DNA of 64,000 bases from Planctomycetota bacterium (GTDB lineage: Bacteria; Planctomycetota; SZUA-567; H5-PLA8), in contig JAHCJK010000007.1 in the NCBI GenBank assembly GCA_026184295.1, positions 1 through 64,000 on the forward strand. Direction: 5' to 3'. The notes beneath the pieces were generated by a model that saw only the letters and a program-made list of their open reading frames with translations, was not told where the DNA came from and did not search any database. Shown one piece after another: positions 1-64,000 of this stretch; position 1 is the stretch's first letter; every line of letters starts with the position of its first letter. Made by a program: the position numbers and the translations under genes.

Positions 1-471
1 GAACTCTTCGTCGCCCTTCAGCACCTGCGGGATCACCTCGGGTTCGCGCGGCTCGAAGAGCGCGCGCACCAGGCCTTCGAAGTCCTCGCGCTGCGGGTTG
101 CGCGCGCGCGCGGGGCCGTCGGGCTCGCTCAGGTCGATGGCCAGGGCGAGCAGTTCGCCGCGCGCGGTGATCCAGCGGTGCGGGCGCCCGGCGCTGAGCA
201 CCGCGAGGTCGCCTTCGCGCACGGGCAGGACGACGGCGTGCGCCTTGCCCGTGCCGTGTTCGCGCAGAATCTCGAGGCGGCTCTCGCCTTCGACGGCCAC
301 GATCGCCTGTTCGCCTTCGTGGGTGTGGTAGGAGGGCGTGGGTCCGGCGCGCTGGCTCGAGAGAAACAGGCGCGCCACGGCGCCGCCCATTAAGCCGTGA
401 AAATACGTGTGGGTCTGCGTGAGCTGCGGACCGGCGACGGCGCGGGCGATCCTGCGCGGCGGTGCGGACAT
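1..471 (-). CDS. Cupin-fold protein, C-terminus cut by window edge
   Basis: Reading leftward from ATG at 469-471 gives an open frame of 157 codons that runs off the window. A small beta-barrel cupin is suggested by the pattern TPSYHTHEGEQAIVAVEGES followed by LPVREGDLAVLSAGRPHRW, which looks like the two metal-binding cupin motifs (HxH with E, then a G-D-x-H type block). It follows the Rieske and amidohydrolase genes on the same strand with a 69-bp gap, so it probably belongs to the same transcript. The substrate is unknown. The open frame supports the gene well; the cupin fold is inferred from motifs only. Confidence 0.7.
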   Translation of the reverse strand, partial: MSAPPRRIARAVAGPQLTQTHTYFHGLMGGAVARLFLSSQRAGPTPSYHTHEGEQAIVAVEGESRLEILREHGTGKAHAVVLPVREGDLAVLSAGRPHRWITARGELLALAIDLSEPDGPARARNPQREDFEGLVRALFEPREPEVIPQVLKGDEEF

Positions 472-540
472 CGCTTCAGATTCCTGCGTGCGGATGCGGG
501 CCGATGGCGCGTACTCCTGCGGGCCTTTCTTGGGACGTCG

Positions 541-945
541 CTACGCCAGCACGTACACGTTTCCGTCTTCGACGACGACCTCGAACATTTTCAGGCCGCA
601 GCGCTTGGGATCGTGCAGGCTGCGCCCGTCCTTGAGGCTGAATTCCCAGCCGTGCCAGGGGCAGGAGAGCACCTCGCCGTCCATGCCCCAGTTGTACTCG
701 ACCTTCTCGGCGGGCAGCATCGTGCCGCGCACCGGGCCGGCGCAGACGGGCGCGAGCGCGTGGGGGCAGATGTTCAGCGCGGCCTTGTATTCGCCCTTCA
801 GGTTGAAGACGCCGACTTCGAAGCGGCCGGCCTTCACGATCTTGCGCGCGCCGGGCGGGAGTTCGGCCACGGGCGCGACGAGGTGCTTGGTGCGCGTGGA
901 CGCGGCGGGGGCGGCCGGGGTGAGCGTGGCGTTCATGGCGGTCAT
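541..945 (-). CDS. Rieske [2Fe-2S] ferredoxin-like protein
   Basis: A 134-residue protein with a Rieske centre: C60-P-H62 and C95-P-W-H98 supply the two Cys and two His ligands of a 2Fe-2S cluster. The spacing between the two halves is longer than in classical Rieske ferredoxins because of an insertion around residues 70-92 (GTMLPAEKVEYNWGMDG). There is no signal peptide, so it should be cytoplasmic and act as an electron carrier or as the Rieske part of an oxygenase. It lies 15 bp downstream of the amidohydrolase gene and upstream of a cupin gene on the same strand, which suggests an aromatic or heterocyclic degradation set. No catalytic oxygenase subunit is in view. Confidence 0.88.
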   Translation of the reverse strand: MTAMNATLTPAAPAASTRTKHLVAPVAELPPGARKIVKAGRFEVGVFNLKGEYKAALNICPHALAPVCAGPVRGTMLPAEKVEYNWGMDGEVLSCPWHGWEFSLKDGRSLHDPKRCGLKMFEVVVEDGNVYVLA

Positions 946-960
946 TCTCCTGAGGGGCGC

Positions 961-2052
961 TTAGAGGCCGAAGAGTTCGACGGCGTTTTCCGCGAGGACG
1001 CGGCGCTTGAACGATTCCGGGAAGCCGCGCACGGCAAAGTCGGGCGTGTCGCCGTCCCAGTGCGGGTAGTCGCTGCTGAAAAGGAGCATCTTTTCGGCGT
1101 CGAACATCTCGAAGAGCTGCTTCAACTGGCGGTGCTCCGGCGGTTCCTCGATCGGCTGCGTGGTCATGAAGACGCGTTCCTGGATGATCTCGCTGGGCGC
1201 GCGCGTGATCCACGGCACCGTGCTGCGCAGGGCCTTCCAGTTCTTGTCGAGCCGCCACATCAGCGGCGGCAGCCAGGAGACGCCGCCTTCGACGAGCACG
1301 ATCTTCAGGCCCGGGAACTTCTGGAAGACGCCTTCGCAGACCAGGCTGACCAGGTGCGCCTGGAAGGTGCAACTGATGCCGGTGTGCCATTCCAGGTAGC
1401 GCGTGGGATAGCCCGCGGCCGTCGGCGGGTTGGAGATGCAGGTGCCTTCGGAGCCCGGGTGCAGGCACAGCGGCAGGTCGTACTTCTCGCAGGCGGCGAA
1501 GAGCGGGTGGTACATGCGCTGCCCGAGCGGGTGCTGCGTGGCCGACGAGATCAGCGCGGCGCATACGCCCGGGTGGGAGCCCACGCGCGCGATCTCTTCG
1601 GCGGCCAGCGCGGCGTCCTGCGTGGCGACGTTGATCGCCATGCGGAAGCGCGGGTCCTTGGGCAGCCAGTGTTCGATCATGTAGGAGTTGTAGGCCGAAC
1701 AGACCGCCGCGGCGTAGTCGGGATCGGGGTGCGTCGAGAAGCCGTAGACGCCGCCGGTGAGCAGCGCGATGTCGATGCCGTACGGGTCGAGCAGCGTGCG
1801 GCCGATGCCGTCGGGCTTCGAGGCCGCGTTCTTGCCGTCGGATTCGACGAGGTCGCTGCGCACGACGCCGATGGGGTTGTGCAGGCCCAGGTGCCCGGGC
1901 GCGCAGCCGCTTTCGGCCATGCGCTTGAAGGGCTGGGGGAGGTACTCGCGGCATTGCGCCAGGCCGACGAGCTGGTGGACGTCGCAGTCCACGACGCGGA
2001 TCGCGGACGCCTTCTCGGTCTTCGGCTGCGCTTCCAGGACGGGGGCGGTCAT
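961..2052 (-). CDS. Amidohydrolase, TIM-barrel (Amidohydro_2 / ACMSD-type)
   Basis: A 363-residue protein typical in length for the Amidohydro_2 (PF04909) family of metal-dependent hydrolases and decarboxylases. The N-terminal metal motif DCDVH lies near residue 23, a conserved CLHPGSEG segment lies mid-protein, and the C-terminal FSSDYPHWDGD carries the late Asp/His metal ligands. Family members include aminocarboxymuconate-semialdehyde decarboxylase and related ring-cleavage product enzymes; the substrate here cannot be read from sequence. It is first in a leftward cluster with a Rieske protein (15-bp gap) and a cupin. The upstream region to 2271 is AT-rich and probably holds its promoter. 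Confidence 0.9.
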   Translation of the reverse strand: MTAPVLEAQPKTEKASAIRVVDCDVHQLVGLAQCREYLPQPFKRMAESGCAPGHLGLHNPIGVVRSDLVESDGKNAASKPDGIGRTLLDPYGIDIALLTGGVYGFSTHPDPDYAAAVCSAYNSYMIEHWLPKDPRFRMAINVATQDAALAAEEIARVGSHPGVCAALISSATQHPLGQRMYHPLFAACEKYDLPLCLHPGSEGTCISNPPTAAGYPTRYLEWHTGISCTFQAHLVSLVCEGVFQKFPGLKIVLVEGGVSWLPPLMWRLDKNWKALRSTVPWITRAPSEIIQERVFMTTQPIEEPPEHRQLKQLFEMFDAEKMLLFSSDYPHWDGDTPDFAVRGFPESFKRRVLAENAVELFGL

Positions 2053-2271
2053 GGGTTAAGGTCTCCGTTTCAAGTTGTTCTTTTATACCCCCTGTTCCTG
2101 CGGTTGTTTAGTACATTAACTTCCCAATACTTGTCTAATTTTACCATACGCCTGGAGCTGCACCGGTGCAAACCCCGCGGCGGGGCCTTCGCGAACCGCC
2201 GAAAACGTAGCGCAATCCGGCGCACGGTCGGCTATTATGACGCCTTGTGCTTACCTGAAACGGAGGCGTGC
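2053..2271. promoter_or_regulatory. Divergent intergenic region, amidohydrolase / ferritin
   Basis: This 219-bp gap separates two divergent genes and has a clearly AT-richer patch around 2075-2155, in contrast to the GC-rich genes on both sides. It should hold promoters for both directions. On the plus strand TATTAT at 2233-2238 could be a -10 for ferritin, but I see no convincing -35 partner. GGAGG at 2262-2266 is the ferritin ribosome binding site. No Fur-like 19-bp palindrome was recognised by eye. Confidence 0.4.
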
Positions 2272-2790
2272 ATGGAATCCCAAGCCAAGATCGTCAAGGC
2301 CCTGAACAAGCAGATGGGCAAGGAATTTTCTTCGGCCTACAACTACCTCGCGTCGGCCGCGTACTTCGAAGAGCAGGAACTGCCCGGCTTCGCCAACTTC
2401 TTCCACATCCAGGCGAAGGAAGAACTGGTCCATGCCATGAAGATCTTCGAGTTCATCCACCGCATCGGCGGCGACACCGAACTCCTGCCCATCCCCGCGC
2501 CCAAGGCCGGCTTCGAGTCCGCGCTGGACGCCTTCGAGCAGGGCCTGAAGCAGGAGAAGGAACTCGCGAGCGAGATCAATTCGCTCCTGAACCTGGCCAC
2601 CGACGAACACCACAGCCCGGCGCGCGTCTTCATGTTCTGGTTCGTCAACGAACAGGTGGAAGAGGAAGCGCTCTTCACCCGTTGCATCAAGCGCATCAAA
2701 CTGGTGGGCAAGGACGGCCAGGGCCTGCTGATGCTGGACAAGGAATTCGCGGAACGCAAGGCCGATTCGGCCGAAGGCCCCGACGCGTAA
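2272..2790 (+). CDS. ftn: Non-haem ferritin (FtnA-type)
   Basis: A 172-residue four-helix ferritin, the usual length for bacterial FtnA proteins. It stores iron by oxidising Fe(II) at a ferroxidase centre and mineralising it in a 24-mer cage. Visible ligand blocks are E18 in GKEFSSAYNYL, the QAKEELVHAMK segment (E and H of the ferroxidase site) and FVNEQVEEEALF (the E-Q-x-x-E block). The start at 2272 is chosen because GGAGG lies 5 nt upstream and homology begins there; the frame stays open much further upstream, but that part does not look coding. It stands alone, divergent from the amidohydrolase cluster. Confidence 0.95.
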   Translation: MESQAKIVKALNKQMGKEFSSAYNYLASAAYFEEQELPGFANFFHIQAKEELVHAMKIFEFIHRIGGDTELLPIPAPKAGFESALDAFEQGLKQEKELASEINSLLNLATDEHHSPARVFMFWFVNEQVEEEALFTRCIKRIKLVGKDGQGLLMLDKEFAERKADSAEGPDA

Positions 2791-2863
2791 CGGCCCGAAG
2801 CGGTTCGGCGTCTAAGAACGGACGGGCGGCGGCGTCTTTCTGGAAGACCGAGGCGGAACCGGC

Positions 2864-3577
2864 ATGCCGACGACGCGCATCCTTTTCTTCCTGGCCGGCG
2901 CGGCCCTGCTGGCGATGCCCGCGCGCGGCGAAGAACTGGACCTGACCAAGGTCCGGACGTTCGATTGGTCCAAGGAAGAAGCCGGCGGCATCAAGGCGCG
3001 CCAGGCGCTGCTTTCCCCGACGCTCGACGCGAAGGAACTGGCCGGGTTGATGCGCCGCGGCAACGGCGTCCGGCTCTCCAGCGAAGACCCCGAGCACGCC
3101 GTGGTCGTCGCGCTGGGGCAGGTGCCCGCCGGAACCGTCTACGCGCTCACGCAGACCCACATCGACCGCTTCCGCCACATCGTCGAACTCACCTTTGAGA
3201 TCACCAAGCCCGCGCCGGGCCAGACCGACGCCAAGGCCGCGCTCGAAGTCAAGAAGGCCCCGCAGGACGACCTGGTCATCGCCCCGGTGAACGCGCCGCC
3301 CGCGCGCGCCCTGCCCCCCAGTGTGGACGGCGTCGCGGCAGGGAACACGGCCTTTGTCGTGCCGGCCGGGCGGCTGGAGTTCGGCACGTGGTACCTGCGC
3401 GTGCGGACCTTCATCAAGGAAGCGGACAAGCGCACCGAGGCCCCCGCGATCACCGACACGTTCGCGGTGAAGGACGACCGCCCGATCCTTAAAGGAGAGA
3501 AGGGCAAGAAGACGCCTTCCGCCGGCTTGGAAGTGCCCAACTCGCGCAGCGTTACCGAAGGCATGGGCGCTCGCTAG
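2864..3577 (+). CDS. Exported hypothetical protein
   Basis: A 237-residue protein with a clear N-terminal signal sequence (MPTTRILFFLAGAALLAMPARG) ending near residue 22. The remainder is soluble and mixed alpha/beta with no cysteine pairs, repeats or recognisable catalytic motif. It lies 73 bp after ferritin on the same strand, but no functional link can be argued. I do not recognise the family. The signal peptide and GC-rich codon pattern support a real gene. Confidence 0.7.
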   Translation: MPTTRILFFLAGAALLAMPARGEELDLTKVRTFDWSKEEAGGIKARQALLSPTLDAKELAGLMRRGNGVRLSSEDPEHAVVVALGQVPAGTVYALTQTHIDRFRHIVELTFEITKPAPGQTDAKAALEVKKAPQDDLVIAPVNAPPARALPPSVDGVAAGNTAFVVPAGRLEFGTWYLRVRTFIKEADKRTEAPAITDTFAVKDDRPILKGEKGKKTPSAGLEVPNSRSVTEGMGAR

Positions 3578-3865
3578 GCGCTCCGGTCCCCGCGTCGGCA
3601 CGTAGTTCTAACTATTGCACATACCTAATGTTGTGACGGCGAGAACGGGCTTAATTTAGGGCTTCGTTTGTGCCGTATAGTTTCCAAGCCGCCCGTGCTT
3701 CCCGGTTCCGCCTCTAATAAGATTAATTCTTTAACGTCAACGTGTTAAGGGAACGGTGCAGGACACGAAACAGCGCCTTTTTTCGGGCTATTCGAGCGGG
3801 TAGAATTGGGTAAAATCAGGGAGCCTAAAATTAGGGGCTCTCGGCGAGCAAAGAAGGAGTTGCGC
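3578..3865. other. Intergenic region with AT-rich patch
   Basis: No gene is supported here. The stretch 3600-3760 is visibly AT-richer than the surroundings and contains promoter-like pieces (TTGTGA at 3631, TATAGT at 3676), but none forms a well-spaced -35/-10 pair. It probably carries the promoter for the exported protein at 3866. AAGGAG at 3854-3859 is that gene's ribosome binding site. Confidence 0.35.
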
Positions 3866-4495
3866 ATGCGCATTCGTGCTTGGAGTGGACTGGCCGGCCT
3901 CTTCGCGGTGTTGGCTTTTGGGCTTTCGGCCCGCGACACGGTGGACGGTCCGCACGGGGCCGAGAACGTCCGCGACCGCTTGCAGGCGCAGGGGAATAAC
4001 CTCAGCGCCGACCGCGCGCGCGGCTGGTGGGCGCAGGACGACGCGAACATGACCGGCGCGGCCAACGCCGACTGGATGAGCGTCACGACGGCCATCGCGT
4101 ATGCGAAGAAGACCTGGAACGTCACCATCGTGGACGAGACCGGCGATGCCGCGGTGGGCGGGATCAAGTTCTGCTGCGCGGTCGGCGACCTGGGCAAGGA
4201 GTACGCGCTGCCGGTCTTCCTGGAAGCCCTGGCCATGGCCGTGGAAGGCGCGCGCCAGGACTGCTACGTCGAACGCGACCTCGATAACCGCGGCTGGGAC
4301 CCCAAGAATTACTGGCGCGGCAAGGTTCACATCCGCAAGGCCCGCCCGCTTCAGCCCGCGCCCGACGAAGCCGCCGCGCCGGCGAAGAAGGAAGAACCCA
4401 AGAAGGACGAACCGAAGAAGACCGGGGACGCCGCGCCCGCGCTCGAGAAGTTGACGCCGGCCGGGGGAGGAAAGGAACAGGCCTCGGCCGAATGA
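3866..4495 (+). CDS. Exported hypothetical protein with Lys/Glu/Pro-rich tail
   Basis: A 209-residue protein. The start at 3866 is preferred over an in-frame ATG 60 nt upstream because AAGGAG lies 6 nt before it and the protein then begins with a clean signal sequence (MRIRAWSGLAGLFAVLAFGL). The body (residues about 25-150) includes a C-C pair in GIKFCCAVG; the C-terminal 50 residues are a disordered EEPKKDEPKK tail. The stop codon overlaps the start of the large membrane protein by 4 nt (ATGA), so the two are translationally coupled. I do not recognise the family. Confidence 0.7.
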   Translation: MRIRAWSGLAGLFAVLAFGLSARDTVDGPHGAENVRDRLQAQGNNLSADRARGWWAQDDANMTGAANADWMSVTTAIAYAKKTWNVTIVDETGDAAVGGIKFCCAVGDLGKEYALPVFLEALAMAVEGARQDCYVERDLDNRGWDPKNYWRGKVHIRKARPLQPAPDEAAAPAKKEEPKKDEPKKTGDAAPALEKLTPAGGGKEQASAE

Positions 4496-7254
4496 CCCCG
4501 CTCGCCGCGCCCGTCCACCAAAGGGGCGCCGACCTGAACGCCTCGTCCGGTCCGCTGCACGATACGGATCGCTGGATTCGCACGGCTCAAACGCACATCG
4601 TTCTGCGCTGGTCCCTGCTCGCGGCCGAAATCTTCCTGGCCGCGGCGATCTCGGGCCTGGCCCTCTGGGGCCTCGCGGACCTCACCTTTGATCTAGCGCC
4701 GGTCTCCCACAAGGTCGTCCGCGCGATCTACGTGCTCGCGCTGATCGCCGGTACGGGCGCGCTGCTGGCGCTGGTGCTGAAGAACCTGCCCCGGCGCGGA
4801 GCCGTCGCGCTGGGCATGGAGTCGGCGCAGCCGGCCTTCCAGGGCAACCTGCTCGCGGCCGTCGAGGCGCTCGAACATCCCGGCGCGGTGCCGCCCGCGG
4901 TGGCCGAACTCTCCGCCGACCGCGCCATGCGCGTGCTGCTGGCGACGGGTTCGCGCCCGGTGATGCCGCGCCTGCCTTGGACGGCGGTCAACTTCTGGCT
5001 CCTCGCGGCCATGGCCGTGACGCTCAGCGCCGCGGTGCTCTTCGGCCCCGATTTCTTCCGCGCGTTCATGCGCGGGCTCTTCCCGTTCGAAGCCGTCGAA
5101 TCCGCGCTGGCGCTGCAGTTCGAAGACGTGCGCCCCGGCAAGACCTCGGCCGTCGAAGGCGACGCGCCCGCGTTGGACGCGGTGCTTTCGGGTCAGGCCG
5201 GCGCGGTGTACGTGCAGGTGCGCGATCCCGGCGGCGAAGGCGCGCCGGTCGAACGGGCGCTCTTCCGCGGCTTCGAAGACGGCCGCGAAGTCTGGAAGGG
5301 CACGCTGGGCGTGCTGCGCAAGGACTGCGTCTACCGTCTGGTCGCCTACGAGTCCGAAGAAGCGCAGGCGCGCCGCCATCCCCGCGTGGTCTCGACCCCG
5401 TGGTACGGCGTGGCCGTGCGCCCCAGCGCGGGCGTGCGCCGCGTGGCGGTGCTGATCGAATCGCCCGGTTACACCGGCTATCCCGACAAGTGGTATTCCA
5501 ACCCCGACACGGTGCAGTCGCTGGCCGGCGCGACGGCCACGGTGCTCGTCGCGGCCGGCCCCGCCGGCGACCTGGGCGACGGCCGCGCCGAGATGCCCGG
5601 CGGCGAACAGGGCCCGCTCGAACGCCTGTACGACAAGGAAGGCCTGACCTTCTACCGCCTCTCTTTTCCGGTCAAGCAGTCGGGGCTGGTGCGCGTCGAT
5701 CTCGCCCCGGGCGACGACCGGCACGCCGGCGCGCAGGCCGTCTTTGCGCTCAGCGTCGTGCAGGACCTGCCGCCCAGCGCCGACGCGGTGATCCCCGCCG
5801 ACGCCGCGCCGGATCTGCACGGCCTGCCGGTCGAACTGCGCCTCCAGGACGACATCGGGCTCACCGGCGCGCGCCTGGTGCTGGCCACGCTTCCGCCCGA
5901 AGACGGCGGCAGTGCGGAGATCGGCGGCGAACGCGACATCTTTTACGAGATCCCGATCCCGCCCGGACGCCGCGAACTTTCCGAACGCTGGGTGCTGCCC
6001 GCGAAAGGTCTGGAACCGTGGCTCGCCGCGGGCTTCCAGTACCAGGTCGTCGCGTACGACGGCAGCAATCCTTCGCAACTGGGGCGTTCGGCCTGGCGCA
6101 AGTGGGTGCCGAACCGCTCGGCGCGTTCGCGCAGCGAGGCCCCCGGGATGCTCGACGGTCCGCGCAGCAAGGCCCCGCGAAGCCTCGCGCGGCCCAATGC
6201 GCTGGGCAAGATTCCGGACCTGAGCGCCGACGAGGTCGCGAAGCTGGACAACCCCGGCGCGGGCGTCCGGCCCAAGGAACTGCAACGCCCGAACAGCGAA
6301 CGCCTCGAGAACGGAAACCTGCCGGATCAGAAGCCGCGGCAACCGCAGCAGAAGGATGGCCAGCGCACGCGGCAGGCCGGCGGCAAAGGCGCGCAGGGCG
6401 AAGGCTACGAAAAACCGCAGGGCATGGGCGGCAAGAAGGACGCGCCGCCGAAAGGTTCGGGGCCTTCGGGCGAAGGCGGCGATGCGCAGGGCCCGCCCGA
6501 TCCGAAGCAGAAGCCCGAGGGCGGCAAGCAGGGCCCTGCGAACGGCGAAGAGCTCGGCGTGAAGCCCGACGGCAAGGAAGGCGAACAGGGCCTCGGCACG
6601 CAGCCCGGCGGAAAATCGCCCGGCGGCGGCGGGAAGCCGGGGGATCGCGCCGAAGGACCGGAAGGTTCGCGCGGCAGCGGCGCACAGGGGCCCGAGGCCG
6701 GCGGGGAAGGGCAGGACCCCGGCGATCTGGGCGAAGCGCCCGATCCCAACGAGCCCGGAACGGACGGCGCGGGCGGCGACGGCGGTCCGGCCGGGCCGGG
6801 CGGAACGTCCAACAATGGTGGACAGGGCGGCAACGGCGGCCCGAAAAAACGCGACGGCGGAAAGAAAAATGGGCGCGAGGCCGGCCCCGGCGGCGGCAAG
6901 ATGGCGCCCCCGGACCTCCAGACGCTGGCGCGGATGAAGGGCATCTCGATGGAAGAGGCCCGCGCGTACGCGCAGAGCAAGGGCATCGTGAATGCGCGCA
7001 CGGACTACGGCGCGGCAAGATCGGGCGACGAAAAGAGCGTAGCGCCCGGCGGCACAAGCGCTTACGAAGTGTTCAATGGCGCAACACTCGCCCCGGAGCC
7101 TTCGGCCAAGCCGGCGAAGGAAAAGGGCGCGCGGCCGGCCGCGCCGGCGGCTCGAATCGACCGCGTGGACCCGGCGTACCGGCCCATCGTACAGGGGTAT
7201 TTCCAGCGCCTGCATGGCGGGGCGGCGCCCGCGGAGCCTTCGGGCGGGAAATAA
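4492..7254 (+). CDS. DUF4175-like membrane protein with long Gly-rich tail
   Basis: A 920-residue protein. Two transmembrane helices lie near residues 40-95 and a third near 165-185, followed by a large periplasmic region (residues about 200-540) that looks like beta-domains. From about 560 to 810 the protein becomes a low-complexity stretch rich in Gly, Pro, Lys, Asp and Gln, then ends in a short folded segment. The overall plan of two N-terminal helices, large extracytoplasmic part and Gly/Gln-rich tail resembles DUF4175 proteins of planctomycetes and alphaproteobacteria; that assignment is by memory of architecture, not a search. The start overlaps the upstream stop (ATGA). Function is unknown; an envelope role is likely. 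Confidence 0.75.
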   Translation: MTPLAAPVHQRGADLNASSGPLHDTDRWIRTAQTHIVLRWSLLAAEIFLAAAISGLALWGLADLTFDLAPVSHKVVRAIYVLALIAGTGALLALVLKNLPRRGAVALGMESAQPAFQGNLLAAVEALEHPGAVPPAVAELSADRAMRVLLATGSRPVMPRLPWTAVNFWLLAAMAVTLSAAVLFGPDFFRAFMRGLFPFEAVESALALQFEDVRPGKTSAVEGDAPALDAVLSGQAGAVYVQVRDPGGEGAPVERALFRGFEDGREVWKGTLGVLRKDCVYRLVAYESEEAQARRHPRVVSTPWYGVAVRPSAGVRRVAVLIESPGYTGYPDKWYSNPDTVQSLAGATATVLVAAGPAGDLGDGRAEMPGGEQGPLERLYDKEGLTFYRLSFPVKQSGLVRVDLAPGDDRHAGAQAVFALSVVQDLPPSADAVIPADAAPDLHGLPVELRLQDDIGLTGARLVLATLPPEDGGSAEIGGERDIFYEIPIPPGRRELSERWVLPAKGLEPWLAAGFQYQVVAYDGSNPSQLGRSAWRKWVPNRSARSRSEAPGMLDGPRSKAPRSLARPNALGKIPDLSADEVAKLDNPGAGVRPKELQRPNSERLENGNLPDQKPRQPQQKDGQRTRQAGGKGAQGEGYEKPQGMGGKKDAPPKGSGPSGEGGDAQGPPDPKQKPEGGKQGPANGEELGVKPDGKEGEQGLGTQPGGKSPGGGGKPGDRAEGPEGSRGSGAQGPEAGGEGQDPGDLGEAPDPNEPGTDGAGGDGGPAGPGGTSNNGGQGGNGGPKKRDGGKKNGREAGPGGGKMAPPDLQTLARMKGISMEEARAYAQSKGIVNARTDYGAARSGDEKSVAPGGTSAYEVFNGATLAPEPSAKPAKEKGARPAAPAARIDRVDPAYRPIVQGYFQRLHGGAAPAEPSGGK

Positions 7255-7313
7255 TTGGCATTGAAGTTGCCGCGCATTACCATGTGGGGCTGTCTTACGG
7301 CGGAGGGACGACG

Positions 7314-7775
7314 ATGAAGATGAGCTTCAAGACGCTGATGCTGGCTTGCGTCGCGGGCGCCATGAGCGTCGCGATGACGGGCTGCAAGTACGAACGCGAC
7401 GACCGCGATTCGGCGTTTTACAACGACGTGGGCGAGACCGACATCGACCGGCGCGTCTTCGCTTCGCAGCGCAAGGGCACGGCGGACATGAGCGTGCCGG
7501 AAGACACGCGCGTGGTCCAGAAGCGCCGCCGCTTCAACGAAGTGGGCGAGACGAGCCTGGATTTCGGAAGCCAGGAACAGGCCGCGGAGAAGCCGCGCAA
7601 GTCGGAGAAGAAGTCCAAGCCGGTCTCGATGGCGAAGCCCGCCGAGACGCAGCCGGTGGTCTACGCGAAGCCCGAAGCGGTTTCGCAGGCGCCCGTGCGC
7701 TACGTGCCGGCTCCGGCGCCCGCGCCCGAGTACCGCCGCAGCGTGAGCGTCGGCGAGACCGAACTGGGCCGCTAG
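7314..7775 (+). CDS. Small lipoprotein with three VGET repeats
   Basis: A 153-residue protein with a lipoprotein signal: charged start, hydrophobic core and MTGC at residues 21-24, so Cys24 would be lipidated. The mature part carries three spaced copies of a short motif: DVGETDID, EVGETSLD and SVGETELG, separated by about 42 and 95 residues, the last at the extreme C-terminus. Between them is a Lys/Pro/Ala-rich linker. GGAGGG at 7302-7307 is the ribosome binding site. It is the last gene before a strong terminator. The family is not recognised; the repeats suggest a multivalent binding site. Confidence 0.75.
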   Translation: MKMSFKTLMLACVAGAMSVAMTGCKYERDDRDSAFYNDVGETDIDRRVFASQRKGTADMSVPEDTRVVQKRRRFNEVGETSLDFGSQEQAAEKPRKSEKKSKPVSMAKPAETQPVVYAKPEAVSQAPVRYVPAPAPAPEYRRSVSVGETELGR

Positions 7776-7796
7776 TTCCAACCATTCATGGTGGTG

Positions 7797-7829
7797 AAAA
7801 AGCCCGCTGACGCAGCGGGCTTTTTTATT
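7797..7829. terminator. Bidirectional rho-independent terminator
   Basis: A perfect 9-bp stem (7801-7809 pairs with 7813-7821) with a 3-nt ACG loop, preceded by a run of A and followed by a run of T. It therefore works as an intrinsic terminator on both strands and sits between the convergent lipoprotein gene and ABC ATPase gene. Confidence 0.93.
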
Positions 7830-7847
7830 TGGCGGGCATGCGGCCGG

Positions 7848-8618
7848 TCAGCTCTCGGCGACCGGCTTCTTGCCGTTCCCGTTGCCGCCGGTCAGTTCGA
7901 GGAAGAGGTCTTCCAGGCGGTGGTGGCCGGGGCCGCCGCGCTGCGACTGGAGCGCGCGCAGTTCCTGGAGCGTGCCCATGGCGACCAGGCGCCCGTGGCT
8001 GAGAATCCCGATGCGGTCGGCGACTTCCTCGGCCACCGAGAGCGTGTGGGTGCTCATGAAGACGGTCAGGCCCTGCTCGGTCGCGAGCGTGCGCAGCAGG
8101 TCCTTGGTGTCGCGGGCGCTCTTGGGGTCGAGGCCGACCATCGGTTCGTCGATCACCAGCACCTTCGGGTCGTGCAGCAGCGCCGCGGCGATGACCGTGC
8201 GCTGCTTCATGCCGTGCGAGAAGCTCTCGGTCAGGTCGTCGATGAAATCGTGGAGTTCGAAGTATTCGGCCAACTGGGCGATGCGCGTTTCGACGGTCTC
8301 GCGCGGCATGCGGTACAGGTCGCCGATCATGCGCATGAACTCGCGCGCCGTCAGCTTGTCGTACAGGTGCGGCTCGTCCGGCACGTAGCTCATCAGGGCC
8401 TTGGCCTTCAGGCCGTCCTTCGTGATGTCGAATCCGCCGATGGCCGCGCTGCCCGACGAAGGGCGCACCAGCCCGGTCAGAATCTTGATCGTGGTCGTCT
8501 TGCCCGCGCCGTTCGGCCCCAGGAAAGCGAAGACTTCGCCCGGCTTGAGCGAGATGCTCAGGTCGTGGAGCGCGACTTTTTCGCCGTAGCGCTTGCTGAG
8601 GTTGCGGATTTCGATCAT
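7848..8618 (-). CDS. ABC transporter ATP-binding protein (ABC-2 type)
   Basis: A 256-residue ATPase. Walker A is GPNGAGKTT, the Q-loop region follows, the signature is the degenerate FSHGM (seen in ABC-2 export ATPases), Walker B is VLVIDEP with the D-loop VGLDP, and the switch His is in STHTLS. The C-terminal 20 residues are a Gly/Asn-rich extension. The start at 8618 begins the conserved MIEIRNLSKRYG; the frame is open further upstream into the neighbouring gene without coding character. It lies 29 bp behind the exported protein gene at 8648. No permease gene is adjacent, so its membrane partner is unknown. Confidence 0.93.
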   Translation of the reverse strand: MIEIRNLSKRYGEKVALHDLSISLKPGEVFAFLGPNGAGKTTTIKILTGLVRPSSGSAAIGGFDITKDGLKAKALMSYVPDEPHLYDKLTAREFMRMIGDLYRMPRETVETRIAQLAEYFELHDFIDDLTESFSHGMKQRTVIAAALLHDPKVLVIDEPMVGLDPKSARDTKDLLRTLATEQGLTVFMSTHTLSVAEEVADRIGILSHGRLVAMGTLQELRALQSQRGGPGHHRLEDLFLELTGGNGNGKKPVAES

Positions 8619-8647
8619 GGCGTGGCGTCGCGCGGCTCCGGTGCGGC

Positions 8648-9643
8648 TTAGTGTCCCATCGGTTCGACGGGGTCGGGCGCGTCGCCCATCCGCCGCGCCG
8701 GCGTGTCTTCCAGGATCAAAGTCAGCGGCAGAATCTTCAGCATCGTAAAGCGCTGCTTGATCACGTGCCCGTCGGCCGAATACCACGCGCGGTACTCGTT
8801 CTCGCCGGCCGTCGCGAGCACCTCGAAGGTCATGACGTCGCGGCCATGATAGCGGATCGGGCCTTTTCCCACCACGCGAGACTCGACGGAGACCAGTTCC
8901 ACGGACGACGAACCCGAGAAGTCGAGCATGACGACCTTCCAGCGGTCGCCTTCGCGGATTTCGGGTCGGTAGCCGAACGGCGTGAGCGCGATGGCGGGGT
9001 TGGCCGCGCCGCTCAAGGGAATCCGCGTGGTCTCCTCGCCGACCTTCATCCCGTCCGCGGGATTGTAGTGCAGGTGGACGAGGCGCAGTTCGTTGCCTTC
9101 GCGCGCGCCGCGGATGATCGATTCGGGCATGGGGCCCATGTGCGCCTTGAAGGTGAATTCTTCCAGGCCCAGGTCGCGCGTGACCTGCTCGGTGGATTCC
9201 AGCGAGATTTCGCAGAGCGGCCGGTAGGCGTCGGGCACGGCGTCCTTGGTGACGGCCAGGTTGAAGAAGGTCTTCTCTTCCGCGCGCACTTCGCCGCGCA
9301 CTTTAAGGTCGCGGGTCATGATCCCGACCATGATCTCGCCCTGGTCGGCGCCGGCGCGTTCGGCCTGGGCCATGTCGAGGCGGAAGCGGTCGCGCCAGTC
9401 GTCGGGAATCATCTTGCGCAGGTCGGGATTCTTCTCGATGGCGGGTTCGATGATCGCGGCGAGGTTCACGTACACGCGCCAGCGTGTGTGGCGCGGCGCG
9501 TTCTGCGCGAAGATGGCCTCGATGGAGGCGCGGTTGTTCAGGGCTTCGGGATCGACCGGCTTCGGCCCGTAGGTGCGGTAGACCAGCGCCATCGTGGCAA
9601 GCCACGCGGCGAGGGTGATCAGGAGGACCAGCCAACGCGCCAA
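8648..9643 (-). CDS. Membrane-anchored exported hypothetical protein
   Basis: A 331-residue protein starting with one transmembrane helix (MARWLVLLITLAAWLATMAL), which acts as a signal anchor and leaves the rest outside the cytoplasm. The remainder is predicted beta-rich with segments such as RIPLSGAANPAIALTPFGYRP and ends near a cytoplasm-free tail. It is immediately upstream of the ABC ATPase on the same strand and probably co-transcribed. The family is not recognised; it might be an accessory of the exporter, which is inference from position only. Confidence 0.7.
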   Translation of the reverse strand: MARWLVLLITLAAWLATMALVYRTYGPKPVDPEALNNRASIEAIFAQNAPRHTRWRVYVNLAAIIEPAIEKNPDLRKMIPDDWRDRFRLDMAQAERAGADQGEIMVGIMTRDLKVRGEVRAEEKTFFNLAVTKDAVPDAYRPLCEISLESTEQVTRDLGLEEFTFKAHMGPMPESIIRGAREGNELRLVHLHYNPADGMKVGEETTRIPLSGAANPAIALTPFGYRPEIREGDRWKVVMLDFSGSSSVELVSVESRVVGKGPIRYHGRDVMTFEVLATAGENEYRAWYSADGHVIKQRFTMLKILPLTLILEDTPARRMGDAPDPVEPMGH

Positions 9644-9810
9644 AAGGGGAGCCCCCGCGCCGGGCCGAGTGATTTCCGAGCCGGCGCGAGCACCTTATCA
9701 CACCTTCGCGCCCGCTGCCAGAAGCGCCGCGTTTCGATTTTGCCGCGCGCGGCCCGTGAAACGGTTCCACGCGTTGTTTACGCGCGCGGAATCATTACGA
9801 TCCCACCACC

Positions 9811-12265
9811 ATGGCCCGCAAATCCGGCGCGAAAGGCGACGCCCCGCCCGAACCCGATCTCTTTTCGGGCCTGGAAGCCCCGCCGCCGCCGAAGCCCGCT
9901 CCGCCCGAAGAGAAAAAACCGCGCGCGCGCGCCGAACGCCCGAAGGTGACGCTCGCGCAGGCCAAGGCCAAGCTGCCGCCGGGCGCGGAACTGGCCGAGG
10001 TCGCCGTCGAAGGCGTCGTGCGCGGGACCTTTACGTACCTGGTGGACGAACGGACGCGCGGGCAGCTTGTGCCCGGCGCGCGCGTGCTCGTGCCGTTCGG
10101 GCCGCGCTCGCTGCCGGGGTACTACGTCGGCCCGCGCAGCATCGAAGACCTCGTCGCCGAGAACCTCGACCCCGGCCGCCTGAAGGCCGTGCTGAAGCGC
10201 ATGGACGGCGCGCCCGAAGACCCCAAGTCCGCGCGCGCGAAGGAAAGTACTCCGGCGCTCGACGGCGACCCCAGCGAGTACGCCATCGAAGACCTGGGCA
10301 CCGAGATCATCCTGCCCGACGACGAAGGCCTTGTAGAAGGCGACGAGGATCACTCCGGCGAGGCCGCGCCCGCGCCCGAGGATTCGTCCGAAGCCCCCAC
10401 GGCCGCGCCGCCGGAACCGCTGCTCACGCCGCAACTCCTGGAACTCGCGCGCTGGATCGCGCGGCAGTACGCGTGCTCGCTGGGCACGGTGCTCGCGGCG
10501 ATGCTGCCCGCGGGCGTGAAGCGCGGCGCGGCGGCCGGGCGCCCGCGCGTGATCGGCGCCGCCAAGCCGCACGAGGAACTGCTCGCGGCGGCCGAGGCCC
10601 TCGCGAAGAAAGCCCCCAAGCAGGCCGCGCTGCTGCACGCGGTCGTCGCGGCGGGAGGCTCGGGCCTGGCCCCGGCGCTTCTGGCCGAATCCGAAGCGCC
10701 CGGCACGGCGCTGAAGGCCTTGGAGAAGCAGGGCCTCGTCACGGTCGCGGAGCAGACGGCGCTTTCCATCGGCGCGACCTACGGCGGCGAACAGAAGGCG
10801 GCGGAAGACGTGGCGCTGACCGAGGCGCAGGCGCACGCGCTCGAAACGCTCGAGGCCGCGATCGAGTCGAACGGGCACAAGACCTTTCTGCTGCAGGGCG
10901 TGACGGGGAGCGGCAAGACCGAGGTCTACCTGCGGGCGCTCGCGCGGACGCTGGAACTCGGGCGGCAGGGCATCGTGCTCGTCCCGGAGATCGCGCTGAC
11001 GCCGCAGACCGCGCAGCGCTTCGAGAGCCGGCTCGGCGCGGAGCGCGTCGCCGTGCTGCACAGCCACCTGACCGGCGGGGAGCGCGCGGCTGGCCGGCGC
11101 GGTGCTGGTGCTCGGGTCGGCGACGCCGAGCCTCGAGTCGTACCAGGCGGCGCTGAGCGGGCGCATCGGCCGGCTGCTGCTGCCCGAACGCGTCGCGGGC
11201 GCGGAGTTGCCGCCGGTCTCGGTCGTGGACATGCGCGAGGAGAACCGCGACACCAAGCGCTACAATTACCTCTCGCGCGCCCTGCGCCGCGCGCTGCACG
11301 AGACGATCGAGCGCCGCGAGCAGGCGATCCTCTTCCTCAACCGGCGCGGCTTCGCGACCGTGATCACCTGCCTGCACTGCGGCCACACCGAAAAGTGCGA
11401 ACGCTGCGACATCACGCTCACCAGCCACCGTTCGCGCGAGACGATCACCTGCCACTACTGCGGCTTCGAGAAGCCCGTGCCGAAGGTCTGCGCCGAGTGC
11501 AAGTCGCCGGGCGTGAAGTTCTGGGGGCAGGGGACCGAGCGCGTCGAGGAGGAAGTCCGCAAGGTCTTTCCCGAGGCCCGCATCGCGCGCATGGACAGCG
11601 ACACGATGACGCGCCGCGAGGCATATCTCGAGACGCTCGGAGCCTTCCGCGCCGGGCGCATCGACGTGCTGGTCGGCACGCAGATGATCGCGAAAGGCCT
11701 CGACTTTCCCAACGTGACGCTCGTCGGCATCGTCCTCGCCGACACCGCCCTGCACATGCCCGACTTCCGTTCGCGCGAACGCACCTTCCAGTTGCTCGAA
11801 CAGGTCGCCGGGCGCGCGGGCCGCGGCAGCAAGGGCGGGCGCGTGATCGTGCAGACGTACCTGCCGCACGACGTCTCGGTGAAGGAGGCCCGCGACCACG
11901 ATTACGAAGGCTTCTGCCTCAACGAACTGCGCGAGCGCCAGGCGTTCTACTACCCGCCGTTCTCGCGGCTCGCGCGGGTGCTCGTGCGCGGCAAGGATAA
12001 GGAGAAAGCGCTGGCCGCCGCGAAGGAGGCCGGCGTGCTGCTGCGCGCCGAGGCGAAGAAGATCGAGGGCCGGCGCATCGAAGTGCTCGGACCGTCGCCC
12101 GCGCCCATCGCGATGCTCGACGGCGCGCACCGCTTTCACCTGATGGTGAAGGCCCCCGACGGCGAGACCATCGCCGCCGTCTTCAACGGCGCCGCCGCCG
12201 AGGCGCTAAGCAAATTGAAGGGCGCGGAGTCCGTCGTCGATATCGATCCGTTAGGGATGTTGTAG
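9811..12265 (+). pseudogene. priA: PriA replication-restart helicase, broken by internal deletion
   Basis: Two adjoining frames together encode PriA. The first (9811 to about 11092) holds the DNA-binding domain, an acidic linker near residues 170-205, Walker A GVTGSGKTEVY, the motif LVPEIALTPQ and the HSHLTGGER block. The second (from about 11090, shifted frame, to 12265) resumes exactly at LAGAVLVLGSATPSLES and continues through the eight zinc-binding cysteines, the VGTQMIAKGLDFP and EQVAGRAGRG helicase motifs and the C-terminal domain. Compared with E. coli PriA, about 60 residues that normally lie between these blocks are absent, including the DEEH motif II and the GTRS region. The loss also shifts the frame, so no full-length PriA can be made. 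This is either a real deletion or an assembly error in a very GC-rich spot. Confidence 0.88.
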
Positions 12266-12272
12266 TTTTTTA

Positions 12273-12305
12273 TTCACCACAGAGCGCACAGAGGACACAG
12301 AGAAC
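12273..12305. repeat. CACAGAG 9-bp tandem repeat, intergenic
   Basis: Three copies of CACAGAG begin at 12278, 12287 and 12296, a perfect 9-bp period within TTCACCACAGAG...CACAGAGAAC. Very similar CACAGAG-phased sequences recur between genes in many environmental bacterial genomes; that is recollection and was not searched. It sits just after priA, at the edge of a lower-GC patch. The rest of 12266-12390 shows no gene. Confidence 0.6.
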
Positions 12306-12390
12306 GACCACGTCTAAGGCCAGTTTTTTCGAAAAGGATTTTATCCGAACCTTTAAGCCGAGGTCGTCCAAAGGTCGGAGGATTTTTTGT

Positions 12391-12759
12391 ATGCGGGTTG
12401 GCATGCAACCGTTTCCGACCCTGTGCTGGTACCGTTCAGCACGTGTAGCCGAATGGCCCGTGTCCATGCTTGTCATTTCGACCTGGGTGTATGTTTTTTG
12501 CCTCGCACTCATCATGCTTGCGATCATGAATAATATGAATCGTACGCCTGACTGGCGGGAGTCGGCTATGGATATCGTCGGCAAACTGTGGATCGCGAAT
12601 GCTCTCCTTGCCATACTGGTTGGCCATGAAATCCTGCGCATTCGCAGGGAAGACATGGTTTGCGGCTGGTTCCTGCCATGGGTGGGACTCTTGCCTGCCA
12701 TGGTTCTGCTTTTTACCACCCAACTGCTCATGGATAACTGGCTGCATGGTTCTTTCTAG
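12391..12759 (+). CDS. Small polytopic membrane protein
   Basis: A 122-residue protein with three probable transmembrane helices (around residues 27-45, 70-80 and 92-112). The start is supported by GGAGG at 12377-12381, 9 nt before the ATG. Base composition is clearly less GC-rich than flanking genes, pointing to a separate origin. It is followed 25 bp later by another small membrane protein gene. The family is not recognised. Confidence 0.55.
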   Translation: MRVGMQPFPTLCWYRSARVAEWPVSMLVISTWVYVFCLALIMLAIMNNMNRTPDWRESAMDIVGKLWIANALLAILVGHEILRIRREDMVCGWFLPWVGLLPAMVLLFTTQLLMDNWLHGSF

Positions 12760-12784
12760 GATTTGAGACCCTGAAGAGACTACG

Positions 12785-13168
12785 ATGGCCTCCTTTTCCC
12801 TGCTTGAGTCGATGTTGCTCTTTCTGATTGTCTCCCTTGGCCTTGGGTATTTCGTGGCCCCGTGGCCGGATGTGACGGTCACCATTTGGCCATCGTTGTT
12901 GACGCGGGCGTTTGTGGCATTTCTGCCGCTCGGACTTTTTGGAATTTGGAAGGTCGCGCCGACGAGTCGACAAAAATGGTGCGAACGGTTGCTGTCGGGT
13001 TGTTGTTGCCTTCTGCTCGTGGGTGAATGGTGGCCGCTCAACAGATACCTGCAAAAAGCCCCAGCGTATGCGTATCTGGCGAACGCTATCCAGGCGATTT
13101 CAATGGTCGGGTTGCTATCAGGCTTGGTTCTTCTGGTGCTGGCCCATTTGTTCCCCAAATCTAGGTGA
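12785..13168 (+). CDS. Small polytopic membrane protein
   Basis: A 127-residue protein with four hydrophobic stretches suitable for membrane helices (around residues 5-24, 35-55, 70-84 and 100-122) and a CCC cluster near residue 74. It sits 25 bp after a similar small membrane protein in the same lower-GC patch, and the two probably form one transcript. The ribosome binding site is weak. No family is recognised. Confidence 0.55.
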   Translation: MASFSLLESMLLFLIVSLGLGYFVAPWPDVTVTIWPSLLTRAFVAFLPLGLFGIWKVAPTSRQKWCERLLSGCCCLLLVGEWWPLNRYLQKAPAYAYLANAIQAISMVGLLSGLVLLVLAHLFPKSR

Positions 13169-13214
13169 ATGGTAGACGCGAGGGTGGCGATCTAGAAAGT
13201 GCCGATCTCTGTGG

Positions 13215-14318
13215 CTAAATAAGTTCTCTGTAAATCCCCAGGCACGACCGTGCCGCTTTGTCCCACGAAAAGTCCTTCGCGCGGGCGAGGCCCTTGGTCT
13301 TCAGCGAGGCGCGCAGCGCTTCGTCGGTAAGGATCTTCTCGATCGCGGCGGCGATGGATTCGACGTCTTTCGGATCGGCGATCAGGCCCGCGCCGGCGAC
13401 GATCTCGGGGACGCTGCCGTCCTTGCCGCCGATGACCGGGCAGCCGCAGCCGAAGGCTTCCACGACGGGAATCCCGAAGCCTTCGTACAGGGTGGCGAAG
13501 AGCAGGCCCCACGCGCCGGCGTAGAGCGGCGCGACGTCGCTGTCGGGGACGTAGCCGAGCATCTTCACCGCGCCGCGCGCATCGGCGTCGTCGATGGCGT
13601 GATGAATCTCTTCGCCGCCGAAGCCCACGCGCCCCGCGATGGCGAAGACCGCGTCGCTCTTCGCGCGCTTTCGCGCGAGCGCGAAGGCCTTGATCATGTT
13701 CGGCAGGTTCTTGCGCCGGTTGACCGTGCCGACGTAGATCAGGTACGGCCGGTCGAGCCCGTGCTTCCTGCGCGCGGCGGCGACGGCTTCCGCGCTTTGC
13801 GGAACGAACCCGGGCCCGCCGGCCTCGTAGACGACGCGCAGCTTGGCCGGATCGGGGCGCAGGGTCTCGAGCACGTCGCGCCGGCTGGCCTCGCTGACGA
13901 CGACGATGCGGTCGGCGCGTTCGGCCAGGTCGCGGTAGCGCTTGTCCTTCATCTCGCGGAATTCCTGCGTCGCGAAGTCCTTCGATTGCAGCGCGGAGTA
14001 GACGTCGTGGATCGTGACGACCAGCTTCGCCTTCATCCAGCGCCCGGGGATGCGCGCGTCGAGTCCGTGGAAGACCTGCATGCGCCGCGCGAAGATGGGA
14101 TGCAGCCGCTCGATCATCAGCTTCGAACGGAAGTTCGCCGCCGGCGGCGCGATGAAGCTCCCGCGGTTCTTGATGCGCGAGAAACGGTAGACGAGCGTGA
14201 AGGCGTCTTCCCGGTCCACGCGCGCGAAGGCTTCGACCATGCGGCGGACGTACATCGCCACGCCCGTCGATTCGGGGCGCGCGGCGCTGGAACAGTCGAG
14301 CGCGATGCGCAGGCTCAC
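13215..14318 (-). CDS. GT4-type glycosyltransferase
   Basis: A 367-residue retaining glycosyltransferase of the GT-B fold (GT4 / glycosyl transferases group 1). The N-terminal domain begins LRIALDCSSAARPESTGVAMY, the linker IYVGTVNRRKNLPNMIKAF binds the nucleotide-sugar, and the C-terminal LYEGFGIPVVEAFGCGCPV carries the family E-x7-E motif. The start is a GTG at 14316-14318 overlapping the TGA of the preceding membrane protein gene by 4 nt. It is the last gene of a leftward three-gene glycan operon. Donor and acceptor sugars are unknown. Confidence 0.93.
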   Translation of the reverse strand: MSLRIALDCSSAARPESTGVAMYVRRMVEAFARVDREDAFTLVYRFSRIKNRGSFIAPPAANFRSKLMIERLHPIFARRMQVFHGLDARIPGRWMKAKLVVTIHDVYSALQSKDFATQEFREMKDKRYRDLAERADRIVVVSEASRRDVLETLRPDPAKLRVVYEAGGPGFVPQSAEAVAAARRKHGLDRPYLIYVGTVNRRKNLPNMIKAFALARKRAKSDAVFAIAGRVGFGGEEIHHAIDDADARGAVKMLGYVPDSDVAPLYAGAWGLLFATLYEGFGIPVVEAFGCGCPVIGGKDGSVPEIVAGAGLIADPKDVESIAAAIEKILTDEALRASLKTKGLARAKDFSWDKAARSCLGIYRELI

Positions 14319-16078
14319 GGCGCGGGGGCCTCGGGTTCGGGCGCGTAGGCGTCGGGCCCCGTGAGCGCGAAGATCGCCGCGTAGTCGTCCACGTACTGCG
14401 CCTTCCAGTAGTGCAGGTACATCTCGGGATAACCGATCGCCGCCGAGCCGCGCAGGACCATGTAGCGCGCGTTGAAGGTCTTCGCCAGCAGCGGGCCGTC
14501 GAGCGGCCGGCCGCGGCGGCGCATGTATTCGATCAGGTGCAGCTTCTCGGGCGCGTAGCGCTGCATGTAGGTCGGGTCGAGCCCCACCAGAAAATGGCAG
14601 TGGCGCGTGTAGTAGTAGAGTTCCGGGAAATCGTCCCACCAGAAGTTGACGACGGTCTCGCCGGGTTCGGTGTGCGCTTCGAGCCACTTCGCGGCCTTGG
14701 CGAAGTTGTTCCCCGGCAGGTCGTACGCCGCGATGCTGAAGGTGTACGCCGTGTTGCAGAAGAGCGCCGCGAGGCCGAGCGCGCCCGCGCCCGCCAGGGC
14801 GTACGCGCGCGCGCCGAAGCGGTCGAAGATGTCGCGCTTGAGGTCCACGCCCTTGACCACGTCGCGGAAGACCAGCGCCAAAGCCAGCGCGGCGAGCGGC
14901 GTCGCGTATTCCATGAAGCGCGAGAAGGCCATCGTCATCGCGAACCAGAAGAGCGCGGCCCAGACGGCGCCGAGGGCCTCGGGCGAGAGCCGCTTGCCGC
15001 CGCGCCAGCCGCTCGCGCAGCAGGCCAGCAGGGCCAGGTTGACGTACCAGCGTTCCTTGAGGAACTGCTTGGTGCTCATCGGGTGGTTGCCGTACATCGC
15101 GCCGATCCAGAGCAGCGAGACGAAGAGCGCGACCGCGAAGCCGCGCCGGTTGTGCCACCAGCCCGCCGGCGCCAGCACGGTGACCAGGAAGAACAGCAGC
15201 GGCATCGCGAGGAAGAAATCGCCCGTGCGGTACGGATAGATCTCGTTGCCGAGTTCGACGGCTTCGCTCAGGCCCTTGGCGCCGCTGGTGATCACGTCCA
15301 CGTAGGTGAGCATCGATTCGAGCGTGTGCGGCGAATACGGATGGAGGATCAGGCCCGCCAGCGGGCCCGCGCCCGCCGCGACGGCCGATTTCCAGTCCAG
15401 CCCGCCGCCCGCGGCCCAGCGCCCGGCGACGAACGGCGCGGCCGTCATCAGCAGCACGAACGGCACGGTGTAGCTCCACGCGTACACGAATCCGAGCAGG
15501 AAGACCGCCTTCCAGTTCTTCGTGCTCAGGAAATACATCCCCGCCAGCAGCAGCGAGATGCTCAGCACGTGCGAGCGGATCATGATGATGCGCCCGAGGA
15601 ACGGATGGTCGGCGCAGAGCAGCAGCAGCACGAAGAGCAGCGGCCAGCGGGCCTGCTGCGCGCGCAGGATCGCGTACAGCGTCACGAAGATCGCGAGCGT
15701 CAGCAGCCAGATGCCCCAGCGAACTCCGGAAAGCGGCTCCGCGGCGTCCCGCGCGAACGGCACCAGGTAGACGTGGAAGAGGAACTCCTTGTCGCAGAAG
15801 CGGTCCTTCCAGGTGCTGTACTCGGTCCATTCGAAGTTTCGCGAGAGCCCGAATTCCGGGAGCATCTGCGCGAAGCGCGCGTGGAAGTAGCCGTCGCGTT
15901 CGACCAGGCCGGGGGAGCCGAGCTGCGCTTTGCCGAGCAGCACGGCGGCGTAGAGCAGGATGGCGAGGAAGCCGAGGTTGACGGGCGAGAGCCACTTCCG
16001 CGCGGGCGCGGGCGTCTCCCCGGCCGGGGGCGGAGCGTTTTGCGGAAGCGGAGGCTGCGCGTTCGCGTCGGCGCTCAT
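14315..16078 (-). CDS. GT-C membrane glycosyltransferase, STT3-like layout
   Basis: A 587-residue membrane protein with roughly 11-13 hydrophobic helices (residues about 30-460) and a soluble C-terminal part. The first external loop carries ERDGYFHARFAQML, at the place where GT-C enzymes keep their catalytic acidic motif. Just after the last helix comes KWLEAHTEPGETVVNFWWDD, which parallels the WWDYG-bearing segment of STT3 oligosaccharyltransferases. It lies between a GT2-methyltransferase fusion (4-bp gap) and a GT4 gene (4-nt overlap). A lipid-linked sugar transferase or oligosaccharyltransferase acting outside the membrane is likely; the STT3 comparison is inference. Confidence 0.75.
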   Translation of the reverse strand: MSADANAQPPLPQNAPPPAGETPAPARKWLSPVNLGFLAILLYAAVLLGKAQLGSPGLVERDGYFHARFAQMLPEFGLSRNFEWTEYSTWKDRFCDKEFLFHVYLVPFARDAAEPLSGVRWGIWLLTLAIFVTLYAILRAQQARWPLLFVLLLLCADHPFLGRIIMIRSHVLSISLLLAGMYFLSTKNWKAVFLLGFVYAWSYTVPFVLLMTAAPFVAGRWAAGGGLDWKSAVAAGAGPLAGLILHPYSPHTLESMLTYVDVITSGAKGLSEAVELGNEIYPYRTGDFFLAMPLLFFLVTVLAPAGWWHNRRGFAVALFVSLLWIGAMYGNHPMSTKQFLKERWYVNLALLACCASGWRGGKRLSPEALGAVWAALFWFAMTMAFSRFMEYATPLAALALALVFRDVVKGVDLKRDIFDRFGARAYALAGAGALGLAALFCNTAYTFSIAAYDLPGNNFAKAAKWLEAHTEPGETVVNFWWDDFPELYYYTRHCHFLVGLDPTYMQRYAPEKLHLIEYMRRRGRPLDGPLLAKTFNARYMVLRGSAAIGYPEMYLHYWKAQYVDDYAAIFALTGPDAYAPEPEAPAP

Positions 16079-16082
16079 GCGG

Positions 16083-17543
16083 TCAGTGCCCCGCGGCGGC
16101 GGCGGGCGGGAGTTCGGCGGCGGCCGGCGCGCCGGACGCGGCGGGCTTGCGCGCGACGGCCACGACGTCCAGGCCGGGCCAGGGCCAGAGCCAGTCGATG
16201 CGGCGGAAGAGCCAGACGAGCGAATCGAAGAGCTTGAGCTGGATGCGCGCGATGCGTTCGCGCCGGCAGATCACGCCGTTGAAGAGCCAGCCCAGCAGCC
16301 CGATGCGGTTGAACTGAAACGTCTGTTCGACGGCAAAGCCCGCGGCTTCCAGCGCGGCGGTCAGGTCCGCGGCACGGTAGCGGCGCCGGTGTCCGAGCGT
16401 CCGGTCCAGCGGCGAAAAGAGCCACGGGCCCTGCGGCGCCAGGATCACCACGCGCCCGTTGGGTTCCAGCGCGGCGTGGAAGTTCTTCAAGGCTGCGGCG
16501 GGGTCGTTCAGATTTTCGAGCCCGCTGACGTAGACGATGGTGTCGAGCCCGCCCTTCAGGGCCGCGAAGTCTTCGGCGCTGGCCGGGTCGAGCCGCGCGA
16601 CCTCGATGCCGCTGCGGCGGATCGCGAGGTTCTTCAGGATCGTGACGTAGGCGTCCTTGGCGTCGCTGGCGACGAAGCGTTCGCGCGGGAGCAGCAGGCC
16701 GGTCATCGCGCCGACGCCGGAGCCGACTTCGAGCACGCGTTCGCCCAGGAACGGGCGCAGCGCGTCGGCGGTCCAGCGGTTCACGCGGTGGGCGCGCGAG
16801 AGGTCGATCAGGTACTCGGGCGCGATCTTTTCGTCGTAGATGTCGTCGATCAGGCGGTAGGTCAGGATCACGCGCAGCGCGCGGAAGCCGTCGCGCCAGG
16901 TGATCTTCTTGCCTTCCAGGTACGTGCGCCCGTCGTAGCGGATCGGCACTTCGTAGATGCGCAGGCCGCGCTTGGCAACCTTGGCGGTGATCTCCGGTTC
17001 GATCCCGAAGCACTGGCTGCGGATCGGGATCGAGCGCAGCACTTCGGTGCGGAACGCTTTGTAGCAGGTCTCCATGTCGGTCAGGTTCAGGTCGGTAAAG
17101 ATGTTCGAGAGCAGCGTCAGGAAGTGGTTGCCCATCGAGTGCCAGAAGTACAGCACGCGCTGGCGCTCGCTGGACTGGAAGCGCGAGCCGTACACGACGT
17201 CGGCCTGCCCGCTGAGCAGCGGTTCCATGATGCGCGGGTAGTCGTCGGGGTCGTATTCGAGGTCGGCGTCCTGAAAGATGGTGAAGTCGCCCGTCGCGGC
17301 GGCGATGGCGGTGCGGATCGCGGCGCCCTTGCCCTGGTTGCGTTCGTGCGGGATGTATTTGATCTCGGGAATCTCGGCGGCCAGGCGTTCGAGAATCTTG
17401 CGCGTCCCGTCGGTGGAGCCGTCGTCCACGACGATCAGTTCGCGCGCCAGCCCTTCGGGCAGCTTGACCGCCATGACCTTGCGGATGAGCTTCGCCGCGA
17501 GGTAGCGTTCGTTGTAGACGGGAATCAGGACGCTCAGTTTCAC
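16083..17543 (-). CDS. GT2 glycosyltransferase fused to SAM methyltransferase
   Basis: A 486-residue two-domain protein. Residues 1 to about 230 are a GT2 domain of the dolichyl-phosphate-mannose-synthase type: LIPVYNERYLAAKLI, VVDDGSTDGT and the DxD-like FQDADLEYDPDD. Residues about 235-420 are a class I methyltransferase with the SAM-binding VLEVGSGVGAMTG and a conserved VASDAKD. The C-terminus is hydrophobic. It is first in the leftward glycan operon. It probably makes a polyprenyl-phosphate sugar that feeds the GT-C enzyme downstream; the methyl acceptor is unknown. Confidence 0.92.
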   Translation of the reverse strand: MKLSVLIPVYNERYLAAKLIRKVMAVKLPEGLARELIVVDDGSTDGTRKILERLAAEIPEIKYIPHERNQGKGAAIRTAIAAATGDFTIFQDADLEYDPDDYPRIMEPLLSGQADVVYGSRFQSSERQRVLYFWHSMGNHFLTLLSNIFTDLNLTDMETCYKAFRTEVLRSIPIRSQCFGIEPEITAKVAKRGLRIYEVPIRYDGRTYLEGKKITWRDGFRALRVILTYRLIDDIYDEKIAPEYLIDLSRAHRVNRWTADALRPFLGERVLEVGSGVGAMTGLLLPRERFVASDAKDAYVTILKNLAIRRSGIEVARLDPASAEDFAALKGGLDTIVYVSGLENLNDPAAALKNFHAALEPNGRVVILAPQGPWLFSPLDRTLGHRRRYRAADLTAALEAAGFAVEQTFQFNRIGLLGWLFNGVICRRERIARIQLKLFDSLVWLFRRIDWLWPWPGLDVVAVARKPAASGAPAAAELPPAAAAGH

Positions 17544-17697
17544 GGGCGGAAGTTTACCTCAGCGGGGCGTTCTTGCCTGCGCGAAAAACGCGCGCGCACC
17601 GGTGCTTAACGCGGACCAAACAGGCGCGGAATCCGGCGCTGCAAGTGCGCAAGATTCGGGTGGGCGCGGGCCTTCTTCCAAGCGTATTATGCCGGGC

Positions 17698-18555
17698 ATG
17701 AAGACGTGGAACGACGCCGACTATGCGCGCATCGAACGCGCGCTCCGCTACCTGGACGAACACGCCGCCCGCCAGCCGGGCCTCGCGGAAATCGCCCGCG
17801 CCGCGCACCTGAGCGAGTTCCACTTTCAACGGCTCTTTCGGCGCTGGGCCGGGGTCACGCCTAAGCGCTTCCTGCAGCTCGTGACGCTCGAACGCGCCAA
17901 GCGGAGCCTCGCCGGCGACCGCAGCGTGCTCGACGCTTCCTGGGACGCGGGGCTTTCCGGCCCCGGGCGCCTGCATGACCTCTTCGTGGCGCTCGAAGCC
18001 GTCTCGCCGGGCGAATTCAAGGCGCGCGGCGCGGGCCTGGGAATCCGCTACGGTTTTCACGCCTCGCCCTTCGGGCGCGCGCTGATCGCCGTCACTGCGC
18101 GCGGCGTCTGCCACCTCGCGTTTCTCGAACCCGGCGGCGACACCGCCGCGCTGGCCGTGCTTCAAAAAGCCTGGCCGAAGGCGGAACTCGCGCCGGATCC
18201 CGCCGCGACCGCCGCGGTGGCCGCGCGCATCTTTGGCCCGCGCGGCAAGAACAAGGCCGCGCGCCTCGAGCGCGTGATCGTCGCGGGCACGAACTTTCAG
18301 GCCATGGTCTGGCGTGCGTTGCTCGCGGTGCCTTCCGGCCGGGTGACGACCTACGGCGAGATCGCGCGGCGCATCGGCCGGCCTTCGGCCGCGCGCGCGG
18401 TCGGCCGGGCCGTGGGGAGCAATTCGATCGCCTTCCTGATCCCGTGCCACCGCGTGATCCAGGGGCTCGGCGCGCTGGGCGGATACCGCTGGGGCCCCCC
18501 GCGCAAGCGCGTTATCCTCGCCTGGGAGGCCGCGCGGCGCGAGCGGCACGGCTGA
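17698..18555 (+). CDS. Ada-like fusion: AraC helix-turn-helix plus O6-alkylguanine-DNA alkyltransferase
   Basis: About 285 residues. The first 100 are an AraC-type DNA-binding domain (IERALRYLDEHAARQPGLAE and SEFHFQRLFRRWAGVTPKRF). The rest is an alkyltransferase with the suicidal Cys in IPCHRVI (residues about 248-254) and the preceding YGEIARRIGRPSAARAV helix. It repairs O6-methylguanine and may activate its own gene. The N-terminal phosphotriester-repair Cys4 domain of E. coli Ada is absent. ATG codons at 17689 and 17698 both fit and a longer start at 17602 is possible; 17698 is where homology begins. Confidence 0.92.
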   Translation: MKTWNDADYARIERALRYLDEHAARQPGLAEIARAAHLSEFHFQRLFRRWAGVTPKRFLQLVTLERAKRSLAGDRSVLDASWDAGLSGPGRLHDLFVALEAVSPGEFKARGAGLGIRYGFHASPFGRALIAVTARGVCHLAFLEPGGDTAALAVLQKAWPKAELAPDPAATAAVAARIFGPRGKNKAARLERVIVAGTNFQAMVWRALLAVPSGRVTTYGEIARRIGRPSAARAVGRAVGSNSIAFLIPCHRVIQGLGALGGYRWGPPRKRVILAWEAARRERHG

Positions 18556-18650
18556 GCGCGCGAGCTTTCCTGGCGTCCGGCCCGCGCGTTGACTATCCTC
18601 CACTGCGGCAATCCGCGGCTAAGCACGCGAATCCGGCGAAGGAGGCGATC

Positions 18651-19547
18651 ATGGCGGGCGTTCCCGTGGCGTTTATCGGACTTGGGCTGATGGGCCGGCC
18701 CATGGCCTTTCATCTGTTGAAGCACGGGCACGCGGTGCGCGTCTTCAACCGCAATCCGGCCAAGACCGCAGGCTACGCCGAGCAGGGCGGGGTGGTCTGC
18801 GCGACGCCCGCCGAGGCCGCGCGCGGCGCGAAGATCGTCTTCACCTGCGTCGGCGACGGTCCGGACGTCCAGCAGGTGCTGTTCGACGAAAAGACGGGCG
18901 CGACGCGCGAGGCTTCCGCGGGCGCGCTCTTCGTGGACCATTCGACCATCGCGCCGGAAGCCGCGCAGCAGATTCACGCGCGCATGGACGGCCGCTGGCG
19001 CTTCGTGGACGCGCCGATCAGCGGCGGGCAGAAGGGCGCGATCGACGGGACGCTCGCGATCATGTGCGGCGGCGCGCCGGCCGATTTCGACGAAGCCGAA
19101 CCCGTCATGCGCTCGTACGGGAAAAAGATCACGCTCGTCGGCGGCCCCGGCATGGGCCAGGCGGCCAAGGCCTGCAACCAGATTCTGGTGGTGAATTCCA
19201 TCATGGGCGTCGCCGAGGCCTTGATGCTCGCGCGGCGGCTGGGCGCGGACCCCGCGAAAGTGCGCGAAGCGATCCTGGACGGCGCGGCGCGTTCGTGGTC
19301 GCTGGAAGTGCTCGGGCCGAAGATGATCGCGGGCGACGACTCGGCGGGCTTCTTCATCAAGCACCAGCAGAAGGACCTGCGGATCGTGCTCGAATCCGCG
19401 CGCGCGAAGAACCAGCCCCTGCCGGCGACCGCGCTGATCCACGAGATCTACAAGATGCTCCAGGCGCGCGGCGGCGACAAGAAGGGCAACCACTGCCTGT
19501 ACCGGGCCGTGCAGATCATGGGCGGGGAAGACTGGCGCGCGGACTGA
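18651..19547 (+). CDS. NAD(P)-dependent beta-hydroxyacid dehydrogenase (3-hydroxyisobutyrate dehydrogenase family)
   Basis: A 298-residue enzyme of the usual family length. The Rossmann motif is VAFIGLGLMGRPMA near the N-terminus. The substrate-binding block is DAPISGGQKGAIDGTL, and the catalytic Lys lies in GMGQAAKACNQI. GGAGG at 18641-18645 and homology fix the start at 18651. Family members oxidise 3-hydroxyisobutyrate, reduce tartronate semialdehyde or reduce glyoxylate; which applies is not decided by sequence. It stands alone, convergent with the gene at 19552. Confidence 0.93.
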   Translation: MAGVPVAFIGLGLMGRPMAFHLLKHGHAVRVFNRNPAKTAGYAEQGGVVCATPAEAARGAKIVFTCVGDGPDVQQVLFDEKTGATREASAGALFVDHSTIAPEAAQQIHARMDGRWRFVDAPISGGQKGAIDGTLAIMCGGAPADFDEAEPVMRSYGKKITLVGGPGMGQAAKACNQILVVNSIMGVAEALMLARRLGADPAKVREAILDGAARSWSLEVLGPKMIAGDDSAGFFIKHQQKDLRIVLESARAKNQPLPATALIHEIYKMLQARGGDKKGNHCLYRAVQIMGGEDWRAD

Positions 19548-19551
19548 GGCG

Positions 19552-21045
19552 TTATTTCTTGCCTTCGCGCGCCTTCTGCTGCTTCTCAAGAATCGCCGAG
19601 GTCTCGTTGCCTTCCGTGGTGCCGTCGGCGTGGTAATAGATGTAATCGAAGAGCGTACCCTGCTTGACCTTTACCGTCGCGCCGGCCTTCAGGCCATGGA
19701 CCTCGAAGGGCTCGTTGGCCAGGATGCCGGTCAGTTCGTCCTTCTCCCACTTGGTGACCTCGACCCACATCCATTCGATGCCGTTCGAGTCCGTCCGGAA
19801 GGGCGCCTTGACCAAGAACGATTCCTGGTGGGGCAGCCCTTTTTGCATCTTGGGGGCGAGCGCCGCGATGCGCGCGCGCGCCTTGTCGCGGGCCGCGATC
19901 AGTTCCGGATCGTCGCGGTCCGCGTGGACCAGGGATTCCGTAAAACCGAAGACCTCGGAAATCAGGGCCTCCAGGCCGACCAGGTGGTCCTGGCCGGGCT
20001 TGGGCACGCCGGCGATTTCCATCAGCCGGTTTTCGGGATCGCCGTCTTCGGGCGTACCCTGGGTGGCGTGGACGGTGCCGCTGCCTTTCGCATGCTCGCG
20101 GAAGGACTGCTGAATCGAATCGCGCAGCTTCGTGTTCTTGAGCGCCTGGACGTTCACGTTCAAGACGCCGGGCCGGTCGAGCTTGCCCTGTTCCCACAGG
20201 GTCTGGCAGGTCAGGTTGATCAGCGAGGCGCCGCTGTCCGTGCCGCGTTCCCCGATGCTTTGAATCACCACGTCGGGCAGCCCGAATTTCTGCATGCCCA
20301 GCGTGATCATGCGGCACGTCGTATCGTTGCGGTACGAATGAATCGTCACGTGCTTTTGCAGCATCACGGTTTCCGGATGGGCAAGGTCGATCAGGCGGCG
20401 ATCCTTCCAGGCGTCGAGCGAGAGCGCCTGGCGCGTTTCTTCGTCCCACAGAATGCCTTCGTAGGGTTCGGCGACCGCCATCGCGACCGCCGCGGCCTGC
20501 GCCAGCGTCTGCAAGGCGTGCGGGTGGTCGCTGACGAAATGCATGACCAGCGCGTGCTTGCACTTGGGAAGCGCGGCCGTCTGTTCCGGGGTCAGGCCCA
20601 CGCCGAAGTACTTCAGGGTTTGCTCGTCCGGCGGCGGAAAGATCTGGTCGTCGAGGAGTTCCGCGAAGGTGAAGGGGTATGAGAACGTTGCGGCGTCGTC
20701 CTTCTTGGTGAGGTCGGCGCGTTCCATCTGGCGCATGCCCGGCGCCTGGGCGGCGACGGCCTTCTTGTAGGCGGCGACGGGATCGTCCTTCGGTTCCTTG
20801 AGGAAATAGACCGCAAACATGATGCGATGATGGTCCGCGTATAGCGAACCTGCCGGAAAGAGTTCCGCGCCGGTTCCCTTGGGCGTCTCCTTCAGCACCA
20901 CCGCGGTCTCGGTGGGCGGTTCCGGAGGCTTGGGGACGGAGAGCGGTTTATGGGGTTGCGACCGAAACAGGACCTGGAAGACCAGGAAGCCCGCGACCAC
21001 CAGCGCGAGCATCGGCAGGTAAGATTTATTATGGTCGTCGGACAT
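19552..21045 (-). CDS. Membrane-anchored protein with C-terminal DUF2314-like domain
   Basis: A 497-residue protein with one N-terminal transmembrane helix (residues about 10-27) followed by a Pro-rich stretch. The last 95 residues (ESFLVKAPFRTDSNGIEWMW, then ILANEPFEVHGLKAGATVKV and a final DYIYYHADG) match the pattern I associate with DUF2314 (YegJ-like). The middle 270 residues are not recognised. Its start lies 38 bp from the end of the degenerate kinase gene on the same strand, so the two are probably co-transcribed. Function is unknown. Confidence 0.72.
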   Translation of the reverse strand: MSDDHNKSYLPMLALVVAGFLVFQVLFRSQPHKPLSVPKPPEPPTETAVVLKETPKGTGAELFPAGSLYADHHRIMFAVYFLKEPKDDPVAAYKKAVAAQAPGMRQMERADLTKKDDAATFSYPFTFAELLDDQIFPPPDEQTLKYFGVGLTPEQTAALPKCKHALVMHFVSDHPHALQTLAQAAAVAMAVAEPYEGILWDEETRQALSLDAWKDRRLIDLAHPETVMLQKHVTIHSYRNDTTCRMITLGMQKFGLPDVVIQSIGERGTDSGASLINLTCQTLWEQGKLDRPGVLNVNVQALKNTKLRDSIQQSFREHAKGSGTVHATQGTPEDGDPENRLMEIAGVPKPGQDHLVGLEALISEVFGFTESLVHADRDDPELIAARDKARARIAALAPKMQKGLPHQESFLVKAPFRTDSNGIEWMWVEVTKWEKDELTGILANEPFEVHGLKAGATVKVKQGTLFDYIYYHADGTTEGNETSAILEKQQKAREGKK

Positions 21046-21083
21046 GTGCGTGGCTCCGATAAAGCAGAACCGTTCGATACGAA

Positions 21084-22706
21084 TTATTTTCCAGCGAACA
21101 CGAGAAAATAGATCATCCCGCCCAGAACCGCGAGGAAGGCCACCACGCCGATCACGATCTTATTGGTCGAACGTTTCTTCGATACTTCCACTTCCTTCGC
21201 CTTGGCCATGTCGATCAGCAGCTTCGATTCCGAACGCTGCACGTCGCTGTCGGCGAAGGTCAGGGCCTCCTGGGCGCGTTCGACCGCGGCGTTGTACTGC
21301 CCGGCCTCGAAGCACCACTTGGCCTCGTTGATCGAGGTCTGATACTGGCTCTTGCGCAGTTCGCGCTGGCCCATGTCCAGCTTTGCGCGCAGCCCGGCGT
21401 GCTGGTTCCCCTTGTCCCAGCCTTCCTGCCAGGAACGCATGGCCAGGGCCAGTTGCCCGCGGCGGAAAAGGTCGTCGCCCTGCCGTTCGGCCTCGCTTTG
21501 CGGAATCGTCGAACCGACCTGCGTCTCGAGCTTGCCGAAGACGGCCGCGCCCGTCGCGCGCAGGCGGCCGGACTCGCTGGGCGAGACCGAGGGATTCAAC
21601 CCCGAGGCGAAGCCCATGCCCGATCGGCGCGGGTCGTTGCCGATCACGCCGGGGCGCAGGCCCGAGGCGCGGTTTTCCAGCCGGCCCGCCGCGCCCGGGC
21701 GCGGCAGCGCGGCCGACGAACCCGGCTTCGGGAGCGCCGCCGAGGAACCCTTTCGCGCCGATGCGGGATTGGACATCAGGCTGGTCTCGGCCTTGATGAC
21801 GGTGTCCGGCGCGCTGGGCGCGATGCCGGCCAGGCTGGGCGAACTCTTCTTCGGCGCCGCCGCGGGCGCGGCCTTGGGCGGCGAGAGCGGCTTGCCCGCG
21901 CGCAGGTTGTTCAGATCCGCGAGCACTTCGTCGGCGTTGGCGTACCGCGCCGCGGGGTTCTTGGCCAGCATCCGCTCGACGAACTCCGCCACGCCGGGCG
22001 CCAGTTCCGGCGCGAGCGTCGCCAGCGGCGTCGGGGGTTTCTCGATCGCGGCCTTGGCGACGGCGTGCGTGTCGCCGCCGGGAAAGAGGTCGCGCCCCGC
22101 CAGCAGGAAGAACAGGCTCGCGCCGATGCCGTAGACGTCGCTCGCGGGCGTCGCCGCCGCGCCGCGCAGCCGTTCGGGGGCCGAATAACCCGCCGCCGCG
22201 CCCGTCTGAATGCCGGGCAGCGGGCGCGTCACCGCCGAAAGCGTTCCGGCGCCTTCCAGCTTCACGTCCTGGTCGAGCGTGATCAGGATCGCGCCGGGGT
22301 GGATGTCGCCGTGGGTCACGCCGGCGTCGTGGAGCGCCTTGACGGCCGTGGCGAGCTGCGTCGCGATCTCCATCGCGTCGCGCCAGGCGATCTTGGTCCC
22401 GTCGAGCACCAGCTTGCGCAGGGTGCGCGACTTGACGACTTCTTCGATGCAATAGGGCCCGAAAGAGGCATCCTGCCCGCAGGAGTAGGCGACCACGAGG
22501 TTCGAGTGCACGACCGGGCGGGTCTTTTCCCAGCCGGCCATGATCTGCGAAGCCAGCGCGGCGTCGGTACGAAGGTCGTCGCGGAGGAGTTTGACGGCGA
22601 GGGGCTGCGCGGAGGTCTGGGCCTGGTAGAGCAGATCGTAGGCGCCGCGGTCGAGCGGTTTCTCGATGGGGTACCCCGCGATCGTCTGCCCGACCGGATC
22701 CGCCAT
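21084..22706 (-). CDS. Membrane Ser/Thr kinase-like protein, probably a pseudokinase
   Basis: A 540-residue protein with a Hanks-type kinase fold (residues about 10-270), a Pro/Ala/Ser-rich linker, an alpha-helical segment (about 400-510) and a C-terminal transmembrane helix (IVIGVVAFLAVLGGMIYFLV). VAIK-type Lys39 is present (LAVKLL). The glycine loop is replaced by DRGAYDLLY, the HRDxKPxN loop reads HGDIHPGAIL (the Lys and Asn are lost), and the DFG magnesium motif reads EGA at residues 151-153. These losses make catalysis doubtful. It is divergent from the Sel1 gene and upstream of the DUF2314-like gene. Confidence 0.85.
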   Translation of the reverse strand: MADPVGQTIAGYPIEKPLDRGAYDLLYQAQTSAQPLAVKLLRDDLRTDAALASQIMAGWEKTRPVVHSNLVVAYSCGQDASFGPYCIEEVVKSRTLRKLVLDGTKIAWRDAMEIATQLATAVKALHDAGVTHGDIHPGAILITLDQDVKLEGAGTLSAVTRPLPGIQTGAAAGYSAPERLRGAAATPASDVYGIGASLFFLLAGRDLFPGGDTHAVAKAAIEKPPTPLATLAPELAPGVAEFVERMLAKNPAARYANADEVLADLNNLRAGKPLSPPKAAPAAAPKKSSPSLAGIAPSAPDTVIKAETSLMSNPASARKGSSAALPKPGSSAALPRPGAAGRLENRASGLRPGVIGNDPRRSGMGFASGLNPSVSPSESGRLRATGAAVFGKLETQVGSTIPQSEAERQGDDLFRRGQLALAMRSWQEGWDKGNQHAGLRAKLDMGQRELRKSQYQTSINEAKWCFEAGQYNAAVERAQEALTFADSDVQRSESKLLIDMAKAKEVEVSKKRSTNKIVIGVVAFLAVLGGMIYFLVFAGK

Positions 22707-22912
22707 GTCGTCCTCAATGCACCTTGTAATGATCCTCTCGCTACTCTATCCCGGCCCGGGCGGTCGCAAGGTACTTTTCTTAAACGATTCCACGGAATCT
22801 CTTACGGCGGGCTGGTTTTGAGCAGGACGGATGGAAAATCCCTTTTCGAGGCAACGGGCAAAGGATACGCTTCGCGCCTGCTCGAGTCTGGCGCGCTTGG
22901 AGAAACGGGATC

Positions 22913-24457
22913 ATGACGAAGCTCGGTGGGCTGCTCTGCGTGGCGGTGCTGTGCCTGGGCGCCGGTGCGGCGCGGGCCGAACAGAAGATCGAACCGCCGA
23001 AGGCCGGCGAGGCCGAACTGACCGCGGGCGTGGAGTTCGTCAAACAGAAGAAGTACCCCGAAGCCTTCGAGGCCTTCCAGAAGTCCTACGCCAAGGGCAA
23101 CATCACCGCGCTCCACAACCTCGGCATCCTGTACTACAGCGGCCTGGGCGTCCCCCAGGACCTCGCCAAGGCCACCGACGCCTTCCAGAAGGCCGCGGAG
23201 AAGGGCCAGCCCAGCGCGCAGGTCCAGCTCGCGCGCATGATGATCACCGGCCAGGGCCTCAAGCAGGACCTCTCCGGCGGGATGCAGTGGCTCGGCAAGG
23301 CCACCGAAGCCAAGAGCCCCGAGGCGATGATGTACCTCGGCAGCCTGTACAAGGACGGCAAGGACCGCGACGGCAACGGCGCCGTCTACCGCGACCTGGC
23401 CGAGTACGCCTCCTGGCACCGCAAGGCCGCCGACCTCGGCAACGCCGAAGCGCAGTTCCAGATGGGCCTGATCTGCTTCAACGGGCTGGGCGTGACGCAG
23501 GACTTCGCCAAGGCCGCGCTCTGGTTCAAGGCCGCCGCGACCCAGGGGCACGCGGGCGCGCAGGTCCAGTACGCCGGCTGCCTCTTCAAGGGCCTGGGCG
23601 TCGCCAAGAACGAGACCGAGGCCCTGCAGTGGGCCGGCAAGGCCGCCGACCAGGGCAGCGCCGACGGCTGGTTCCAGGTCGGCGTGCAGTACAAGGACGG
23701 CAAGGGCGCCGCCGAAGATGCCGCCAAGGCCGCCGAGAACTTCCAGAAGGCCGCCGATGCCGGGCACGCCGAAGCCAAGAGCGAACTTGCCGCGCTGTAC
23801 CTGGCCGGCAAGGGCGTGACGCAGGATGCCGGGAAGGCCGCGAAGCTGTACCGCGAGGCCGCCGAACAGAACGTCGCCGTCGCGCAGCTTACCTATGCCG
23901 TGATGCTCCTGAACGGGCAGGGCGTCGGGATCAACCAGGCCGAATCCTTCGCCTGGATGACCCGCGCCGCCGAACAGGGCAACTTGCAGGCCCAGTACAA
24001 CCTCGGGATCATGCTCACGAACGGCCAGGGCACGCCCCAGGACCTCGCCAAGGCCGCCGAATGGTTCCGCAAGGGCATCCTGCGCGGACACGTCGAATCC
24101 TGCCTGCAGCTCGCGGTGATGCTCTTCAAGGGCACCGGCGTCGAGAAGAACGAGACGCTCGCCTATACCCTGATGCTCAAGGCCGCCGAAGCCGGCAACG
24201 CCCAGGCGCAGACCAACGTCGGCATCATGCTCAAGGACGGCAGCGGAGTCGCCAAGAACCCCGACGGCGCGCTCGTCTGGTTCAAAAAGGCCGCGGAACA
24301 GAATTTCCCGGACGGGCAGTACGCCTTGGGCAGCGCGTACGAGAACGGCGTCGGCGTCCCCAAGGATTTGGCCAAGGCCTCCGAGTACTACCAGAAGGCC
24401 GCGACCGCCGGGCATGCCGCCGCCAAGACCGCCTTGGAAAAACTCAAAAAACCCTAA
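22913..24457 (+). CDS. Secreted Sel1-repeat protein
   Basis: A 514-residue protein with a signal peptide (MTKLGGLLCVAVLCLGAGAARA) and then about a dozen Sel1-like repeats of roughly 36 residues each, recognisable by LG.LY..G.GV..D..KA..WF.KAA (for example NLGIMLTNGQGTPQDLAKAA). Sel1 repeats form an alpha-solenoid used for protein-protein contacts. The repeats are very regular and fill the whole mature protein, so it is a scaffold without a catalytic domain. It precedes the giant adhesin gene by about 180 bp on the same strand; the 206-bp gap upstream holds divergent promoters for it and the kinase-like gene. Confidence 0.93.
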   Translation: MTKLGGLLCVAVLCLGAGAARAEQKIEPPKAGEAELTAGVEFVKQKKYPEAFEAFQKSYAKGNITALHNLGILYYSGLGVPQDLAKATDAFQKAAEKGQPSAQVQLARMMITGQGLKQDLSGGMQWLGKATEAKSPEAMMYLGSLYKDGKDRDGNGAVYRDLAEYASWHRKAADLGNAEAQFQMGLICFNGLGVTQDFAKAALWFKAAATQGHAGAQVQYAGCLFKGLGVAKNETEALQWAGKAADQGSADGWFQVGVQYKDGKGAAEDAAKAAENFQKAADAGHAEAKSELAALYLAGKGVTQDAGKAAKLYREAAEQNVAVAQLTYAVMLLNGQGVGINQAESFAWMTRAAEQGNLQAQYNLGIMLTNGQGTPQDLAKAAEWFRKGILRGHVESCLQLAVMLFKGTGVEKNETLAYTLMLKAAEAGNAQAQTNVGIMLKDGSGVAKNPDGALVWFKKAAEQNFPDGQYALGSAYENGVGVPKDLAKASEYYQKAATAGHAAAKTALEKLKKP

Positions 24458-24639
24458 CAATATCCTGACTCTGGATGTCCTAAACCCCCTAAAATCGTTG
24501 CCCAATCGAACGAGTTTGTGCACTTCGTGAACCTGCACGCGAAGAAATCATATTACCTTTGAAAAAATGGTACGTTGCGCTACAACAACCGGACGTTCTT
24601 TTGCACCCAAAGCCGGTGTCGTTTTCGGGAGGTAGTCCC

Positions 24640-27600
24640 ATGCTAAAACGCCCTCTTGCGGGTTTGGCCGCCCTACAGTGCCTGTGCACGGCACTGGCAC
24701 TGGGCACGGAGGCCAGCGGCCCGCAAGTGGTGGGTGGATCGGCGACCATCCAGCAGAACGGCAGCAACCTCACGGTTACCACCGGCAGCAACAAGACGGT
24801 CATCAACTGGAACAGCTTCGGCGTCCCGCAGGGCGGCACGGCCAATTTCATTCAGCCCGGTTCGAACTCGGCGGTCCTGAACCGCGTCACCGGCGGCATG
24901 CCCAGCCGGATCGACGGCAGCCTGCTCTCGAACGGCCGCGTGTACCTGATCAATCCCAGTGGCGTGGTGGTGGGCGCGACGGGCGTGATCAACACCGCCG
25001 GCTTTACCGCCTCGACGCTCGATATTCCCGACTCGGCCTTCCTGAACGGCGGCGACCTGCATTTCGTGGGGAGTTCGAACGAGGCGATCGTGAACCTCGG
25101 GCGGATCGAGGCGAGCGAAGGCAACATCTTCCTGATCGCCGCCAAGCTTGAAAACCAGGGCACGCTCAAGGCCGCCAACGGCACCGTGGGGCTCGTGGCC
25201 GCCAAGGACGTGATCCTGACGTCGAACAACCAGGTCTTCATCCAGCCGGTGGGCGAAAGCATCGGCGGGACGGGCATCGAGAACGCCGGGGTGATCGAGG
25301 CGGCCAAGGCCGAACTCCAGGCGCAGGGCAACCTGTACCAGCTCGCGATCAACAACTCCGGCGTCGTCAACGCGACCTCGGTGGTCGAAGAAGGCGGGCG
25401 CATCCTGCTGCGCGCCGACGGCGGGCGGGTGAGCAACTCCGGCACGCTGACGGCGCAGCGCATCGTGGGCGGCAAGACGATCGGCGGCACGATCGAAGTC
25501 CTGGCCGAGATCGTGGACCTGAACGGCAACGCGGTGCTGAACGCCTCCGGCGACCTGGGCGGCGGGCAGATCAACATCGGCGGGAGCTACCAGGGGAGCG
25601 GGCCGCTGCCGAACGCGCAGACGACCTTCGTCGGCGACGGCGTCAGGATCTTCGCCGACGCGCTGGACGTCGGGAACGGCGGCACGGTGATTGTGTGGGC
25701 CGACGGCGGGACCTACATCGGCGGCGAGATCGCCGCGCGCGGCGGCCAGAACGGCGGCAACGGCGGCTTTATCGAGACCTCCGGCAAGGAAAATCTCGTA
25801 GTTTCGATGGAAGCCAGGATCAACGTTTCTGCCGAACTAGGCCTGTGCGGCACGTGGCTGCTTGATCCCAAGAACGTGATCGTCGGCTCGAGTGGTTCAG
25901 GGACCATTGCAGATGTAAGTACATTTGCGGCGCAGTCTGGAAATACCATCAGCATCAACGTGTCTGCACTCATCGGCCAGGGCAACATCGTTATCCAGGC
26001 TACAAACGATGTTACGTTCACCGCGGACTTGGCAATGACGGGTGCCGCAACCCTCACGGTTCAGGCCGGGCGTGACATTATTGTCAACGCTGGCGTTGCA
26101 ATCAGCACCACCAACTCCAACATTTCCTTCAAGGCCAACGATGAAGCCGTGGCGAGTAATAGAGACAGTGGCACCGGCAACATCACCATGGGAGCCGGTT
26201 CATCGATCAGTTCGGGAACCGGATCGATTTCACTTACGCTTGGCTCGAACGCAGGTGGAGCCGGCACGATTCAAGTCGCAGCGCTCACCACCAATGGAAC
26301 GGCCGCCGGAACTATTTCTGTGAATTCAGGCGGGGGCGGAATCACTCTGAACGGCAACCTGAGTACCGACGGCGGCGCAGCCACGATTGCGGGGGCCGTC
26401 ACCTTGACCGGGCCCGTGACCCTGGGCGCCGCTGTGACCATCGACACCGACGCCACGGCAACCGACGCGAACATCACCTTCTCGGGGGCATCCTCGACCG
26501 TCAACGGCGCCTTCGCGCTGGTCCTGAATGCGGGCACGGGAACGATCACGGCCGGGGGCGACATCGGCCTGCTGGGCGCGCTGTCCAGCATGAGCGCCAC
26601 GGGCGGCTCGATGAGCTTTCGTTCCGTGCGAACCGCCAATGGGCAGACCTACACCGGGCCCGTCAGCTTGAACGGCGATCTGATCTCGACCACGGCGGGG
26701 AACGGCGTGAGCGTTTCCGGCACGCTTACGCTGACCGGCAACAGCACCATCCAGCTTACCGGCAGCGACGCCGCGAACGACGTGAACCTGGCCGCGGTGA
26801 CCGGCGGGTTCTCCCTGGGCATCACCGCCGGCGGCGGCGACGTATCCATCAGCGGCACGGTCGGCGCTTCTGCGCTTACCACGCTTACGATTGCGGCTTC
26901 GGGCGGCACCATCGACGTGCAGGCCGTGACGACCTCGGGCGCGCAGAGTTACACGGGCGCGACCACGTTGAACGGCACCTTGACCGTAAACACCGCGGGC
27001 GCGGGCGTGACGGTGACGGGCGCGACGACGCTCGCGACCGGCGGCGGCGCGATCACGCTCACCGGGTCCAATGCGGCGAACGACGTGACCTTGGGCACGG
27101 TGAACGGCGCCTTCGCGCTGAACATCCTGGCGGGTGGCGGCGACGTGATCGTCGGCGTGGTCGGAGGCAGTTCGCCGGTGGCCAGTTTCACCGTCAACGC
27201 GAACACCGCCACGATCACCGACGTGACCACCGCGGGCGGCGTGGGCGGCGTGGTTTCGGTGACGGCCGCGGGCGGGATCAGCATCGGCAGCACCATCAAT
27301 ACGCACAACGGCGGCGCGACCGCGGGCGCGGTCACCTTTACCGGGCCGGTCCTGTTGATCAACACCCTGACCGTCACCACCGACGCCACCACGACGGACG
27401 CCAACATCACCTTTACGAGCACGATTACGGCCAGCGCCGCCGGCGTGCAGGGGCTGACCCTGAGCGCGGGCACGGGGCTCATTTCCGTGGGAGGCACGGT
27501 CGGAGCGACGCGGCTCGGGGCCATTCAGATCAACAGCGCGGGAGGCGTCTCGTTTGGCGCGGTGACCGCGGCCAGCCTGACGCAGTCCGCGGGCACGGGC

Positions 27601-30600
27601 ACCACGACCTTCGGCGGCGCGCTGAACTTCAATACAGCCACCGGCCTGAACGTGACTTCCGGCATCGTGAACATAAACGGCGCCGTCACGACCACGAACG
27701 GCGGCGTGGTGACCATCACCAACAGTGGCCTGCTGACCATTCTGGCGGCGGCGGACATGAGCCTGGATGGCGCGTTTACTCAAAACGGCGCGGGCCTTGT
27801 GACCACCGGCGGCGACATCGCGACGACGAACGACGCGATCTCCTTCGCGACGGCCGTGACGCTGTCCGGCAACGTCCTTCTCGACACGAACACGGGCGCG
27901 GGCGACGTGAGCTTCGGGAGTTCGGTGAACGGGGGCTTCAGTCTGACGATCACTGCCGGCACCGGCGCGGTGACCCTGCGGCAGATCGGCAACACCGCGA
28001 CGCAGGAGTTGACCGGGCTGACCGTAAGCGGCGGCAGCCTGACCTTGCACAACGACATTAGTACTTCTGGCGACGGAAACGGGAACGTTAATTTCTCAGG
28101 GATCACGGGCACCATCGATATCGCACACGCAACCGGCATCGTCATCGACACGGATCGAACCGGAGGCACCGGCTCCGCTGGCGCGGTGAACTTTGGGAGC
28201 GCCGCCGTGACAGGCGCTGGCAAGACTTTGTCCATTCAGACCGTACACAACGGTGGAGCCGGATCCGATGGAGCGATTACGCTGGGCGCTGTTGGAACGA
28301 TTGCCAATCCTTTGGCCGGGTTGACCTTGAACTCCAACGGCGCAGGCGTGCTGACGCTCAACGGCAGCATCTTCGTCAGCGGGAGTTCCTTGAGCTTTAC
28401 CTCGGTCGGTGCGGCCATTGCCGTGAACGGGCCCATTACGATCGATACCAGCGACGGGTCGGTGGCGGGCGGCGACGTCAACTTTACCGGGCGGACGCTT
28501 ACCGGTAACGCCACAGGAAGCCTTTCCATCGACACGAGTGGCACGACGAACGGCATCGTGACCCTGCAGACGGTGAATTTGACCGCAAGTTCCGGTGGAC
28601 TGACGGTAGCCGGCGGCGCCCTGCGACTGCTTGGCAACATCTCCACGGACGGCGGGACGGTTGACTTTTCGGGCGCGGCGAGCATTCGCGTGGATGCCAC
28701 GCTCACGATCGATACCCGGACCGCGGCGGCGACGGCCGGAAACGTAAACTTCGGAACGGTGGCGACCAATGCCAACGCGGGCGGCCTGAACCTGACCATC
28801 GACGCGACCGGCGGCACGGCCGGCACGGTTTCGCTGGGGGCCATGACCACGGCGACGGTGCTGAACCAGTTGACGGTCAGCGGCGGCACGATCAATTTGA
28901 ACGGCAGCATCACCACCGCCGATTTCCAGCTTTATACCGGCGCCGTCTCCATTGCGGGAGGCGTCTCGCTCACCTCGAACACGACCGATCTGACCATCAC
29001 GGGGAACGTGACGCTCGCGGGCGGAACGGTCACCCTCACCTCCGGCCTGGGCGCCGGCGACGACATCGGCATCACCGGCACCATCAACGGGCCGGCCACG
29101 CTGAACCTGAATGCCGGGTCGGGCGTGATCACGCTGGGAGGCGTCATTGGGGGCGGCAGCCCGTTAACCGCCTTTTCCGCGACGTCCTCGAACCGCACCG
29201 ACGTGGGCGGCAACGTGACCACCAGCGGCACTCAGACCTATACAGGCCCGGTGCGGTTGACGGCCGACGCCACCTTTACCACCACCAACAATAACGTGCA
29301 GTTCACCAGCACGGTGCAGGCGGACACCAACAATGCGCACGACCTGGCCGTGAACACCGGAACGGGGAGCATCTCGTTCGGCGGAACCGTGGGGCTGACT
29401 GGGACGAGGTTCTCGACGATTACCCTTACGACCACCGGCGCGCTTACGCTGAACCAGGGATTCTTCTCCACGGGCCTCATGACAGTGAACGCCGCGGGCG
29501 TCACGCACTCGGCCGGCACCATCACCGCGGGAAGCATGACCTTCAATTCGTCCGCCGGCGTCACGCAGGCGGCCGCGGGCGGGAATCTGGTCCTGACGGG
29601 CGACCTGACGCTGCAGGGCAACGGCGCGTTCTCCTTCTCCAATACCGCCAACAGCGTGACCGGCGGAGGCAAACTGGTCACCTCGGGCACGACGGTCGAT
29701 TCGATCGTCTTCACGACGGCCAGCGCGATCACGACCGGCACGATTCAGACCGACAACGGGGGGCTGACGGTCGCGCACGGCGCCGCCGCGTACACGATCG
29801 ACGGGAACATCACGCTCAGCGGGGCCTTCTCCGAAACGGGAACGGGCAACGTGACCGTCGCGAGCACCGCGGCGCGCACGATCAACACCAGCGCCACCGA
29901 CTCGAACATCGTCTTCAACAACACCATCACCCTGAACAACAACCTGACCCTGAACGCGGGCGCCGGGGCGGTCAACCTGGCGACGTCCGAGACGTCGGTC
30001 TCGGACGGGACCGTGGACACGCATACGCTTTCCATGACCGGGAACGCGTTCGGCACCTTCACCATCGGCACCAGGTTGAACACGCTGAACCTGACCACCG
30101 GCAACCCGGCGGGCATCACGATCGCCGGCACGTTCAACGCGCTGAACATCGGCATCACCACCACCGACCCGGCCGCCAGCCTGACGGTCAACGCGAATAT
30201 CACCGCCAACTCGCTGACGCTGACCTCCCTGAAGAATGTGGATATTGGCGGCAACATCACCACCACCGCAGGCGCCGCCAAGCTTCGCGTGGTATCGGAA
30301 TCCCTGACGCAGACGGGTGGCGTCATTGACGTCACCAACCTGGAGCTGGAATCGCAGGCCAGTACCACCGGCAATTTCACGCTCAATCGAACCGGAAATA
30401 AGATTGCCAACGCGACCACGACCGGAAGCGGCGTGGCGGGGAATATCACGCTGGTCGACGATGGCGGGTCCTCCAACCTGATCATCACCTCGCTTGTTAC
30501 GACGAACGCGGGCGACGTGAGCATCAACCACGGCACGAATACGCTGACCATCAACGGCACGAACAATATCGCCGGCTCCTTCTCGGAGTCGGGCGGCGGC

Positions 30601-33600
30601 GGCGTGACTCTGGGCGGTTCGCTCGCGGTGGGTGCGGGCGAAAACATCGGCTTCACCGGCACGCTGACCGTTGCCGGCAACGCGTCGCTGACCGTGTCCG
30701 GGGCGGGCGGCTTAACGCTCGGCGCGGTCAACGGCACGGTGGCCACGGACACGCTGGCGCTGAACATCGGGGCCTCGGGTACGCTGACGCTGAACGGCGC
30801 GATCGGGGCCTCCAACATTCAGAACATCACCATTACCTACGGCAATACTACGGCGCTGACGCTGAACCAGAACCTTACCGCCACCGGAACGATCACGATC
30901 AATTCGACGGGCGGCGTGAGCCAGACCGCGGGCGTGCTGACGTCCAACAACCTCGCCCTCGGCCGGAATGGCGCGACCTCCGGCGACTGGGCCATGGCCA
31001 CCTCGACCAATATGGTGAACAACCTGTCGGGCACCGTGGCCGGCGACATCAATTTCAAGAATGGCAAGGCCCTGAATCTCAACGCGATCGATACGACCAA
31101 CGCAAGCGTTGCCGGCAAGGGCGCGTTGACCGTGGATCACGGCACCTTTGCGCTCACGATTACCGGCCCCATCAACCTTAAGGAAGGCTTCACCTCGACC
31201 GGGGCGGGAACGAATACGCTGGCGGGCAGCCTGACGATCGGAAACGGGAATATCACCTTTAGCGGCACGCTTGGCATCTCGGGCACGGCTACGCTTACCA
31301 CGGGAGCAAGCGGGGCGATCAGCCTGAGCACGGTTACGCGCAACGCCTCGGGCGACAACCTGGTCCTGAATGCGGGCACGGGCGGCATTGCCTTGGGGGG
31401 GAGCATCGGAGCGTCGGGGAACACGGGCGGCGTGACGCTGAACACCACGGGGAGCGTCACCCAGTCCAGCGGAACGATTTTTGGCGGTACCCTGACGATT
31501 CAGGGTTCGGGAACCTTTGGGACTGCGGGGTCGCCGCTGGTGGCCGATGTTACGAACCTCGTCAGCAGCGGGTCCGTGGGCAACGTCTCCATTTCGGATT
31601 CGAACGGCCTTACGTTGGGAACGTTCAATGCCGGGACCAACACGGTCAGGCTGACGACGACCGGGACCATCTCCGGCGGCACGCTGACGGCCGGGACCGT
31701 GGACCTTCAAGGGGCGGGTGCCACCTACAACATCACGACGAGCACCGGAATTTTGACCGGAAACGTGGGTTCCGGGAGCGTCACGGTCTCCAACAACACG
31801 AACATTACGGTGAATGCGATTACCGCGAACGGCGGGATTTCGGTCACCACCACCACCGCGGCCAAGTCGATCACCCTCGGCGCCAACCTGGCGCCTTCCG
31901 CGGGGACGGTGGTCCTGAACGCCACCGGGGCCATCGACCTGGCGGGGTTCGATATTGGCGGGACCAGCGCCACGCTGACCTGGGGAACCGTCTTCACCCA
32001 GAATGCCGGAACCTTCAGCACTTCGACCCTGACGGTGAATGGCGCGGGCACGAATACGCTGACCGTGGGCACCATCGCGCTGGGCGGCACCTTGAGCGGC
32101 ACGTTGAATGTCGTCAGCACCGGCAACCTGACCGCCAACGGCACGCTCCAGGCGGCTGGGCTTTCGATCAGCAGTTCCGGCGATGTGACGCTGACGACGA
32201 ACCTGGGTAATTTCGCGGCCAATTTGACCGGTTCGGGCAAGAACCTCACGATCACCAACACCGGGACGCTCAACATCACCACGGTCGGTTCCGTCAGCGG
32301 CATCACCACCACGGGCGGCGGCGATGTCACCATCACTTCGAGCAACGGCGTGAGCCAGACCCTGGGGGCTTCCGATCGGATCAGCACCGACGTGCTGACG
32401 ATCAACGGCACCGGCAACTTCATCGTGAACAACACCTCGAACGCCGTCGCGAGTTTGACGACGGGCAGCGGCTCGCTGGCGGTCGCGGGCAACCCGAGCG
32501 AAATCCAGATTACGGTGAATGCCTCGGGCATCACGCTGAACGAGATCGAGACGACGGGCGTTTCCGGCAACCTGACCGTCACCACTACGGGAACGGTGAC
32601 GGTCAACGGGCCCCTGCAGCTCAGCGGCACCTTCTCGCAGGGCGGCGGCGGCGGCGTATCGCTCTCGGGCACGCTCTCGGCGCCCTCCTTCAATTACTCG
32701 GGGGCGGTGACGATCGCCAACGGCACGACCATCACGGCCACCACGGGCGGGATCACGTTCGGAAGCACGGTGGACGCGGCGACGGCCGGCGCGAGCGTGA
32801 CGATGACGGCCGCGAACAACAACAACATCCAGTTCAACGGACCCGTGGGCGTGAATGGGGCGGGCGGCATCACCTTTGGCTCGATCTCCTTGAATACCTC
32901 GGGCACCGGGCAGGTGATCATCAACGACGTGATCGGCGATTCGACGCACCGGCAGGGGAACATCACCATCGTTTCGGCGGCGGTCTTCACGTCGTCCAAG
33001 GACATGTACTCCAGCGGCACGATCGACATCACGGCCAATGGGATCACGCAGTCGGCCGGGGTCCTCGACGCCCTGGTGGCCATCAACCTGCGCCCGTCGG
33101 TCAACGGCGTGAACCAAACCGGCGGCGGCATCGTTACGGTCGGCCTTGGCCTGATCGGAACGGGCGGCGGCACCGGATTCCAGATGACTGCGGGCACCAA
33201 CACCTTTACCAGCCTGACCAGTCTGGCCGGCTCGACGACGGGCAACATCAATCTTAGTACGACCTCGATTGTTTCCGTGGGCACCTTCAACGCGGGCGCC
33301 GGCAACGTGACCCTGAATGTGGGCGGCACGACGGTGGGCGGGCTGCTGACGACGTCGGGCACGGTGAGCGTGACGAGTTCCGGCAATGTCGCGCTGCACA
33401 CCGACATCGGGACCCTGGTGGTCTCTCTGACGACCTCCGGAAGCACCCTGAACATCAACGACGACAACGGCTTCGCCATCGGCGCCGGCGGCGTGGGCGG
33501 CACCAACGCGGCGATCACCATCAACCTGGGCGCCGGAACCCTGACCTCGACCGGCACGGTGACGGGCAGCAGCCTGAACCTGACGGGCGCCGGCACCTCG

Positions 33601-35544
33601 TATACGGTGAACACGAACATCGGCACCCTGACCGGCACGCTGACCAACGGCAGCGGCACGGTGACCATCGTCGAAACGAACGCGCTCACCCTGGGCACGT
33701 TCAACGCGGCCGGCATGACCGTGACGCTCACCAGCACGGGGCTTTCGGGCGGGACGCTGACCGCCGCGGGCCTGGTGATTCACGGTTCCGGCGGCGTTCT
33801 GATCACCACGGCCGTCGGCCGGCTCGAATCGAATGCATCTGGGGCGATCAGCGTCACCAACTCGGGCAACCTGATCATCGGCGGGCTGACCGGCCCGACG
33901 GTCGGCGTCTCGACGGACGGGACGATCTTCATCCGCGCGAACGGCGGGACGTTGTTGATCGACGAGGCCGTGACCACCACGGGCACGACCGTGACGCTGG
34001 AAAGCACCGGGCTGATGACGGTCAACGCGAACATCGGGTCCGTCACCTTCGTCTCACTGAACGCGGGGGGCATCAACCAGACGGGCGGCCAGATCGCGTC
34101 GAACGGCCTGGTGGTCCTGGGCTCCGGCACCTTCGACCTGAACGGCCCGACGGCCAATTCGGTGAACATCATCGCGGTGTTCATCGGCAGCCCGCTGGAT
34201 TTCCAGAACAACAAGGCGCTCACGGTCGGCTCCGTCAACGGGACGACGGGCATCAATACGACGAACGGCGACCTGACCCTGACGACGACCGCGGGCGCGA
34301 TCACGCTGGCGGCGGACGTGGACGTGGGTTCGGCGCGCGCCACCTTCAGCGGGGCGGGCGGGCTGGACCAGACCGGCGGCTCCCTGACGGCGAACCAACT
34401 GGTCCTGCGCGGAGGCGGCGCGGTCTCGCTGACCACCGCGTCCAACGCGATCACCTCGCTGGCCGGCAACATCGGCGGCGGCGCCGGATCGACGGTGAAC
34501 GTCTACTCCGGATCGGGCAACCTGACGATCGCGAACCTGGGCGTCGGCGCCGACGGGCTGACGACCTCGGGCAACGTGATCACCATCCGTGCGCCCGCCG
34601 GCGTCCTGACCGTCAACGCGCCGCTGAATTCGACGTCCGTCGGCGGCGGCACGGCGACGACCATCGGGCAGGTGGTGGTCAACGTGGTGCCGACGGGCGG
34701 CGCGACGATCACGCTGGAAGGCGCGCCGAACCCCGGCGGCGGCGGCAGCGGCGGCACGACGATCATCCTGCAGCCGTTCCAGCCGCCGAACCAGGGCCCG
34801 CCGGTGGGCCTGGGCGGCCTGGGCGCGCTGACGCTCGGCACCAACCAGGACCTGAACGGCCTCGGCGACCTGGGCCTCGACCTGAAGAAGGAAGACCTGG
34901 GCGTCAACCTGGAAAACAGCATCGCCAACCTGAAGTTCGAGAAGCTGGGCGAACTGATGAAGGACATCAGCACCCTGATCGAAAACCAGGGCGGCGACAA
35001 CGCCTCGCTGCGCCGCTCGCTGGAAGAGGTGAAGAACTCCGAGCAGATCATGGACGCCGCCAACAGCGCGCTGGAGACGGGGAGCAAGGCGTACGGAAGC
35101 GCGGGCGATCCGCTGAAGGCGATCCTGAAGCAGCTCATCGACGACGTGCAGAAGGCCGGCGAGGACGTGAAGAACGCGAACCTGACGCTGGCGCAGAAGC
35201 TGGCCGGCTTCGCGGCCGACCGGATGGACCGCCTGGCGGAAGACGCGCTGGAAGGCGCGATCGCCGGGCTGCGCAACGCCAACGACCGCCTGCGCGTGGC
35301 GGCGGTGGTGCTGCACACGATCGCGGGCGGCATCGCCGAAGGCAAGCTGACGGCGGAGAAGGTGGACGAGATCATGCAGTTGATCGACCGGGTGCGCGCC
35401 GAGGAAACCGAGAAGGCTCAGACCGAACGCGAGCGCCGCGACCGCCTGAAGGAAGACATGAAGTTCGCCGAACTGCAGGACCTCGGCAAGGAAGAGCAGA
35501 AGACGCAGGAGAAGACCCCGGAAAAGACGCCGGAAGCGCCGTAA
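24640..35544 (+). CDS. Giant TpsA-type filamentous adhesin (two-partner secretion exoprotein)
   Basis: About 3,634 residues. The start at 24640 has GGAGG 7 nt upstream and gives a proper signal peptide (LAGLAALQCLCTALALGTEA); an in-frame TTG at 24559 lacks this. Residues about 25-300 form the TPS secretion domain of the FhaB/HMW1 type, with WNSFGVPQGGTANF, LINPSGVVVGATGVINTAGF and NIFLIAAK. Then follow some 3,000 residues of T/G/N-rich beta-helix repeats (pattern L.a..gI.l.g.v...g.). Around residue 3,350 a Gly/Pro linker gives way to a charged alpha-helical tail of about 250 residues ending in KTPEKTPEAP. It is exported across the outer membrane by the TpsB protein at 38569. Parts near 25.8-26.3 and 28.0-28.3 kb are less GC-rich, suggesting mosaic origin. 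Confidence 0.93.
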   Translation: MLKRPLAGLAALQCLCTALALGTEASGPQVVGGSATIQQNGSNLTVTTGSNKTVINWNSFGVPQGGTANFIQPGSNSAVLNRVTGGMPSRIDGSLLSNGRVYLINPSGVVVGATGVINTAGFTASTLDIPDSAFLNGGDLHFVGSSNEAIVNLGRIEASEGNIFLIAAKLENQGTLKAANGTVGLVAAKDVILTSNNQVFIQPVGESIGGTGIENAGVIEAAKAELQAQGNLYQLAINNSGVVNATSVVEEGGRILLRADGGRVSNSGTLTAQRIVGGKTIGGTIEVLAEIVDLNGNAVLNASGDLGGGQINIGGSYQGSGPLPNAQTTFVGDGVRIFADALDVGNGGTVIVWADGGTYIGGEIAARGGQNGGNGGFIETSGKENLVVSMEARINVSAELGLCGTWLLDPKNVIVGSSGSGTIADVSTFAAQSGNTISINVSALIGQGNIVIQATNDVTFTADLAMTGAATLTVQAGRDIIVNAGVAISTTNSNISFKANDEAVASNRDSGTGNITMGAGSSISSGTGSISLTLGSNAGGAGTIQVAALTTNGTAAGTISVNSGGGGITLNGNLSTDGGAATIAGAVTLTGPVTLGAAVTIDTDATATDANITFSGASSTVNGAFALVLNAGTGTITAGGDIGLLGALSSMSATGGSMSFRSVRTANGQTYTGPVSLNGDLISTTAGNGVSVSGTLTLTGNSTIQLTGSDAANDVNLAAVTGGFSLGITAGGGDVSISGTVGASALTTLTIAASGGTIDVQAVTTSGAQSYTGATTLNGTLTVNTAGAGVTVTGATTLATGGGAITLTGSNAANDVTLGTVNGAFALNILAGGGDVIVGVVGGSSPVASFTVNANTATITDVTTAGGVGGVVSVTAAGGISIGSTINTHNGGATAGAVTFTGPVLLINTLTVTTDATTTDANITFTSTITASAAGVQGLTLSAGTGLISVGGTVGATRLGAIQINSAGGVSFGAVTAASLTQSAGTGTTTFGGALNFNTATGLNVTSGIVNINGAVTTTNGGVVTITNSGLLTILAAADMSLDGAFTQNGAGLVTTGGDIATTNDAISFATAVTLSGNVLLDTNTGAGDVSFGSSVNGGFSLTITAGTGAVTLRQIGNTATQELTGLTVSGGSLTLHNDISTSGDGNGNVNFSGITGTIDIAHATGIVIDTDRTGGTGSAGAVNFGSAAVTGAGKTLSIQTVHNGGAGSDGAITLGAVGTIANPLAGLTLNSNGAGVLTLNGSIFVSGSSLSFTSVGAAIAVNGPITIDTSDGSVAGGDVNFTGRTLTGNATGSLSIDTSGTTNGIVTLQTVNLTASSGGLTVAGGALRLLGNISTDGGTVDFSGAASIRVDATLTIDTRTAAATAGNVNFGTVATNANAGGLNLTIDATGGTAGTVSLGAMTTATVLNQLTVSGGTINLNGSITTADFQLYTGAVSIAGGVSLTSNTTDLTITGNVTLAGGTVTLTSGLGAGDDIGITGTINGPATLNLNAGSGVITLGGVIGGGSPLTAFSATSSNRTDVGGNVTTSGTQTYTGPVRLTADATFTTTNNNVQFTSTVQADTNNAHDLAVNTGTGSISFGGTVGLTGTRFSTITLTTTGALTLNQGFFSTGLMTVNAAGVTHSAGTITAGSMTFNSSAGVTQAAAGGNLVLTGDLTLQGNGAFSFSNTANSVTGGGKLVTSGTTVDSIVFTTASAITTGTIQTDNGGLTVAHGAAAYTIDGNITLSGAFSETGTGNVTVASTAARTINTSATDSNIVFNNTITLNNNLTLNAGAGAVNLATSETSVSDGTVDTHTLSMTGNAFGTFTIGTRLNTLNLTTGNPAGITIAGTFNALNIGITTTDPAASLTVNANITANSLTLTSLKNVDIGGNITTTAGAAKLRVVSESLTQTGGVIDVTNLELESQASTTGNFTLNRTGNKIANATTTGSGVAGNITLVDDGGSSNLIITSLVTTNAGDVSINHGTNTLTINGTNNIAGSFSESGGGGVTLGGSLAVGAGENIGFTGTLTVAGNASLTVSGAGGLTLGAVNGTVATDTLALNIGASGTLTLNGAIGASNIQNITITYGNTTALTLNQNLTATGTITINSTGGVSQTAGVLTSNNLALGRNGATSGDWAMATSTNMVNNLSGTVAGDINFKNGKALNLNAIDTTNASVAGKGALTVDHGTFALTITGPINLKEGFTSTGAGTNTLAGSLTIGNGNITFSGTLGISGTATLTTGASGAISLSTVTRNASGDNLVLNAGTGGIALGGSIGASGNTGGVTLNTTGSVTQSSGTIFGGTLTIQGSGTFGTAGSPLVADVTNLVSSGSVGNVSISDSNGLTLGTFNAGTNTVRLTTTGTISGGTLTAGTVDLQGAGATYNITTSTGILTGNVGSGSVTVSNNTNITVNAITANGGISVTTTTAAKSITLGANLAPSAGTVVLNATGAIDLAGFDIGGTSATLTWGTVFTQNAGTFSTSTLTVNGAGTNTLTVGTIALGGTLSGTLNVVSTGNLTANGTLQAAGLSISSSGDVTLTTNLGNFAANLTGSGKNLTITNTGTLNITTVGSVSGITTTGGGDVTITSSNGVSQTLGASDRISTDVLTINGTGNFIVNNTSNAVASLTTGSGSLAVAGNPSEIQITVNASGITLNEIETTGVSGNLTVTTTGTVTVNGPLQLSGTFSQGGGGGVSLSGTLSAPSFNYSGAVTIANGTTITATTGGITFGSTVDAATAGASVTMTAANNNNIQFNGPVGVNGAGGITFGSISLNTSGTGQVIINDVIGDSTHRQGNITIVSAAVFTSSKDMYSSGTIDITANGITQSAGVLDALVAINLRPSVNGVNQTGGGIVTVGLGLIGTGGGTGFQMTAGTNTFTSLTSLAGSTTGNINLSTTSIVSVGTFNAGAGNVTLNVGGTTVGGLLTTSGTVSVTSSGNVALHTDIGTLVVSLTTSGSTLNINDDNGFAIGAGGVGGTNAAITINLGAGTLTSTGTVTGSSLNLTGAGTSYTVNTNIGTLTGTLTNGSGTVTIVETNALTLGTFNAAGMTVTLTSTGLSGGTLTAAGLVIHGSGGVLITTAVGRLESNASGAISVTNSGNLIIGGLTGPTVGVSTDGTIFIRANGGTLLIDEAVTTTGTTVTLESTGLMTVNANIGSVTFVSLNAGGINQTGGQIASNGLVVLGSGTFDLNGPTANSVNIIAVFIGSPLDFQNNKALTVGSVNGTTGINTTNGDLTLTTTAGAITLAADVDVGSARATFSGAGGLDQTGGSLTANQLVLRGGGAVSLTTASNAITSLAGNIGGGAGSTVNVYSGSGNLTIANLGVGADGLTTSGNVITIRAPAGVLTVNAPLNSTSVGGGTATTIGQVVVNVVPTGGATITLEGAPNPGGGGSGGTTIILQPFQPPNQGPPVGLGGLGALTLGTNQDLNGLGDLGLDLKKEDLGVNLENSIANLKFEKLGELMKDISTLIENQGGDNASLRRSLEEVKNSEQIMDAANSALETGSKAYGSAGDPLKAILKQLIDDVQKAGEDVKNANLTLAQKLAGFAADRMDRLAEDALEGAIAGLRNANDRLRVAAVVLHTIAGGIAEGKLTAEKVDEIMQLIDRVRAEETEKAQTERERRDRLKEDMKFAELQDLGKEEQKTQEKTPEKTPEAP

Positions 35545-35616
35545 GGCGCCGGAGGCAGGCCGGAGCCGCATGGGACGCGGAACCGGCGAAGCGCAGGACC
35601 TGGCAGGCAGGGAACC

Positions 35617-38445
35617 ATGAGCGAACCGCATAAGCCCGACGACGAACTGAAGACCTTGCTGGCGACGCTGTGGAAGAACACCATCGCGCCGCACAAACTG
35701 GGCAAGGACGCCAAGGAAGAGTCGATCGGGGTCCTGGACACGATCGTCTCGGTCTCGGCGGGGGTGAAGAAACCCCTGCCGAAGTCCGCGTCGGAGTCGC
35801 AGGCGACGCTGATGTCGGTGAGCGTGAAGGGCAAGGGGGTCGCGCCGAAGGCGTCGGACTCCCAGGCGGCGACCTTCGCGGACGTGAACGCGGGGCCCAG
35901 CGGGACGAAGGTGGCCACGTCCTCGACGCGCTCGGCCAGCCCGACGAAGCGCGCGGGATCGACGTTCGTCGCGGCCGAGAAACTGGCCAGCGTCAGCGCC
36001 TCGCGCCTGAACGTGCTGGAGAAGTCGGTCAGCGATTCGAGCGACCCGCAGGCGGCGGAACTGGTCTCGGAATTCGAGATCATCCGGGTGCTGGGGCAGG
36101 GCGGCATGGGCGTGGTGTACGAAGCGCGCCAGGCGGCGCTCGACCGCAACATCGCGCTGAAAATGATCAAGACCACGATGGCGCAGGACCAGGACGTGCA
36201 GGCGGTCTTCCTGGCCGAAGCGGCCGTGACGGGCGAACTGGAACACCCGGGCGTCGTCCCGATCTACGACTTGGGCATCCAGGCCGACGGCGTGCTCTTT
36301 TACGGCATGAAGCAGGTGAAGGGCATGCCGTGGAACAAGGTGCTGAACAAGAAGCAGGTGCAGGAGAACATCGAAGTGCTGTTGAAGGTCGCCGACGCGA
36401 TCGCCTTCGGGCATTCGAAGGGCATCATCCACCGCGACCTGAAGCCCGAAAACATCATGCTGGGCGAGTTCGGCGAAGTGCTGGTGATGGACTGGGGCCT
36501 GGCCGCGTCGGTGGTGGACAACGGCAAGATCGGGCGGCTGACCGTGGCGAACGCCGCGGGCGGCACGCCGGCCTACATGGCGCCTGAAATGGCGACCGGC
36601 AACGTGGAACTGATCGGCTACCGCAGCGACGTCTACCTGCTCGGCGCGATCCTGTACGAGATCGTCACCGGCCTGCGCCCGCACACGGGCAAGGACATGA
36701 TGGCGGTGCTCTACAACATCGCCACGAACGTGATCCAGGCCACCGACAAGAAGGGCGAACTGGTCGAGATCGCGCTGAAGGCGATGTCCACCAAGCCCGA
36801 AGACCGCTACGCCTCGGTCAAGGACCTCCAGACCGCGATCAAGGACAGCCAGAAGCACTTCGAAAGCATCTCGCTGGCCGACAAGGCCGCCGAACGGCTC
36901 GAGAAGGCCAACAAGTCGCAGGTGTACGAGGACTACGCGCAGGCGCTCTTCGGGTTCCAGCAGGCGCTGGAACTCTGGAACGGCAACCGCGTGGCGCAGA
37001 AGGGCGTGGACGAGACGCGCCTGGCGTACACCCGCCGCGCCATCGCGAAGGACGACATCGACCTGGCGTCCTCGCTGATCGAGCCGGTGCGCAAGCAGTA
37101 CCCGCAGGTGGTGCAGGAAATCGAACGGATGCGCGCGGACCGCGAGGCCAAGCGCAAGCGCCTGAAGGTCCTGACGTACGGTTCCGCCGGGCTGGCCGCC
37201 ACGATCCTGATCGGCGTGACGGTCGCGTACTTCCTGGTCAGCGCCGAGAAGGAAAAGGCCGTCGCCGCCGAACAGGTCGCGACGCGCAAGGAAGCCGAAG
37301 CGCGCGTGGAAAAGGAACGCGCCGAACAGCAGACGGCGATCGCCAACCAGGCCAAGGACCGCGCCGAAAAGGAACGCAAGGCGGCGGAACTGGCGCGCGA
37401 GGAGGCCGAGGCGCAGAAGGTCATCGCGCTGGCGAGCGAAGAGAAGGCGCGCAAGAACGAGGAACTGGCGAAGATCGAGAAGGAAAACGTCGTTAAGGAA
37501 AAGGAAAAGGTCGAGAAGGCCGTCAAGGAAATGCTCGCCGCGCAGGACGCCACCGAGGCGGCCAAGGCGCGCGAAAAGCTGGCCGAAGTCGCCAAGGAAA
37601 AGCTGGGCCTGGTGCTGACGGCGAACAAGAACTGGATCTTCGACGCCCAGGCCGCGGCCAAGAAGCAGGAAGAGGCCGCGACGGCGCTCGGCAAGCCCGT
37701 GAACCTGGAGGTCGCGCTACCGCAGAACCAGAAGCTGGCGCTCGTGGCCATCCCCGGCGGCGAATACGTCCGCGGCAGCGAACCGACCGAGGCCAACCGC
37801 ACGGCGGAGGAATACCTCGTCACCATCCGCGTCACGCATCCGTTCTACCTGGGCAAGTTCGAACTGACGGCCGCGCAGTGGAAGGCGATCACGGGGACGG
37901 AAGCCCCGGTGGGCTCGGGCGCCGCGCCGGAGGGCAACCTGCCGGTGACGAACATCAACGCGGAGGACGTCCAGAAGCTGCTGCTGCCCAAGCTCAACGC
38001 GTTCGCGCCGGCGGGCTTCGAGTTCCGCCTGCCGACGGAAGCGGAATGGGAATGGGCCTGCCGCGCGGGGACCAACTCGCCGTTTTACTGCGGCAGCGAC
38101 GCCGCGAACCTCGAGAAGGCGGCGTGCTTCCGCTACAACAGCAAGGGCAGCGTGCAGCCGGCGGGGGCGCACGAGCCGAACGCGTTCGGGCTGTACGACA
38201 TGCACGGCAACGTCTCGGAACTTTGCAAAGATTCCTATGTTCCGAACTTTTACATCTCGACGGACGCGACGCCGGACGATCCATTCTGTGGCGCCGATTC
38301 CAAGTTCCGGGTTGCACGTGGTGGCTCGTGGGTGAATCTGCCGCAGCACATCCGTTCGGCGTACCGGAGCTACGTGCACATTGAAAACCGATACGACTTC
38401 ATGGGGGTTAGGGTGGTTTTAGCTAAAGTGGTTCCTGCCAAATAA
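35617..38445 (+). CDS. Ser/Thr protein kinase fused to FGE-sulfatase domain
   Basis: A 942-residue protein. Residues 1-150 are low complexity (S/T/K-rich). The kinase domain (about 153-420) has LGQGGMGVVYEA, catalytic Lys near 182, IIHRDLKPENIML near 271-283 and DWG instead of DFG near 292. A transmembrane helix (LAATILIGVTVAYFLV) lies near 525-543, followed by a long Lys/Glu/Ala coiled coil (545-690) and a C-terminal FGE-sulfatase (SUMF1-like) domain (about 705-940; FRLPTEAEWEWACRAG, LYDMHGNVSELC, VARGGSW). Such fusions are frequent in planctomycetes. It lies between tpsA and tpsB and so may sense or regulate adhesin export. The last 230 bp are noticeably AT-richer than the rest. Confidence 0.94.
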   Translation: MSEPHKPDDELKTLLATLWKNTIAPHKLGKDAKEESIGVLDTIVSVSAGVKKPLPKSASESQATLMSVSVKGKGVAPKASDSQAATFADVNAGPSGTKVATSSTRSASPTKRAGSTFVAAEKLASVSASRLNVLEKSVSDSSDPQAAELVSEFEIIRVLGQGGMGVVYEARQAALDRNIALKMIKTTMAQDQDVQAVFLAEAAVTGELEHPGVVPIYDLGIQADGVLFYGMKQVKGMPWNKVLNKKQVQENIEVLLKVADAIAFGHSKGIIHRDLKPENIMLGEFGEVLVMDWGLAASVVDNGKIGRLTVANAAGGTPAYMAPEMATGNVELIGYRSDVYLLGAILYEIVTGLRPHTGKDMMAVLYNIATNVIQATDKKGELVEIALKAMSTKPEDRYASVKDLQTAIKDSQKHFESISLADKAAERLEKANKSQVYEDYAQALFGFQQALELWNGNRVAQKGVDETRLAYTRRAIAKDDIDLASSLIEPVRKQYPQVVQEIERMRADREAKRKRLKVLTYGSAGLAATILIGVTVAYFLVSAEKEKAVAAEQVATRKEAEARVEKERAEQQTAIANQAKDRAEKERKAAELAREEAEAQKVIALASEEKARKNEELAKIEKENVVKEKEKVEKAVKEMLAAQDATEAAKAREKLAEVAKEKLGLVLTANKNWIFDAQAAAKKQEEAATALGKPVNLEVALPQNQKLALVAIPGGEYVRGSEPTEANRTAEEYLVTIRVTHPFYLGKFELTAAQWKAITGTEAPVGSGAAPEGNLPVTNINAEDVQKLLLPKLNAFAPAGFEFRLPTEAEWEWACRAGTNSPFYCGSDAANLEKAACFRYNSKGSVQPAGAHEPNAFGLYDMHGNVSELCKDSYVPNFYISTDATPDDPFCGADSKFRVARGGSWVNLPQHIRSAYRSYVHIENRYDFMGVRVVLAKVVPAK

Positions 38446-38469
38446 ATAGAAGGCCATCTTATTTTGCGA

Positions 38470-38497
38470 TTTCCGTTTTCCGGATTGTACTTATAAT
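38470..38497 (+). promoter_or_regulatory. Candidate promoter for tpsB
   Basis: A perfect -10 TATAAT at 38492-38497 lies 16 bp behind a -35-like TTTCCG at 38470-38475, in an AT-rich 120-bp gap. The -35 is poor, so the site may need an activator or another sigma factor. The predicted transcript would start near 38504 and include the hairpin at 38530-38555. Confidence 0.45.
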
Positions 38498-38529
38498 CCA
38501 AAATAGCCCGATTTGCATCTTGATGAACG

Positions 38530-38555
38530 GTGGCGCACAAGTGAGTGTGCGCCAC
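38530..38555 (+). promoter_or_regulatory. Perfect 10-bp hairpin directly upstream of tpsB ribosome binding site
   Basis: GTGGCGCACA (38530-38539) and TGTGCGCCAC (38546-38555) are exact inverse complements around a 6-nt AGTGAG loop. The stem ends 3 nt before the GAGGA ribosome binding site (38559-38563) of tpsB. There is no T-run, so it is not an ordinary terminator; an mRNA stabiliser, attenuator or protein binding site is possible. Confidence 0.7.
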
Positions 38556-38568
38556 TGCGAGGACCTAC

Positions 38569-40290
38569 ATGGCCCGATCGCCGGTTCCAATGCTCGCGTT
38601 GCTTCTCCTTGGCTCCCTTGCGTTTGGAGTTGAGGACGAACGTCGTAAGCCGCTCGAGCCGGAAAAGCCCAAGGAACCTCCGCCGGTCGCCATTCCCGAG
38701 GCCAAGCCCAACATCCCCGACGAGGAGAAGGTGCTCGTTGAGAAGCTGGTGGGGGTGCGCTTTGTGGGGAAGACCGACGACGTCGTGAAACAGACCGAGG
38801 AGGCCGGGGTCTTCGTCGTCAACGTGCCGCGCCTGGACAGCGACGAATTTCGCGCCCGCATCCAGCCCTTTATCGACAAGCCGATCTCGCTCAAGTCCAT
38901 CAAGGAGATCGCGCGCGAGGTCATCCTGTATTTCCGCCAGCAGGACCGGCCGTTCGTAAGCGTCTCGATTCCGGAGCAGGACATCACGACCGGCGTGGTG
39001 CAGTTGCTCGTGGTCGAAGGCAAGCTGGGCAAGATCACGGTCGAAGGCAACAAGTGGTTCAAGGGCAAGCAGTTTCTCAGCCAGATGGGGCTGAAAGGCG
39101 GCGAAGCGATCAGCGAGAAGCGGATCATCCGCGACATCGATTACCTGAATCAGAACTCCTTCCGCCAGGTGCGCCCGGTCTTCAAGCCCGGCGCCGACCC
39201 CGGGACCACCGACCTGACGCTGAAGGTCGAAGACCGCTTCCCCGTGCGCTTCTACACCGGCTACGAAGACACCGGCACGCAGGTGACGGGGATCGACCGG
39301 TTGATCGCGGGCTTCAACTGGAACAACGCCTTCAACCGCGGGCACGAAATCGGCTACCAGTTCGCGGGCGACATCGATTTCCAGCGCCAGCTCAGCCACT
39401 CGGGCTACTGGCGCATCCCGCTGCCCAACCGCGACAAGCTCTCGCTCACCTTCGGGTATTCCGAAGTCGAAGCGCCGCTGAACCAGGACCTGACCAACGG
39501 CGGTACGAGCTGGCAGGCGGGGATGCGCTATTCGAAGACGCTGCCCTCCGTCGCGGGCATCCATCACCAGATGGAAGCCGGCGTGGACGTCAAGGAGACC
39601 GACAACAACCTCGATTTCGGCGGGACGGAAGTCTTCGCGTCGAAGGTGCGGACGGCGCACATCGCCGTGGGCTACAGCGGCACGACGTTCGACAAGTGGG
39701 GCAGCACCTACTTCGGCCTGAACGGCTACTTCAGCCCCGGGCACACCACGGCCTTCCAGACGGTCAAGGCGTACCGCCAGGCGCGCGAGCGCAGCGATCC
39801 GCAGTACATCTACGAAACCCTGACGCTGGAACGCACCTGGAAGCTCCCCAAGGGCATGACGCTGGTGAACCGCTTTTACGGCCAGGTGGCGGACGAGCGC
39901 CTGATGAGCAGCGAGCAGATCCTGCTGGGCGGGGCGTATTCGGTGCGCGGCTACGACGACCGCCTGGTGGTCGGCGACCACGGGCTGCAGGGCAGCATCG
40001 AACTGCGCTCGCCGTTCATTCCGCTGGGCAAGATCAAGGACGACGACCGCTTCGAGAGCAAGCTGCAGGTGCTGGTCTTCTGGGACTACGGCCTGGCGCA
40101 CATCGTCGCGCCGGCGTTCAACGAACGGCGTTCGACGGACATGGAAAGCGTGGGCGGCGGCTTCCGCTACCGGCTGGGAACGTACCTGAACCTGCGCTTC
40201 GATTACGGTTATAAACTCAAGGATCTGGCGCCGAACCTGGACGGCGGCGACCCGGGGCGCATCCACCTGGGCGTGGTCGGGAGCTTTTAG
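38569..40290 (+). CDS. TpsB outer-membrane transporter (ShlB/FhaC/HecB family)
   Basis: A 573-residue outer-membrane protein of the Omp85/TpsB superfamily that exports the TpsA adhesin. A signal peptide (VPMLALLLLGSLAFG) and Pro-rich linker are followed by two POTRA domains (about 60-220: FRARIQPFIDKPISLKSIKE, VQLLVVEGKLGKITVEGN) and a 16-strand barrel. The diagnostic VRGY tetrad is in GGAYSVRGYDDRLV, and the chain ends in Phe (GVVGSF) as barrel proteins do. The start at 38569 has GAGGA upstream. It is separated from tpsA by the kinase-FGE gene, an unusual order for a TPS pair. Confidence 0.95.
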   Translation: MARSPVPMLALLLLGSLAFGVEDERRKPLEPEKPKEPPPVAIPEAKPNIPDEEKVLVEKLVGVRFVGKTDDVVKQTEEAGVFVVNVPRLDSDEFRARIQPFIDKPISLKSIKEIAREVILYFRQQDRPFVSVSIPEQDITTGVVQLLVVEGKLGKITVEGNKWFKGKQFLSQMGLKGGEAISEKRIIRDIDYLNQNSFRQVRPVFKPGADPGTTDLTLKVEDRFPVRFYTGYEDTGTQVTGIDRLIAGFNWNNAFNRGHEIGYQFAGDIDFQRQLSHSGYWRIPLPNRDKLSLTFGYSEVEAPLNQDLTNGGTSWQAGMRYSKTLPSVAGIHHQMEAGVDVKETDNNLDFGGTEVFASKVRTAHIAVGYSGTTFDKWGSTYFGLNGYFSPGHTTAFQTVKAYRQARERSDPQYIYETLTLERTWKLPKGMTLVNRFYGQVADERLMSSEQILLGGAYSVRGYDDRLVVGDHGLQGSIELRSPFIPLGKIKDDDRFESKLQVLVFWDYGLAHIVAPAFNERRSTDMESVGGGFRYRLGTYLNLRFDYGYKLKDLAPNLDGGDPGRIHLGVVGSF

Positions 40291-40392
40291 GACCTTTCGT
40301 AGAGGGTTGATCTATCGGGCGGTTTGAGTAACATACTTGATTGCGCTAGCCTGTATCGGATACAAGAACGTCTGCCACCAGGAGCCTTGGGG

Positions 40393-41625
40393 ATGTCCAC
40401 GGCTGAAACCGAAGAAGCCCTCGTCAAAGTCCTGCTCGATTCCGGGATTCTGTCCGCGGACAAGGTGGATGCCGCCCGCAAGGCCAAGGAATCGGCCAAC
40501 GGCGAGACCCTGGGCGATCTGCTCGTAAAGCACGGTTCCCTGAAGCCCCGCATCAAGGAAGTGATCGAGACCCGCATTCGCGAAGGCCACACCGGGCCGC
40601 TGAAGAAACTCGGCAAGTACATCCTGATCCGCAAGCTCGGCGAAGGCGCGATGGGCGCGGTCTTCATGGGGCTGGAGATCGAAGGCGATTCGGCCGCGGA
40701 AGTGGCGGTCAAGGTGCTGAAGAAGGAACTGACGCAGGGCAACAAGACGCTGGTGGACCGGTTCCTGCGCGAGGCCAAGTCGGCGGTGGCCCTGACGCAC
40801 GAGAACATCGTCAGCGCCAAGGGCGCGGGCGAAGAGGACGGCTTCCACTACTACGTGATGGACTACTTCGAGGGCGAGCCCCTCGACGTGATGCTGAAGC
40901 GCGACAAGAAGATCGGGGCCACGCGGGCGGTCGAGATCATCATCGACGCGGCGAAGGGCCTGGGGTACGCGCACGGCCTGGGGTTCATCCACCGCGACAT
41001 CAAGCCCGCGAACATCTACCTGACCAAGGACGGCCCGGCCAAGCTCCTCGACTTCGGCCTGGTGAAGAACGTCGATCAAGCCAGCCAGGAAGCGCTGACG
41101 GCCCCCGGCACGGTGATGGGCAGCCCGCACTACATCAGCCCCGAGCAGGTGAAGGGCGGCAAGGACATCGACCGCCGCACCGACCTCTATTCGCTGGGCG
41201 CGACGCTCTTCCACATGGTCTGCGGACGCCCGCCGTTCCAGGGTTCGTCCGCGGCGACGGTGATCATGGCGCACATCAGCCAGCCGCCGCCCGAACCGCG
41301 CACGCTCTCGTCCGAAGTGCCGCCCGGGCTTTCGCAGGTCATCCTGCGGATGATGGCGAAGGAACGCGACCAGCGCTACCCGAGTTGCGAGGCGCTGCTG
41401 AAGGACCTGGAGGAAGTGCGCGCCGGGCGCGAGCCCAAGTTCCAGCCGGCCGCGTTCCCCAGCGACCCCGCCGGGTCCAATTCGGCCGACGAATTCATGA
41501 CCACGGTCATCGCGCCGCCGGAGGAACTCGAACGGACGCGCATGGAGAGCATGCAGTCGGCCCACGCCTCCAAGCCGGCGCCCACGGGCAAGCCGTGGTG
41601 GCAATTCTGGATGTTCTGGAAGTAA
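40393..41625 (+). CDS. Ser/Thr protein kinase with aromatic C-terminal tail
   Basis: A 410-residue kinase. A helical N-terminal domain (residues 1-65, like the GSPII_E N-terminal / DUF fold seen before planctomycete kinases) precedes a complete Hanks kinase domain (about 72-335): LGEGAMGAVFMG, VAVKVL, FIHRDIKPANIYL, LLDFGLVK and SPHYISPEQ. All catalytic residues are present, so it should be active. The C-terminus is unusual: it ends in GKPWWQFWMFWK, four Trp and two Phe in twelve residues, with no ordinary transmembrane helix. It follows tpsB by about 100 bp and closes the surface locus before a terminator. Confidence 0.93.
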   Translation: MSTAETEEALVKVLLDSGILSADKVDAARKAKESANGETLGDLLVKHGSLKPRIKEVIETRIREGHTGPLKKLGKYILIRKLGEGAMGAVFMGLEIEGDSAAEVAVKVLKKELTQGNKTLVDRFLREAKSAVALTHENIVSAKGAGEEDGFHYYVMDYFEGEPLDVMLKRDKKIGATRAVEIIIDAAKGLGYAHGLGFIHRDIKPANIYLTKDGPAKLLDFGLVKNVDQASQEALTAPGTVMGSPHYISPEQVKGGKDIDRRTDLYSLGATLFHMVCGRPPFQGSSAATVIMAHISQPPPEPRTLSSEVPPGLSQVILRMMAKERDQRYPSCEALLKDLEEVRAGREPKFQPAAFPSDPAGSNSADEFMTTVIAPPEELERTRMESMQSAHASKPAPTGKPWWQFWMFWK

Positions 41626-41668
41626 GCGCCAGGCACTTTCGACCCCGATACGAAGCGGCCACGAACCA

Positions 41669-41700
41669 AAAACGCGCGGAAAGCTCCGCGCGTTTTTTTT
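41669..41700. terminator. Rho-independent terminator after kinase gene
   Basis: A perfect 10-bp stem, AACGCGCGGA (41671-41680) with TCCGCGCGTT (41685-41694), closes a 4-nt loop and is followed by eight T. It ends the tps/kinase locus on the plus strand, and the A-run on the left makes it partly bidirectional. Confidence 0.93.
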
Positions 41701-41736
41701 GGCCTGCATTCAGCGTATCGAGGATCGGCCTTGGTT

Positions 41737-41796
41737 TGGTGCGCGCGACTGGAGTCGAACCAGCACGGGTTTTACCCCACCAGCCCCTCAAGCTGT
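41737..41796 (-). tRNA. tRNA-Leu(GAG) 3' fragment: attachment-site remnant
   Basis: On the minus strand, from right to left, the following can be read: anticodon stem ACAGC/GCTGG (one mismatch) around loop TTGAGGG (anticodon GAG), a 15-nt class II variable arm, T-arm GCTGG-TTCGACT-CCAGT, 3' acceptor strand CGCGCGC, discriminator A and encoded CCA (41737-41739). The D-arm and 5' acceptor strand are missing: the expected D-arm sequence does not follow beyond 41796. A tRNA 3' part without its 5' half is what integration of a phage or island into a tRNA gene leaves at one end. The orientation predicts that the intact tRNA-Leu lies at the other end, right of this window. Confidence 0.8.
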
Positions 41797-41850
41797 ACAG
41801 CTAACAGTAACCATGGATCGATAAACGACTTCCGTTTTGTCGTGCCTTCA

Positions 41851-41871
41851 TTTGTGACAAAGTTTGTGACA
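41851..41871. repeat. Paired TTTGTGACA direct repeats beside the attachment site
   Basis: TTTGTGACA occurs at 41851-41859 and again at 41863-41871, a 12-bp period, between the tRNA fragment and the first gene of the element. The position would suit integrase arm-type or excisionase binding sites. They could equally be an operator for the patatin gene that starts at 41903. Confidence 0.5.
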
Positions 41872-41902
41872 TTCGCCGTGGGGGGCCACGGAGGGGACTG
41901 CC

Positions 41903-42889
41903 ATGCCTGATGTGTACCTGAATCCGTACGAACGGATCGCGCGCAAGAAGCACCGCCCCTATCGGATCCTCGCCATCGACGGTGGCGGGATTCGCGGGGT
42001 CATCCCGGCCATCGTCCTGCAGAAGCTCGAGAAGATGCTGGGCGGTCGGCTCAGCGACCACTTCGACCTCTTCGCCGGCACGTCGACCGGGTCGATCCTC
42101 GCCGCGGCCTTGGCCATCGGGATGCCCGTCGAGGAAGCGCTGAAGCTCTACAAGGAACACGGCTCGCGCGTCTTCCCCGGGTTCTTCGGTCGGCTACTGT
42201 CGCGCATCGCGCGCTTTCCTCGCCAGGGCGTCAGCGCCGCGAAGTATTCCGGCCGCGGCCTCAACGAAGCCCTGCGCATCGTCTTCGGCGATCGCTTGCT
42301 GCGCGATGCCAGCAAGCCCCTGCTGATCGTCACGTACGACACGTTCCAGCGCGCGCCGTACGTCTTCAAATCTTGGAACGGCAACAACGACTGCCCGATC
42401 TGGGTCGCCTGCCGCGCGAGTTGCAGCGCGCCGACGTACTTCCCAGCCGCGGCCTACGAAACGCCGCAGGGCCGCATGAGCCTGGTCGACGGCGGAGTAG
42501 TGGCGAACAACCCGAGCGCGTGCGCGCTTGCCGAGGCCGTGGCACTTAACGGCGGGAAACTCGATCAAGGCGCCATCGTCGCCAGCTTCGGCACGGGTCG
42601 CTCAACGAAGCCGATCACGCTCAGCGAAGCGCAGAGCTGGGGACTCGCGCAGTGGGGCCCGCGGATCATCGACGTGCTGATGGATTCCTCGGAAGCCGTT
42701 CACTACCAGATGCTGCAGATCCTGGGTGAACGGTATTTCCGATTCCAGATGGCCCTCGCGCCCCAGTTCGACGCGATGGACAACGCCAGCGCCGACAACA
42801 TCGACGCGCTCGTTTCCACGGCGCTGGGCTATCTCAGCCAGGACGGCAACCAGAAGCTGCTCCGCCTCGTGAGGGACATGACCGAATGA
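41903..42889 (+). CDS. Patatin-like phospholipase
   Basis: A 328-residue patatin-fold lipid acyl hydrolase. The oxyanion loop is DGGGIRGVIP (residues about 30-39), the nucleophile elbow is GTSTG, and the catalytic Asp lies in LVDGGVVANNP. Length and motif order fit the soluble bacterial patatins, the group that includes the CBASS effector CapV; no cyclase or other defence gene is next to it here. It is the first gene inside the element, typical of cargo genes beside an attachment site. No signal peptide is seen. Its stop codon overlaps the start of a 43-codon reading frame. Confidence 0.93.
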   Translation: MPDVYLNPYERIARKKHRPYRILAIDGGGIRGVIPAIVLQKLEKMLGGRLSDHFDLFAGTSTGSILAAALAIGMPVEEALKLYKEHGSRVFPGFFGRLLSRIARFPRQGVSAAKYSGRGLNEALRIVFGDRLLRDASKPLLIVTYDTFQRAPYVFKSWNGNNDCPIWVACRASCSAPTYFPAAAYETPQGRMSLVDGGVVANNPSACALAEAVALNGGKLDQGAIVASFGTGRSTKPITLSEAQSWGLAQWGPRIIDVLMDSSEAVHYQMLQILGERYFRFQMALAPQFDAMDNASADNIDALVSTALGYLSQDGNQKLLRLVRDMTE

Positions 42890-43017
42890 CGGAGCGACAG
42901 CAGATCGCATATCAGCATCCTTGCGCGCGCGCGGAGGAAACAGTGCATTCGCGCTACACGCGGCTGGATGCGGTATGCGGAACATGGATCAGCTCGGTTC
43001 TCTCGCTGAACAAGTGA
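42886..43017 (+). CDS. Short hypothetical protein (43 residues)
   Basis: A 43-codon frame whose ATG overlaps the patatin TGA as ATGA, the same coupling used throughout this element. It reads MTERQQIAYQHPCARAEE onward and ends LSLNK. An internal GTG at 42943 with GGAGGA 4 nt upstream is an alternative start. No family is recognised; support is the overlap and position only. Confidence 0.4.
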   Translation: MTERQQIAYQHPCARAEETVHSRYTRLDAVCGTWISSVLSLNK

Positions 43018-43035
43018 AAGGATCTCTTTGAGGGC

Positions 43036-43317
43036 GTGCCCGTGTGGCACGCATCGATTGCCGTACGCAAGGACAACGGAAGGATCCGACTTACCAACTC
43101 CGTAATGCCTTTCGTGTTTCAGAACGTTCGAAGGTTTGGGCTGCGCCTTTTGGAGGGAGTGGGGGAAGGGAAAACCAAGTTCGAGGCGGGGCCGATGGCG
43201 TTTCATCTTCGCCGAAAGCTCAGCCCTGACGAACTTGCCGGACTCCCCGCGGCATGGTGTGCGCTGCCTGCGATTCACGATGGCGGCCACGATCAGTTCC
43301 TGGAGTGGATCGAATGA
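43036..43317 (+). CDS. Hypothetical phage protein
   Basis: A 93-residue soluble protein starting at GTG 43036 (or GTG 43042). It begins PVWHASIAVRKDNGRIRL and ends HDGGHDQFLEWIE. Its TGA overlaps the ATG of the next gene (ATGA), supporting translation. It lies in the tightly packed left part of the element. The family is not recognised, though WHAS-type openings occur in other phage hypothetical proteins. Confidence 0.6.
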   Translation: MPVWHASIAVRKDNGRIRLTNSVMPFVFQNVRRFGLRLLEGVGEGKTKFEAGPMAFHLRRKLSPDELAGLPAAWCALPAIHDGGHDQFLEWIE

Positions 43318-43565
43318 GCAAGGACGGCTGCCTTCCCGATGGCGTGACGCACGGCGACATCGAACGCGCGTTCCCGGCGAAATCGGGTGAGCAGTACGGG
43401 CTCGAGGCGCAGTATCGCGCGATCCTCGATCCTGTCATCCAGGCAATGCGGGCGGCGGCGGCAAACGAGGATTTGTCCGAAGAAATTCGTCATGACCTCG
43501 AAGAGTACGCGAATGGGCTCGAGGACATGATCGACGAGAAAGTCAGGGAGGCTTTCGAACCATGA
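43314..43565 (+). CDS. Hypothetical phage protein, acidic and helical
   Basis: An 83-residue acidic protein, mostly alpha-helical at the C-terminus (EEIRHDLEEYANGLEDMIDE). The start at 43314 overlaps the upstream stop, and the TGA overlaps the ATG of the RuvA-like gene by 4 nt, so it is coupled on both sides. The position directly before the RuvA-like gene suggests it might act with it, but nothing in the sequence shows this. Confidence 0.65.
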   Translation: MSKDGCLPDGVTHGDIERAFPAKSGEQYGLEAQYRAILDPVIQAMRAAAANEDLSEEIRHDLEEYANGLEDMIDEKVREAFEP

Positions 43566-44020
43566 TCGACACAATTAGTGGCGACCTGTCGTTCAACCGC
43601 GACGGCTCGCTCTGCATCGATTGCGGGGGCATCGGTTACCGGGTTGAGACCTCGAAGGAAACTCGCGATGCGCTGAAGAACATCTACCCCAACGGCGGAC
43701 CGATGAGCCGGCGGCTTTACTGCAGCGTCATGAAGCGCGAGCAGGCGCCGGACGTTCTGATCGGATTCCACACCGAGGAACTTCGGGAGTTCTTCTGTGA
43801 CCTGATCAAGACGCCCAAGGTCGGGCCACGGACCGCGCTGAACATCATGTGCCTGGGCACAGTTCAGGAACTCAAGGCCGCCATCATCCTGCAGGACATC
43901 CGCATCCTGATGCGCGCCGCCGGCGTGTCCGATCAGGTTGCGAAAAGCATCTGCCTCAAACTCTCGAAGCCCTACGCCAAGGCGCGCGGGCCTGTCGAGC
44001 TTTTCCAGGAGGAAAAATGA
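43562..44020 (+). CDS. RuvA-like Holliday junction-binding protein, truncated form
   Basis: A 152-residue protein that matches RuvA in order and spacing. An N-terminal OB-like part runs MIDTISGDLSFNRDGSLCID, CGGIGYRVE, DVLIGFHTEELREFFCDLIK. It is followed by two helix-hairpin-helix motifs, TPKVGPRTALNIM (compare NGVGPKLALALM) and AAGVSDQVAKSICLKLS (compare PGVGKKTAERLLVEL). Cellular RuvA is about 200 residues; the C-terminal domain III that contacts RuvB is missing. A stand-alone RuvA core could bind four-way junctions and guide the RusA-like nuclease encoded at 62119. Both ends overlap neighbours by 4 nt. The assignment rests on motif comparison from memory. Confidence 0.78.
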   Translation: MIDTISGDLSFNRDGSLCIDCGGIGYRVETSKETRDALKNIYPNGGPMSRRLYCSVMKREQAPDVLIGFHTEELREFFCDLIKTPKVGPRTALNIMCLGTVQELKAAIILQDIRILMRAAGVSDQVAKSICLKLSKPYAKARGPVELFQEEK

Positions 44021-44970
44021 TCAAGTACAGCATCATATGCTGCATCTACAACACGCTGCCGGTCGCACGGCAGTGCCTGGATGCGCTGCTGGCCTGTCCG
44101 CAGGAGGATGCCGAGATCATCCTGGTGGACAACCATTCGCCTGATCCAACCGTCCGCCAGTACATCCGGATCCTGCAGACGAAGCACGACAACCTCAGCG
44201 TTATCGACCCCGGCAAAAACCTGGGTTGCCATCAGGGCTGGAACGCGGGATACGCGCAGAGCCACGGCGCGTTCGTCTTCAAGCTCGACGACGACACGGT
44301 CATCAGAACGCCTGGGTTCATGCCGTACATGGCGCATGCGCTCAACCAAGTCCCTGAACTCGGCTACATCAGCGCGGACATCGACGCGAAGCAAAACAAC
44401 CCCTACGAGCGGACCGCGATCAACGGCGTCGACCTGGAGATTGCGAAGACCGGCGTTGTCGGGTTCAGCCTCGTGTGCTTCCGCCGTTCCGACGTCGAGC
44501 GTTGGGGCCCGATGCTGACCGGCACCTACCGCGCCGCGGGTGGCCGGATCATCGAGGAAGACCGGCTCTACGGCGGCGAGGAAGTTTACTACGCGTCGGC
44601 CGCGAAGAGCGAAGGAAAGCTCATCGCGCACTTCCCCGTGGTCTTCTGCCATCACCTGGACAACGCGGAGCGCGATCCCGACTACGCGTTTTGGAAGCGC
44701 GCGTACGGCTATAACGGCTGGACCGACCTCGACCTGACCACCTGGCGCGCGCATGGCCTGCACCTCAAACACTACCGCAAAGCCATCTGTCTCGAACTAC
44801 AGCGCAAGCCGATGAACGATGCGCTGCTGCTCGAGTGGGTGGGACGCATCGTTCAGATCGGCGGTCGAGACGACGTGGGCCTGGTTGACGCCGTCAAGGC
44901 AATGACCTCCAACGGCGCCGTCAAGGAGGCCTGCGACAACGCGCACAAAACCTTGGAGGCCAAACCGTGA
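44017..44970 (+). CDS. GT2-family glycosyltransferase
   Basis: A 317-residue GT-A fold enzyme: SIICCIYNTLPVARQCLDAL at the N-terminus, ILVDNHSPD for nucleotide binding, NLGCHQGWNAGYAQ, and the metal-binding DDDTV motif in FKLDDDTVIRT. AGGAGG at 44007-44012 is a strong ribosome binding site and the ATG overlaps the RuvA-like stop. It pairs with a second GT2 gene that begins at the 4-nt overlap downstream. It probably decorates virion or cell-surface glycan; donor and acceptor are unknown. Confidence 0.9.
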   Translation: MIKYSIICCIYNTLPVARQCLDALLACPQEDAEIILVDNHSPDPTVRQYIRILQTKHDNLSVIDPGKNLGCHQGWNAGYAQSHGAFVFKLDDDTVIRTPGFMPYMAHALNQVPELGYISADIDAKQNNPYERTAINGVDLEIAKTGVVGFSLVCFRRSDVERWGPMLTGTYRAAGGRIIEEDRLYGGEEVYYASAAKSEGKLIAHFPVVFCHHLDNAERDPDYAFWKRAYGYNGWTDLDLTTWRAHGLHLKHYRKAICLELQRKPMNDALLLEWVGRIVQIGGRDDVGLVDAVKAMTSNGAVKEACDNAHKTLEAKP

Positions 44971-45725
44971 AGTCGCCCAAACTCGGCATCGTGATTCCCG
45001 TGCACAACCAGATGCACGTCTTCAAGCAGTGCATGGGATCGATCTTTACCTTTCGTCCCAGCGATCAGGCCGTGGAGCGGCCCATCCGCATCTACATCCT
45101 GGATAACGGCTCGACGGAGCAGATCGAACCCGGGTCGCTGCAGGACCTCTGGGATCCCGCGGCCTTCGACGTCGAATTCACCCGGTACCCGAAGAACGTG
45201 GGCGTCACTCAGGCCTGGAACGACGGCCTTCGGAAGGCGCTGCTCGACGACTGCGACATCGTCTGCATTTCCAACTCGGACGTCATCTACGGGCCCAAGG
45301 CCATCGAGCACTGCGTTGGGGCTGTCTGGCGGCATGGCCTGGGGCTCTGTTGGCCCTTCACGAATCAGCGCGGCCCCGTTCCCGCCGACTTCCGGGCTCG
45401 CTCGCAGGAGCTCAGCGAACTCGACTTTGCCAACCCCAACTCAATCGTCGACACGGGAGGCTTCGCCGGCTGGTCCTTCTTCCTTTCCCGCGCGACCGTC
45501 GAGAAGGTCGGCTATTTCGATCCGCAGTTCACGCTCTGGTACCAGGACACGGACTACCACAATCGGCTGCACGAACACGGCATTCCGCATGGGGAAGTGC
45601 GGAACTGCCTGATCCATCATTTCGAGTCGGTGACCATCAAGGGACTGGACCGGGGTTTCGAACATCAGGGCTGGCGCGCGCGCGATGCCGAGCGGTACGC
45701 GGCCAAGTATCCGAGAAAGGGATGA
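44967..45725 (+). CDS. GT2-family glycosyltransferase (rhamnosyltransferase-like)
   Basis: A 252-residue GT-A enzyme starting at GTG 44967, which overlaps the upstream TGA. Motifs: LGIVIPVHNQMHVFKQCM, IYILDNGSTEQIEP, YPKNVGVTQAWNDGL, SNSDVIYG as the DxD-equivalent, and GWSFFLSRATVEKVGYFD followed by WYQDTDY for acceptor and catalytic residues. The NVG...WN.G and DTDY patterns resemble phage and cell-wall rhamnosyltransferases, which would fit the RmlB/RmlD-like genes later in the element. The stop overlaps the HerA gene start. Confidence 0.9.
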   Translation: MKSPKLGIVIPVHNQMHVFKQCMGSIFTFRPSDQAVERPIRIYILDNGSTEQIEPGSLQDLWDPAAFDVEFTRYPKNVGVTQAWNDGLRKALLDDCDIVCISNSDVIYGPKAIEHCVGAVWRHGLGLCWPFTNQRGPVPADFRARSQELSELDFANPNSIVDTGGFAGWSFFLSRATVEKVGYFDPQFTLWYQDTDYHNRLHEHGIPHGEVRNCLIHHFESVTIKGLDRGFEHQGWRARDAERYAAKYPRKG

Positions 45726-47449
45726 ACCGCATGGAACGGATTGGAAAGGTCGTTGGCACGCACGATTCGGCTCTGCTGAACGTGCAGCGCCTGATCGAGT
45801 CGCGTCTGCTCATCCAGGCCAATAGCGGCGGCGGGAAAAGCTACGCGATCCGCAAGCTGCTCGAGGTGACGCACGACAAGTGCCAGCAGATCGTGATCGA
45901 CGTCGAAGGGGAGTTCCATACCCTTCGCGAACGCTATGACTTCGTTCTCGCAGGGAAGGGCAGGGAATGTCCTGCCGAGCCGCGGTCGGCGTCGATGCTC
46001 GCGCGGAAGGTGCTCGAGCTGGGCGTTTCCATCATCATCGACATCTTCGAACTCAAGGCGCACGAACGGGCTCAGTTCATCCGGATCTTCCTGGATGCGA
46101 TGATCGGCGCGCCGCGCAGTCTCTGGCATCCCGCTCTGGTGGTCGTCGACGAAGCGCATCTCTTCGCGCCCCAGGTCGGCAGCGCCGAGTGTACCTCCGC
46201 GGTCATCGACCTGATGACGCGCGGCCGTAAACGCGGATTCTGCGGCGTGCTGGCCACCCAGCGCATTTCCAAGCTCCACAAGGACGCCGCGGCGGAAGCC
46301 AACAACAAGTTGATCGGTCGCTCCGCGCAGGACATCGACATGAAGCGCGCGGCGGACGAACTGGGGTTCACCACGCGCGAGCAGCAGCATTCCTTGCGGA
46401 CCCTGGCGCCGGGGCATTTCTGGGCGTTCGGCCCGGCGATCTCGGAGAGCGTCACCGAAATCGCGATCGACAAAGTTCTCACGACGCATCCGACCGCGGG
46501 CGCGCGCGAAGTTCCTGCCCCGCCCGCGCGCAAGCAGGTGCAGGTCATCCTCGCGAAGCTCGCCGACATCCCGAAGGAGGCGGAGGAAGAACTTCGGACC
46601 GTCGATCAGTACCGCCAGCGCGTGCGCGAACTCGAGATCGAGGTACGCAAAAAGCCCGCGCCGGCGGCGGACGATGCCGCGCTGAAGGCGGCGGAGGCCC
46701 GGGGCTTCGCCCGAGGCACGCAGGAACTGAAGGTCGCGCTCAAGCGGTCGGAGCAACTCGCGTCAAAACTGAAGAAGATCGCGGAACTCGCCAGAGACGA
46801 CAAGTTTCTGATCCTCGACCACCCAAATTCGCAGAAGGAAGAGCAGTACCATAGCGAAGCCGTGGTACGCACCAACCATGATCAGCACCAAAAATCGCGC
46901 GAAGAGTTACGCGAAAACAAGCCGCGCCCGGAGTTCAACATTGAAATCGATCTGGGAAAACTGAGCAATCCCCAGCAGCGCATCCTGAACGAACTGGCCA
47001 CGTTGAAGGCCCTGGGAATTCACGCGCCCGACCGGGCCCAGCTTGGCCTTATGTGCGGCTATACCAACCCGCGGTCCGGTGGTTTCAGCGAGCCCTTGAA
47101 GCAACTGCAGGAGCGCGGTCTGATCAGCTACCCTGGGACCAGCCGTATCGCCATTACCGACCTGGGCCTTGATCGCGCGGACGCCGATCAGTCCATCCCG
47201 GCCAACTCCAAAGAACTCCAGCAGCGCCTCATGCAGAAGCTGAAGGGCACCTGCGCGAAGATCCTGAATGCGCTGATCGAAGCCTACCCGAACAGCATGG
47301 AGCGAGATCTTCTCGGTTCCTCGCTCGGGTATAAGAACCCGCGCTCTGGTGGATTCTCCGAACCTCTTCGAAGTTTGTACCTGCTGGGCCTGGTTGATTA
47401 CCCAGACCGCGGGCACGTCGTCGCCACCAAACTCCTGTTTCTGGAATGA
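45722..47449 (+). CDS. HerA/FtsK-like ATPase with duplicated winged-helix tail
   Basis: A 575-residue protein. An ATPase domain (residues about 1-260) has Walker A ANSGGGKSYAIRK near 33-45, Walker B ALVVVDEAHLFAP near 137-149 and the sensor-like GVLATQRISKLHK, the pattern of HerA and DUF87/DUF853 hexameric pumps. A coiled-coil region (about 290-370) follows. The C-terminus carries two similar winged-helix units around residues 440-475 and 531-565, sharing LGxxxGYxNPRSGGFSEPL and a final GL..YP. HerA proteins usually work with NurA nuclease in end resection; no NurA is seen, but a Cas4-like nuclease is encoded at 53253. It could translocate DNA in recombination or packaging. Confidence 0.85.
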   Translation: MNRMERIGKVVGTHDSALLNVQRLIESRLLIQANSGGGKSYAIRKLLEVTHDKCQQIVIDVEGEFHTLRERYDFVLAGKGRECPAEPRSASMLARKVLELGVSIIIDIFELKAHERAQFIRIFLDAMIGAPRSLWHPALVVVDEAHLFAPQVGSAECTSAVIDLMTRGRKRGFCGVLATQRISKLHKDAAAEANNKLIGRSAQDIDMKRAADELGFTTREQQHSLRTLAPGHFWAFGPAISESVTEIAIDKVLTTHPTAGAREVPAPPARKQVQVILAKLADIPKEAEEELRTVDQYRQRVRELEIEVRKKPAPAADDAALKAAEARGFARGTQELKVALKRSEQLASKLKKIAELARDDKFLILDHPNSQKEEQYHSEAVVRTNHDQHQKSREELRENKPRPEFNIEIDLGKLSNPQQRILNELATLKALGIHAPDRAQLGLMCGYTNPRSGGFSEPLKQLQERGLISYPGTSRIAITDLGLDRADADQSIPANSKELQQRLMQKLKGTCAKILNALIEAYPNSMERDLLGSSLGYKNPRSGGFSEPLRSLYLLGLVDYPDRGHVVATKLLFLE

Positions 47450-47453
47450 CCCA

Positions 47454-47642
47454 ATGGCTGTTCGTTACCCACAGGGGACCGTGTACGCGCTTCCTGAGTA
47501 CGTCGAGCGCCGCTGCACCACTGATCGAACTCCAGCGGAGCGAAGAGACAGGGAACGCAGGAGAGTAAGAGCCCGCGCGCGGGCTGGATGCAAACCGTGG
47601 CAACCTGGCAGGCCGGGAAGACCACCCAAGGAATCTGTATGA
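47454..47642 (+). CDS. Small basic protein with AT-hook-like motif
   Basis: A 62-residue, Arg-rich protein (RRDRERRRVRARARAG) ending in GRPGRPPKESV, which contains an AT-hook-like GRP core. The start at 47454 is 4 nt after the HerA stop and its TGA overlaps the next ATG. Probably a DNA-binding accessory of the element; function unknown. Confidence 0.6.
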   Translation: MAVRYPQGTVYALPEYVERRCTTDRTPAERRDRERRRVRARARAGCKPWQPGRPGRPPKESV

Positions 47643-47941
47643 GCACCTGGTACGTACTACTCGCGCGCATGGGGAAAGGCCCCGGTCGCCCCCTGAACGT
47701 ATTTCCGGATGCCGAGGCCGCGCGCTGCAATGCGATCGAGTGGCGCGATCTCATTCATCCCGAGATGCGGCTGGAAGTGGCACCGTTTGAGATGCCCGAA
47801 TCTGGAGAGCCCGTCGAAGTTCCCGAGATTTCCGTACCTCAATTTCGTCCGTGCGAGAACCCCATGTGCAGCATCATTCTTCCCGTTCAATCTCCTCACG
47901 ATCATTGCTCCGAATGCAGAAAGAGCCTTCACCATGGATAA
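47639..47941 (+). CDS. Hypothetical protein with C-terminal zinc-ribbon-like cysteines
   Basis: A 100-residue protein starting at ATG 47639 (overlap with the upstream TGA; AAGGA about 8 nt before). It begins STWYVLLARMGKGPGRPLNV and ends with CENPMC...HDHCSECRK, a C-x4-C...C-x2-C arrangement that could hold a zinc ion. The stop overlaps the start of the replication initiator-like gene by 8 nt. The family is not recognised. Confidence 0.65.
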   Translation: MSTWYVLLARMGKGPGRPLNVFPDAEAARCNAIEWRDLIHPEMRLEVAPFEMPESGEPVEVPEISVPQFRPCENPMCSIILPVQSPHDHCSECRKSLHHG

Positions 47942-48860
47942 GCGCCCTGCGTTTCAGTTCTACCCCGGAGACTGGCTGCGCGACGACGTCGCGGGCTGCA
48001 GTTTGGCCGCCCAAGGCCTGTGGCTTCGCATGATGCTCATCATGCACGATGCTGCAAACTACGGCCATGTGGTGGACTCACAGGACCGACCTCTTTCCGA
48101 CGAAAACGCTGCCCGAAAGTGCGGCACCAACGTCGAAGAGTACCGCAAGCTCCTGGCCGAACTCGACGCTGCCGGCGTGCCTTCACGCCGCGAAAAGGAC
48201 CAAGCGATCTATTCCAGGCGGATGGTTCGGGACGAAAAGGAGCGTCAGAAGGTTTCCGATAACCGCAAGGAGGCAGGCAAGTTAGGAGCTTCAAAGCGCT
48301 GGAAGAATGGCAAGCGGATGGCAAACGATAGCAAGGGGCATGGCAAAGGGCATGGCAAACCGATAGCAAACGATGGCTCTTCATCTTCATCTTCATCTTC
48401 ATCTTCATCTTCAGTTAAACAGCAAACTACAACAACCCCGGCTTCGCCGGCACCGGACGATTTCGAACTCGGTGATCAACCCGAACCCGAAAGGCCAGTC
48501 AAACCGCGGGTAGCCACCGTCGATGGGTTTGTTTTTGAGTATCTCCGAAGACCTCGCGACGAGGGCGGGCTGGGTCTTTCCCCGGGCGAGGCGGCCAAGG
48601 CAGGGAACATGATCAAAGGCCGCGGCAGTCCGTGGTCGCCTCTGAAGCTCGGATGCCTGATGTACGCGCTGAATCAGCAGCCGCCTCCGCGTGATCCCAT
48701 CGCGATGGCCCTTGGACATCTGAACGGGAAAACAGCTTCCACCGCGGAGTTCGAGAAATTCGAGGACGCGGCGGCGGAGAAACTACGGCTCTGGGAAGCA
48801 CTCGCGCACAAACGCAATCAGGCAAACGGAGGATTCGGTGGAACCGGAACCGGAAGCTAA
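47934..48860 (+). CDS. Phage replication initiator-like protein (DUF1376-like N-terminus)
   Basis: A 308-residue protein. The N-terminal segment FQFYPGDWLRDDVAGCSLAA followed by QGLWLRMMLIMHDA resembles the DUF1376/YdaU-type start of phage replication organisers, usually encoded just before a DnaB helicase or loader; here dnaB follows directly with a 23-nt overlap. The middle is a hydrophilic linker with a GKGHGKP repeat and a run of twelve serines coded by six TCTTCA hexamers. The C-terminal 130 residues (LGLSPGEAAKAGNMIKGRGS) look folded and may bind DNA or helicase. The role in origin recognition or helicase loading is inferred from position. Confidence 0.72.
   Translation: MDKRPAFQFYPGDWLRDDVAGCSLAAQGLWLRMMLIMHDAANYGHVVDSQDRPLSDENAARKCGTNVEEYRKLLAELDAAGVPSRREKDQAIYSRRMVRDEKERQKVSDNRKEAGKLGASKRWKNGKRMANDSKGHGKGHGKPIANDGSSSSSSSSSSSSVKQQTTTTPASPAPDDFELGDQPEPERPVKPRVATVDGFVFEYLRRPRDEGGLGLSPGEAAKAGNMIKGRGSPWSPLKLGCLMYALNQQPPPRDPIAMALGHLNGKTASTAEFEKFEDAAAEKLRLWEALAHKRNQANGGFGGTGTGS
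48378..48413 (+). repeat. TCTTCA hexanucleotide tandem repeat, six perfect copies
   Basis: Six uninterrupted TCTTCA units inside the replication initiator-like gene encode twelve serines. Because the unit is 6 bp, gain or loss of copies would change linker length without breaking the frame. Confidence 0.95.
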
Positions 48861-50322
48861 CCCAGAGCCCCAAGTGAGCTCGAACCCGTTCGAGCGCGTT
48901 CCGCCCCACGATCGGCGGGCGGAGCGCGGCGTGCTCGGCGCCATGCTGTGCGATGGCCGCTCAGCTCAAATTGCTGATGAAGACCTCGTCCATGAGGACT
49001 TCTACGACTTGGCCAATCAGCGGCTTTTCAAACTCTTCCACGATCTGATCCAGGAAGGCCACGATGACATGGATCTCATCGTGGTCGAGGCAGAAATGGT
49101 CAAACGTCGCGTGTACGAACATATCGGCGGGAACCAATACTTGAGGCAGTTAGTCTACGATACTCCAACAGCCGCGAATATCGAACGATACATCAGGATC
49201 GTGAAGGAATTCAGTTTGAAGCGCAGGCTGATGAACCTGGCCCACAATCTCGTGAAGCAGGTCGTGAACACGGCGCCCGATTCTTCCGCGAAGGAAATAC
49301 TCGAGGAAGCAGAGCAGAAGGTCTACGACCTGGCCGCGCAGTTCAAAGGCGTCAACGATGAGCCTTCAAACCTGCAGGTGCTTGCCGATGAGATCGCCCA
49401 TAACGCGCTGAACGACATCCGGCCGCGGCCCGGGCTTCAGCTCGGCATGGCGGAAGGCGCGATCGACGACCTGCTGGGCGGGCTGGGGCTCGAGCCATTC
49501 ACCTACATCGTTCTCGCCGCGCGCACGAGCACGGGCAAGACCACGTTCTGCAGCAACGTGGCGATGAAACTGCGGGCCAACAACATCGATAGCGGATGTC
49601 CGCTGATCGTTTCGACGGAAGCTAGCCAGTATTCGATCGCGAGGCAGTGCCTGGCCGCGGCGACTGGAATTCACACGCGCGCGCTTTCTCTCTGCAATCT
49701 TACGGACAACCAGAAGGCGGCCGTAGAAAAGTCGGTCCTGGCGAAACCGCTGGACGGGATCTATTCGATTTACTGTCCCGGTAAGACCATCGCGCAGATC
49801 AGGGCGATCGCGAAGCGGCACAAGGCCTACCACGGGTTGCCACTGATGATTGTCGATCTGGCCGGCAAACTGAAAGGCAAAGGCGAGAAAGAATACGACC
49901 GCCTTTCGTACATCTCGGCGGGCCTGAGCGAACTGAAGGCAGAACTGGAAACGACGATCATCGCGTGCGTGCAGATCAGCCGCGGCGTGTTCCAGAGCGA
50001 GGACCGCCGGCCCGAGCTGCAGCACCTGAAGGGCTCAGGCGGATGGGAAGAAGACGCGGACATGGTTTGGTTCCTGCATCGTCCGGCGCATGTTTCGAAG
50101 AGCACGGACCCGAGAACGGAGGTGATCTGCGCGAAGGATCGCGAGCACGGCGATCGCGCGAACAAGTCGGTCTGGATCGAGTGGAAGGCGGCCTCGGGCC
50201 AGTACATCTGGCCAAAGGAAAATGACAACGGGGGAGAAACGGAGAAACATGCTGGCACTCAGCATCAAACAGCCGTGGGTATGGATGATTCTGGAATGCT
50301 CTTCGGACCTAAAGGACGTTGA
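48838..50322 (+). CDS. dnaB: Replicative DNA helicase, DnaB family
   Basis: A 494-residue hexameric helicase starting at GTG 48838. The N-terminal domain has the family signature PPHDRRAERGVLGAMLCDGR and DLVHEDFYDLANQRLFKL. The RecA-like domain has Walker A ARTSTGKTTFCSNVA near residue 228, VSTEASQ, Walker B LPLMIVDLAGKL and the late LKGSGGWEEDADMVWFLHR block. This is the fork helicase of the element. It overlaps the initiator-like gene upstream and the ASCH gene downstream. A second, MCM-type helicase is encoded at 55368. Confidence 0.93.
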   Translation: MEPEPEANPEPQVSSNPFERVPPHDRRAERGVLGAMLCDGRSAQIADEDLVHEDFYDLANQRLFKLFHDLIQEGHDDMDLIVVEAEMVKRRVYEHIGGNQYLRQLVYDTPTAANIERYIRIVKEFSLKRRLMNLAHNLVKQVVNTAPDSSAKEILEEAEQKVYDLAAQFKGVNDEPSNLQVLADEIAHNALNDIRPRPGLQLGMAEGAIDDLLGGLGLEPFTYIVLAARTSTGKTTFCSNVAMKLRANNIDSGCPLIVSTEASQYSIARQCLAAATGIHTRALSLCNLTDNQKAAVEKSVLAKPLDGIYSIYCPGKTIAQIRAIAKRHKAYHGLPLMIVDLAGKLKGKGEKEYDRLSYISAGLSELKAELETTIIACVQISRGVFQSEDRRPELQHLKGSGGWEEDADMVWFLHRPAHVSKSTDPRTEVICAKDREHGDRANKSVWIEWKAASGQYIWPKENDNGGETEKHAGTQHQTAVGMDDSGMLFGPKGR

Positions 50323-50674
50323 GAACCGCTCCTGGACGACGAAGAAGCGAGGATACGTCATCATCCATGCCAGCAAGTCCGTCGACCACGAAGCGCTTTC
50401 GTACCTGCGTGGCCTGGGGTTCACGCTGCCTGACGTCCTGCCCACGGGCGGGTTCGCCGGCATTACGCGCATCACCGATTGCATCCCTGCCCGGGAATCG
50501 CGATCGAAGTGGGCGGCGCATAAGGGGAACTGCCTGAAGCTCAAAGATTCGAAGCCGTTCCCGAAACTGATCCCCGGCAAGGGATTCCTCTACTTCTTTC
50601 CCGTGCCCGAGTACGTCTCCGTAGAACTCGGCCGGCTCAAGTTCTCGCTTCCGAAAAAGGGCTTTGCCGTATGA
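50249..50674 (+). CDS. ASCH-domain protein
   Basis: A 141-residue protein with the ASCH pattern: LALSIKQPWVWMILE, DVENRSWTTKKRGYVIIHAS, and GGFAGITRITDC. ASCH domains are small beta-barrels related to PUA and act on RNA or modified nucleotides; phage examples are common. The start at 50249 has GGAG 4 nt upstream and lies inside the end of dnaB (74-nt overlap). The target is unknown. Confidence 0.85.
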   Translation: MLALSIKQPWVWMILECSSDLKDVENRSWTTKKRGYVIIHASKSVDHEALSYLRGLGFTLPDVLPTGGFAGITRITDCIPARESRSKWAAHKGNCLKLKDSKPFPKLIPGKGFLYFFPVPEYVSVELGRLKFSLPKKGFAV

Positions 50675-50994
50675 AACTGACCGAACAAGAGCTCGAATTT
50701 ATTCGGACAAGCCAGGCCCAAATCAAGTCCGTTGAAAAGCTGGGCCTGAACACTCCGAACGCGATGCGCGTCATGGACCACCTGCTGACGGCGCAGCAAA
50801 TCGTGATCGCATGCGCCGCGGTGCGCGAAGCCGTGGAGATCATGGCGCCGCCTCCCGCGGAACCGGAGCCGGACAGCGAGCAGAACCACATCGCGGCCAT
50901 GAAGGCGCGCAACCTGAAGAAATTTGGCGGTCGATACGAAGAAAATGAAAAAAATTCAGATTCAGCAAAAGCGCGCGCGGATTCACAGAGTTGA
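50671..50994 (+). CDS. Hypothetical phage protein, helical
   Basis: A 107-residue, mostly helical protein (LTEQELEFIRTSQAQIKSVE) with a hydrophilic C-terminus rich in Glu, Asn and Ser. The ATG overlaps the ASCH gene stop by 4 nt. It is the last gene of the left module before the XRE promoter. No family is recognised. Confidence 0.6.
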   Translation: MKLTEQELEFIRTSQAQIKSVEKLGLNTPNAMRVMDHLLTAQQIVIACAAVREAVEIMAPPPAEPEPDSEQNHIAAMKARNLKKFGGRYEENEKNSDSAKARADSQS

Positions 50995-51044
50995 AGTCAA
51001 GCAGGCACCCACGTTCATTGAATTGCGCGCGCTTGAATTGACGG

Positions 51045-51089
51045 GTGAATTTTGGCCATATTGACGAACTAAAATTCACGACGTATAGA
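51045..51089 (+). promoter_or_regulatory. Promoter with overlapping inverted-repeat operator for XRE gene
   Basis: A near-consensus sigma70 promoter, TTGACG (51061-51066), 17-bp spacer, TATAGA (51084-51089), sits directly before the XRE gene. A perfect 9-bp inverted repeat, GTGAATTTT (51045-51053) and AAAATTCAC (51071-51079), flanks the -35 and places its right arm between -35 and -10. A repressor bound there would block RNA polymerase, so autoregulation is likely. Transcription would begin about 4 nt before the ATG at 51100, giving an almost leaderless mRNA. Confidence 0.75.
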
Positions 51090-51099
51090 ACCCTTCATC

Positions 51100-51324
51100 A
51101 TGACGAAAACGGCAACGCAAAGCGAACCGAACTGCAGGTTGAAGCTGAAGGAGATCCGGAAGCGGATGAACCTGACGCAACGGCAGATGGCCGAACTGCT
51201 GGGCATCGACGTCAGCACCTGCTCGAAGTACGAGACGGGCGCGATGATGCCGAGCGCCGACCGAGTGGCCGCGTTTTGCAAAGCCTTGTCCGTCAAATTC
51301 GACGATTTGCTCGAGACGCGCTGA
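51100..51324 (+). CDS. XRE-family (Cro/CI-type) helix-turn-helix regulator
   Basis: A 74-residue single-domain regulator with a full five-helix XRE fold: LKEIRKRMNLTQRQMAELLG, then DVSTCSKYETGAMMPSADRV and a final ALSVKFDDLLE. It has no oligomerisation or protease domain, so it is more Cro-like than CI-like. It is preceded by its own promoter with an inverted repeat and followed 17 bp later by the gene at 51342 on the same transcript. Confidence 0.93.
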   Translation: MTKTATQSEPNCRLKLKEIRKRMNLTQRQMAELLGIDVSTCSKYETGAMMPSADRVAAFCKALSVKFDDLLETR

Positions 51325-51341
51325 GCGCAAGGAGAACGATC

Positions 51342-52184
51342 ATGACGTATGAAGAAGCGAAGGCGAAGGCCAAGGAGGCCGGCATTCCGGACGAAGACCT
51401 GACGCCCGAGGTGATCAAGCAGTTCGGCCATACTTTCGACGACCCCACGGCGCACGTGAACCCCGGCGACCCGAAGCTCTCCGCGGAGCAGGTCAAGGAA
51501 CATCTGTCGATGCTGGCCGAGGAAGCGAAGCAGAACGCGAACGGCGCGCAGATGCTGAAACTGATCGGCAAGGTGGCCGGCGCGCTTCTGATGGTTCTGG
51601 TGCTGGTCAGCGTCTCCGGATGCGGCACGCAGTCCGAGGCCGCCACGCGGGCGACGATCGCGGAGGAAGAATCCAACCAGGCCACGTTCGAGCAGATGTC
51701 CGAACTGTGCATGGCGCAGGCCGAGGCCGCTTACGAGAAAGACATCGTCACCGCGGACGCCAACTTCGACGCGGCCGTGAAGAGCGTGACGCGCACGATG
51801 GCGGTGAAAGAGCAGCGCCCGATCACGGTGCGTACGGTCGCGCAGGACGGAACCACCAGCGAGAAGACCGAATTTCAGGAGGTGTCCGTTCAGAAGCCGG
51901 TGATCAACCCGGACACCTACAACGCGCTCTATCGGAAGAAACTCGAAGATCACGCTGCGATCGAGCGAAACCTGCAGGCGATCCGCGACAAGATCGCGAA
52001 GATCGCGCGCAATCGCGCCAACGCCCGCGCGTTGAACCAAGGCCTACGCGACTACTTTGCGCAGAAGGCCAACGCGCTGGAAATCGCGAATTCTGCGACT
52101 GACCAGCTCCTGTTGTCGCTGGAAAAGTTTCTCCCCAAGCCGAAGGACGCGCCCGCGGCGACCCAGCTCGGTCAGTCTCCGTAA
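51342..52184 (+). CDS. Membrane-associated coiled-coil protein
   Basis: A 280-residue protein. An N-terminal soluble part (AKAKAKEAGIPDEDLTPEVI) is followed by a hydrophobic helix near residues 73-92 (VAGALLMVLVLVSVSGCG) and then about 180 residues of helix-forming sequence with few aromatic residues. The SGCG after the helix looks like a lipobox but lies too far from the N-terminus for a normal signal peptide. AAGGAG precedes the ATG at 51342. A spanin-like or membrane-bound regulatory role is possible; function is not known. Confidence 0.65.
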   Translation: MTYEEAKAKAKEAGIPDEDLTPEVIKQFGHTFDDPTAHVNPGDPKLSAEQVKEHLSMLAEEAKQNANGAQMLKLIGKVAGALLMVLVLVSVSGCGTQSEAATRATIAEEESNQATFEQMSELCMAQAEAAYEKDIVTADANFDAAVKSVTRTMAVKEQRPITVRTVAQDGTTSEKTEFQEVSVQKPVINPDTYNALYRKKLEDHAAIERNLQAIRDKIAKIARNRANARALNQGLRDYFAQKANALEIANSATDQLLLSLEKFLPKPKDAPAATQLGQSP

Positions 52185-52200
52185 TTCGTATCGATACGAA
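52185..52200. promoter_or_regulatory. Perfect 16-bp palindrome
   Basis: TTCGTATC-GATACGAA is a perfect palindrome beginning directly after the TAA of the gene at 51342 and 58 bp before the Zn-protein gene. It is too symmetrical and short for a terminator and resembles a dimeric repressor operator. The half-site TCGATACGAA occurs again at 50931-50940 inside a gene. Confidence 0.6.
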
Positions 52201-52257
52201 CGCCGGGATCACCCTGCATCGTGCAGGGGCCAAGGAAACTCTGTCTCTGGTGAAACG

Positions 52258-53253
52258 ATGGCGACGAAGATCACCCTCCCCGACGCGCCTGCCCCCGCCG
52301 CAAACTTCCGCGGGATCGGCGAAGTGCGGATCAAGGAGCCCATATCCTGCGTGGTCGAAGTGCTGCGCAGAGCGCCCGTGGGGGACGGGAAGTGGGAGTT
52401 GGTGCGGCCGTTCACCAAGATTCCTGACGGCGCCAAGTATGCGTTCGCGATCATGGGCGCGACCACGTCTACCATGCTCCGCCGTGGGACAAACGAGACG
52501 CCCGCGCGGGAGCCTCATCCGAAGTTCGCGGCTTTCAATACCTGCCATCCGGACCTTGCCTCGACACTGCCTGCCAAGATCGTCCACTGGGATGTTGAGC
52601 GTGCATGGAAGTTTCAACTGGGTGCCTACCAAGCTCCAGTGTCGGGGCAATCTCCTGAAGCCGGCTGGTGGTGTCGCGGGGATGGTTGTAACGCCATTCG
52701 ATTCGTCGATGGGCAGTTCAAGGCCATTCCTTGCCCAGCTCGGAAGTGCGAGTTTCAACAGGAGCGCTTCGGTAAAAACGGCGATCAGCCGCACTGCAAG
52801 CCCAATCTCTCGTTGATCGCCCAGTTCGCTTGGAGGGATGGGTCTCCGCTGCCGCGCACTGTTTTCCAATGGGATTCCAAGTCGTGGAACAACTACGGCT
52901 CGCTGGAAGGCATGTTCCGCCTGATTGACGAGACCGCAGTGCAGATGAAGTTGATCGAGCCCGGCAAACACTTCCCCGTCCTGGCGCTTCCTTTCACGCT
53001 GACGCTCAAGGAAACCGTCAAGAAGCGCCGGAAGTTTCCCGAGGTGCACGCATCCATTGAAGGCGATCCGCACGAGTGGATGCAGAAGATGCTCAACACG
53101 ATGCATGCGCCCGCGCCGACCGCGCTTCCCTACAGCGAACCCATGCCGCTTCGCGAGCTTCCGCCCGCCGAAATGTCCCAGGACGACGTTGATCGCGCCT
53201 CCGAAGCGGCCCTCAACCCCGAGTACAGGCCTGCGAATAACCGGAGCCGCTGA
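52258..53253 (+). CDS. Zn-binding phage protein, Gp3 / recombination-directionality-factor-like
   Basis: A 331-residue protein with a cysteine/histidine cluster (WWCRGDGC, IPCPARKC, HCKPNLSLI) likely to bind zinc. The order CP..KC...HCKP followed by a beta-rich domain resembles phage proteins annotated as Gp3-like or recombination-directionality factor-like; this is a memory-based comparison of modest weight. It heads the recombination module: its stop overlaps the nuclease start by 1 nt (TGATG). It may bind DNA junctions or switch integrase direction. Confidence 0.6.
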   Translation: MATKITLPDAPAPAANFRGIGEVRIKEPISCVVEVLRRAPVGDGKWELVRPFTKIPDGAKYAFAIMGATTSTMLRRGTNETPAREPHPKFAAFNTCHPDLASTLPAKIVHWDVERAWKFQLGAYQAPVSGQSPEAGWWCRGDGCNAIRFVDGQFKAIPCPARKCEFQQERFGKNGDQPHCKPNLSLIAQFAWRDGSPLPRTVFQWDSKSWNNYGSLEGMFRLIDETAVQMKLIEPGKHFPVLALPFTLTLKETVKKRRKFPEVHASIEGDPHEWMQKMLNTMHAPAPTALPYSEPMPLRELPPAEMSQDDVDRASEAALNPEYRPANNRSR

Positions 53254-54482
53254 TGTATTCGCCTACGCAGCTCAACATCTTTCTCGACAACTGCCCGGGC
53301 GCGCTGGCGTTTTACCGCGCGGAGAAGGCGGAGCAGAAGGTCGATCTCGAAGCGGACGGCGCCAAGGCCCGCGACGTCGGCATTGCGTTCCACGTGTGCT
53401 GCCACCAAGCGGCGCTCGCGGCGAAAGAAGGGAAGCCGCGCATCCCTGCGGTCGAAGCCACGGCCCTGGTCATGGCGCAGAAGATGCCCGCCGACTGGGC
53501 GCGGGAGGCCGCGGACCTGGCGCTCGAATTTCTGATGCGCTGGGAATTCATCGAGACCATGCAGTACGAGCACGGCATGGCCTTCGACGAGAAATGGCGC
53601 GAGGTTGAATGGGAAAGCGAGCAGCGCCGGCTCCGCCTGGTCTTCGACATCGTCGGGATCCTGCAACACCAGGATGAAGTCTACGGCGACCTGAACGTCG
53701 CGACCGCGATGGACTACAAGAGCGGGTGGGGCGCTTCTTCCGACGACCTCGACAGCCCCCAGGGCCTGGCGTACTCGACGGTGCTGTACCACCTGTACGA
53801 GGCCGAGGTTGACGCCATCGAAGTGCAGATCCTCGCCGTTCGAAAGAACCGGACGTTCAAGAAGCGATGGATGCTGGACAGCGAGGAAGACGTCGCTGAT
53901 CTGCACCGCCGCGAAGCCCGCCTGCAGTTCTACATGAAGACGGCCGACGTGACCGAGCTCAAGCCGCGCGTCGGCTTCGGTTGCTCCCAGTGCTCGTACA
54001 CCGCGCAGTGCGCGCTCTTTCAGGAACGGCTCAAGAACGCCCGCGATTCCCGCCTGATCGAAGAGCCCGAGGAGGCCGCGAAGGACCTCGTGGTCCTCGA
54101 ACGGCGCGTGGATGAACTGAAGGAAGCTCTCAAGGCCATGTGTAAGTCGCGCGGCCCGGTGGTCATCGACGGCATGGCGTTGGGCTTTCACGAGACCACG
54201 GAACGCAAGTTGAATGACGCCGGGAAGCTGGTGGATCTCTGGTTCGATTCGGTGGAGGGGGTGAAAGACGACCCCGAGCGCGCGATCGCCGCCTGCCGAG
54301 GTCTCTTCAAGGCGATGAAACCAGGCGTCACGATGGCCACCGAGATGGTTCGGACCATGGCCGCATCGCTCGGCTTCCCGACCAAGAAAGCGGCCGAGGA
54401 AGCCTGGATGCCCAAACTGTGCGATGAGGTTCCCAAGACGAAGTTCGAATGGAAGCGGAACAGTGAAGAGCCTGCTGACTGA
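53253..54482 (+). CDS. Cas4/RecB-like PD-(D/E)XK nuclease with iron-sulphur cysteines
   Basis: A 409-residue exonuclease-like protein. The N-terminus YSPTQLNIFLDNCPGALAFY carries the first Cys (residue 14). The nuclease core has an Asp in LVFDIVGIL and the DYK motif in AMDYKSG near residue 153. Three further cysteines lie in GCSQCSYTAQC near 242-252, completing the Cas4/AddB-type iron-sulphur staple. C-terminal 130 residues are helical and of unknown role. It probably resects DNA ends for phage recombination, near an HU protein and an acidic-tailed protein that could bind single strands. Confidence 0.85.
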   Translation: MYSPTQLNIFLDNCPGALAFYRAEKAEQKVDLEADGAKARDVGIAFHVCCHQAALAAKEGKPRIPAVEATALVMAQKMPADWAREAADLALEFLMRWEFIETMQYEHGMAFDEKWREVEWESEQRRLRLVFDIVGILQHQDEVYGDLNVATAMDYKSGWGASSDDLDSPQGLAYSTVLYHLYEAEVDAIEVQILAVRKNRTFKKRWMLDSEEDVADLHRREARLQFYMKTADVTELKPRVGFGCSQCSYTAQCALFQERLKNARDSRLIEEPEEAAKDLVVLERRVDELKEALKAMCKSRGPVVIDGMALGFHETTERKLNDAGKLVDLWFDSVEGVKDDPERAIAACRGLFKAMKPGVTMATEMVRTMAASLGFPTKKAAEEAWMPKLCDEVPKTKFEWKRNSEEPAD

Positions 54483-54711
54483 AAAGATCGCGCGCCGCGC
54501 CGGCATGCTGAAGTTCCAGGCGGACGAAGCGTTCGATCAATTCGTTCGCGCGATTGTCGAGACCGTGCGGGAGTCCGGACAGTGCCGAGTTCCCGGACTC
54601 GGAACGTTCCGCGTACGCACGCGCAAGAACGTGAAGTTCGGGAAAGGCGATGCGCGGTTTCTGACGTTCAGGGCTTCAACCGCGGTGAAGCGGGCCCTGC
54701 GGAAAGGATAG
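54463..54711 (+). CDS. HU/IHF-family DNA-binding protein
   Basis: An 82-residue histone-like protein starting at GTG 54463, overlapping the nuclease gene end by 20 nt. LLTEKIARRAGMLKFQADEA forms the dimer helices, CRVPGLGTFRVRTRKN the saddle and flanking arm, and LTFRASTAVKRAL the C-terminal helix. The arm is shorter than in cellular HU. It bends DNA and probably assists replication or recombination of the element. Confidence 0.88.
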   Translation: MKSLLTEKIARRAGMLKFQADEAFDQFVRAIVETVRESGQCRVPGLGTFRVRTRKNVKFGKGDARFLTFRASTAVKRALRKG

Positions 54712-54729
54712 GACCGGAAAGGAGCTGGT

Positions 54730-55368
54730 ATGGTGAAGGAAACTGACGGGGACGCAGGGGAAACCAAGAAGGAAGACGGTCAACAGGGCTTCGCCGTCAT
54801 GGAGTTCCTGCGCAAGAAGTGCCGGTACGGCGTGGTGATCAAGAACTTCAAGGGCAAGTACAAGAAGATCAAGAACACCGCGGACAGCGCGCGCACCAAG
54901 ATGATTGACATCGAGGTCGACGTGCCGGTCACCAAGGCCATCAAGAAACGGCTCGATCCGGCGGTCGCCGCGCTCATCGAAGCTGCCACGGGCGAAGGGC
55001 GCACGATCGAACTCCCGCTCAGCTCCATCGACATCGCGATGGAAGTGCCGTGCATCGTGCGACTGTGGTCCAAGAAAAACTACAACAAGGATTCGAGACC
55101 CAAGCACGTCTGCGGGCTGGGCAACGGCGACTCGGCGGTGGTGCGGACCAAGAAGGTCTTCATCAAGGACCACCAGGCATACCTTCGCCTGCTGATCACC
55201 ACCACCGGGACCGAAGATCTCTGGGCCTGGGGCTGGAATGTCTTCGACGAGAGCGAAATCGTCATCGAGACGGAACCGCTTCAGAAGGATCTGCCTTTCG
55301 AAGGCGGCGACAAGCCCGCCGAGAAGGACGGAGACGACGACAGCGACAAGGAAGACGACGAAGCCTGA
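54730..55368 (+). CDS. Hypothetical phage protein with SSB-like acidic tail
   Basis: A 212-residue protein with a strong ribosome binding site (AAAGGAG, 54718-54723 region). The central part (residues about 35-180) is beta-rich and basic (FKGKYKKIKNT, LWSKKNYNKDSRPK). The C-terminal 35 residues are very acidic (DDDSDKEDDEA), a layout typical of single-strand DNA-binding proteins that recruit partners by their tail. It lies between nuclease/HU and the TOPRIM-MCM protein, with a 1-nt overlap downstream. An SSB or annealing role is inferred only from layout and context. Confidence 0.65.
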   Translation: MVKETDGDAGETKKEDGQQGFAVMEFLRKKCRYGVVIKNFKGKYKKIKNTADSARTKMIDIEVDVPVTKAIKKRLDPAVAALIEAATGEGRTIELPLSSIDIAMEVPCIVRLWSKKNYNKDSRPKHVCGLGNGDSAVVRTKKVFIKDHQAYLRLLITTTGTEDLWAWGWNVFDESEIVIETEPLQKDLPFEGGDKPAEKDGDDDSDKEDDEA

Positions 55369-58355
55369 TGCCCGATTACACCGAGCTCCATAATGCCGTG
55401 ATGGCGAAGATGGATTTCAAATCCTTCTTTCGCCATCTCGGCTTGGAGCTGTTTCCGGACGACAAGGTCGATCCGGATGGCTGGGTCCTCGCGCGTGGAT
55501 GCACCTTCACGCGCGGGGAGATCTACGTGAATATCGGCGCCCATGCCGGCGGGTGGCGCGAGCCGATCACCAAGGCCGATGGAACCATCTACCAGTTCGT
55601 CAACCGGCAGATGAACAGGGCGCCCGACGACGCGGTCGCCGCGCTGCGCGTGATGTGCGAGTACGTGGGCGTTCCGTTCGGCGACGAAGATATTCCCAGC
55701 GCCGATTCGGCCATGGTAGTCACGCCCGCTGCGTGGTCGAAGTTCTGGGTCGAAAAGGAATCGAAGGAACGGTTGCGCGTCACCGCGGGCATTACACCCC
55801 AGACGTGCGAGCGGTACCAGATCGGATTTGGGAAGATCAAAGGCCGCCCCTATTTCCTTGTGCCCGTACCAGACGAAGGCGGTCGCATCCGCGCCATCCG
55901 CATGATCGACGAGAACTATTCAGGTCGGTGGATGCGGCGCTTCCCAGAAGGCGGGCCGCTCGAGATGTCGCCCAAGATTTTCGGGCTGAACGAACTCAAG
56001 ACCCGGAACTGGAAGAACGTCATCATCTGCGACAACGAGTTTGACCGCATTCTCCTGATGCAGGAGCTCAAGAACGACGAATGGGGCGCGCTTTCCCTGA
56101 CCGATGGATGGGTACGCGGCTGGAACAGTTTCCTTGAAGGGCGCCACGTCGTACTGTGCTTCTCCACCTTGCCCAAGACGTTCTACGCCGCTCAGTCGAT
56201 CGTGGGACCGTTGATCGACATGGCCAGGCGCGAGGAAAAGATTCTCGGACTGAAGTTGTTGAAACTGCCGCTGGCCGACACGCCCGAAGACTGCCGGGTC
56301 TATCATTGGTTCAAGGGCGGCGGCACGACTGCCAACCTGATGAAGCTGATCCACTGGGCTCCCGAGTATTCGATCCCAGGCCGGAAGTGCGCGAAGGATC
56401 AGGTCAAGGCGCTGGTCTCATTCGCGGAGATCGAGGACCCGAAGAACTCCGACCTGCATGTGCGCGTGCCGCTGACGGTGATCGGCGAGACGGCCACGAT
56501 CTACGATTCTCCGACGAAATTCCGGGTTGCGCACTGCCAGCGGATTCAGGACGGGAAGTGCAACGAGTGCCTGGACGAAACCTTTTCGATCGACGTCGGG
56601 CGCGACGAACATCTTGAGGCTTGCGGATCGAGCAAGGCGCACATCGAGAAGCTGTGCCAGCGCCTGTGCTGCCGTTGGAAGCAGCATCCCACGATCGAGA
56701 TTCTCGAGAAGGGCACTTTTCGCGAGGTACTGAGCACGCAGTACCACCAACGTTTGGTCGATCGCCCGCACGAAGAGCACGAGAATTTGATGATCGACGG
56801 CAGGTACGAACGGCAGATTCAGCGGAAGGTCGTCGTTCGCGTGCCCGAGGGACAGCCAGAGCCGATCCAGCCGCGCGGGTACATGGCCACGGGATGGATT
56901 CGCACGAACCCCAAGAACAGCGCACGCACGATGATCGTTGAATCCCTCGAGCCGATTCCCGAGCCCTACGAGGATTTCAATTTCAAATCGAACCTCGATC
57001 ACCTGATGTACCTGAAGAGTCTCGGTTGGTCGGCAATCACGCAGGACCTGATCGAGCATCGGACGCAGATTTACGACTGCGACGAGATCATCCTGATCAA
57101 CCTGCTGACGTACTGCTCTCCGCTGCATATCAATTTCCTGGGCGAACAGGGCATTCGCGGATGGGTGACAGCGGCCATCATCGGCGATACGGGCGTTGGC
57201 AAATCGAGGACGTTCGAAAAGCTGAGCGAGATCATTGGGATCGGAGACATCTTCTCCTGCAACTCGGGGCGCCGTACCGGCCTGACGTATGCCGTGGTGA
57301 CGCTCGACCGGAAGTGGACGTGCCAAGCAGGACTCCATCCGCTGAACACGCGCAAGATTTTGTGCGTGGAGGAAGCCCAGGAACTTCCGCGCGAAGAATT
57401 GAAGTCGATGGGCGAGGCCATGGAAAAGGGCCAGCTCAACATCAATCAGGTCGCGCGTGAATCGTACGAAAGCAAGACGCGGATCATCTTCAACTCGAAT
57501 CCGTTGGGCGGCCGGACGCTCGAGCATTACCCGTACGGATGCATGACGCTGAAGGAGCTTTTCGTGCCGGCGTTCATCCGCCGCCTGGACATGGTGGCAT
57601 TCATCCGAAAGCTGGACGATTACCAGAAGTACAACGAGCGCCGGGTCACCAACGCGCAACCGAAGGTCAGCCAGGAAGCTTTGCGCGCGCTGGTATTCTT
57701 CGCCTGGAGTATCCCGCCCGAACGCATTCAGTTCGAGGACGACGAGGCGATACTTGCCGCGGCCAATCGACTTAGCGCGAAGTATGGGCACTGCGATGAC
57801 CTTCCACTGGTCCTGCCCAGCGTCTACCGGAAGACCATCGCGCGCCTGGCCGCGGCGTGGGCGATCCTTGACCTATCGTCCAAGGATGAACTGCAGACGA
57901 TCAGCGTGACCCCCGGACACGTGAACTTGGTTGAGAAGTTTCTGGACGGACTCTATTCGGCAGAGGCGTGTGCGCTGGACCGATACTCCGACCTTGCCGT
58001 TCGCCAGCGTTCGATGGACGACTACCGCGCCCTCGAGGTTGAGCTGAAGGGTTGGCTGGATCCCAAACGGGACCGTGCCGATCAAGGCTACAACCCGTAC
58101 GGGAAACTGCTGTACTGCCTTTCGATCGGCACGAGCTACAACCGCCGCGATTTGAACAGGATGGTTGGAGTTTCGGACGCCTGGATGGCGTCTGCCCTGG
58201 CGACGTTGGCCGCGCATTACCTGATCACGGATGGCGAGGGCGGGCGCATCAGCATCACCCCGAAGTACCAGCGGTTCTTCAAGGAATTCGAACGAAAGAA
58301 TCCTGTCGAATCCGGAGTCATTCGCGCGAGCGGAAAGGTGGAACTCAATGCGTGA
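55368..58355 (+). CDS. TOPRIM (primase-like)-MCM helicase fusion protein
   Basis: A 995-residue multidomain protein. Residues 1-110 resemble the DnaG zinc-ribbon region without its cysteines (FKSFFRHLGLELF, IYQFVNRQMNRAPDDAVAAL). Residues about 130-300 resemble a DnaG-type RNA-polymerase/TOPRIM domain, but the EGExD motif reads DNEFD (near 222) and the DxD pair is absent (VVLCFSTLP near 260), so primase activity is doubtful. Residues about 360-480 look like an MCM OB fold with zinc cysteines (AHCQRIQDGKCNEC). The AAA+ domain has Walker A GDTGVGKSR near 606, GLTYAVVTLDR, Walker B KILCVEEAQEL near 662, GEAMEKGQLNINQVARE and sensor IIFNSNPLGGR, all in MCM order. A winged helix follows near 910-968. 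It overlaps both neighbours by 1-8 nt. Confidence 0.82.
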   Translation: MPDYTELHNAVMAKMDFKSFFRHLGLELFPDDKVDPDGWVLARGCTFTRGEIYVNIGAHAGGWREPITKADGTIYQFVNRQMNRAPDDAVAALRVMCEYVGVPFGDEDIPSADSAMVVTPAAWSKFWVEKESKERLRVTAGITPQTCERYQIGFGKIKGRPYFLVPVPDEGGRIRAIRMIDENYSGRWMRRFPEGGPLEMSPKIFGLNELKTRNWKNVIICDNEFDRILLMQELKNDEWGALSLTDGWVRGWNSFLEGRHVVLCFSTLPKTFYAAQSIVGPLIDMARREEKILGLKLLKLPLADTPEDCRVYHWFKGGGTTANLMKLIHWAPEYSIPGRKCAKDQVKALVSFAEIEDPKNSDLHVRVPLTVIGETATIYDSPTKFRVAHCQRIQDGKCNECLDETFSIDVGRDEHLEACGSSKAHIEKLCQRLCCRWKQHPTIEILEKGTFREVLSTQYHQRLVDRPHEEHENLMIDGRYERQIQRKVVVRVPEGQPEPIQPRGYMATGWIRTNPKNSARTMIVESLEPIPEPYEDFNFKSNLDHLMYLKSLGWSAITQDLIEHRTQIYDCDEIILINLLTYCSPLHINFLGEQGIRGWVTAAIIGDTGVGKSRTFEKLSEIIGIGDIFSCNSGRRTGLTYAVVTLDRKWTCQAGLHPLNTRKILCVEEAQELPREELKSMGEAMEKGQLNINQVARESYESKTRIIFNSNPLGGRTLEHYPYGCMTLKELFVPAFIRRLDMVAFIRKLDDYQKYNERRVTNAQPKVSQEALRALVFFAWSIPPERIQFEDDEAILAAANRLSAKYGHCDDLPLVLPSVYRKTIARLAAAWAILDLSSKDELQTISVTPGHVNLVEKFLDGLYSAEACALDRYSDLAVRQRSMDDYRALEVELKGWLDPKRDRADQGYNPYGKLLYCLSIGTSYNRRDLNRMVGVSDAWMASALATLAAHYLITDGEGGRISITPKYQRFFKEFERKNPVESGVIRASGKVELNA

Positions 58356-59832
58356 CGAACGGGATGTTGAAGCGGCCAACAAGCGAGCCCTGGTCTGCGC
58401 GGAGGGCGACCTCGACGAACGTGAAATGACACGATTCGAGATCGAAGATCGGGCGCCGTACCACGTCCTGCGCATCCTGAACGGCGCGCAAATCCGGGCC
58501 GCTGCGGACCCGAGCGCAGACGAGATTCTGTGTGAAGGGTCCTGCTACGTCGTCTCGAAGGATGCGAGCGCGATCTACCAGCGCATCGCGGCGAAGATTC
58601 AAGCGGAAGTTCTTTCGATGAACGGCATCGTGCATCCCTTCGGCGTCGAATCGACGATCCGCATCCTCGACAGCGCCATGAGCAGCGCGCGCACCGAATG
58701 CAAAGTTCCGCCTGAGAAACTGCGGGTACTGTTTCTTCGCAACGGGGATGGTGGATGCGCGTTCTATCGCACGGTCCAGCCCGTCTTTGAACTGACCCAG
58801 ATGGAAGACGTGCCGCTATGGGCCGAAGAAAATAGTTTCCTCACCTACCGATTGGGTCGGAACTACGATGTCATTGTGGCACCGCGCATCGCAGATGCCT
58901 TCACCATCTCGGTGCTGCGCTCGCTGCAGCAGGCCAAGAAGGTCATCATCTATGAGACCGATGACCTTCTCTCGAACATGCCGAACTGGAATCCGTCCAA
59001 CGAACACAATACCCCGGAGACGCAGGTTCGCCGCGAGTTCTTCACGAAGATGGCCGATGCATGCATCGTTTCGACTGAAGAACTGAAAGATTATCTCAAG
59101 CGGCCGGACTCCACTTGGGTTTGCCACAACGGGATCAACGCCAACCTGTGGCCTTTGCGCGCGGTCAAGCAGGACGTTGGTACCGTGCGCATTCTTTGGG
59201 CGGGCTCTTCCAGTCATGAAGGCGATCTGCAGATCGTGGCCAAGGTGATCCGCCGGCTGATTGCGCGATTCAAGGAACGCATTCAGTTCCTGTTTGCCGG
59301 ATGCATCCCCAACGAGTTCAAGCAACTGACGCGCAAGCAGAATGGAACGATGGCGGAACGCGTGCATCCCGATCTCGAGAAGAACGTGAAGTTCATCGGC
59401 ACGTCCACGCCCTGGGACTGGCCGCGACTGGTCGAGGGCGCGCAGGCCAACATCGCGATCTCGCCGCTTGAGATACATCCCTTCAATGAGTGCAAGAGCG
59501 AACTGAAGGTCCTGGAGGCTTGGGCGGCGGGTCTGCCGATCGTGGCGACCCGGATCGCGCCGTACATGCGAGCGATCGAGGACGAATCCCAGGGCCTGCT
59601 TGTCGAGAACAGCACCGAGGCCTGGGAGGTTGCGCTGACGCACCTGATCACCAAGCCAGAGGAACGACTTCGCCTGGCCGAGAACGGCCTGAAGCGACTG
59701 ATCGACCGTTACCTGATGCCGCGGATCGCGCGCGAGTACGAGATCGCGCTGTATTCGATCGCGGCTGGCAAGGTCATGCGCCCGGAGTGCAACGAGGCGA
59801 TGGCCAAGAGACTGAAGGAGATCGCATCTTGA
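58348..59832 (+). CDS. GT4-like glycosyltransferase with extra N-terminal domain
   Basis: A 494-residue protein. Residues 1 to about 120 are an unrecognised domain (EIEDRAPYHVLRILNGAQIR, GSCYVVSKDASAIYQRIA). From about 128 a GT-B glycosyltransferase follows: LRVLFLRNGDGGCAFYRTVQ, YETDDLLSNMP, VRILWAGSSSHEGDLQIV, and the C-terminal FNECKSELKVLEAWAAGLPI donor-binding block. The start at 58348 overlaps the end of the MCM gene by 8 nt. It begins the second glycan group of the element, followed by RmlD- and RmlB-like genes. Confidence 0.85.
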   Translation: MRDERDVEAANKRALVCAEGDLDEREMTRFEIEDRAPYHVLRILNGAQIRAAADPSADEILCEGSCYVVSKDASAIYQRIAAKIQAEVLSMNGIVHPFGVESTIRILDSAMSSARTECKVPPEKLRVLFLRNGDGGCAFYRTVQPVFELTQMEDVPLWAEENSFLTYRLGRNYDVIVAPRIADAFTISVLRSLQQAKKVIIYETDDLLSNMPNWNPSNEHNTPETQVRREFFTKMADACIVSTEELKDYLKRPDSTWVCHNGINANLWPLRAVKQDVGTVRILWAGSSSHEGDLQIVAKVIRRLIARFKERIQFLFAGCIPNEFKQLTRKQNGTMAERVHPDLEKNVKFIGTSTPWDWPRLVEGAQANIAISPLEIHPFNECKSELKVLEAWAAGLPIVATRIAPYMRAIEDESQGLLVENSTEAWEVALTHLITKPEERLRLAENGLKRLIDRYLMPRIAREYEIALYSIAAGKVMRPECNEAMAKRLKEIAS

Positions 59833-60704
59833 AAATTCTCATCGTCGGCAAAGGACACCTGGGCACCTACCTGACCAAGGGGCTGGACGTGCCTGGTTGG
59901 GATGTGATCTGGCACCAGGGGATGATGGAAGAACTCACCGTCGCCGCGCTGCGGGCCATCGGGCCCTTCGTCATCGTGAACACCGCGGCAAAGACTGACA
60001 TCGATTGGTGCGAGCAGCATCCGCACGAGGCATGGCGAAACAACGTGGTCGAACCGCTGCGCCTCTTCAAGCGCTCGCAGAACGTGCTCCCGATGCGCGG
60101 TATCTACATCCACATCTCGTCGGGCTGCATCTGGGACGGGCCGTATGACGAGAACGGGAAGGCGTTCGAGCCGAACGATTTTCCCCAGCCGGCGTGTTTC
60201 TACACCTGGACGAAGGCGGCGTGCGATGCACTGCTGCTGCAGGAAGCGAAAAATACCAACCTGGCGATCATTCGCTTCCGCCAGTTGTATTCGAGCCTGC
60301 CTGGCTTCGGACGGAACATCCTCATGAAGCTGATGGGGTACGAGAAACTGCACGACAATCCGAACAGTATGTGCAGCGCCGAGACGGTCCTGCATACCAT
60401 TTTCGTTATCACCGAGTTTAAATTTTCACTACCGCGCATCATCAATGTTTACGAAACGGGCGTGCTTTCCCCTTACGCCGTTGCGCAGAAGTTGGCTGCA
60501 GCATCGTTGCGCCAGAGTCCCGTGCTGGCCACGAAAGGGGACCTGGACAAAGAGCCCAGGACCCGTCGCGTAGATACGGTGCTGCGCGACGACGCGTTTG
60601 AGCGCATCGTCAAGCCGATAGACGTTGGCACGATGGTCGAAAAAAACATCCGTCTTCTGAAGATGGAACTGAAGCTGGCCGCAGAGCAACCCAAGAAAGC
60701 CTAG
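59829..60704 (+). CDS. RmlD-like dTDP-4-dehydrorhamnose reductase / NAD-dependent sugar reductase
   Basis: A 291-residue short-chain dehydrogenase of the extended type, starting at TTG 59829 which overlaps the GT4 stop (TTGA). It has MKILIVGKGHLGTYLTKGL for NAD(P) binding, VNTAAKTDIDWCEQHP (matches the RmlD INAAAYTxVDxxE block), ISSGCIWDG (the STDYVFDG equivalent) and the YxxxK pair in FYTWTKAACDA. RmlD makes dTDP-L-rhamnose from the RmlB/RmlC product. With RmlB next door, a phage-encoded deoxysugar supply is likely; RmlC was not found. Confidence 0.82.
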   Translation: MKILIVGKGHLGTYLTKGLDVPGWDVIWHQGMMEELTVAALRAIGPFVIVNTAAKTDIDWCEQHPHEAWRNNVVEPLRLFKRSQNVLPMRGIYIHISSGCIWDGPYDENGKAFEPNDFPQPACFYTWTKAACDALLLQEAKNTNLAIIRFRQLYSSLPGFGRNILMKLMGYEKLHDNPNSMCSAETVLHTIFVITEFKFSLPRIINVYETGVLSPYAVAQKLAAASLRQSPVLATKGDLDKEPRTRRVDTVLRDDAFERIVKPIDVGTMVEKNIRLLKMELKLAAEQPKKA

Positions 60705-60731
60705 CAGGCGATTTCAACCGGGAGAGCAACC

Positions 60732-61721
60732 ATGAACATTCTCGTGACGGGCGGCGCCGGCTTCATCGGACGGGCCTTCGTGAAGAAGGCCCTGCGAGAA
60801 GGGAAAGGTCGGGTCATTGTTCTCGATGCCCTGACCTACGCGGGGGACGTGGACAACCTCCGCGAGTTCGCGCCGTGGGCTGCGCTGCGCATCGGCGACA
60901 TCTGCGACGGGCAACTCGTGCGGAGCATCCTGCAGGAGGAACGGATCGACGCGATCGTGAACATCGCGGCCGAAAGCCACGTGGACCGATCGATCGAGAA
61001 CAGCATGCCGTTTATCAAGACCAACGTGGTCGGCACGGCCACGCTGCTGGAGGCGGCGCGGAAGATCAACCCGAAGATCCGGTTCGTTCAGGTCTCGACG
61101 GATGAGGTGTACGGCGAGGTGGAAGACGGCCAAGCGTTCCATGAAGGGATGCGTTTACGGCCGAGGAATCCCTATTCCGCGACCAAGGCCGCAGGGGACG
61201 TGCTGGTGCTGAGCTACTGCAACACCTACGGGACGAACGCCGTGATCACGCGGTGCTCGAACAACTACGGGCCGTATCAGCAGGCCGAGAAGTTCATCCC
61301 GAAATCCATCGTTGCGCTGCTGCGCGGCCAGAAGATCAAACTGCACGGCGACGGCCAGCAGATGCGGGACTGGATCCACGTCGACGACCACGTCAGCGGC
61401 ATCTACAAGGCCATGCTGAGCGATAAGCGCGGGCAGGCGTTCAATTTCGGCTCGGGCGAAAGCCTGGCCAACGTGACCGTCGCGCGCGCGATTCTCGAGT
61501 GCCTCGGGTATGGGGGCGAAGAGGCCTGGATCGAGTACGTCGCCGACCGGCCCGGGAACGACAAGGCCTATCGGATGAACAGCTACTACGCCCAGGTTCA
61601 TCTCGGCTGGACGCTGGATGTGCAATTCAAGGAAGGGCTGAAGGCGACGATCGATTGGTACCGGGAGCACCGGGAGTGGTGGGACAAGGTGGGGCTGAGC
61701 GCTTTCTACGGAGCACGCTGA
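60732..61721 (+). CDS. rmlB: dTDP-glucose 4,6-dehydratase-like protein
   Basis: A 329-residue extended SDR enzyme: ILVTGGAGFIGRAFVKKAL, LDALTYAGDVDNL, NIAAESHVDRSIENS, VSTDEVYGEVEDG, the catalytic YSATKAAGD (YxxxK) and CSNNYGPYQQAEKFIPKSI. These match RmlB, which converts dTDP-glucose to dTDP-4-keto-6-deoxyglucose. AGAG-type ribosome binding site upstream (gggagagcaacc). It is separated by 27 bp from the RmlD-like gene and overlaps the next gene by 1 nt. Phage copies of rml genes usually serve surface or virion glycosylation. Confidence 0.92.
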   Translation: MNILVTGGAGFIGRAFVKKALREGKGRVIVLDALTYAGDVDNLREFAPWAALRIGDICDGQLVRSILQEERIDAIVNIAAESHVDRSIENSMPFIKTNVVGTATLLEAARKINPKIRFVQVSTDEVYGEVEDGQAFHEGMRLRPRNPYSATKAAGDVLVLSYCNTYGTNAVITRCSNNYGPYQQAEKFIPKSIVALLRGQKIKLHGDGQQMRDWIHVDDHVSGIYKAMLSDKRGQAFNFGSGESLANVTVARAILECLGYGGEEAWIEYVADRPGNDKAYRMNSYYAQVHLGWTLDVQFKEGLKATIDWYREHREWWDKVGLSAFYGAR

Positions 61722-62122
61722 TGAACGCCTTGCTCAACTGGCGCGCGGAGATTCAGCGCGGCCAGAACTTCGATTGGGTATCCGGAATTTCCTTCCGGGA
61801 AGAGACGCGAGGCGCGCGCATCCGGCGGATCGACCTGATGCGAGACGACGTAGTTGCCCGAGTGAACGAAACCGGAACGATGATGTGGAACGACGGAACC
61901 AGCACGATCAGCCGAACGGATGGCCGAACGGACTGGACGCTGACGTACATGATCCACGGACAGGAGTATCCCACGATCGGGCGGAAGGGCCTGGTTGGGC
62001 AGCTCATCGGATTCAAGATCGAGGACGACTGCGCCGGCCTGTACCTGTGCCTTGCCACCCTGAACATCGAGTTCAGGGCGTTCGGTCCACGCCCGTCGCT
62101 TTGGCGGATGCAGCGAGCATGA
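61721..62122 (+). CDS. Hypothetical phage protein
   Basis: A 133-residue soluble protein (NALLNWRAEIQRGQNFDWVS), beta-rich in the middle, with no cysteine cluster or known motif. Start and stop overlap neighbours by 1 and 4 nt (TGATG, ATGA), so it is clearly translated in series with rmlB and the RusA-like gene. No family is recognised. Confidence 0.65.
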   Translation: MNALLNWRAEIQRGQNFDWVSGISFREETRGARIRRIDLMRDDVVARVNETGTMMWNDGTSTISRTDGRTDWTLTYMIHGQEYPTIGRKGLVGQLIGFKIEDDCAGLYLCLATLNIEFRAFGPRPSLWRMQRA

Positions 62123-62601
62123 AGACGCTCGACATGGAATTCTCGAGCCACATGCCCAGCCTCAACGAGCTGAGGAAGATGCATCACTTTGCCTATCGGA
62201 GGTTGGTTCGCGGATTCCGTGAACTGATCCTGATTACGCATCACGAAGGACCGTGGCCAAAGTTTGATCTGGACAAATCTCTGCCGAAAGATGTAAGAGC
62301 GCAGATCAAGGCACGGGTGAAGGCGCAATGGGCCAAGCCCAGGCGGGTTGCGGCAGAGATCGTGGTGCGCCGGGTGCGGAGGATGGATTCGGACAACAAC
62401 GACGGAGGCCTGAAGCCTCTATGGGATGCATTCGATCGGGCGGGATGGATGGTCAACGATCACCTGCGGTGGCTGAAGAAAGTGAAGATCGAGCAGGTGC
62501 TGGGGGATGAGCCCAAGGCGAACGTGAGGCTGTACGTGCCGGAGAACGACGAGGACGATAAGAAGATCGAGGCCATGCCCTATGTCATCCGAGAACGATA
62601 G
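62119..62601 (+). CDS. RusA-like Holliday junction resolvase
   Basis: A 160-residue protein whose C-terminal half shows the RusA fold signature: RRMDSDNNDGGLKPLWDAF then WMVNDHLRWLKK, that is D-x-D-N...K...D followed by a conserved late Asp. RusA cuts four-way junctions symmetrically and in phages clears branches before packaging. It lies just upstream of the terminase genes, the expected place, and the element also encodes a RuvA-like junction binder at 43562. The N-terminal 60 residues are longer than in E. coli RusA. Confidence 0.78.
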   Translation: MKTLDMEFSSHMPSLNELRKMHHFAYRRLVRGFRELILITHHEGPWPKFDLDKSLPKDVRAQIKARVKAQWAKPRRVAAEIVVRRVRRMDSDNNDGGLKPLWDAFDRAGWMVNDHLRWLKKVKIEQVLGDEPKANVRLYVPENDEDDKKIEAMPYVIRER

Positions 62602-63322
62602 CCGCCTCACCGCCAATCCGTTCGAGACTCCCGCCCAAAAGCCCGAGCCTGTTCCGACGCCGGAGAAGAAGCGCGGCCGGCCGCCGAATCCCGAAACGCT
62701 TCCCGAAAGTACGATCGACGACAAACCAACGGTACGGTCTCCGCCAACCGGCGAGAAGATCATCGGCCGCGACACGTCGAAGTTCACCGTGGAAGAGCTG
62801 GAATTCATCCGAGAGCGCCTGCCCGAGTTCACCGAGACCTTGGGCAACGACCGCCGATCAAACCAACTGGTGAACGACGCGATCTATTACGAAGTGGAGA
62901 TTCAGCGCCTCGACGAGATCGCCGGCAAGATCACCAACGTGCTTTCGTCCGCCAACGTGACGAAGCTGCAAGCCCTGCAGAAGATGCGGGCCACCTACCA
63001 GGATCGGTACATCCAGACGCTGGACTTGTTGGGCGCGCTGCCCAAGGACAGATACAAGCACGACCCCAAGGAAGACTTCTTCCTCGGCATCTGGCGGCGC
63101 TACCGGAAGGAACTGGACGTCATGCGGAAGCGCGGCCAGCGCGTGGGGAGCCCGAGCCCGGAGGCGAAGAAGTTGGCGCGCGACGTGGGCCTCGATCCGA
63201 ACGATTACAAGACGCCCGGGGCGATGCGCGACGCGGAACGTGAAGAGCTGCTCGCGAAGAGCGATGCGGTGGGTCCTGAGATCGATGAGGAAGACGACGG
63301 CGAGGACCTGACCGATGGCTAA
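62582..63322 (+). CDS. Possible terminase small subunit (AT-hook-containing)
   Basis: A 246-residue hydrophilic protein with an N-terminal Pro-rich part holding an AT-hook-like KKRGRPPNP, a helical centre (residues about 65-160; LVNDAIYYEVEIQRLDEIAG) and an acidic tail (DEEDDGEDLTDG). It overlaps the RusA-like gene by 20 nt and the terminase-like gene by 8 nt. Position and DNA-binding features suggest the small terminase subunit; I see no direct family motif. Confidence 0.55.
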   Translation: MSSENDSRLTANPFETPAQKPEPVPTPEKKRGRPPNPETLPESTIDDKPTVRSPPTGEKIIGRDTSKFTVEELEFIRERLPEFTETLGNDRRSNQLVNDAIYYEVEIQRLDEIAGKITNVLSSANVTKLQALQKMRATYQDRYIQTLDLLGALPKDRYKHDPKEDFFLGIWRRYRKELDVMRKRGQRVGSPSPEAKKLARDVGLDPNDYKTPGAMRDAEREELLAKSDAVGPEIDEEDDGEDLTDG

Positions 63323-64000
63323 GCTCTCGCGGTGGCTCTCTGCCATGATGGTGGACGACTTTATCCACGATCCCGTCCTCGCGGTCCGGGTGATCTTCGG
63401 CTACGAGATTCCGCCGCACATGGAATTGCGCATCCGGGCCATGTGGAACAAGACCTACTTCATCGATTCATCCGGGTACGGCACGCACAAGACCATGGCG
63501 ATCGGCCTGGTGTCTGGCCTGCGCGCGATTCTGTTCGAGGGTCGAGAAGCCGGGATCGTGGCGCCCACCTTTCGCCAGGGGAAGCGCATTTTCCGGATGT
63601 ACGATCAGTGGATTGCCTCTCAGCCGATCTTTCGGAACCAGATCGCGGTGAACAGGCTCGGCGATCCGAGTGCCGTGCACAGCAGCGACGTGTGGGAACT
63701 GACCGCGAAGTCCGGTTCGAAGATCCGCGTGCTGCCTCCCAACTTCCTGCAGGATTCGGAAAACGTCGCGTCGGAATCCTGGACCGATGGGTATTTCGAG
63801 GAATGGACGCGCTATCCGAATTACGAAGCGTTGGACCGGGTGTTGTTGGGCCGCGTGCGCAAACCGATCTCTGAGATCTACGACGACACCATCCCCATGT
63901 ACGGTCACCACTGGTATTTCGCCGGCACTGCGGGACGAAAATCCAACCCCGCGTACAAGAAGGTCGAGACGTTTGCGGAACAGATCGCGATGGGCAAGAA
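63315..64000 (+). CDS. Terminase large subunit-like protein, C-terminus cut by window edge
   Basis: Open from ATG 63315 to the edge (228 codons). It begins AKLSRWLSAMMVDDFIHDPV and shows a terminase-like ATPase layout: a P-loop-like DSSGYGTHKTMAIG near residue 55, GIVAPTFRQGKRIF about 30 residues later (adenine/motif Ia area), KSGSKIRVLPP and then ESWTDGYFEEWTRYPN where the Walker B Asp-Glu would sit. The P-loop has His in place of Gly before the Lys, so it is atypical. Placement after a RusA-like gene supports a packaging motor. The nuclease domain would lie beyond the window. Confidence 0.65.
   Translation, partial: MAKLSRWLSAMMVDDFIHDPVLAVRVIFGYEIPPHMELRIRAMWNKTYFIDSSGYGTHKTMAIGLVSGLRAILFEGREAGIVAPTFRQGKRIFRMYDQWIASQPIFRNQIAVNRLGDPSAVHSSDVWELTAKSGSKIRVLPPNFLQDSENVASESWTDGYFEEWTRYPNYEALDRVLLGRVRKPISEIYDDTIPMYGHHWYFAGTAGRKSNPAYKKVETFAEQIAMGK

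Follow-up and report, generated by a model that had tools for sequence, protein, structure and literature searches.

MCM proteins are DNA-unwinding motors typical of archaea and eukaryotes, and those of bacteria are usually discussed as fusions to an archaeo-eukaryotic primase (AEP) that a small number of phages and plasmids carry. Fusions of bacterial MCM to AEP, and MCM-bearing PrimQH members, have been described (PMC5862659). SCCmec elements encode the MCM-like helicases Cch and Cch2, whose 3'-5' unwinding has been shown experimentally (PMC7581432). In animal Twinkle, the TOPRIM half lacks the zinc cysteines and the catalytic residues, with the fold and the helicase retained (PMC3610141).

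The locus presented here lies in a 64,000-nucleotide window of contig JAHCJK010000007.1 from a Planctomycetota bacterium (genome G000). One uninterrupted frame of 995 codons on the forward strand, from an ATG at 55368 to a stop at 58355, encodes a DnaG-type half, consisting of a zinc-domain and a TOPRIM polymerase fold, followed by an MCM half with OB, AAA+ and C-terminal parts (Table 1). A sequence-only reading had proposed this single frame, and the Pfam MCM match and the DnaG fold match confirm it. Its further statement, that the described MCMs of bacterial mobile elements are paired with AEP and not with TOPRIM, fails as a generalisation, intact CHC2-TOPRIM-MCM fusions being widespread in phages. 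These comprise Arthrobacter phage Wollypog gp50, annotated 'DNA primase/helicase', many IMG/VR contigs and, by its MCM part, Microbacterium phage Sparcetus gp51. They are homologous to the window protein over most of its length and follow the same order of zinc domain, TOPRIM, MCM OB, MCM AAA+ core and C-terminal region, but retain the EG-E-x-D motif, DxD and, in all but a few cases, the CHC2 zinc site, in records without DnaB. The AEP-MCM proteins of Bacillus phages and plasmids are also primase-fused MCMs, with an MCM part that aligns with the window protein at 28-29%, whereas their primase half is unrelated to TOPRIM and the window N-terminus is DnaG-like. Like the window protein, Cch and Cch2 are MCM-like helicases encoded by bacterial mobile elements, but they carry no fused TOPRIM half, the primase being a separate A-family polymerase with MP. 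Twinkle, a mitochondrial T7 gp4-like protein, has a similarly dead TOPRIM half, and the primase halves are homologous; the motor of Twinkle and T7 gp4, however, is of the RecA-fold DnaB type and not homologous to the AAA+ MCM motor, which limits this comparison to how the proteins work.

Table 1 Features of the fusion gene and its neighbours (positions in the window; residues of the fusion protein)
Feature	Position	Strand	Evidence
Replication-initiator-like protein	47709..48860	+	weak PHROG replisome organizer
Phage DnaB-type helicase, N- and C-domains	48838..50322	+	Pfam DnaB_C E 1.7e-38, DnaB N E 2.7e-22
PHROG 3193 gene, after RecA-fold helicase in both prophages	50222..50674	+	PHROG, synteny
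Gp3-like (recombination directionality factor-like), syntenic	52057..53253	+	Pfam PF18897 at its cut-off; 40% to G004
PD-(D/E)XK nuclease, syntenic	53253..54482	+	Pfam PF12705 E 2.1e-9; 37% to G004
212-aa protein, acidic C-tail, directly upstream of fusion	54730..55368	+	synteny
TOPRIM-MCM fusion gene, 995 aa, degenerate primase half	55368..58355	+	ORF, Pfam MCM, PHROG 239 and 10371
DnaG zinc-binding-domain fold lacking the zinc cysteines, residues 1-106	55368..55685	+	aligned to CHC2-intact relatives; fold matches 2au3 and, weakly, 1d0q
TOPRIM RNA-polymerase-domain fold, residues 115-335	55710..56372	+	model pLDDT 82; PDB matches DnaG, Twinkle, T7 gp4
Degenerate TOPRIM motif D222-N-E-F-D226 (relatives: EGE[W/F]D)	56031..56045	+	motif alignment
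Site of lost DxD, S266-T-L268	56163..56171	+	D-x-D in 48/48 relatives having the region
MCM OB-domain zinc cysteines C390, C398, C401, C419 (predicted site)	56535..56624	+	invariant in the four Planctomycetota fusions compared
MCM AAA+ core, residues 555-765	57030..57662	+	Pfam PF00493, conserved columns
Walker A GDTGVGKS, residues 606-613	57183-57206	+	within AAA+ core
Walker B (VEE), ILCVEEAQ	57357-57374	+	within AAA+ core
MCM lid and C-terminal helical/wing-like region, residues 766-995	57663..58352	+	R821 conservation, predicted helices
Glycosyltransferase, syntenic, overlaps fusion end	58348..59832	+	39% to G004
Terminase large subunit	63315..64000, on to 64223 in contig	+	PHROG 2 E 3.3e-12

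A full-length homologue with 40% identity is encoded by G004, a genome of a different genus in the same family as the host. Intact fusions occur in two more Planctomycetota genomes, G087 and G213, and viral contigs supply dozens of others, bringing the relatives collected to about 48; the window protein is 30-32% identical to intact members over about 970 residues. A scan of genome contigs for close relatives (one run) recovers the G004 contig alone, and scans of viral contigs with the single protein or a two-row alignment recover none.

In the MCM half, Pfam MCM covers residues 572-754 (E 7.9e-13; 48.5 bits, with the cut-off at 23.3) and is the sole Pfam family above its cut-off in the protein. 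A sequence search of the PDB returns MCM2 as the best match, with the matches spanning MCM2 to MCM9 and archaeal MCMs, and the protein matches PHROG 18685 (unknown, E 1e-56) and 10371 (DNA helicase). Placement of the AAA+ part with sigma54 activators or MoxR is rejected, no family other than MCM rising above its cut-off. The elements listed in the earlier reading are all located: Walker A, the GLT-AVV block (RTGLTYAVV), Walker B, the sensor NSNP, RLD (within RRLD) and a wing-like C-terminal region. Sensor 1 N711, the Arg-finger R738/R739 and R821 at the sensor-2 position are all present, and R821 is kept in most relatives in the conserved-column comparison. The OB zinc cysteines are likewise found, positioned slightly downstream of the span of about residues 365-405 given for them. 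In Walker B, the Asp is replaced by Glu (EE) in both the window protein and G004, against DE in 47 of 49 relatives, so ATPase activity of the window protein is not assured. The exchange of Asp for Glu is a conservative one, and two other relatives show it too. A full-length prediction from 9 sequences is weak in the AAA+ core (mean pLDDT 60.6, residues 597-762 under 50), and the MCM assignment is consequently based on profiles instead.

The DnaG/Toprim relationship claimed for residues 1-300 finds no counterpart in Pfam, the N-terminal half alone giving no match at E<=0.1, but does in PHROG, where residues 117-265 match family 239 (DNA primase/helicase, E 3.9e-6). A Pfam scan of 40 family members detects Toprim_2 in 38 and Zn_ribbon_DnaG in 37, and neither in the window protein. 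Residues 1-345, modelled with 39 family members, reach a mean pLDDT of 82, in a model that leans on the intact relatives within its alignment and is to be read with that caution. Its best PDB match is Aquifex DnaG (2au3, zinc and polymerase domains, E 2e-12), followed by human Twinkle (2.2e-9), T7 gp4 (1.7e-8) and several DnaG cores. The viral structure matches are phage DnaG/Twinkle-type primases, and the family profile recovers from sequence the same PDB entries as the structural comparison. A four-member Planctomycetota profile also picks a DnaG-sized protein, presumably host DnaG, in almost all genomes of the class. Together, the profile, fold and family matches indicate that the N-terminal half is DnaG-derived and has degenerated in the window protein.

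TOPRIM primase chemistry needs the zinc site and the DxD motif. Across the roughly 48 relatives, the first TOPRIM motif is almost invariant (E222 in 47/48; G223, E224 and D226 each in 48/48), and D266-x-D268 is intact in all 48 having the region. At these positions the window protein carries D-N-E-F-D and S-T-L, and the G004 protein D-S-E-F-E and T-P-E. Both observations of the sequence-only reading, a zinc ribbon without cysteines and a DNEFD motif without DxD, hold up: the alignment with CHC2 relatives contains no zinc cysteines in the window protein. They are absent from G004 as well, and only L100 and L101 among the relatives also miss most of them. Within this set, loss of both TOPRIM motifs is confined to the window protein and G004; a Paenibacillus larvae plasmid protein has Ala in place of the catalytic Glu and retains DxD. 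With DxD and the zinc site missing, primer synthesis is very unlikely, and the predicted loss of this chemistry is well supported by the motif comparison. Since the acidic D222, E224 and D226 persist, some metal binding may be left.

In the MCM-core tree, the window protein pairs with G004 (100/99); the intact L069 is next to this pair (100/86), and all three lie inside a larger intact group (96/75). This nesting inside intact relatives makes a single old loss the simplest reading, in which the degenerate state would represent one ancient loss and neither a new fusion type nor recent decay. Recent pseudogenisation is rejected, the frame being open and the degenerate state common to two proteins at 40% identity; an assembly artefact is rejected by the second independent copy in another genome. 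Sparcetus gp51 groups with Wollypog gp50. The AEP-MCM proteins fall at two places amid the TOPRIM-MCM proteins, which suggests that TOPRIM and AEP primase halves may have been exchanged on the MCM motor; P. larvae and L109 sit on long branches, and their placement is not safe.

Between the window protein and G004, identity is about 40% over the full length, 29% in the N-terminal half, 32% in the TOPRIM part and 50% in the AAA+ core. The ratio of N-terminal to AAA+ identity is about 0.6, against near 0.9 in intact same-clade pairs of similar core identity; across the whole family this ratio varies widely (5th percentile 0.52). A well-kept N-terminal patch comprises residues 217-253, at about 52% (25-residue windows from 217 and 229). 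The faster N-terminal divergence, combined with the kept frame and this patch, indicates a constraint that is relaxed and not gone. Rapid divergence of this kind fits relaxed constraint and a new role equally.

Near 43 kb, GC3 drops from about 0.9 to about 0.75, and the resulting island reaches the contig end at 67259, so that the phage is seen in part only. Contig ends show no overlap, giving no sign of a circular phage genome. The island encodes, in order, a HerA-like ATPase, the initiator-like protein, DnaB, the PHROG 3193 protein, the Gp3-like protein, the PD-(D/E)XK nuclease, an HU-like protein, the acidic-tailed protein, the TOPRIM-MCM fusion, the glycosyltransferase, sugar epimerases and the terminase. 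The terminase large subunit (from 63315) identifies the island as a prophage of a tailed phage, the setting assumed in the earlier reading; the sister prophage in G004 agrees, with an integrase, a primosomal protein, a RecA-fold helicase, the same order around the fusion, a dNMP kinase and a tape measure. The fusion ATG overlaps the stop codon of the gene before it, which makes it a gene of a tight operon, and the in-frame ATG of the glycosyltransferase gene at 58348 overlaps its 3' end. The fusion is present in single copy in the genome. The upstream 212-aa protein has no match in Pfam or PHROG, is seen only beside the two degenerate fusions and is a candidate partner of the fusion. In G004, the counterpart of the initiator-like gene matches PHROG 9327 (primosomal protein, E 5.8e-21), and RuvC adjoins the fusion; the G087 and G213 fusions adjoin terminase and Dda/RecD genes.

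Both prophages place a RecA-fold helicase in one syntenic slot, ahead of the PHROG 3193 homologue. The window helicase is a true DnaB; Pfam does not identify that of G004 as DnaB, and the two are not orthologues. DnaB is found in none of the 50 records with other MCM fusions when each is searched from end to end (0/12 and 0/38); these are phage or plasmid records that include many fragments as well as W03, which carries AEP-MCM. Within 20 kb of the G087 and G213 fusions there is no DnaB-like match; both genomes have confident DnaB on other contigs, and the G213 fusion contig contains one sub-threshold match more than 50 kb away. The two phages have one common ancestor, and the DnaB association therefore counts as one evolutionary event. 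The whole window genome contains two other DnaB besides that of the window. A single additional TOPRIM-type match in it is presumably host DnaG; beyond this, no second primase is recognised in this genome. Prim-Pol is absent from it and from the G004 prophage contig.

The explanation we consider probable is that of a tailed-phage TOPRIM-MCM that has lost priming and serves as an MCM helicase with a DnaG-like platform, with host DnaG priming via the phage DnaB. It is supported by the MCM profile and PDB matches, the N-terminal model, the motif table, the tree, the 40% homologue, the DnaB/RecA-fold context and the lack of a Prim-Pol or second primase in the genome. The MCM part would form a ring and unwind DNA at the expense of ATP, possibly at the fork, in origin melting or in recombination restart beside DnaB. 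The initiator-like protein would load the phage DnaB, which would in turn recruit host DnaG for priming; recruitment of host DnaG by DnaB is the ordinary route in DnaB systems. The dead primase half may bind ssDNA or partner proteins, with the upstream acidic-tailed protein as the best local candidate, and may couple or regulate the MCM motor. Binding of DNA or a partner is its most likely role, a guess from its retention. Conversion into a binding or regulatory domain, as the sequence-only reading had suggested, is plausible because frame, fold and conserved patch persist in the 40%-identical homologue. The primase-dead N-terminus of animal Twinkle may likewise couple or regulate its motor. 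Tentatively, and at slightly under even chances, the Twinkle transition may have been repeated independently on MCM, with one loss of priming, the gain of a DnaB-type helicase and an initiator that use host DnaG, and the dead half kept to bind DNA or a partner and regulate an MCM ring.

The conserved Gp3-like and PD-(D/E)XK neighbours, RuvC beside the G004 copy and the presence of a second replicative-type helicase would also suit a recombination or restart helicase acting with these proteins while DnaB drives the fork. We regard this as unlikely: intact fusions, in records without DnaB, adjoin recombination genes too, so the neighbourhood does not point to a new role. Very improbable is a TOPRIM half that still primes through D222, E224 and D226 as non-canonical ligands; motif I does retain three acidic side chains in one of the best-conserved N-terminal parts between the window protein and G004, but DxD and the zinc site are lost in both, and D-x-D is invariant in 48 relatives. 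The least credible reading is a functionless primase half decaying in a defective prophage. Although divergence of the N-terminal half outpaces that seen in intact pairs, the full frame is present in two genera (40% overall, 32% in TOPRIM) with a confident fold, and the 217-253 patch is kept.

The literature searched contains no mention of TOPRIM-MCM fusions, which may have been described before, and none of a primase-dead clade, the main phage-replication survey lying outside that search. By this literature, the parts are already known and the primase-dead TOPRIM-MCM clade would be the new element. In conclusion, a broad phage family of TOPRIM-MCM primase-helicases appears to include one branch without priming. 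Planctomycetota prophages, with both active and dead versions, offer a natural experiment on the reason for fusing a primase to a helicase and on the use for which a dead primase half is retained, a question that animal Twinkle poses too.

The 212-aa protein encoded beside the fusion gene carries an acidic tail, and its conservation is limited to the neighbourhood of the two degenerate fusions, that of the window and that of G004, a genome of another genus in the same family. It has no family match in Pfam or PHROG and is a candidate SSB-like protein or helicase partner. Of the glycosyltransferase and epimerase genes, the one at 58348 overlaps the fusion gene and is syntenic in G004. Upstream, the 3661-aa ORF has no Pfam match; its product is possibly a two-partner secreted protein.

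Features of the island and its upstream region
Feature	Position	Remark
3661-aa ORF	24559-35544	upstream of island
Kinase-FGE-sulfatase fusion	35617-38445	near 3661-aa ORF
ShlB/POTRA-type outer-membrane transporter gene	38545-40290	near 3661-aa ORF
RuvA-like short protein	43562-44020	RuvA N-domain and HHH; left edge of island
Glycosyltransferase and nucleotide-sugar epimerase genes	43849-45725 and 58348-61721	within prophage
212-aa protein	54730-55368	beside the fusion

A Paenibacillus larvae plasmid (L003:4414-7206) also encodes a TOPRIM-MCM fusion, in which the catalytic Glu is replaced by Ala (AGEKD), the DxD is kept and Walker B reads EE; this is possibly another, independent primase loss. 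The TOPRIM-MCM proteins of L100 and L101 are partially degenerated, with most zinc cysteines absent and EGEWD and DxD retained.

On viral contigs (L020-L033 and L064-L112), intact CHC2-TOPRIM-MCM fusions form a large phage family. These fusions split into several deep branches in the MCM tree, with AEP-MCM proteins interleaved among them. The MCM motor seems to have had its primase halves swapped.
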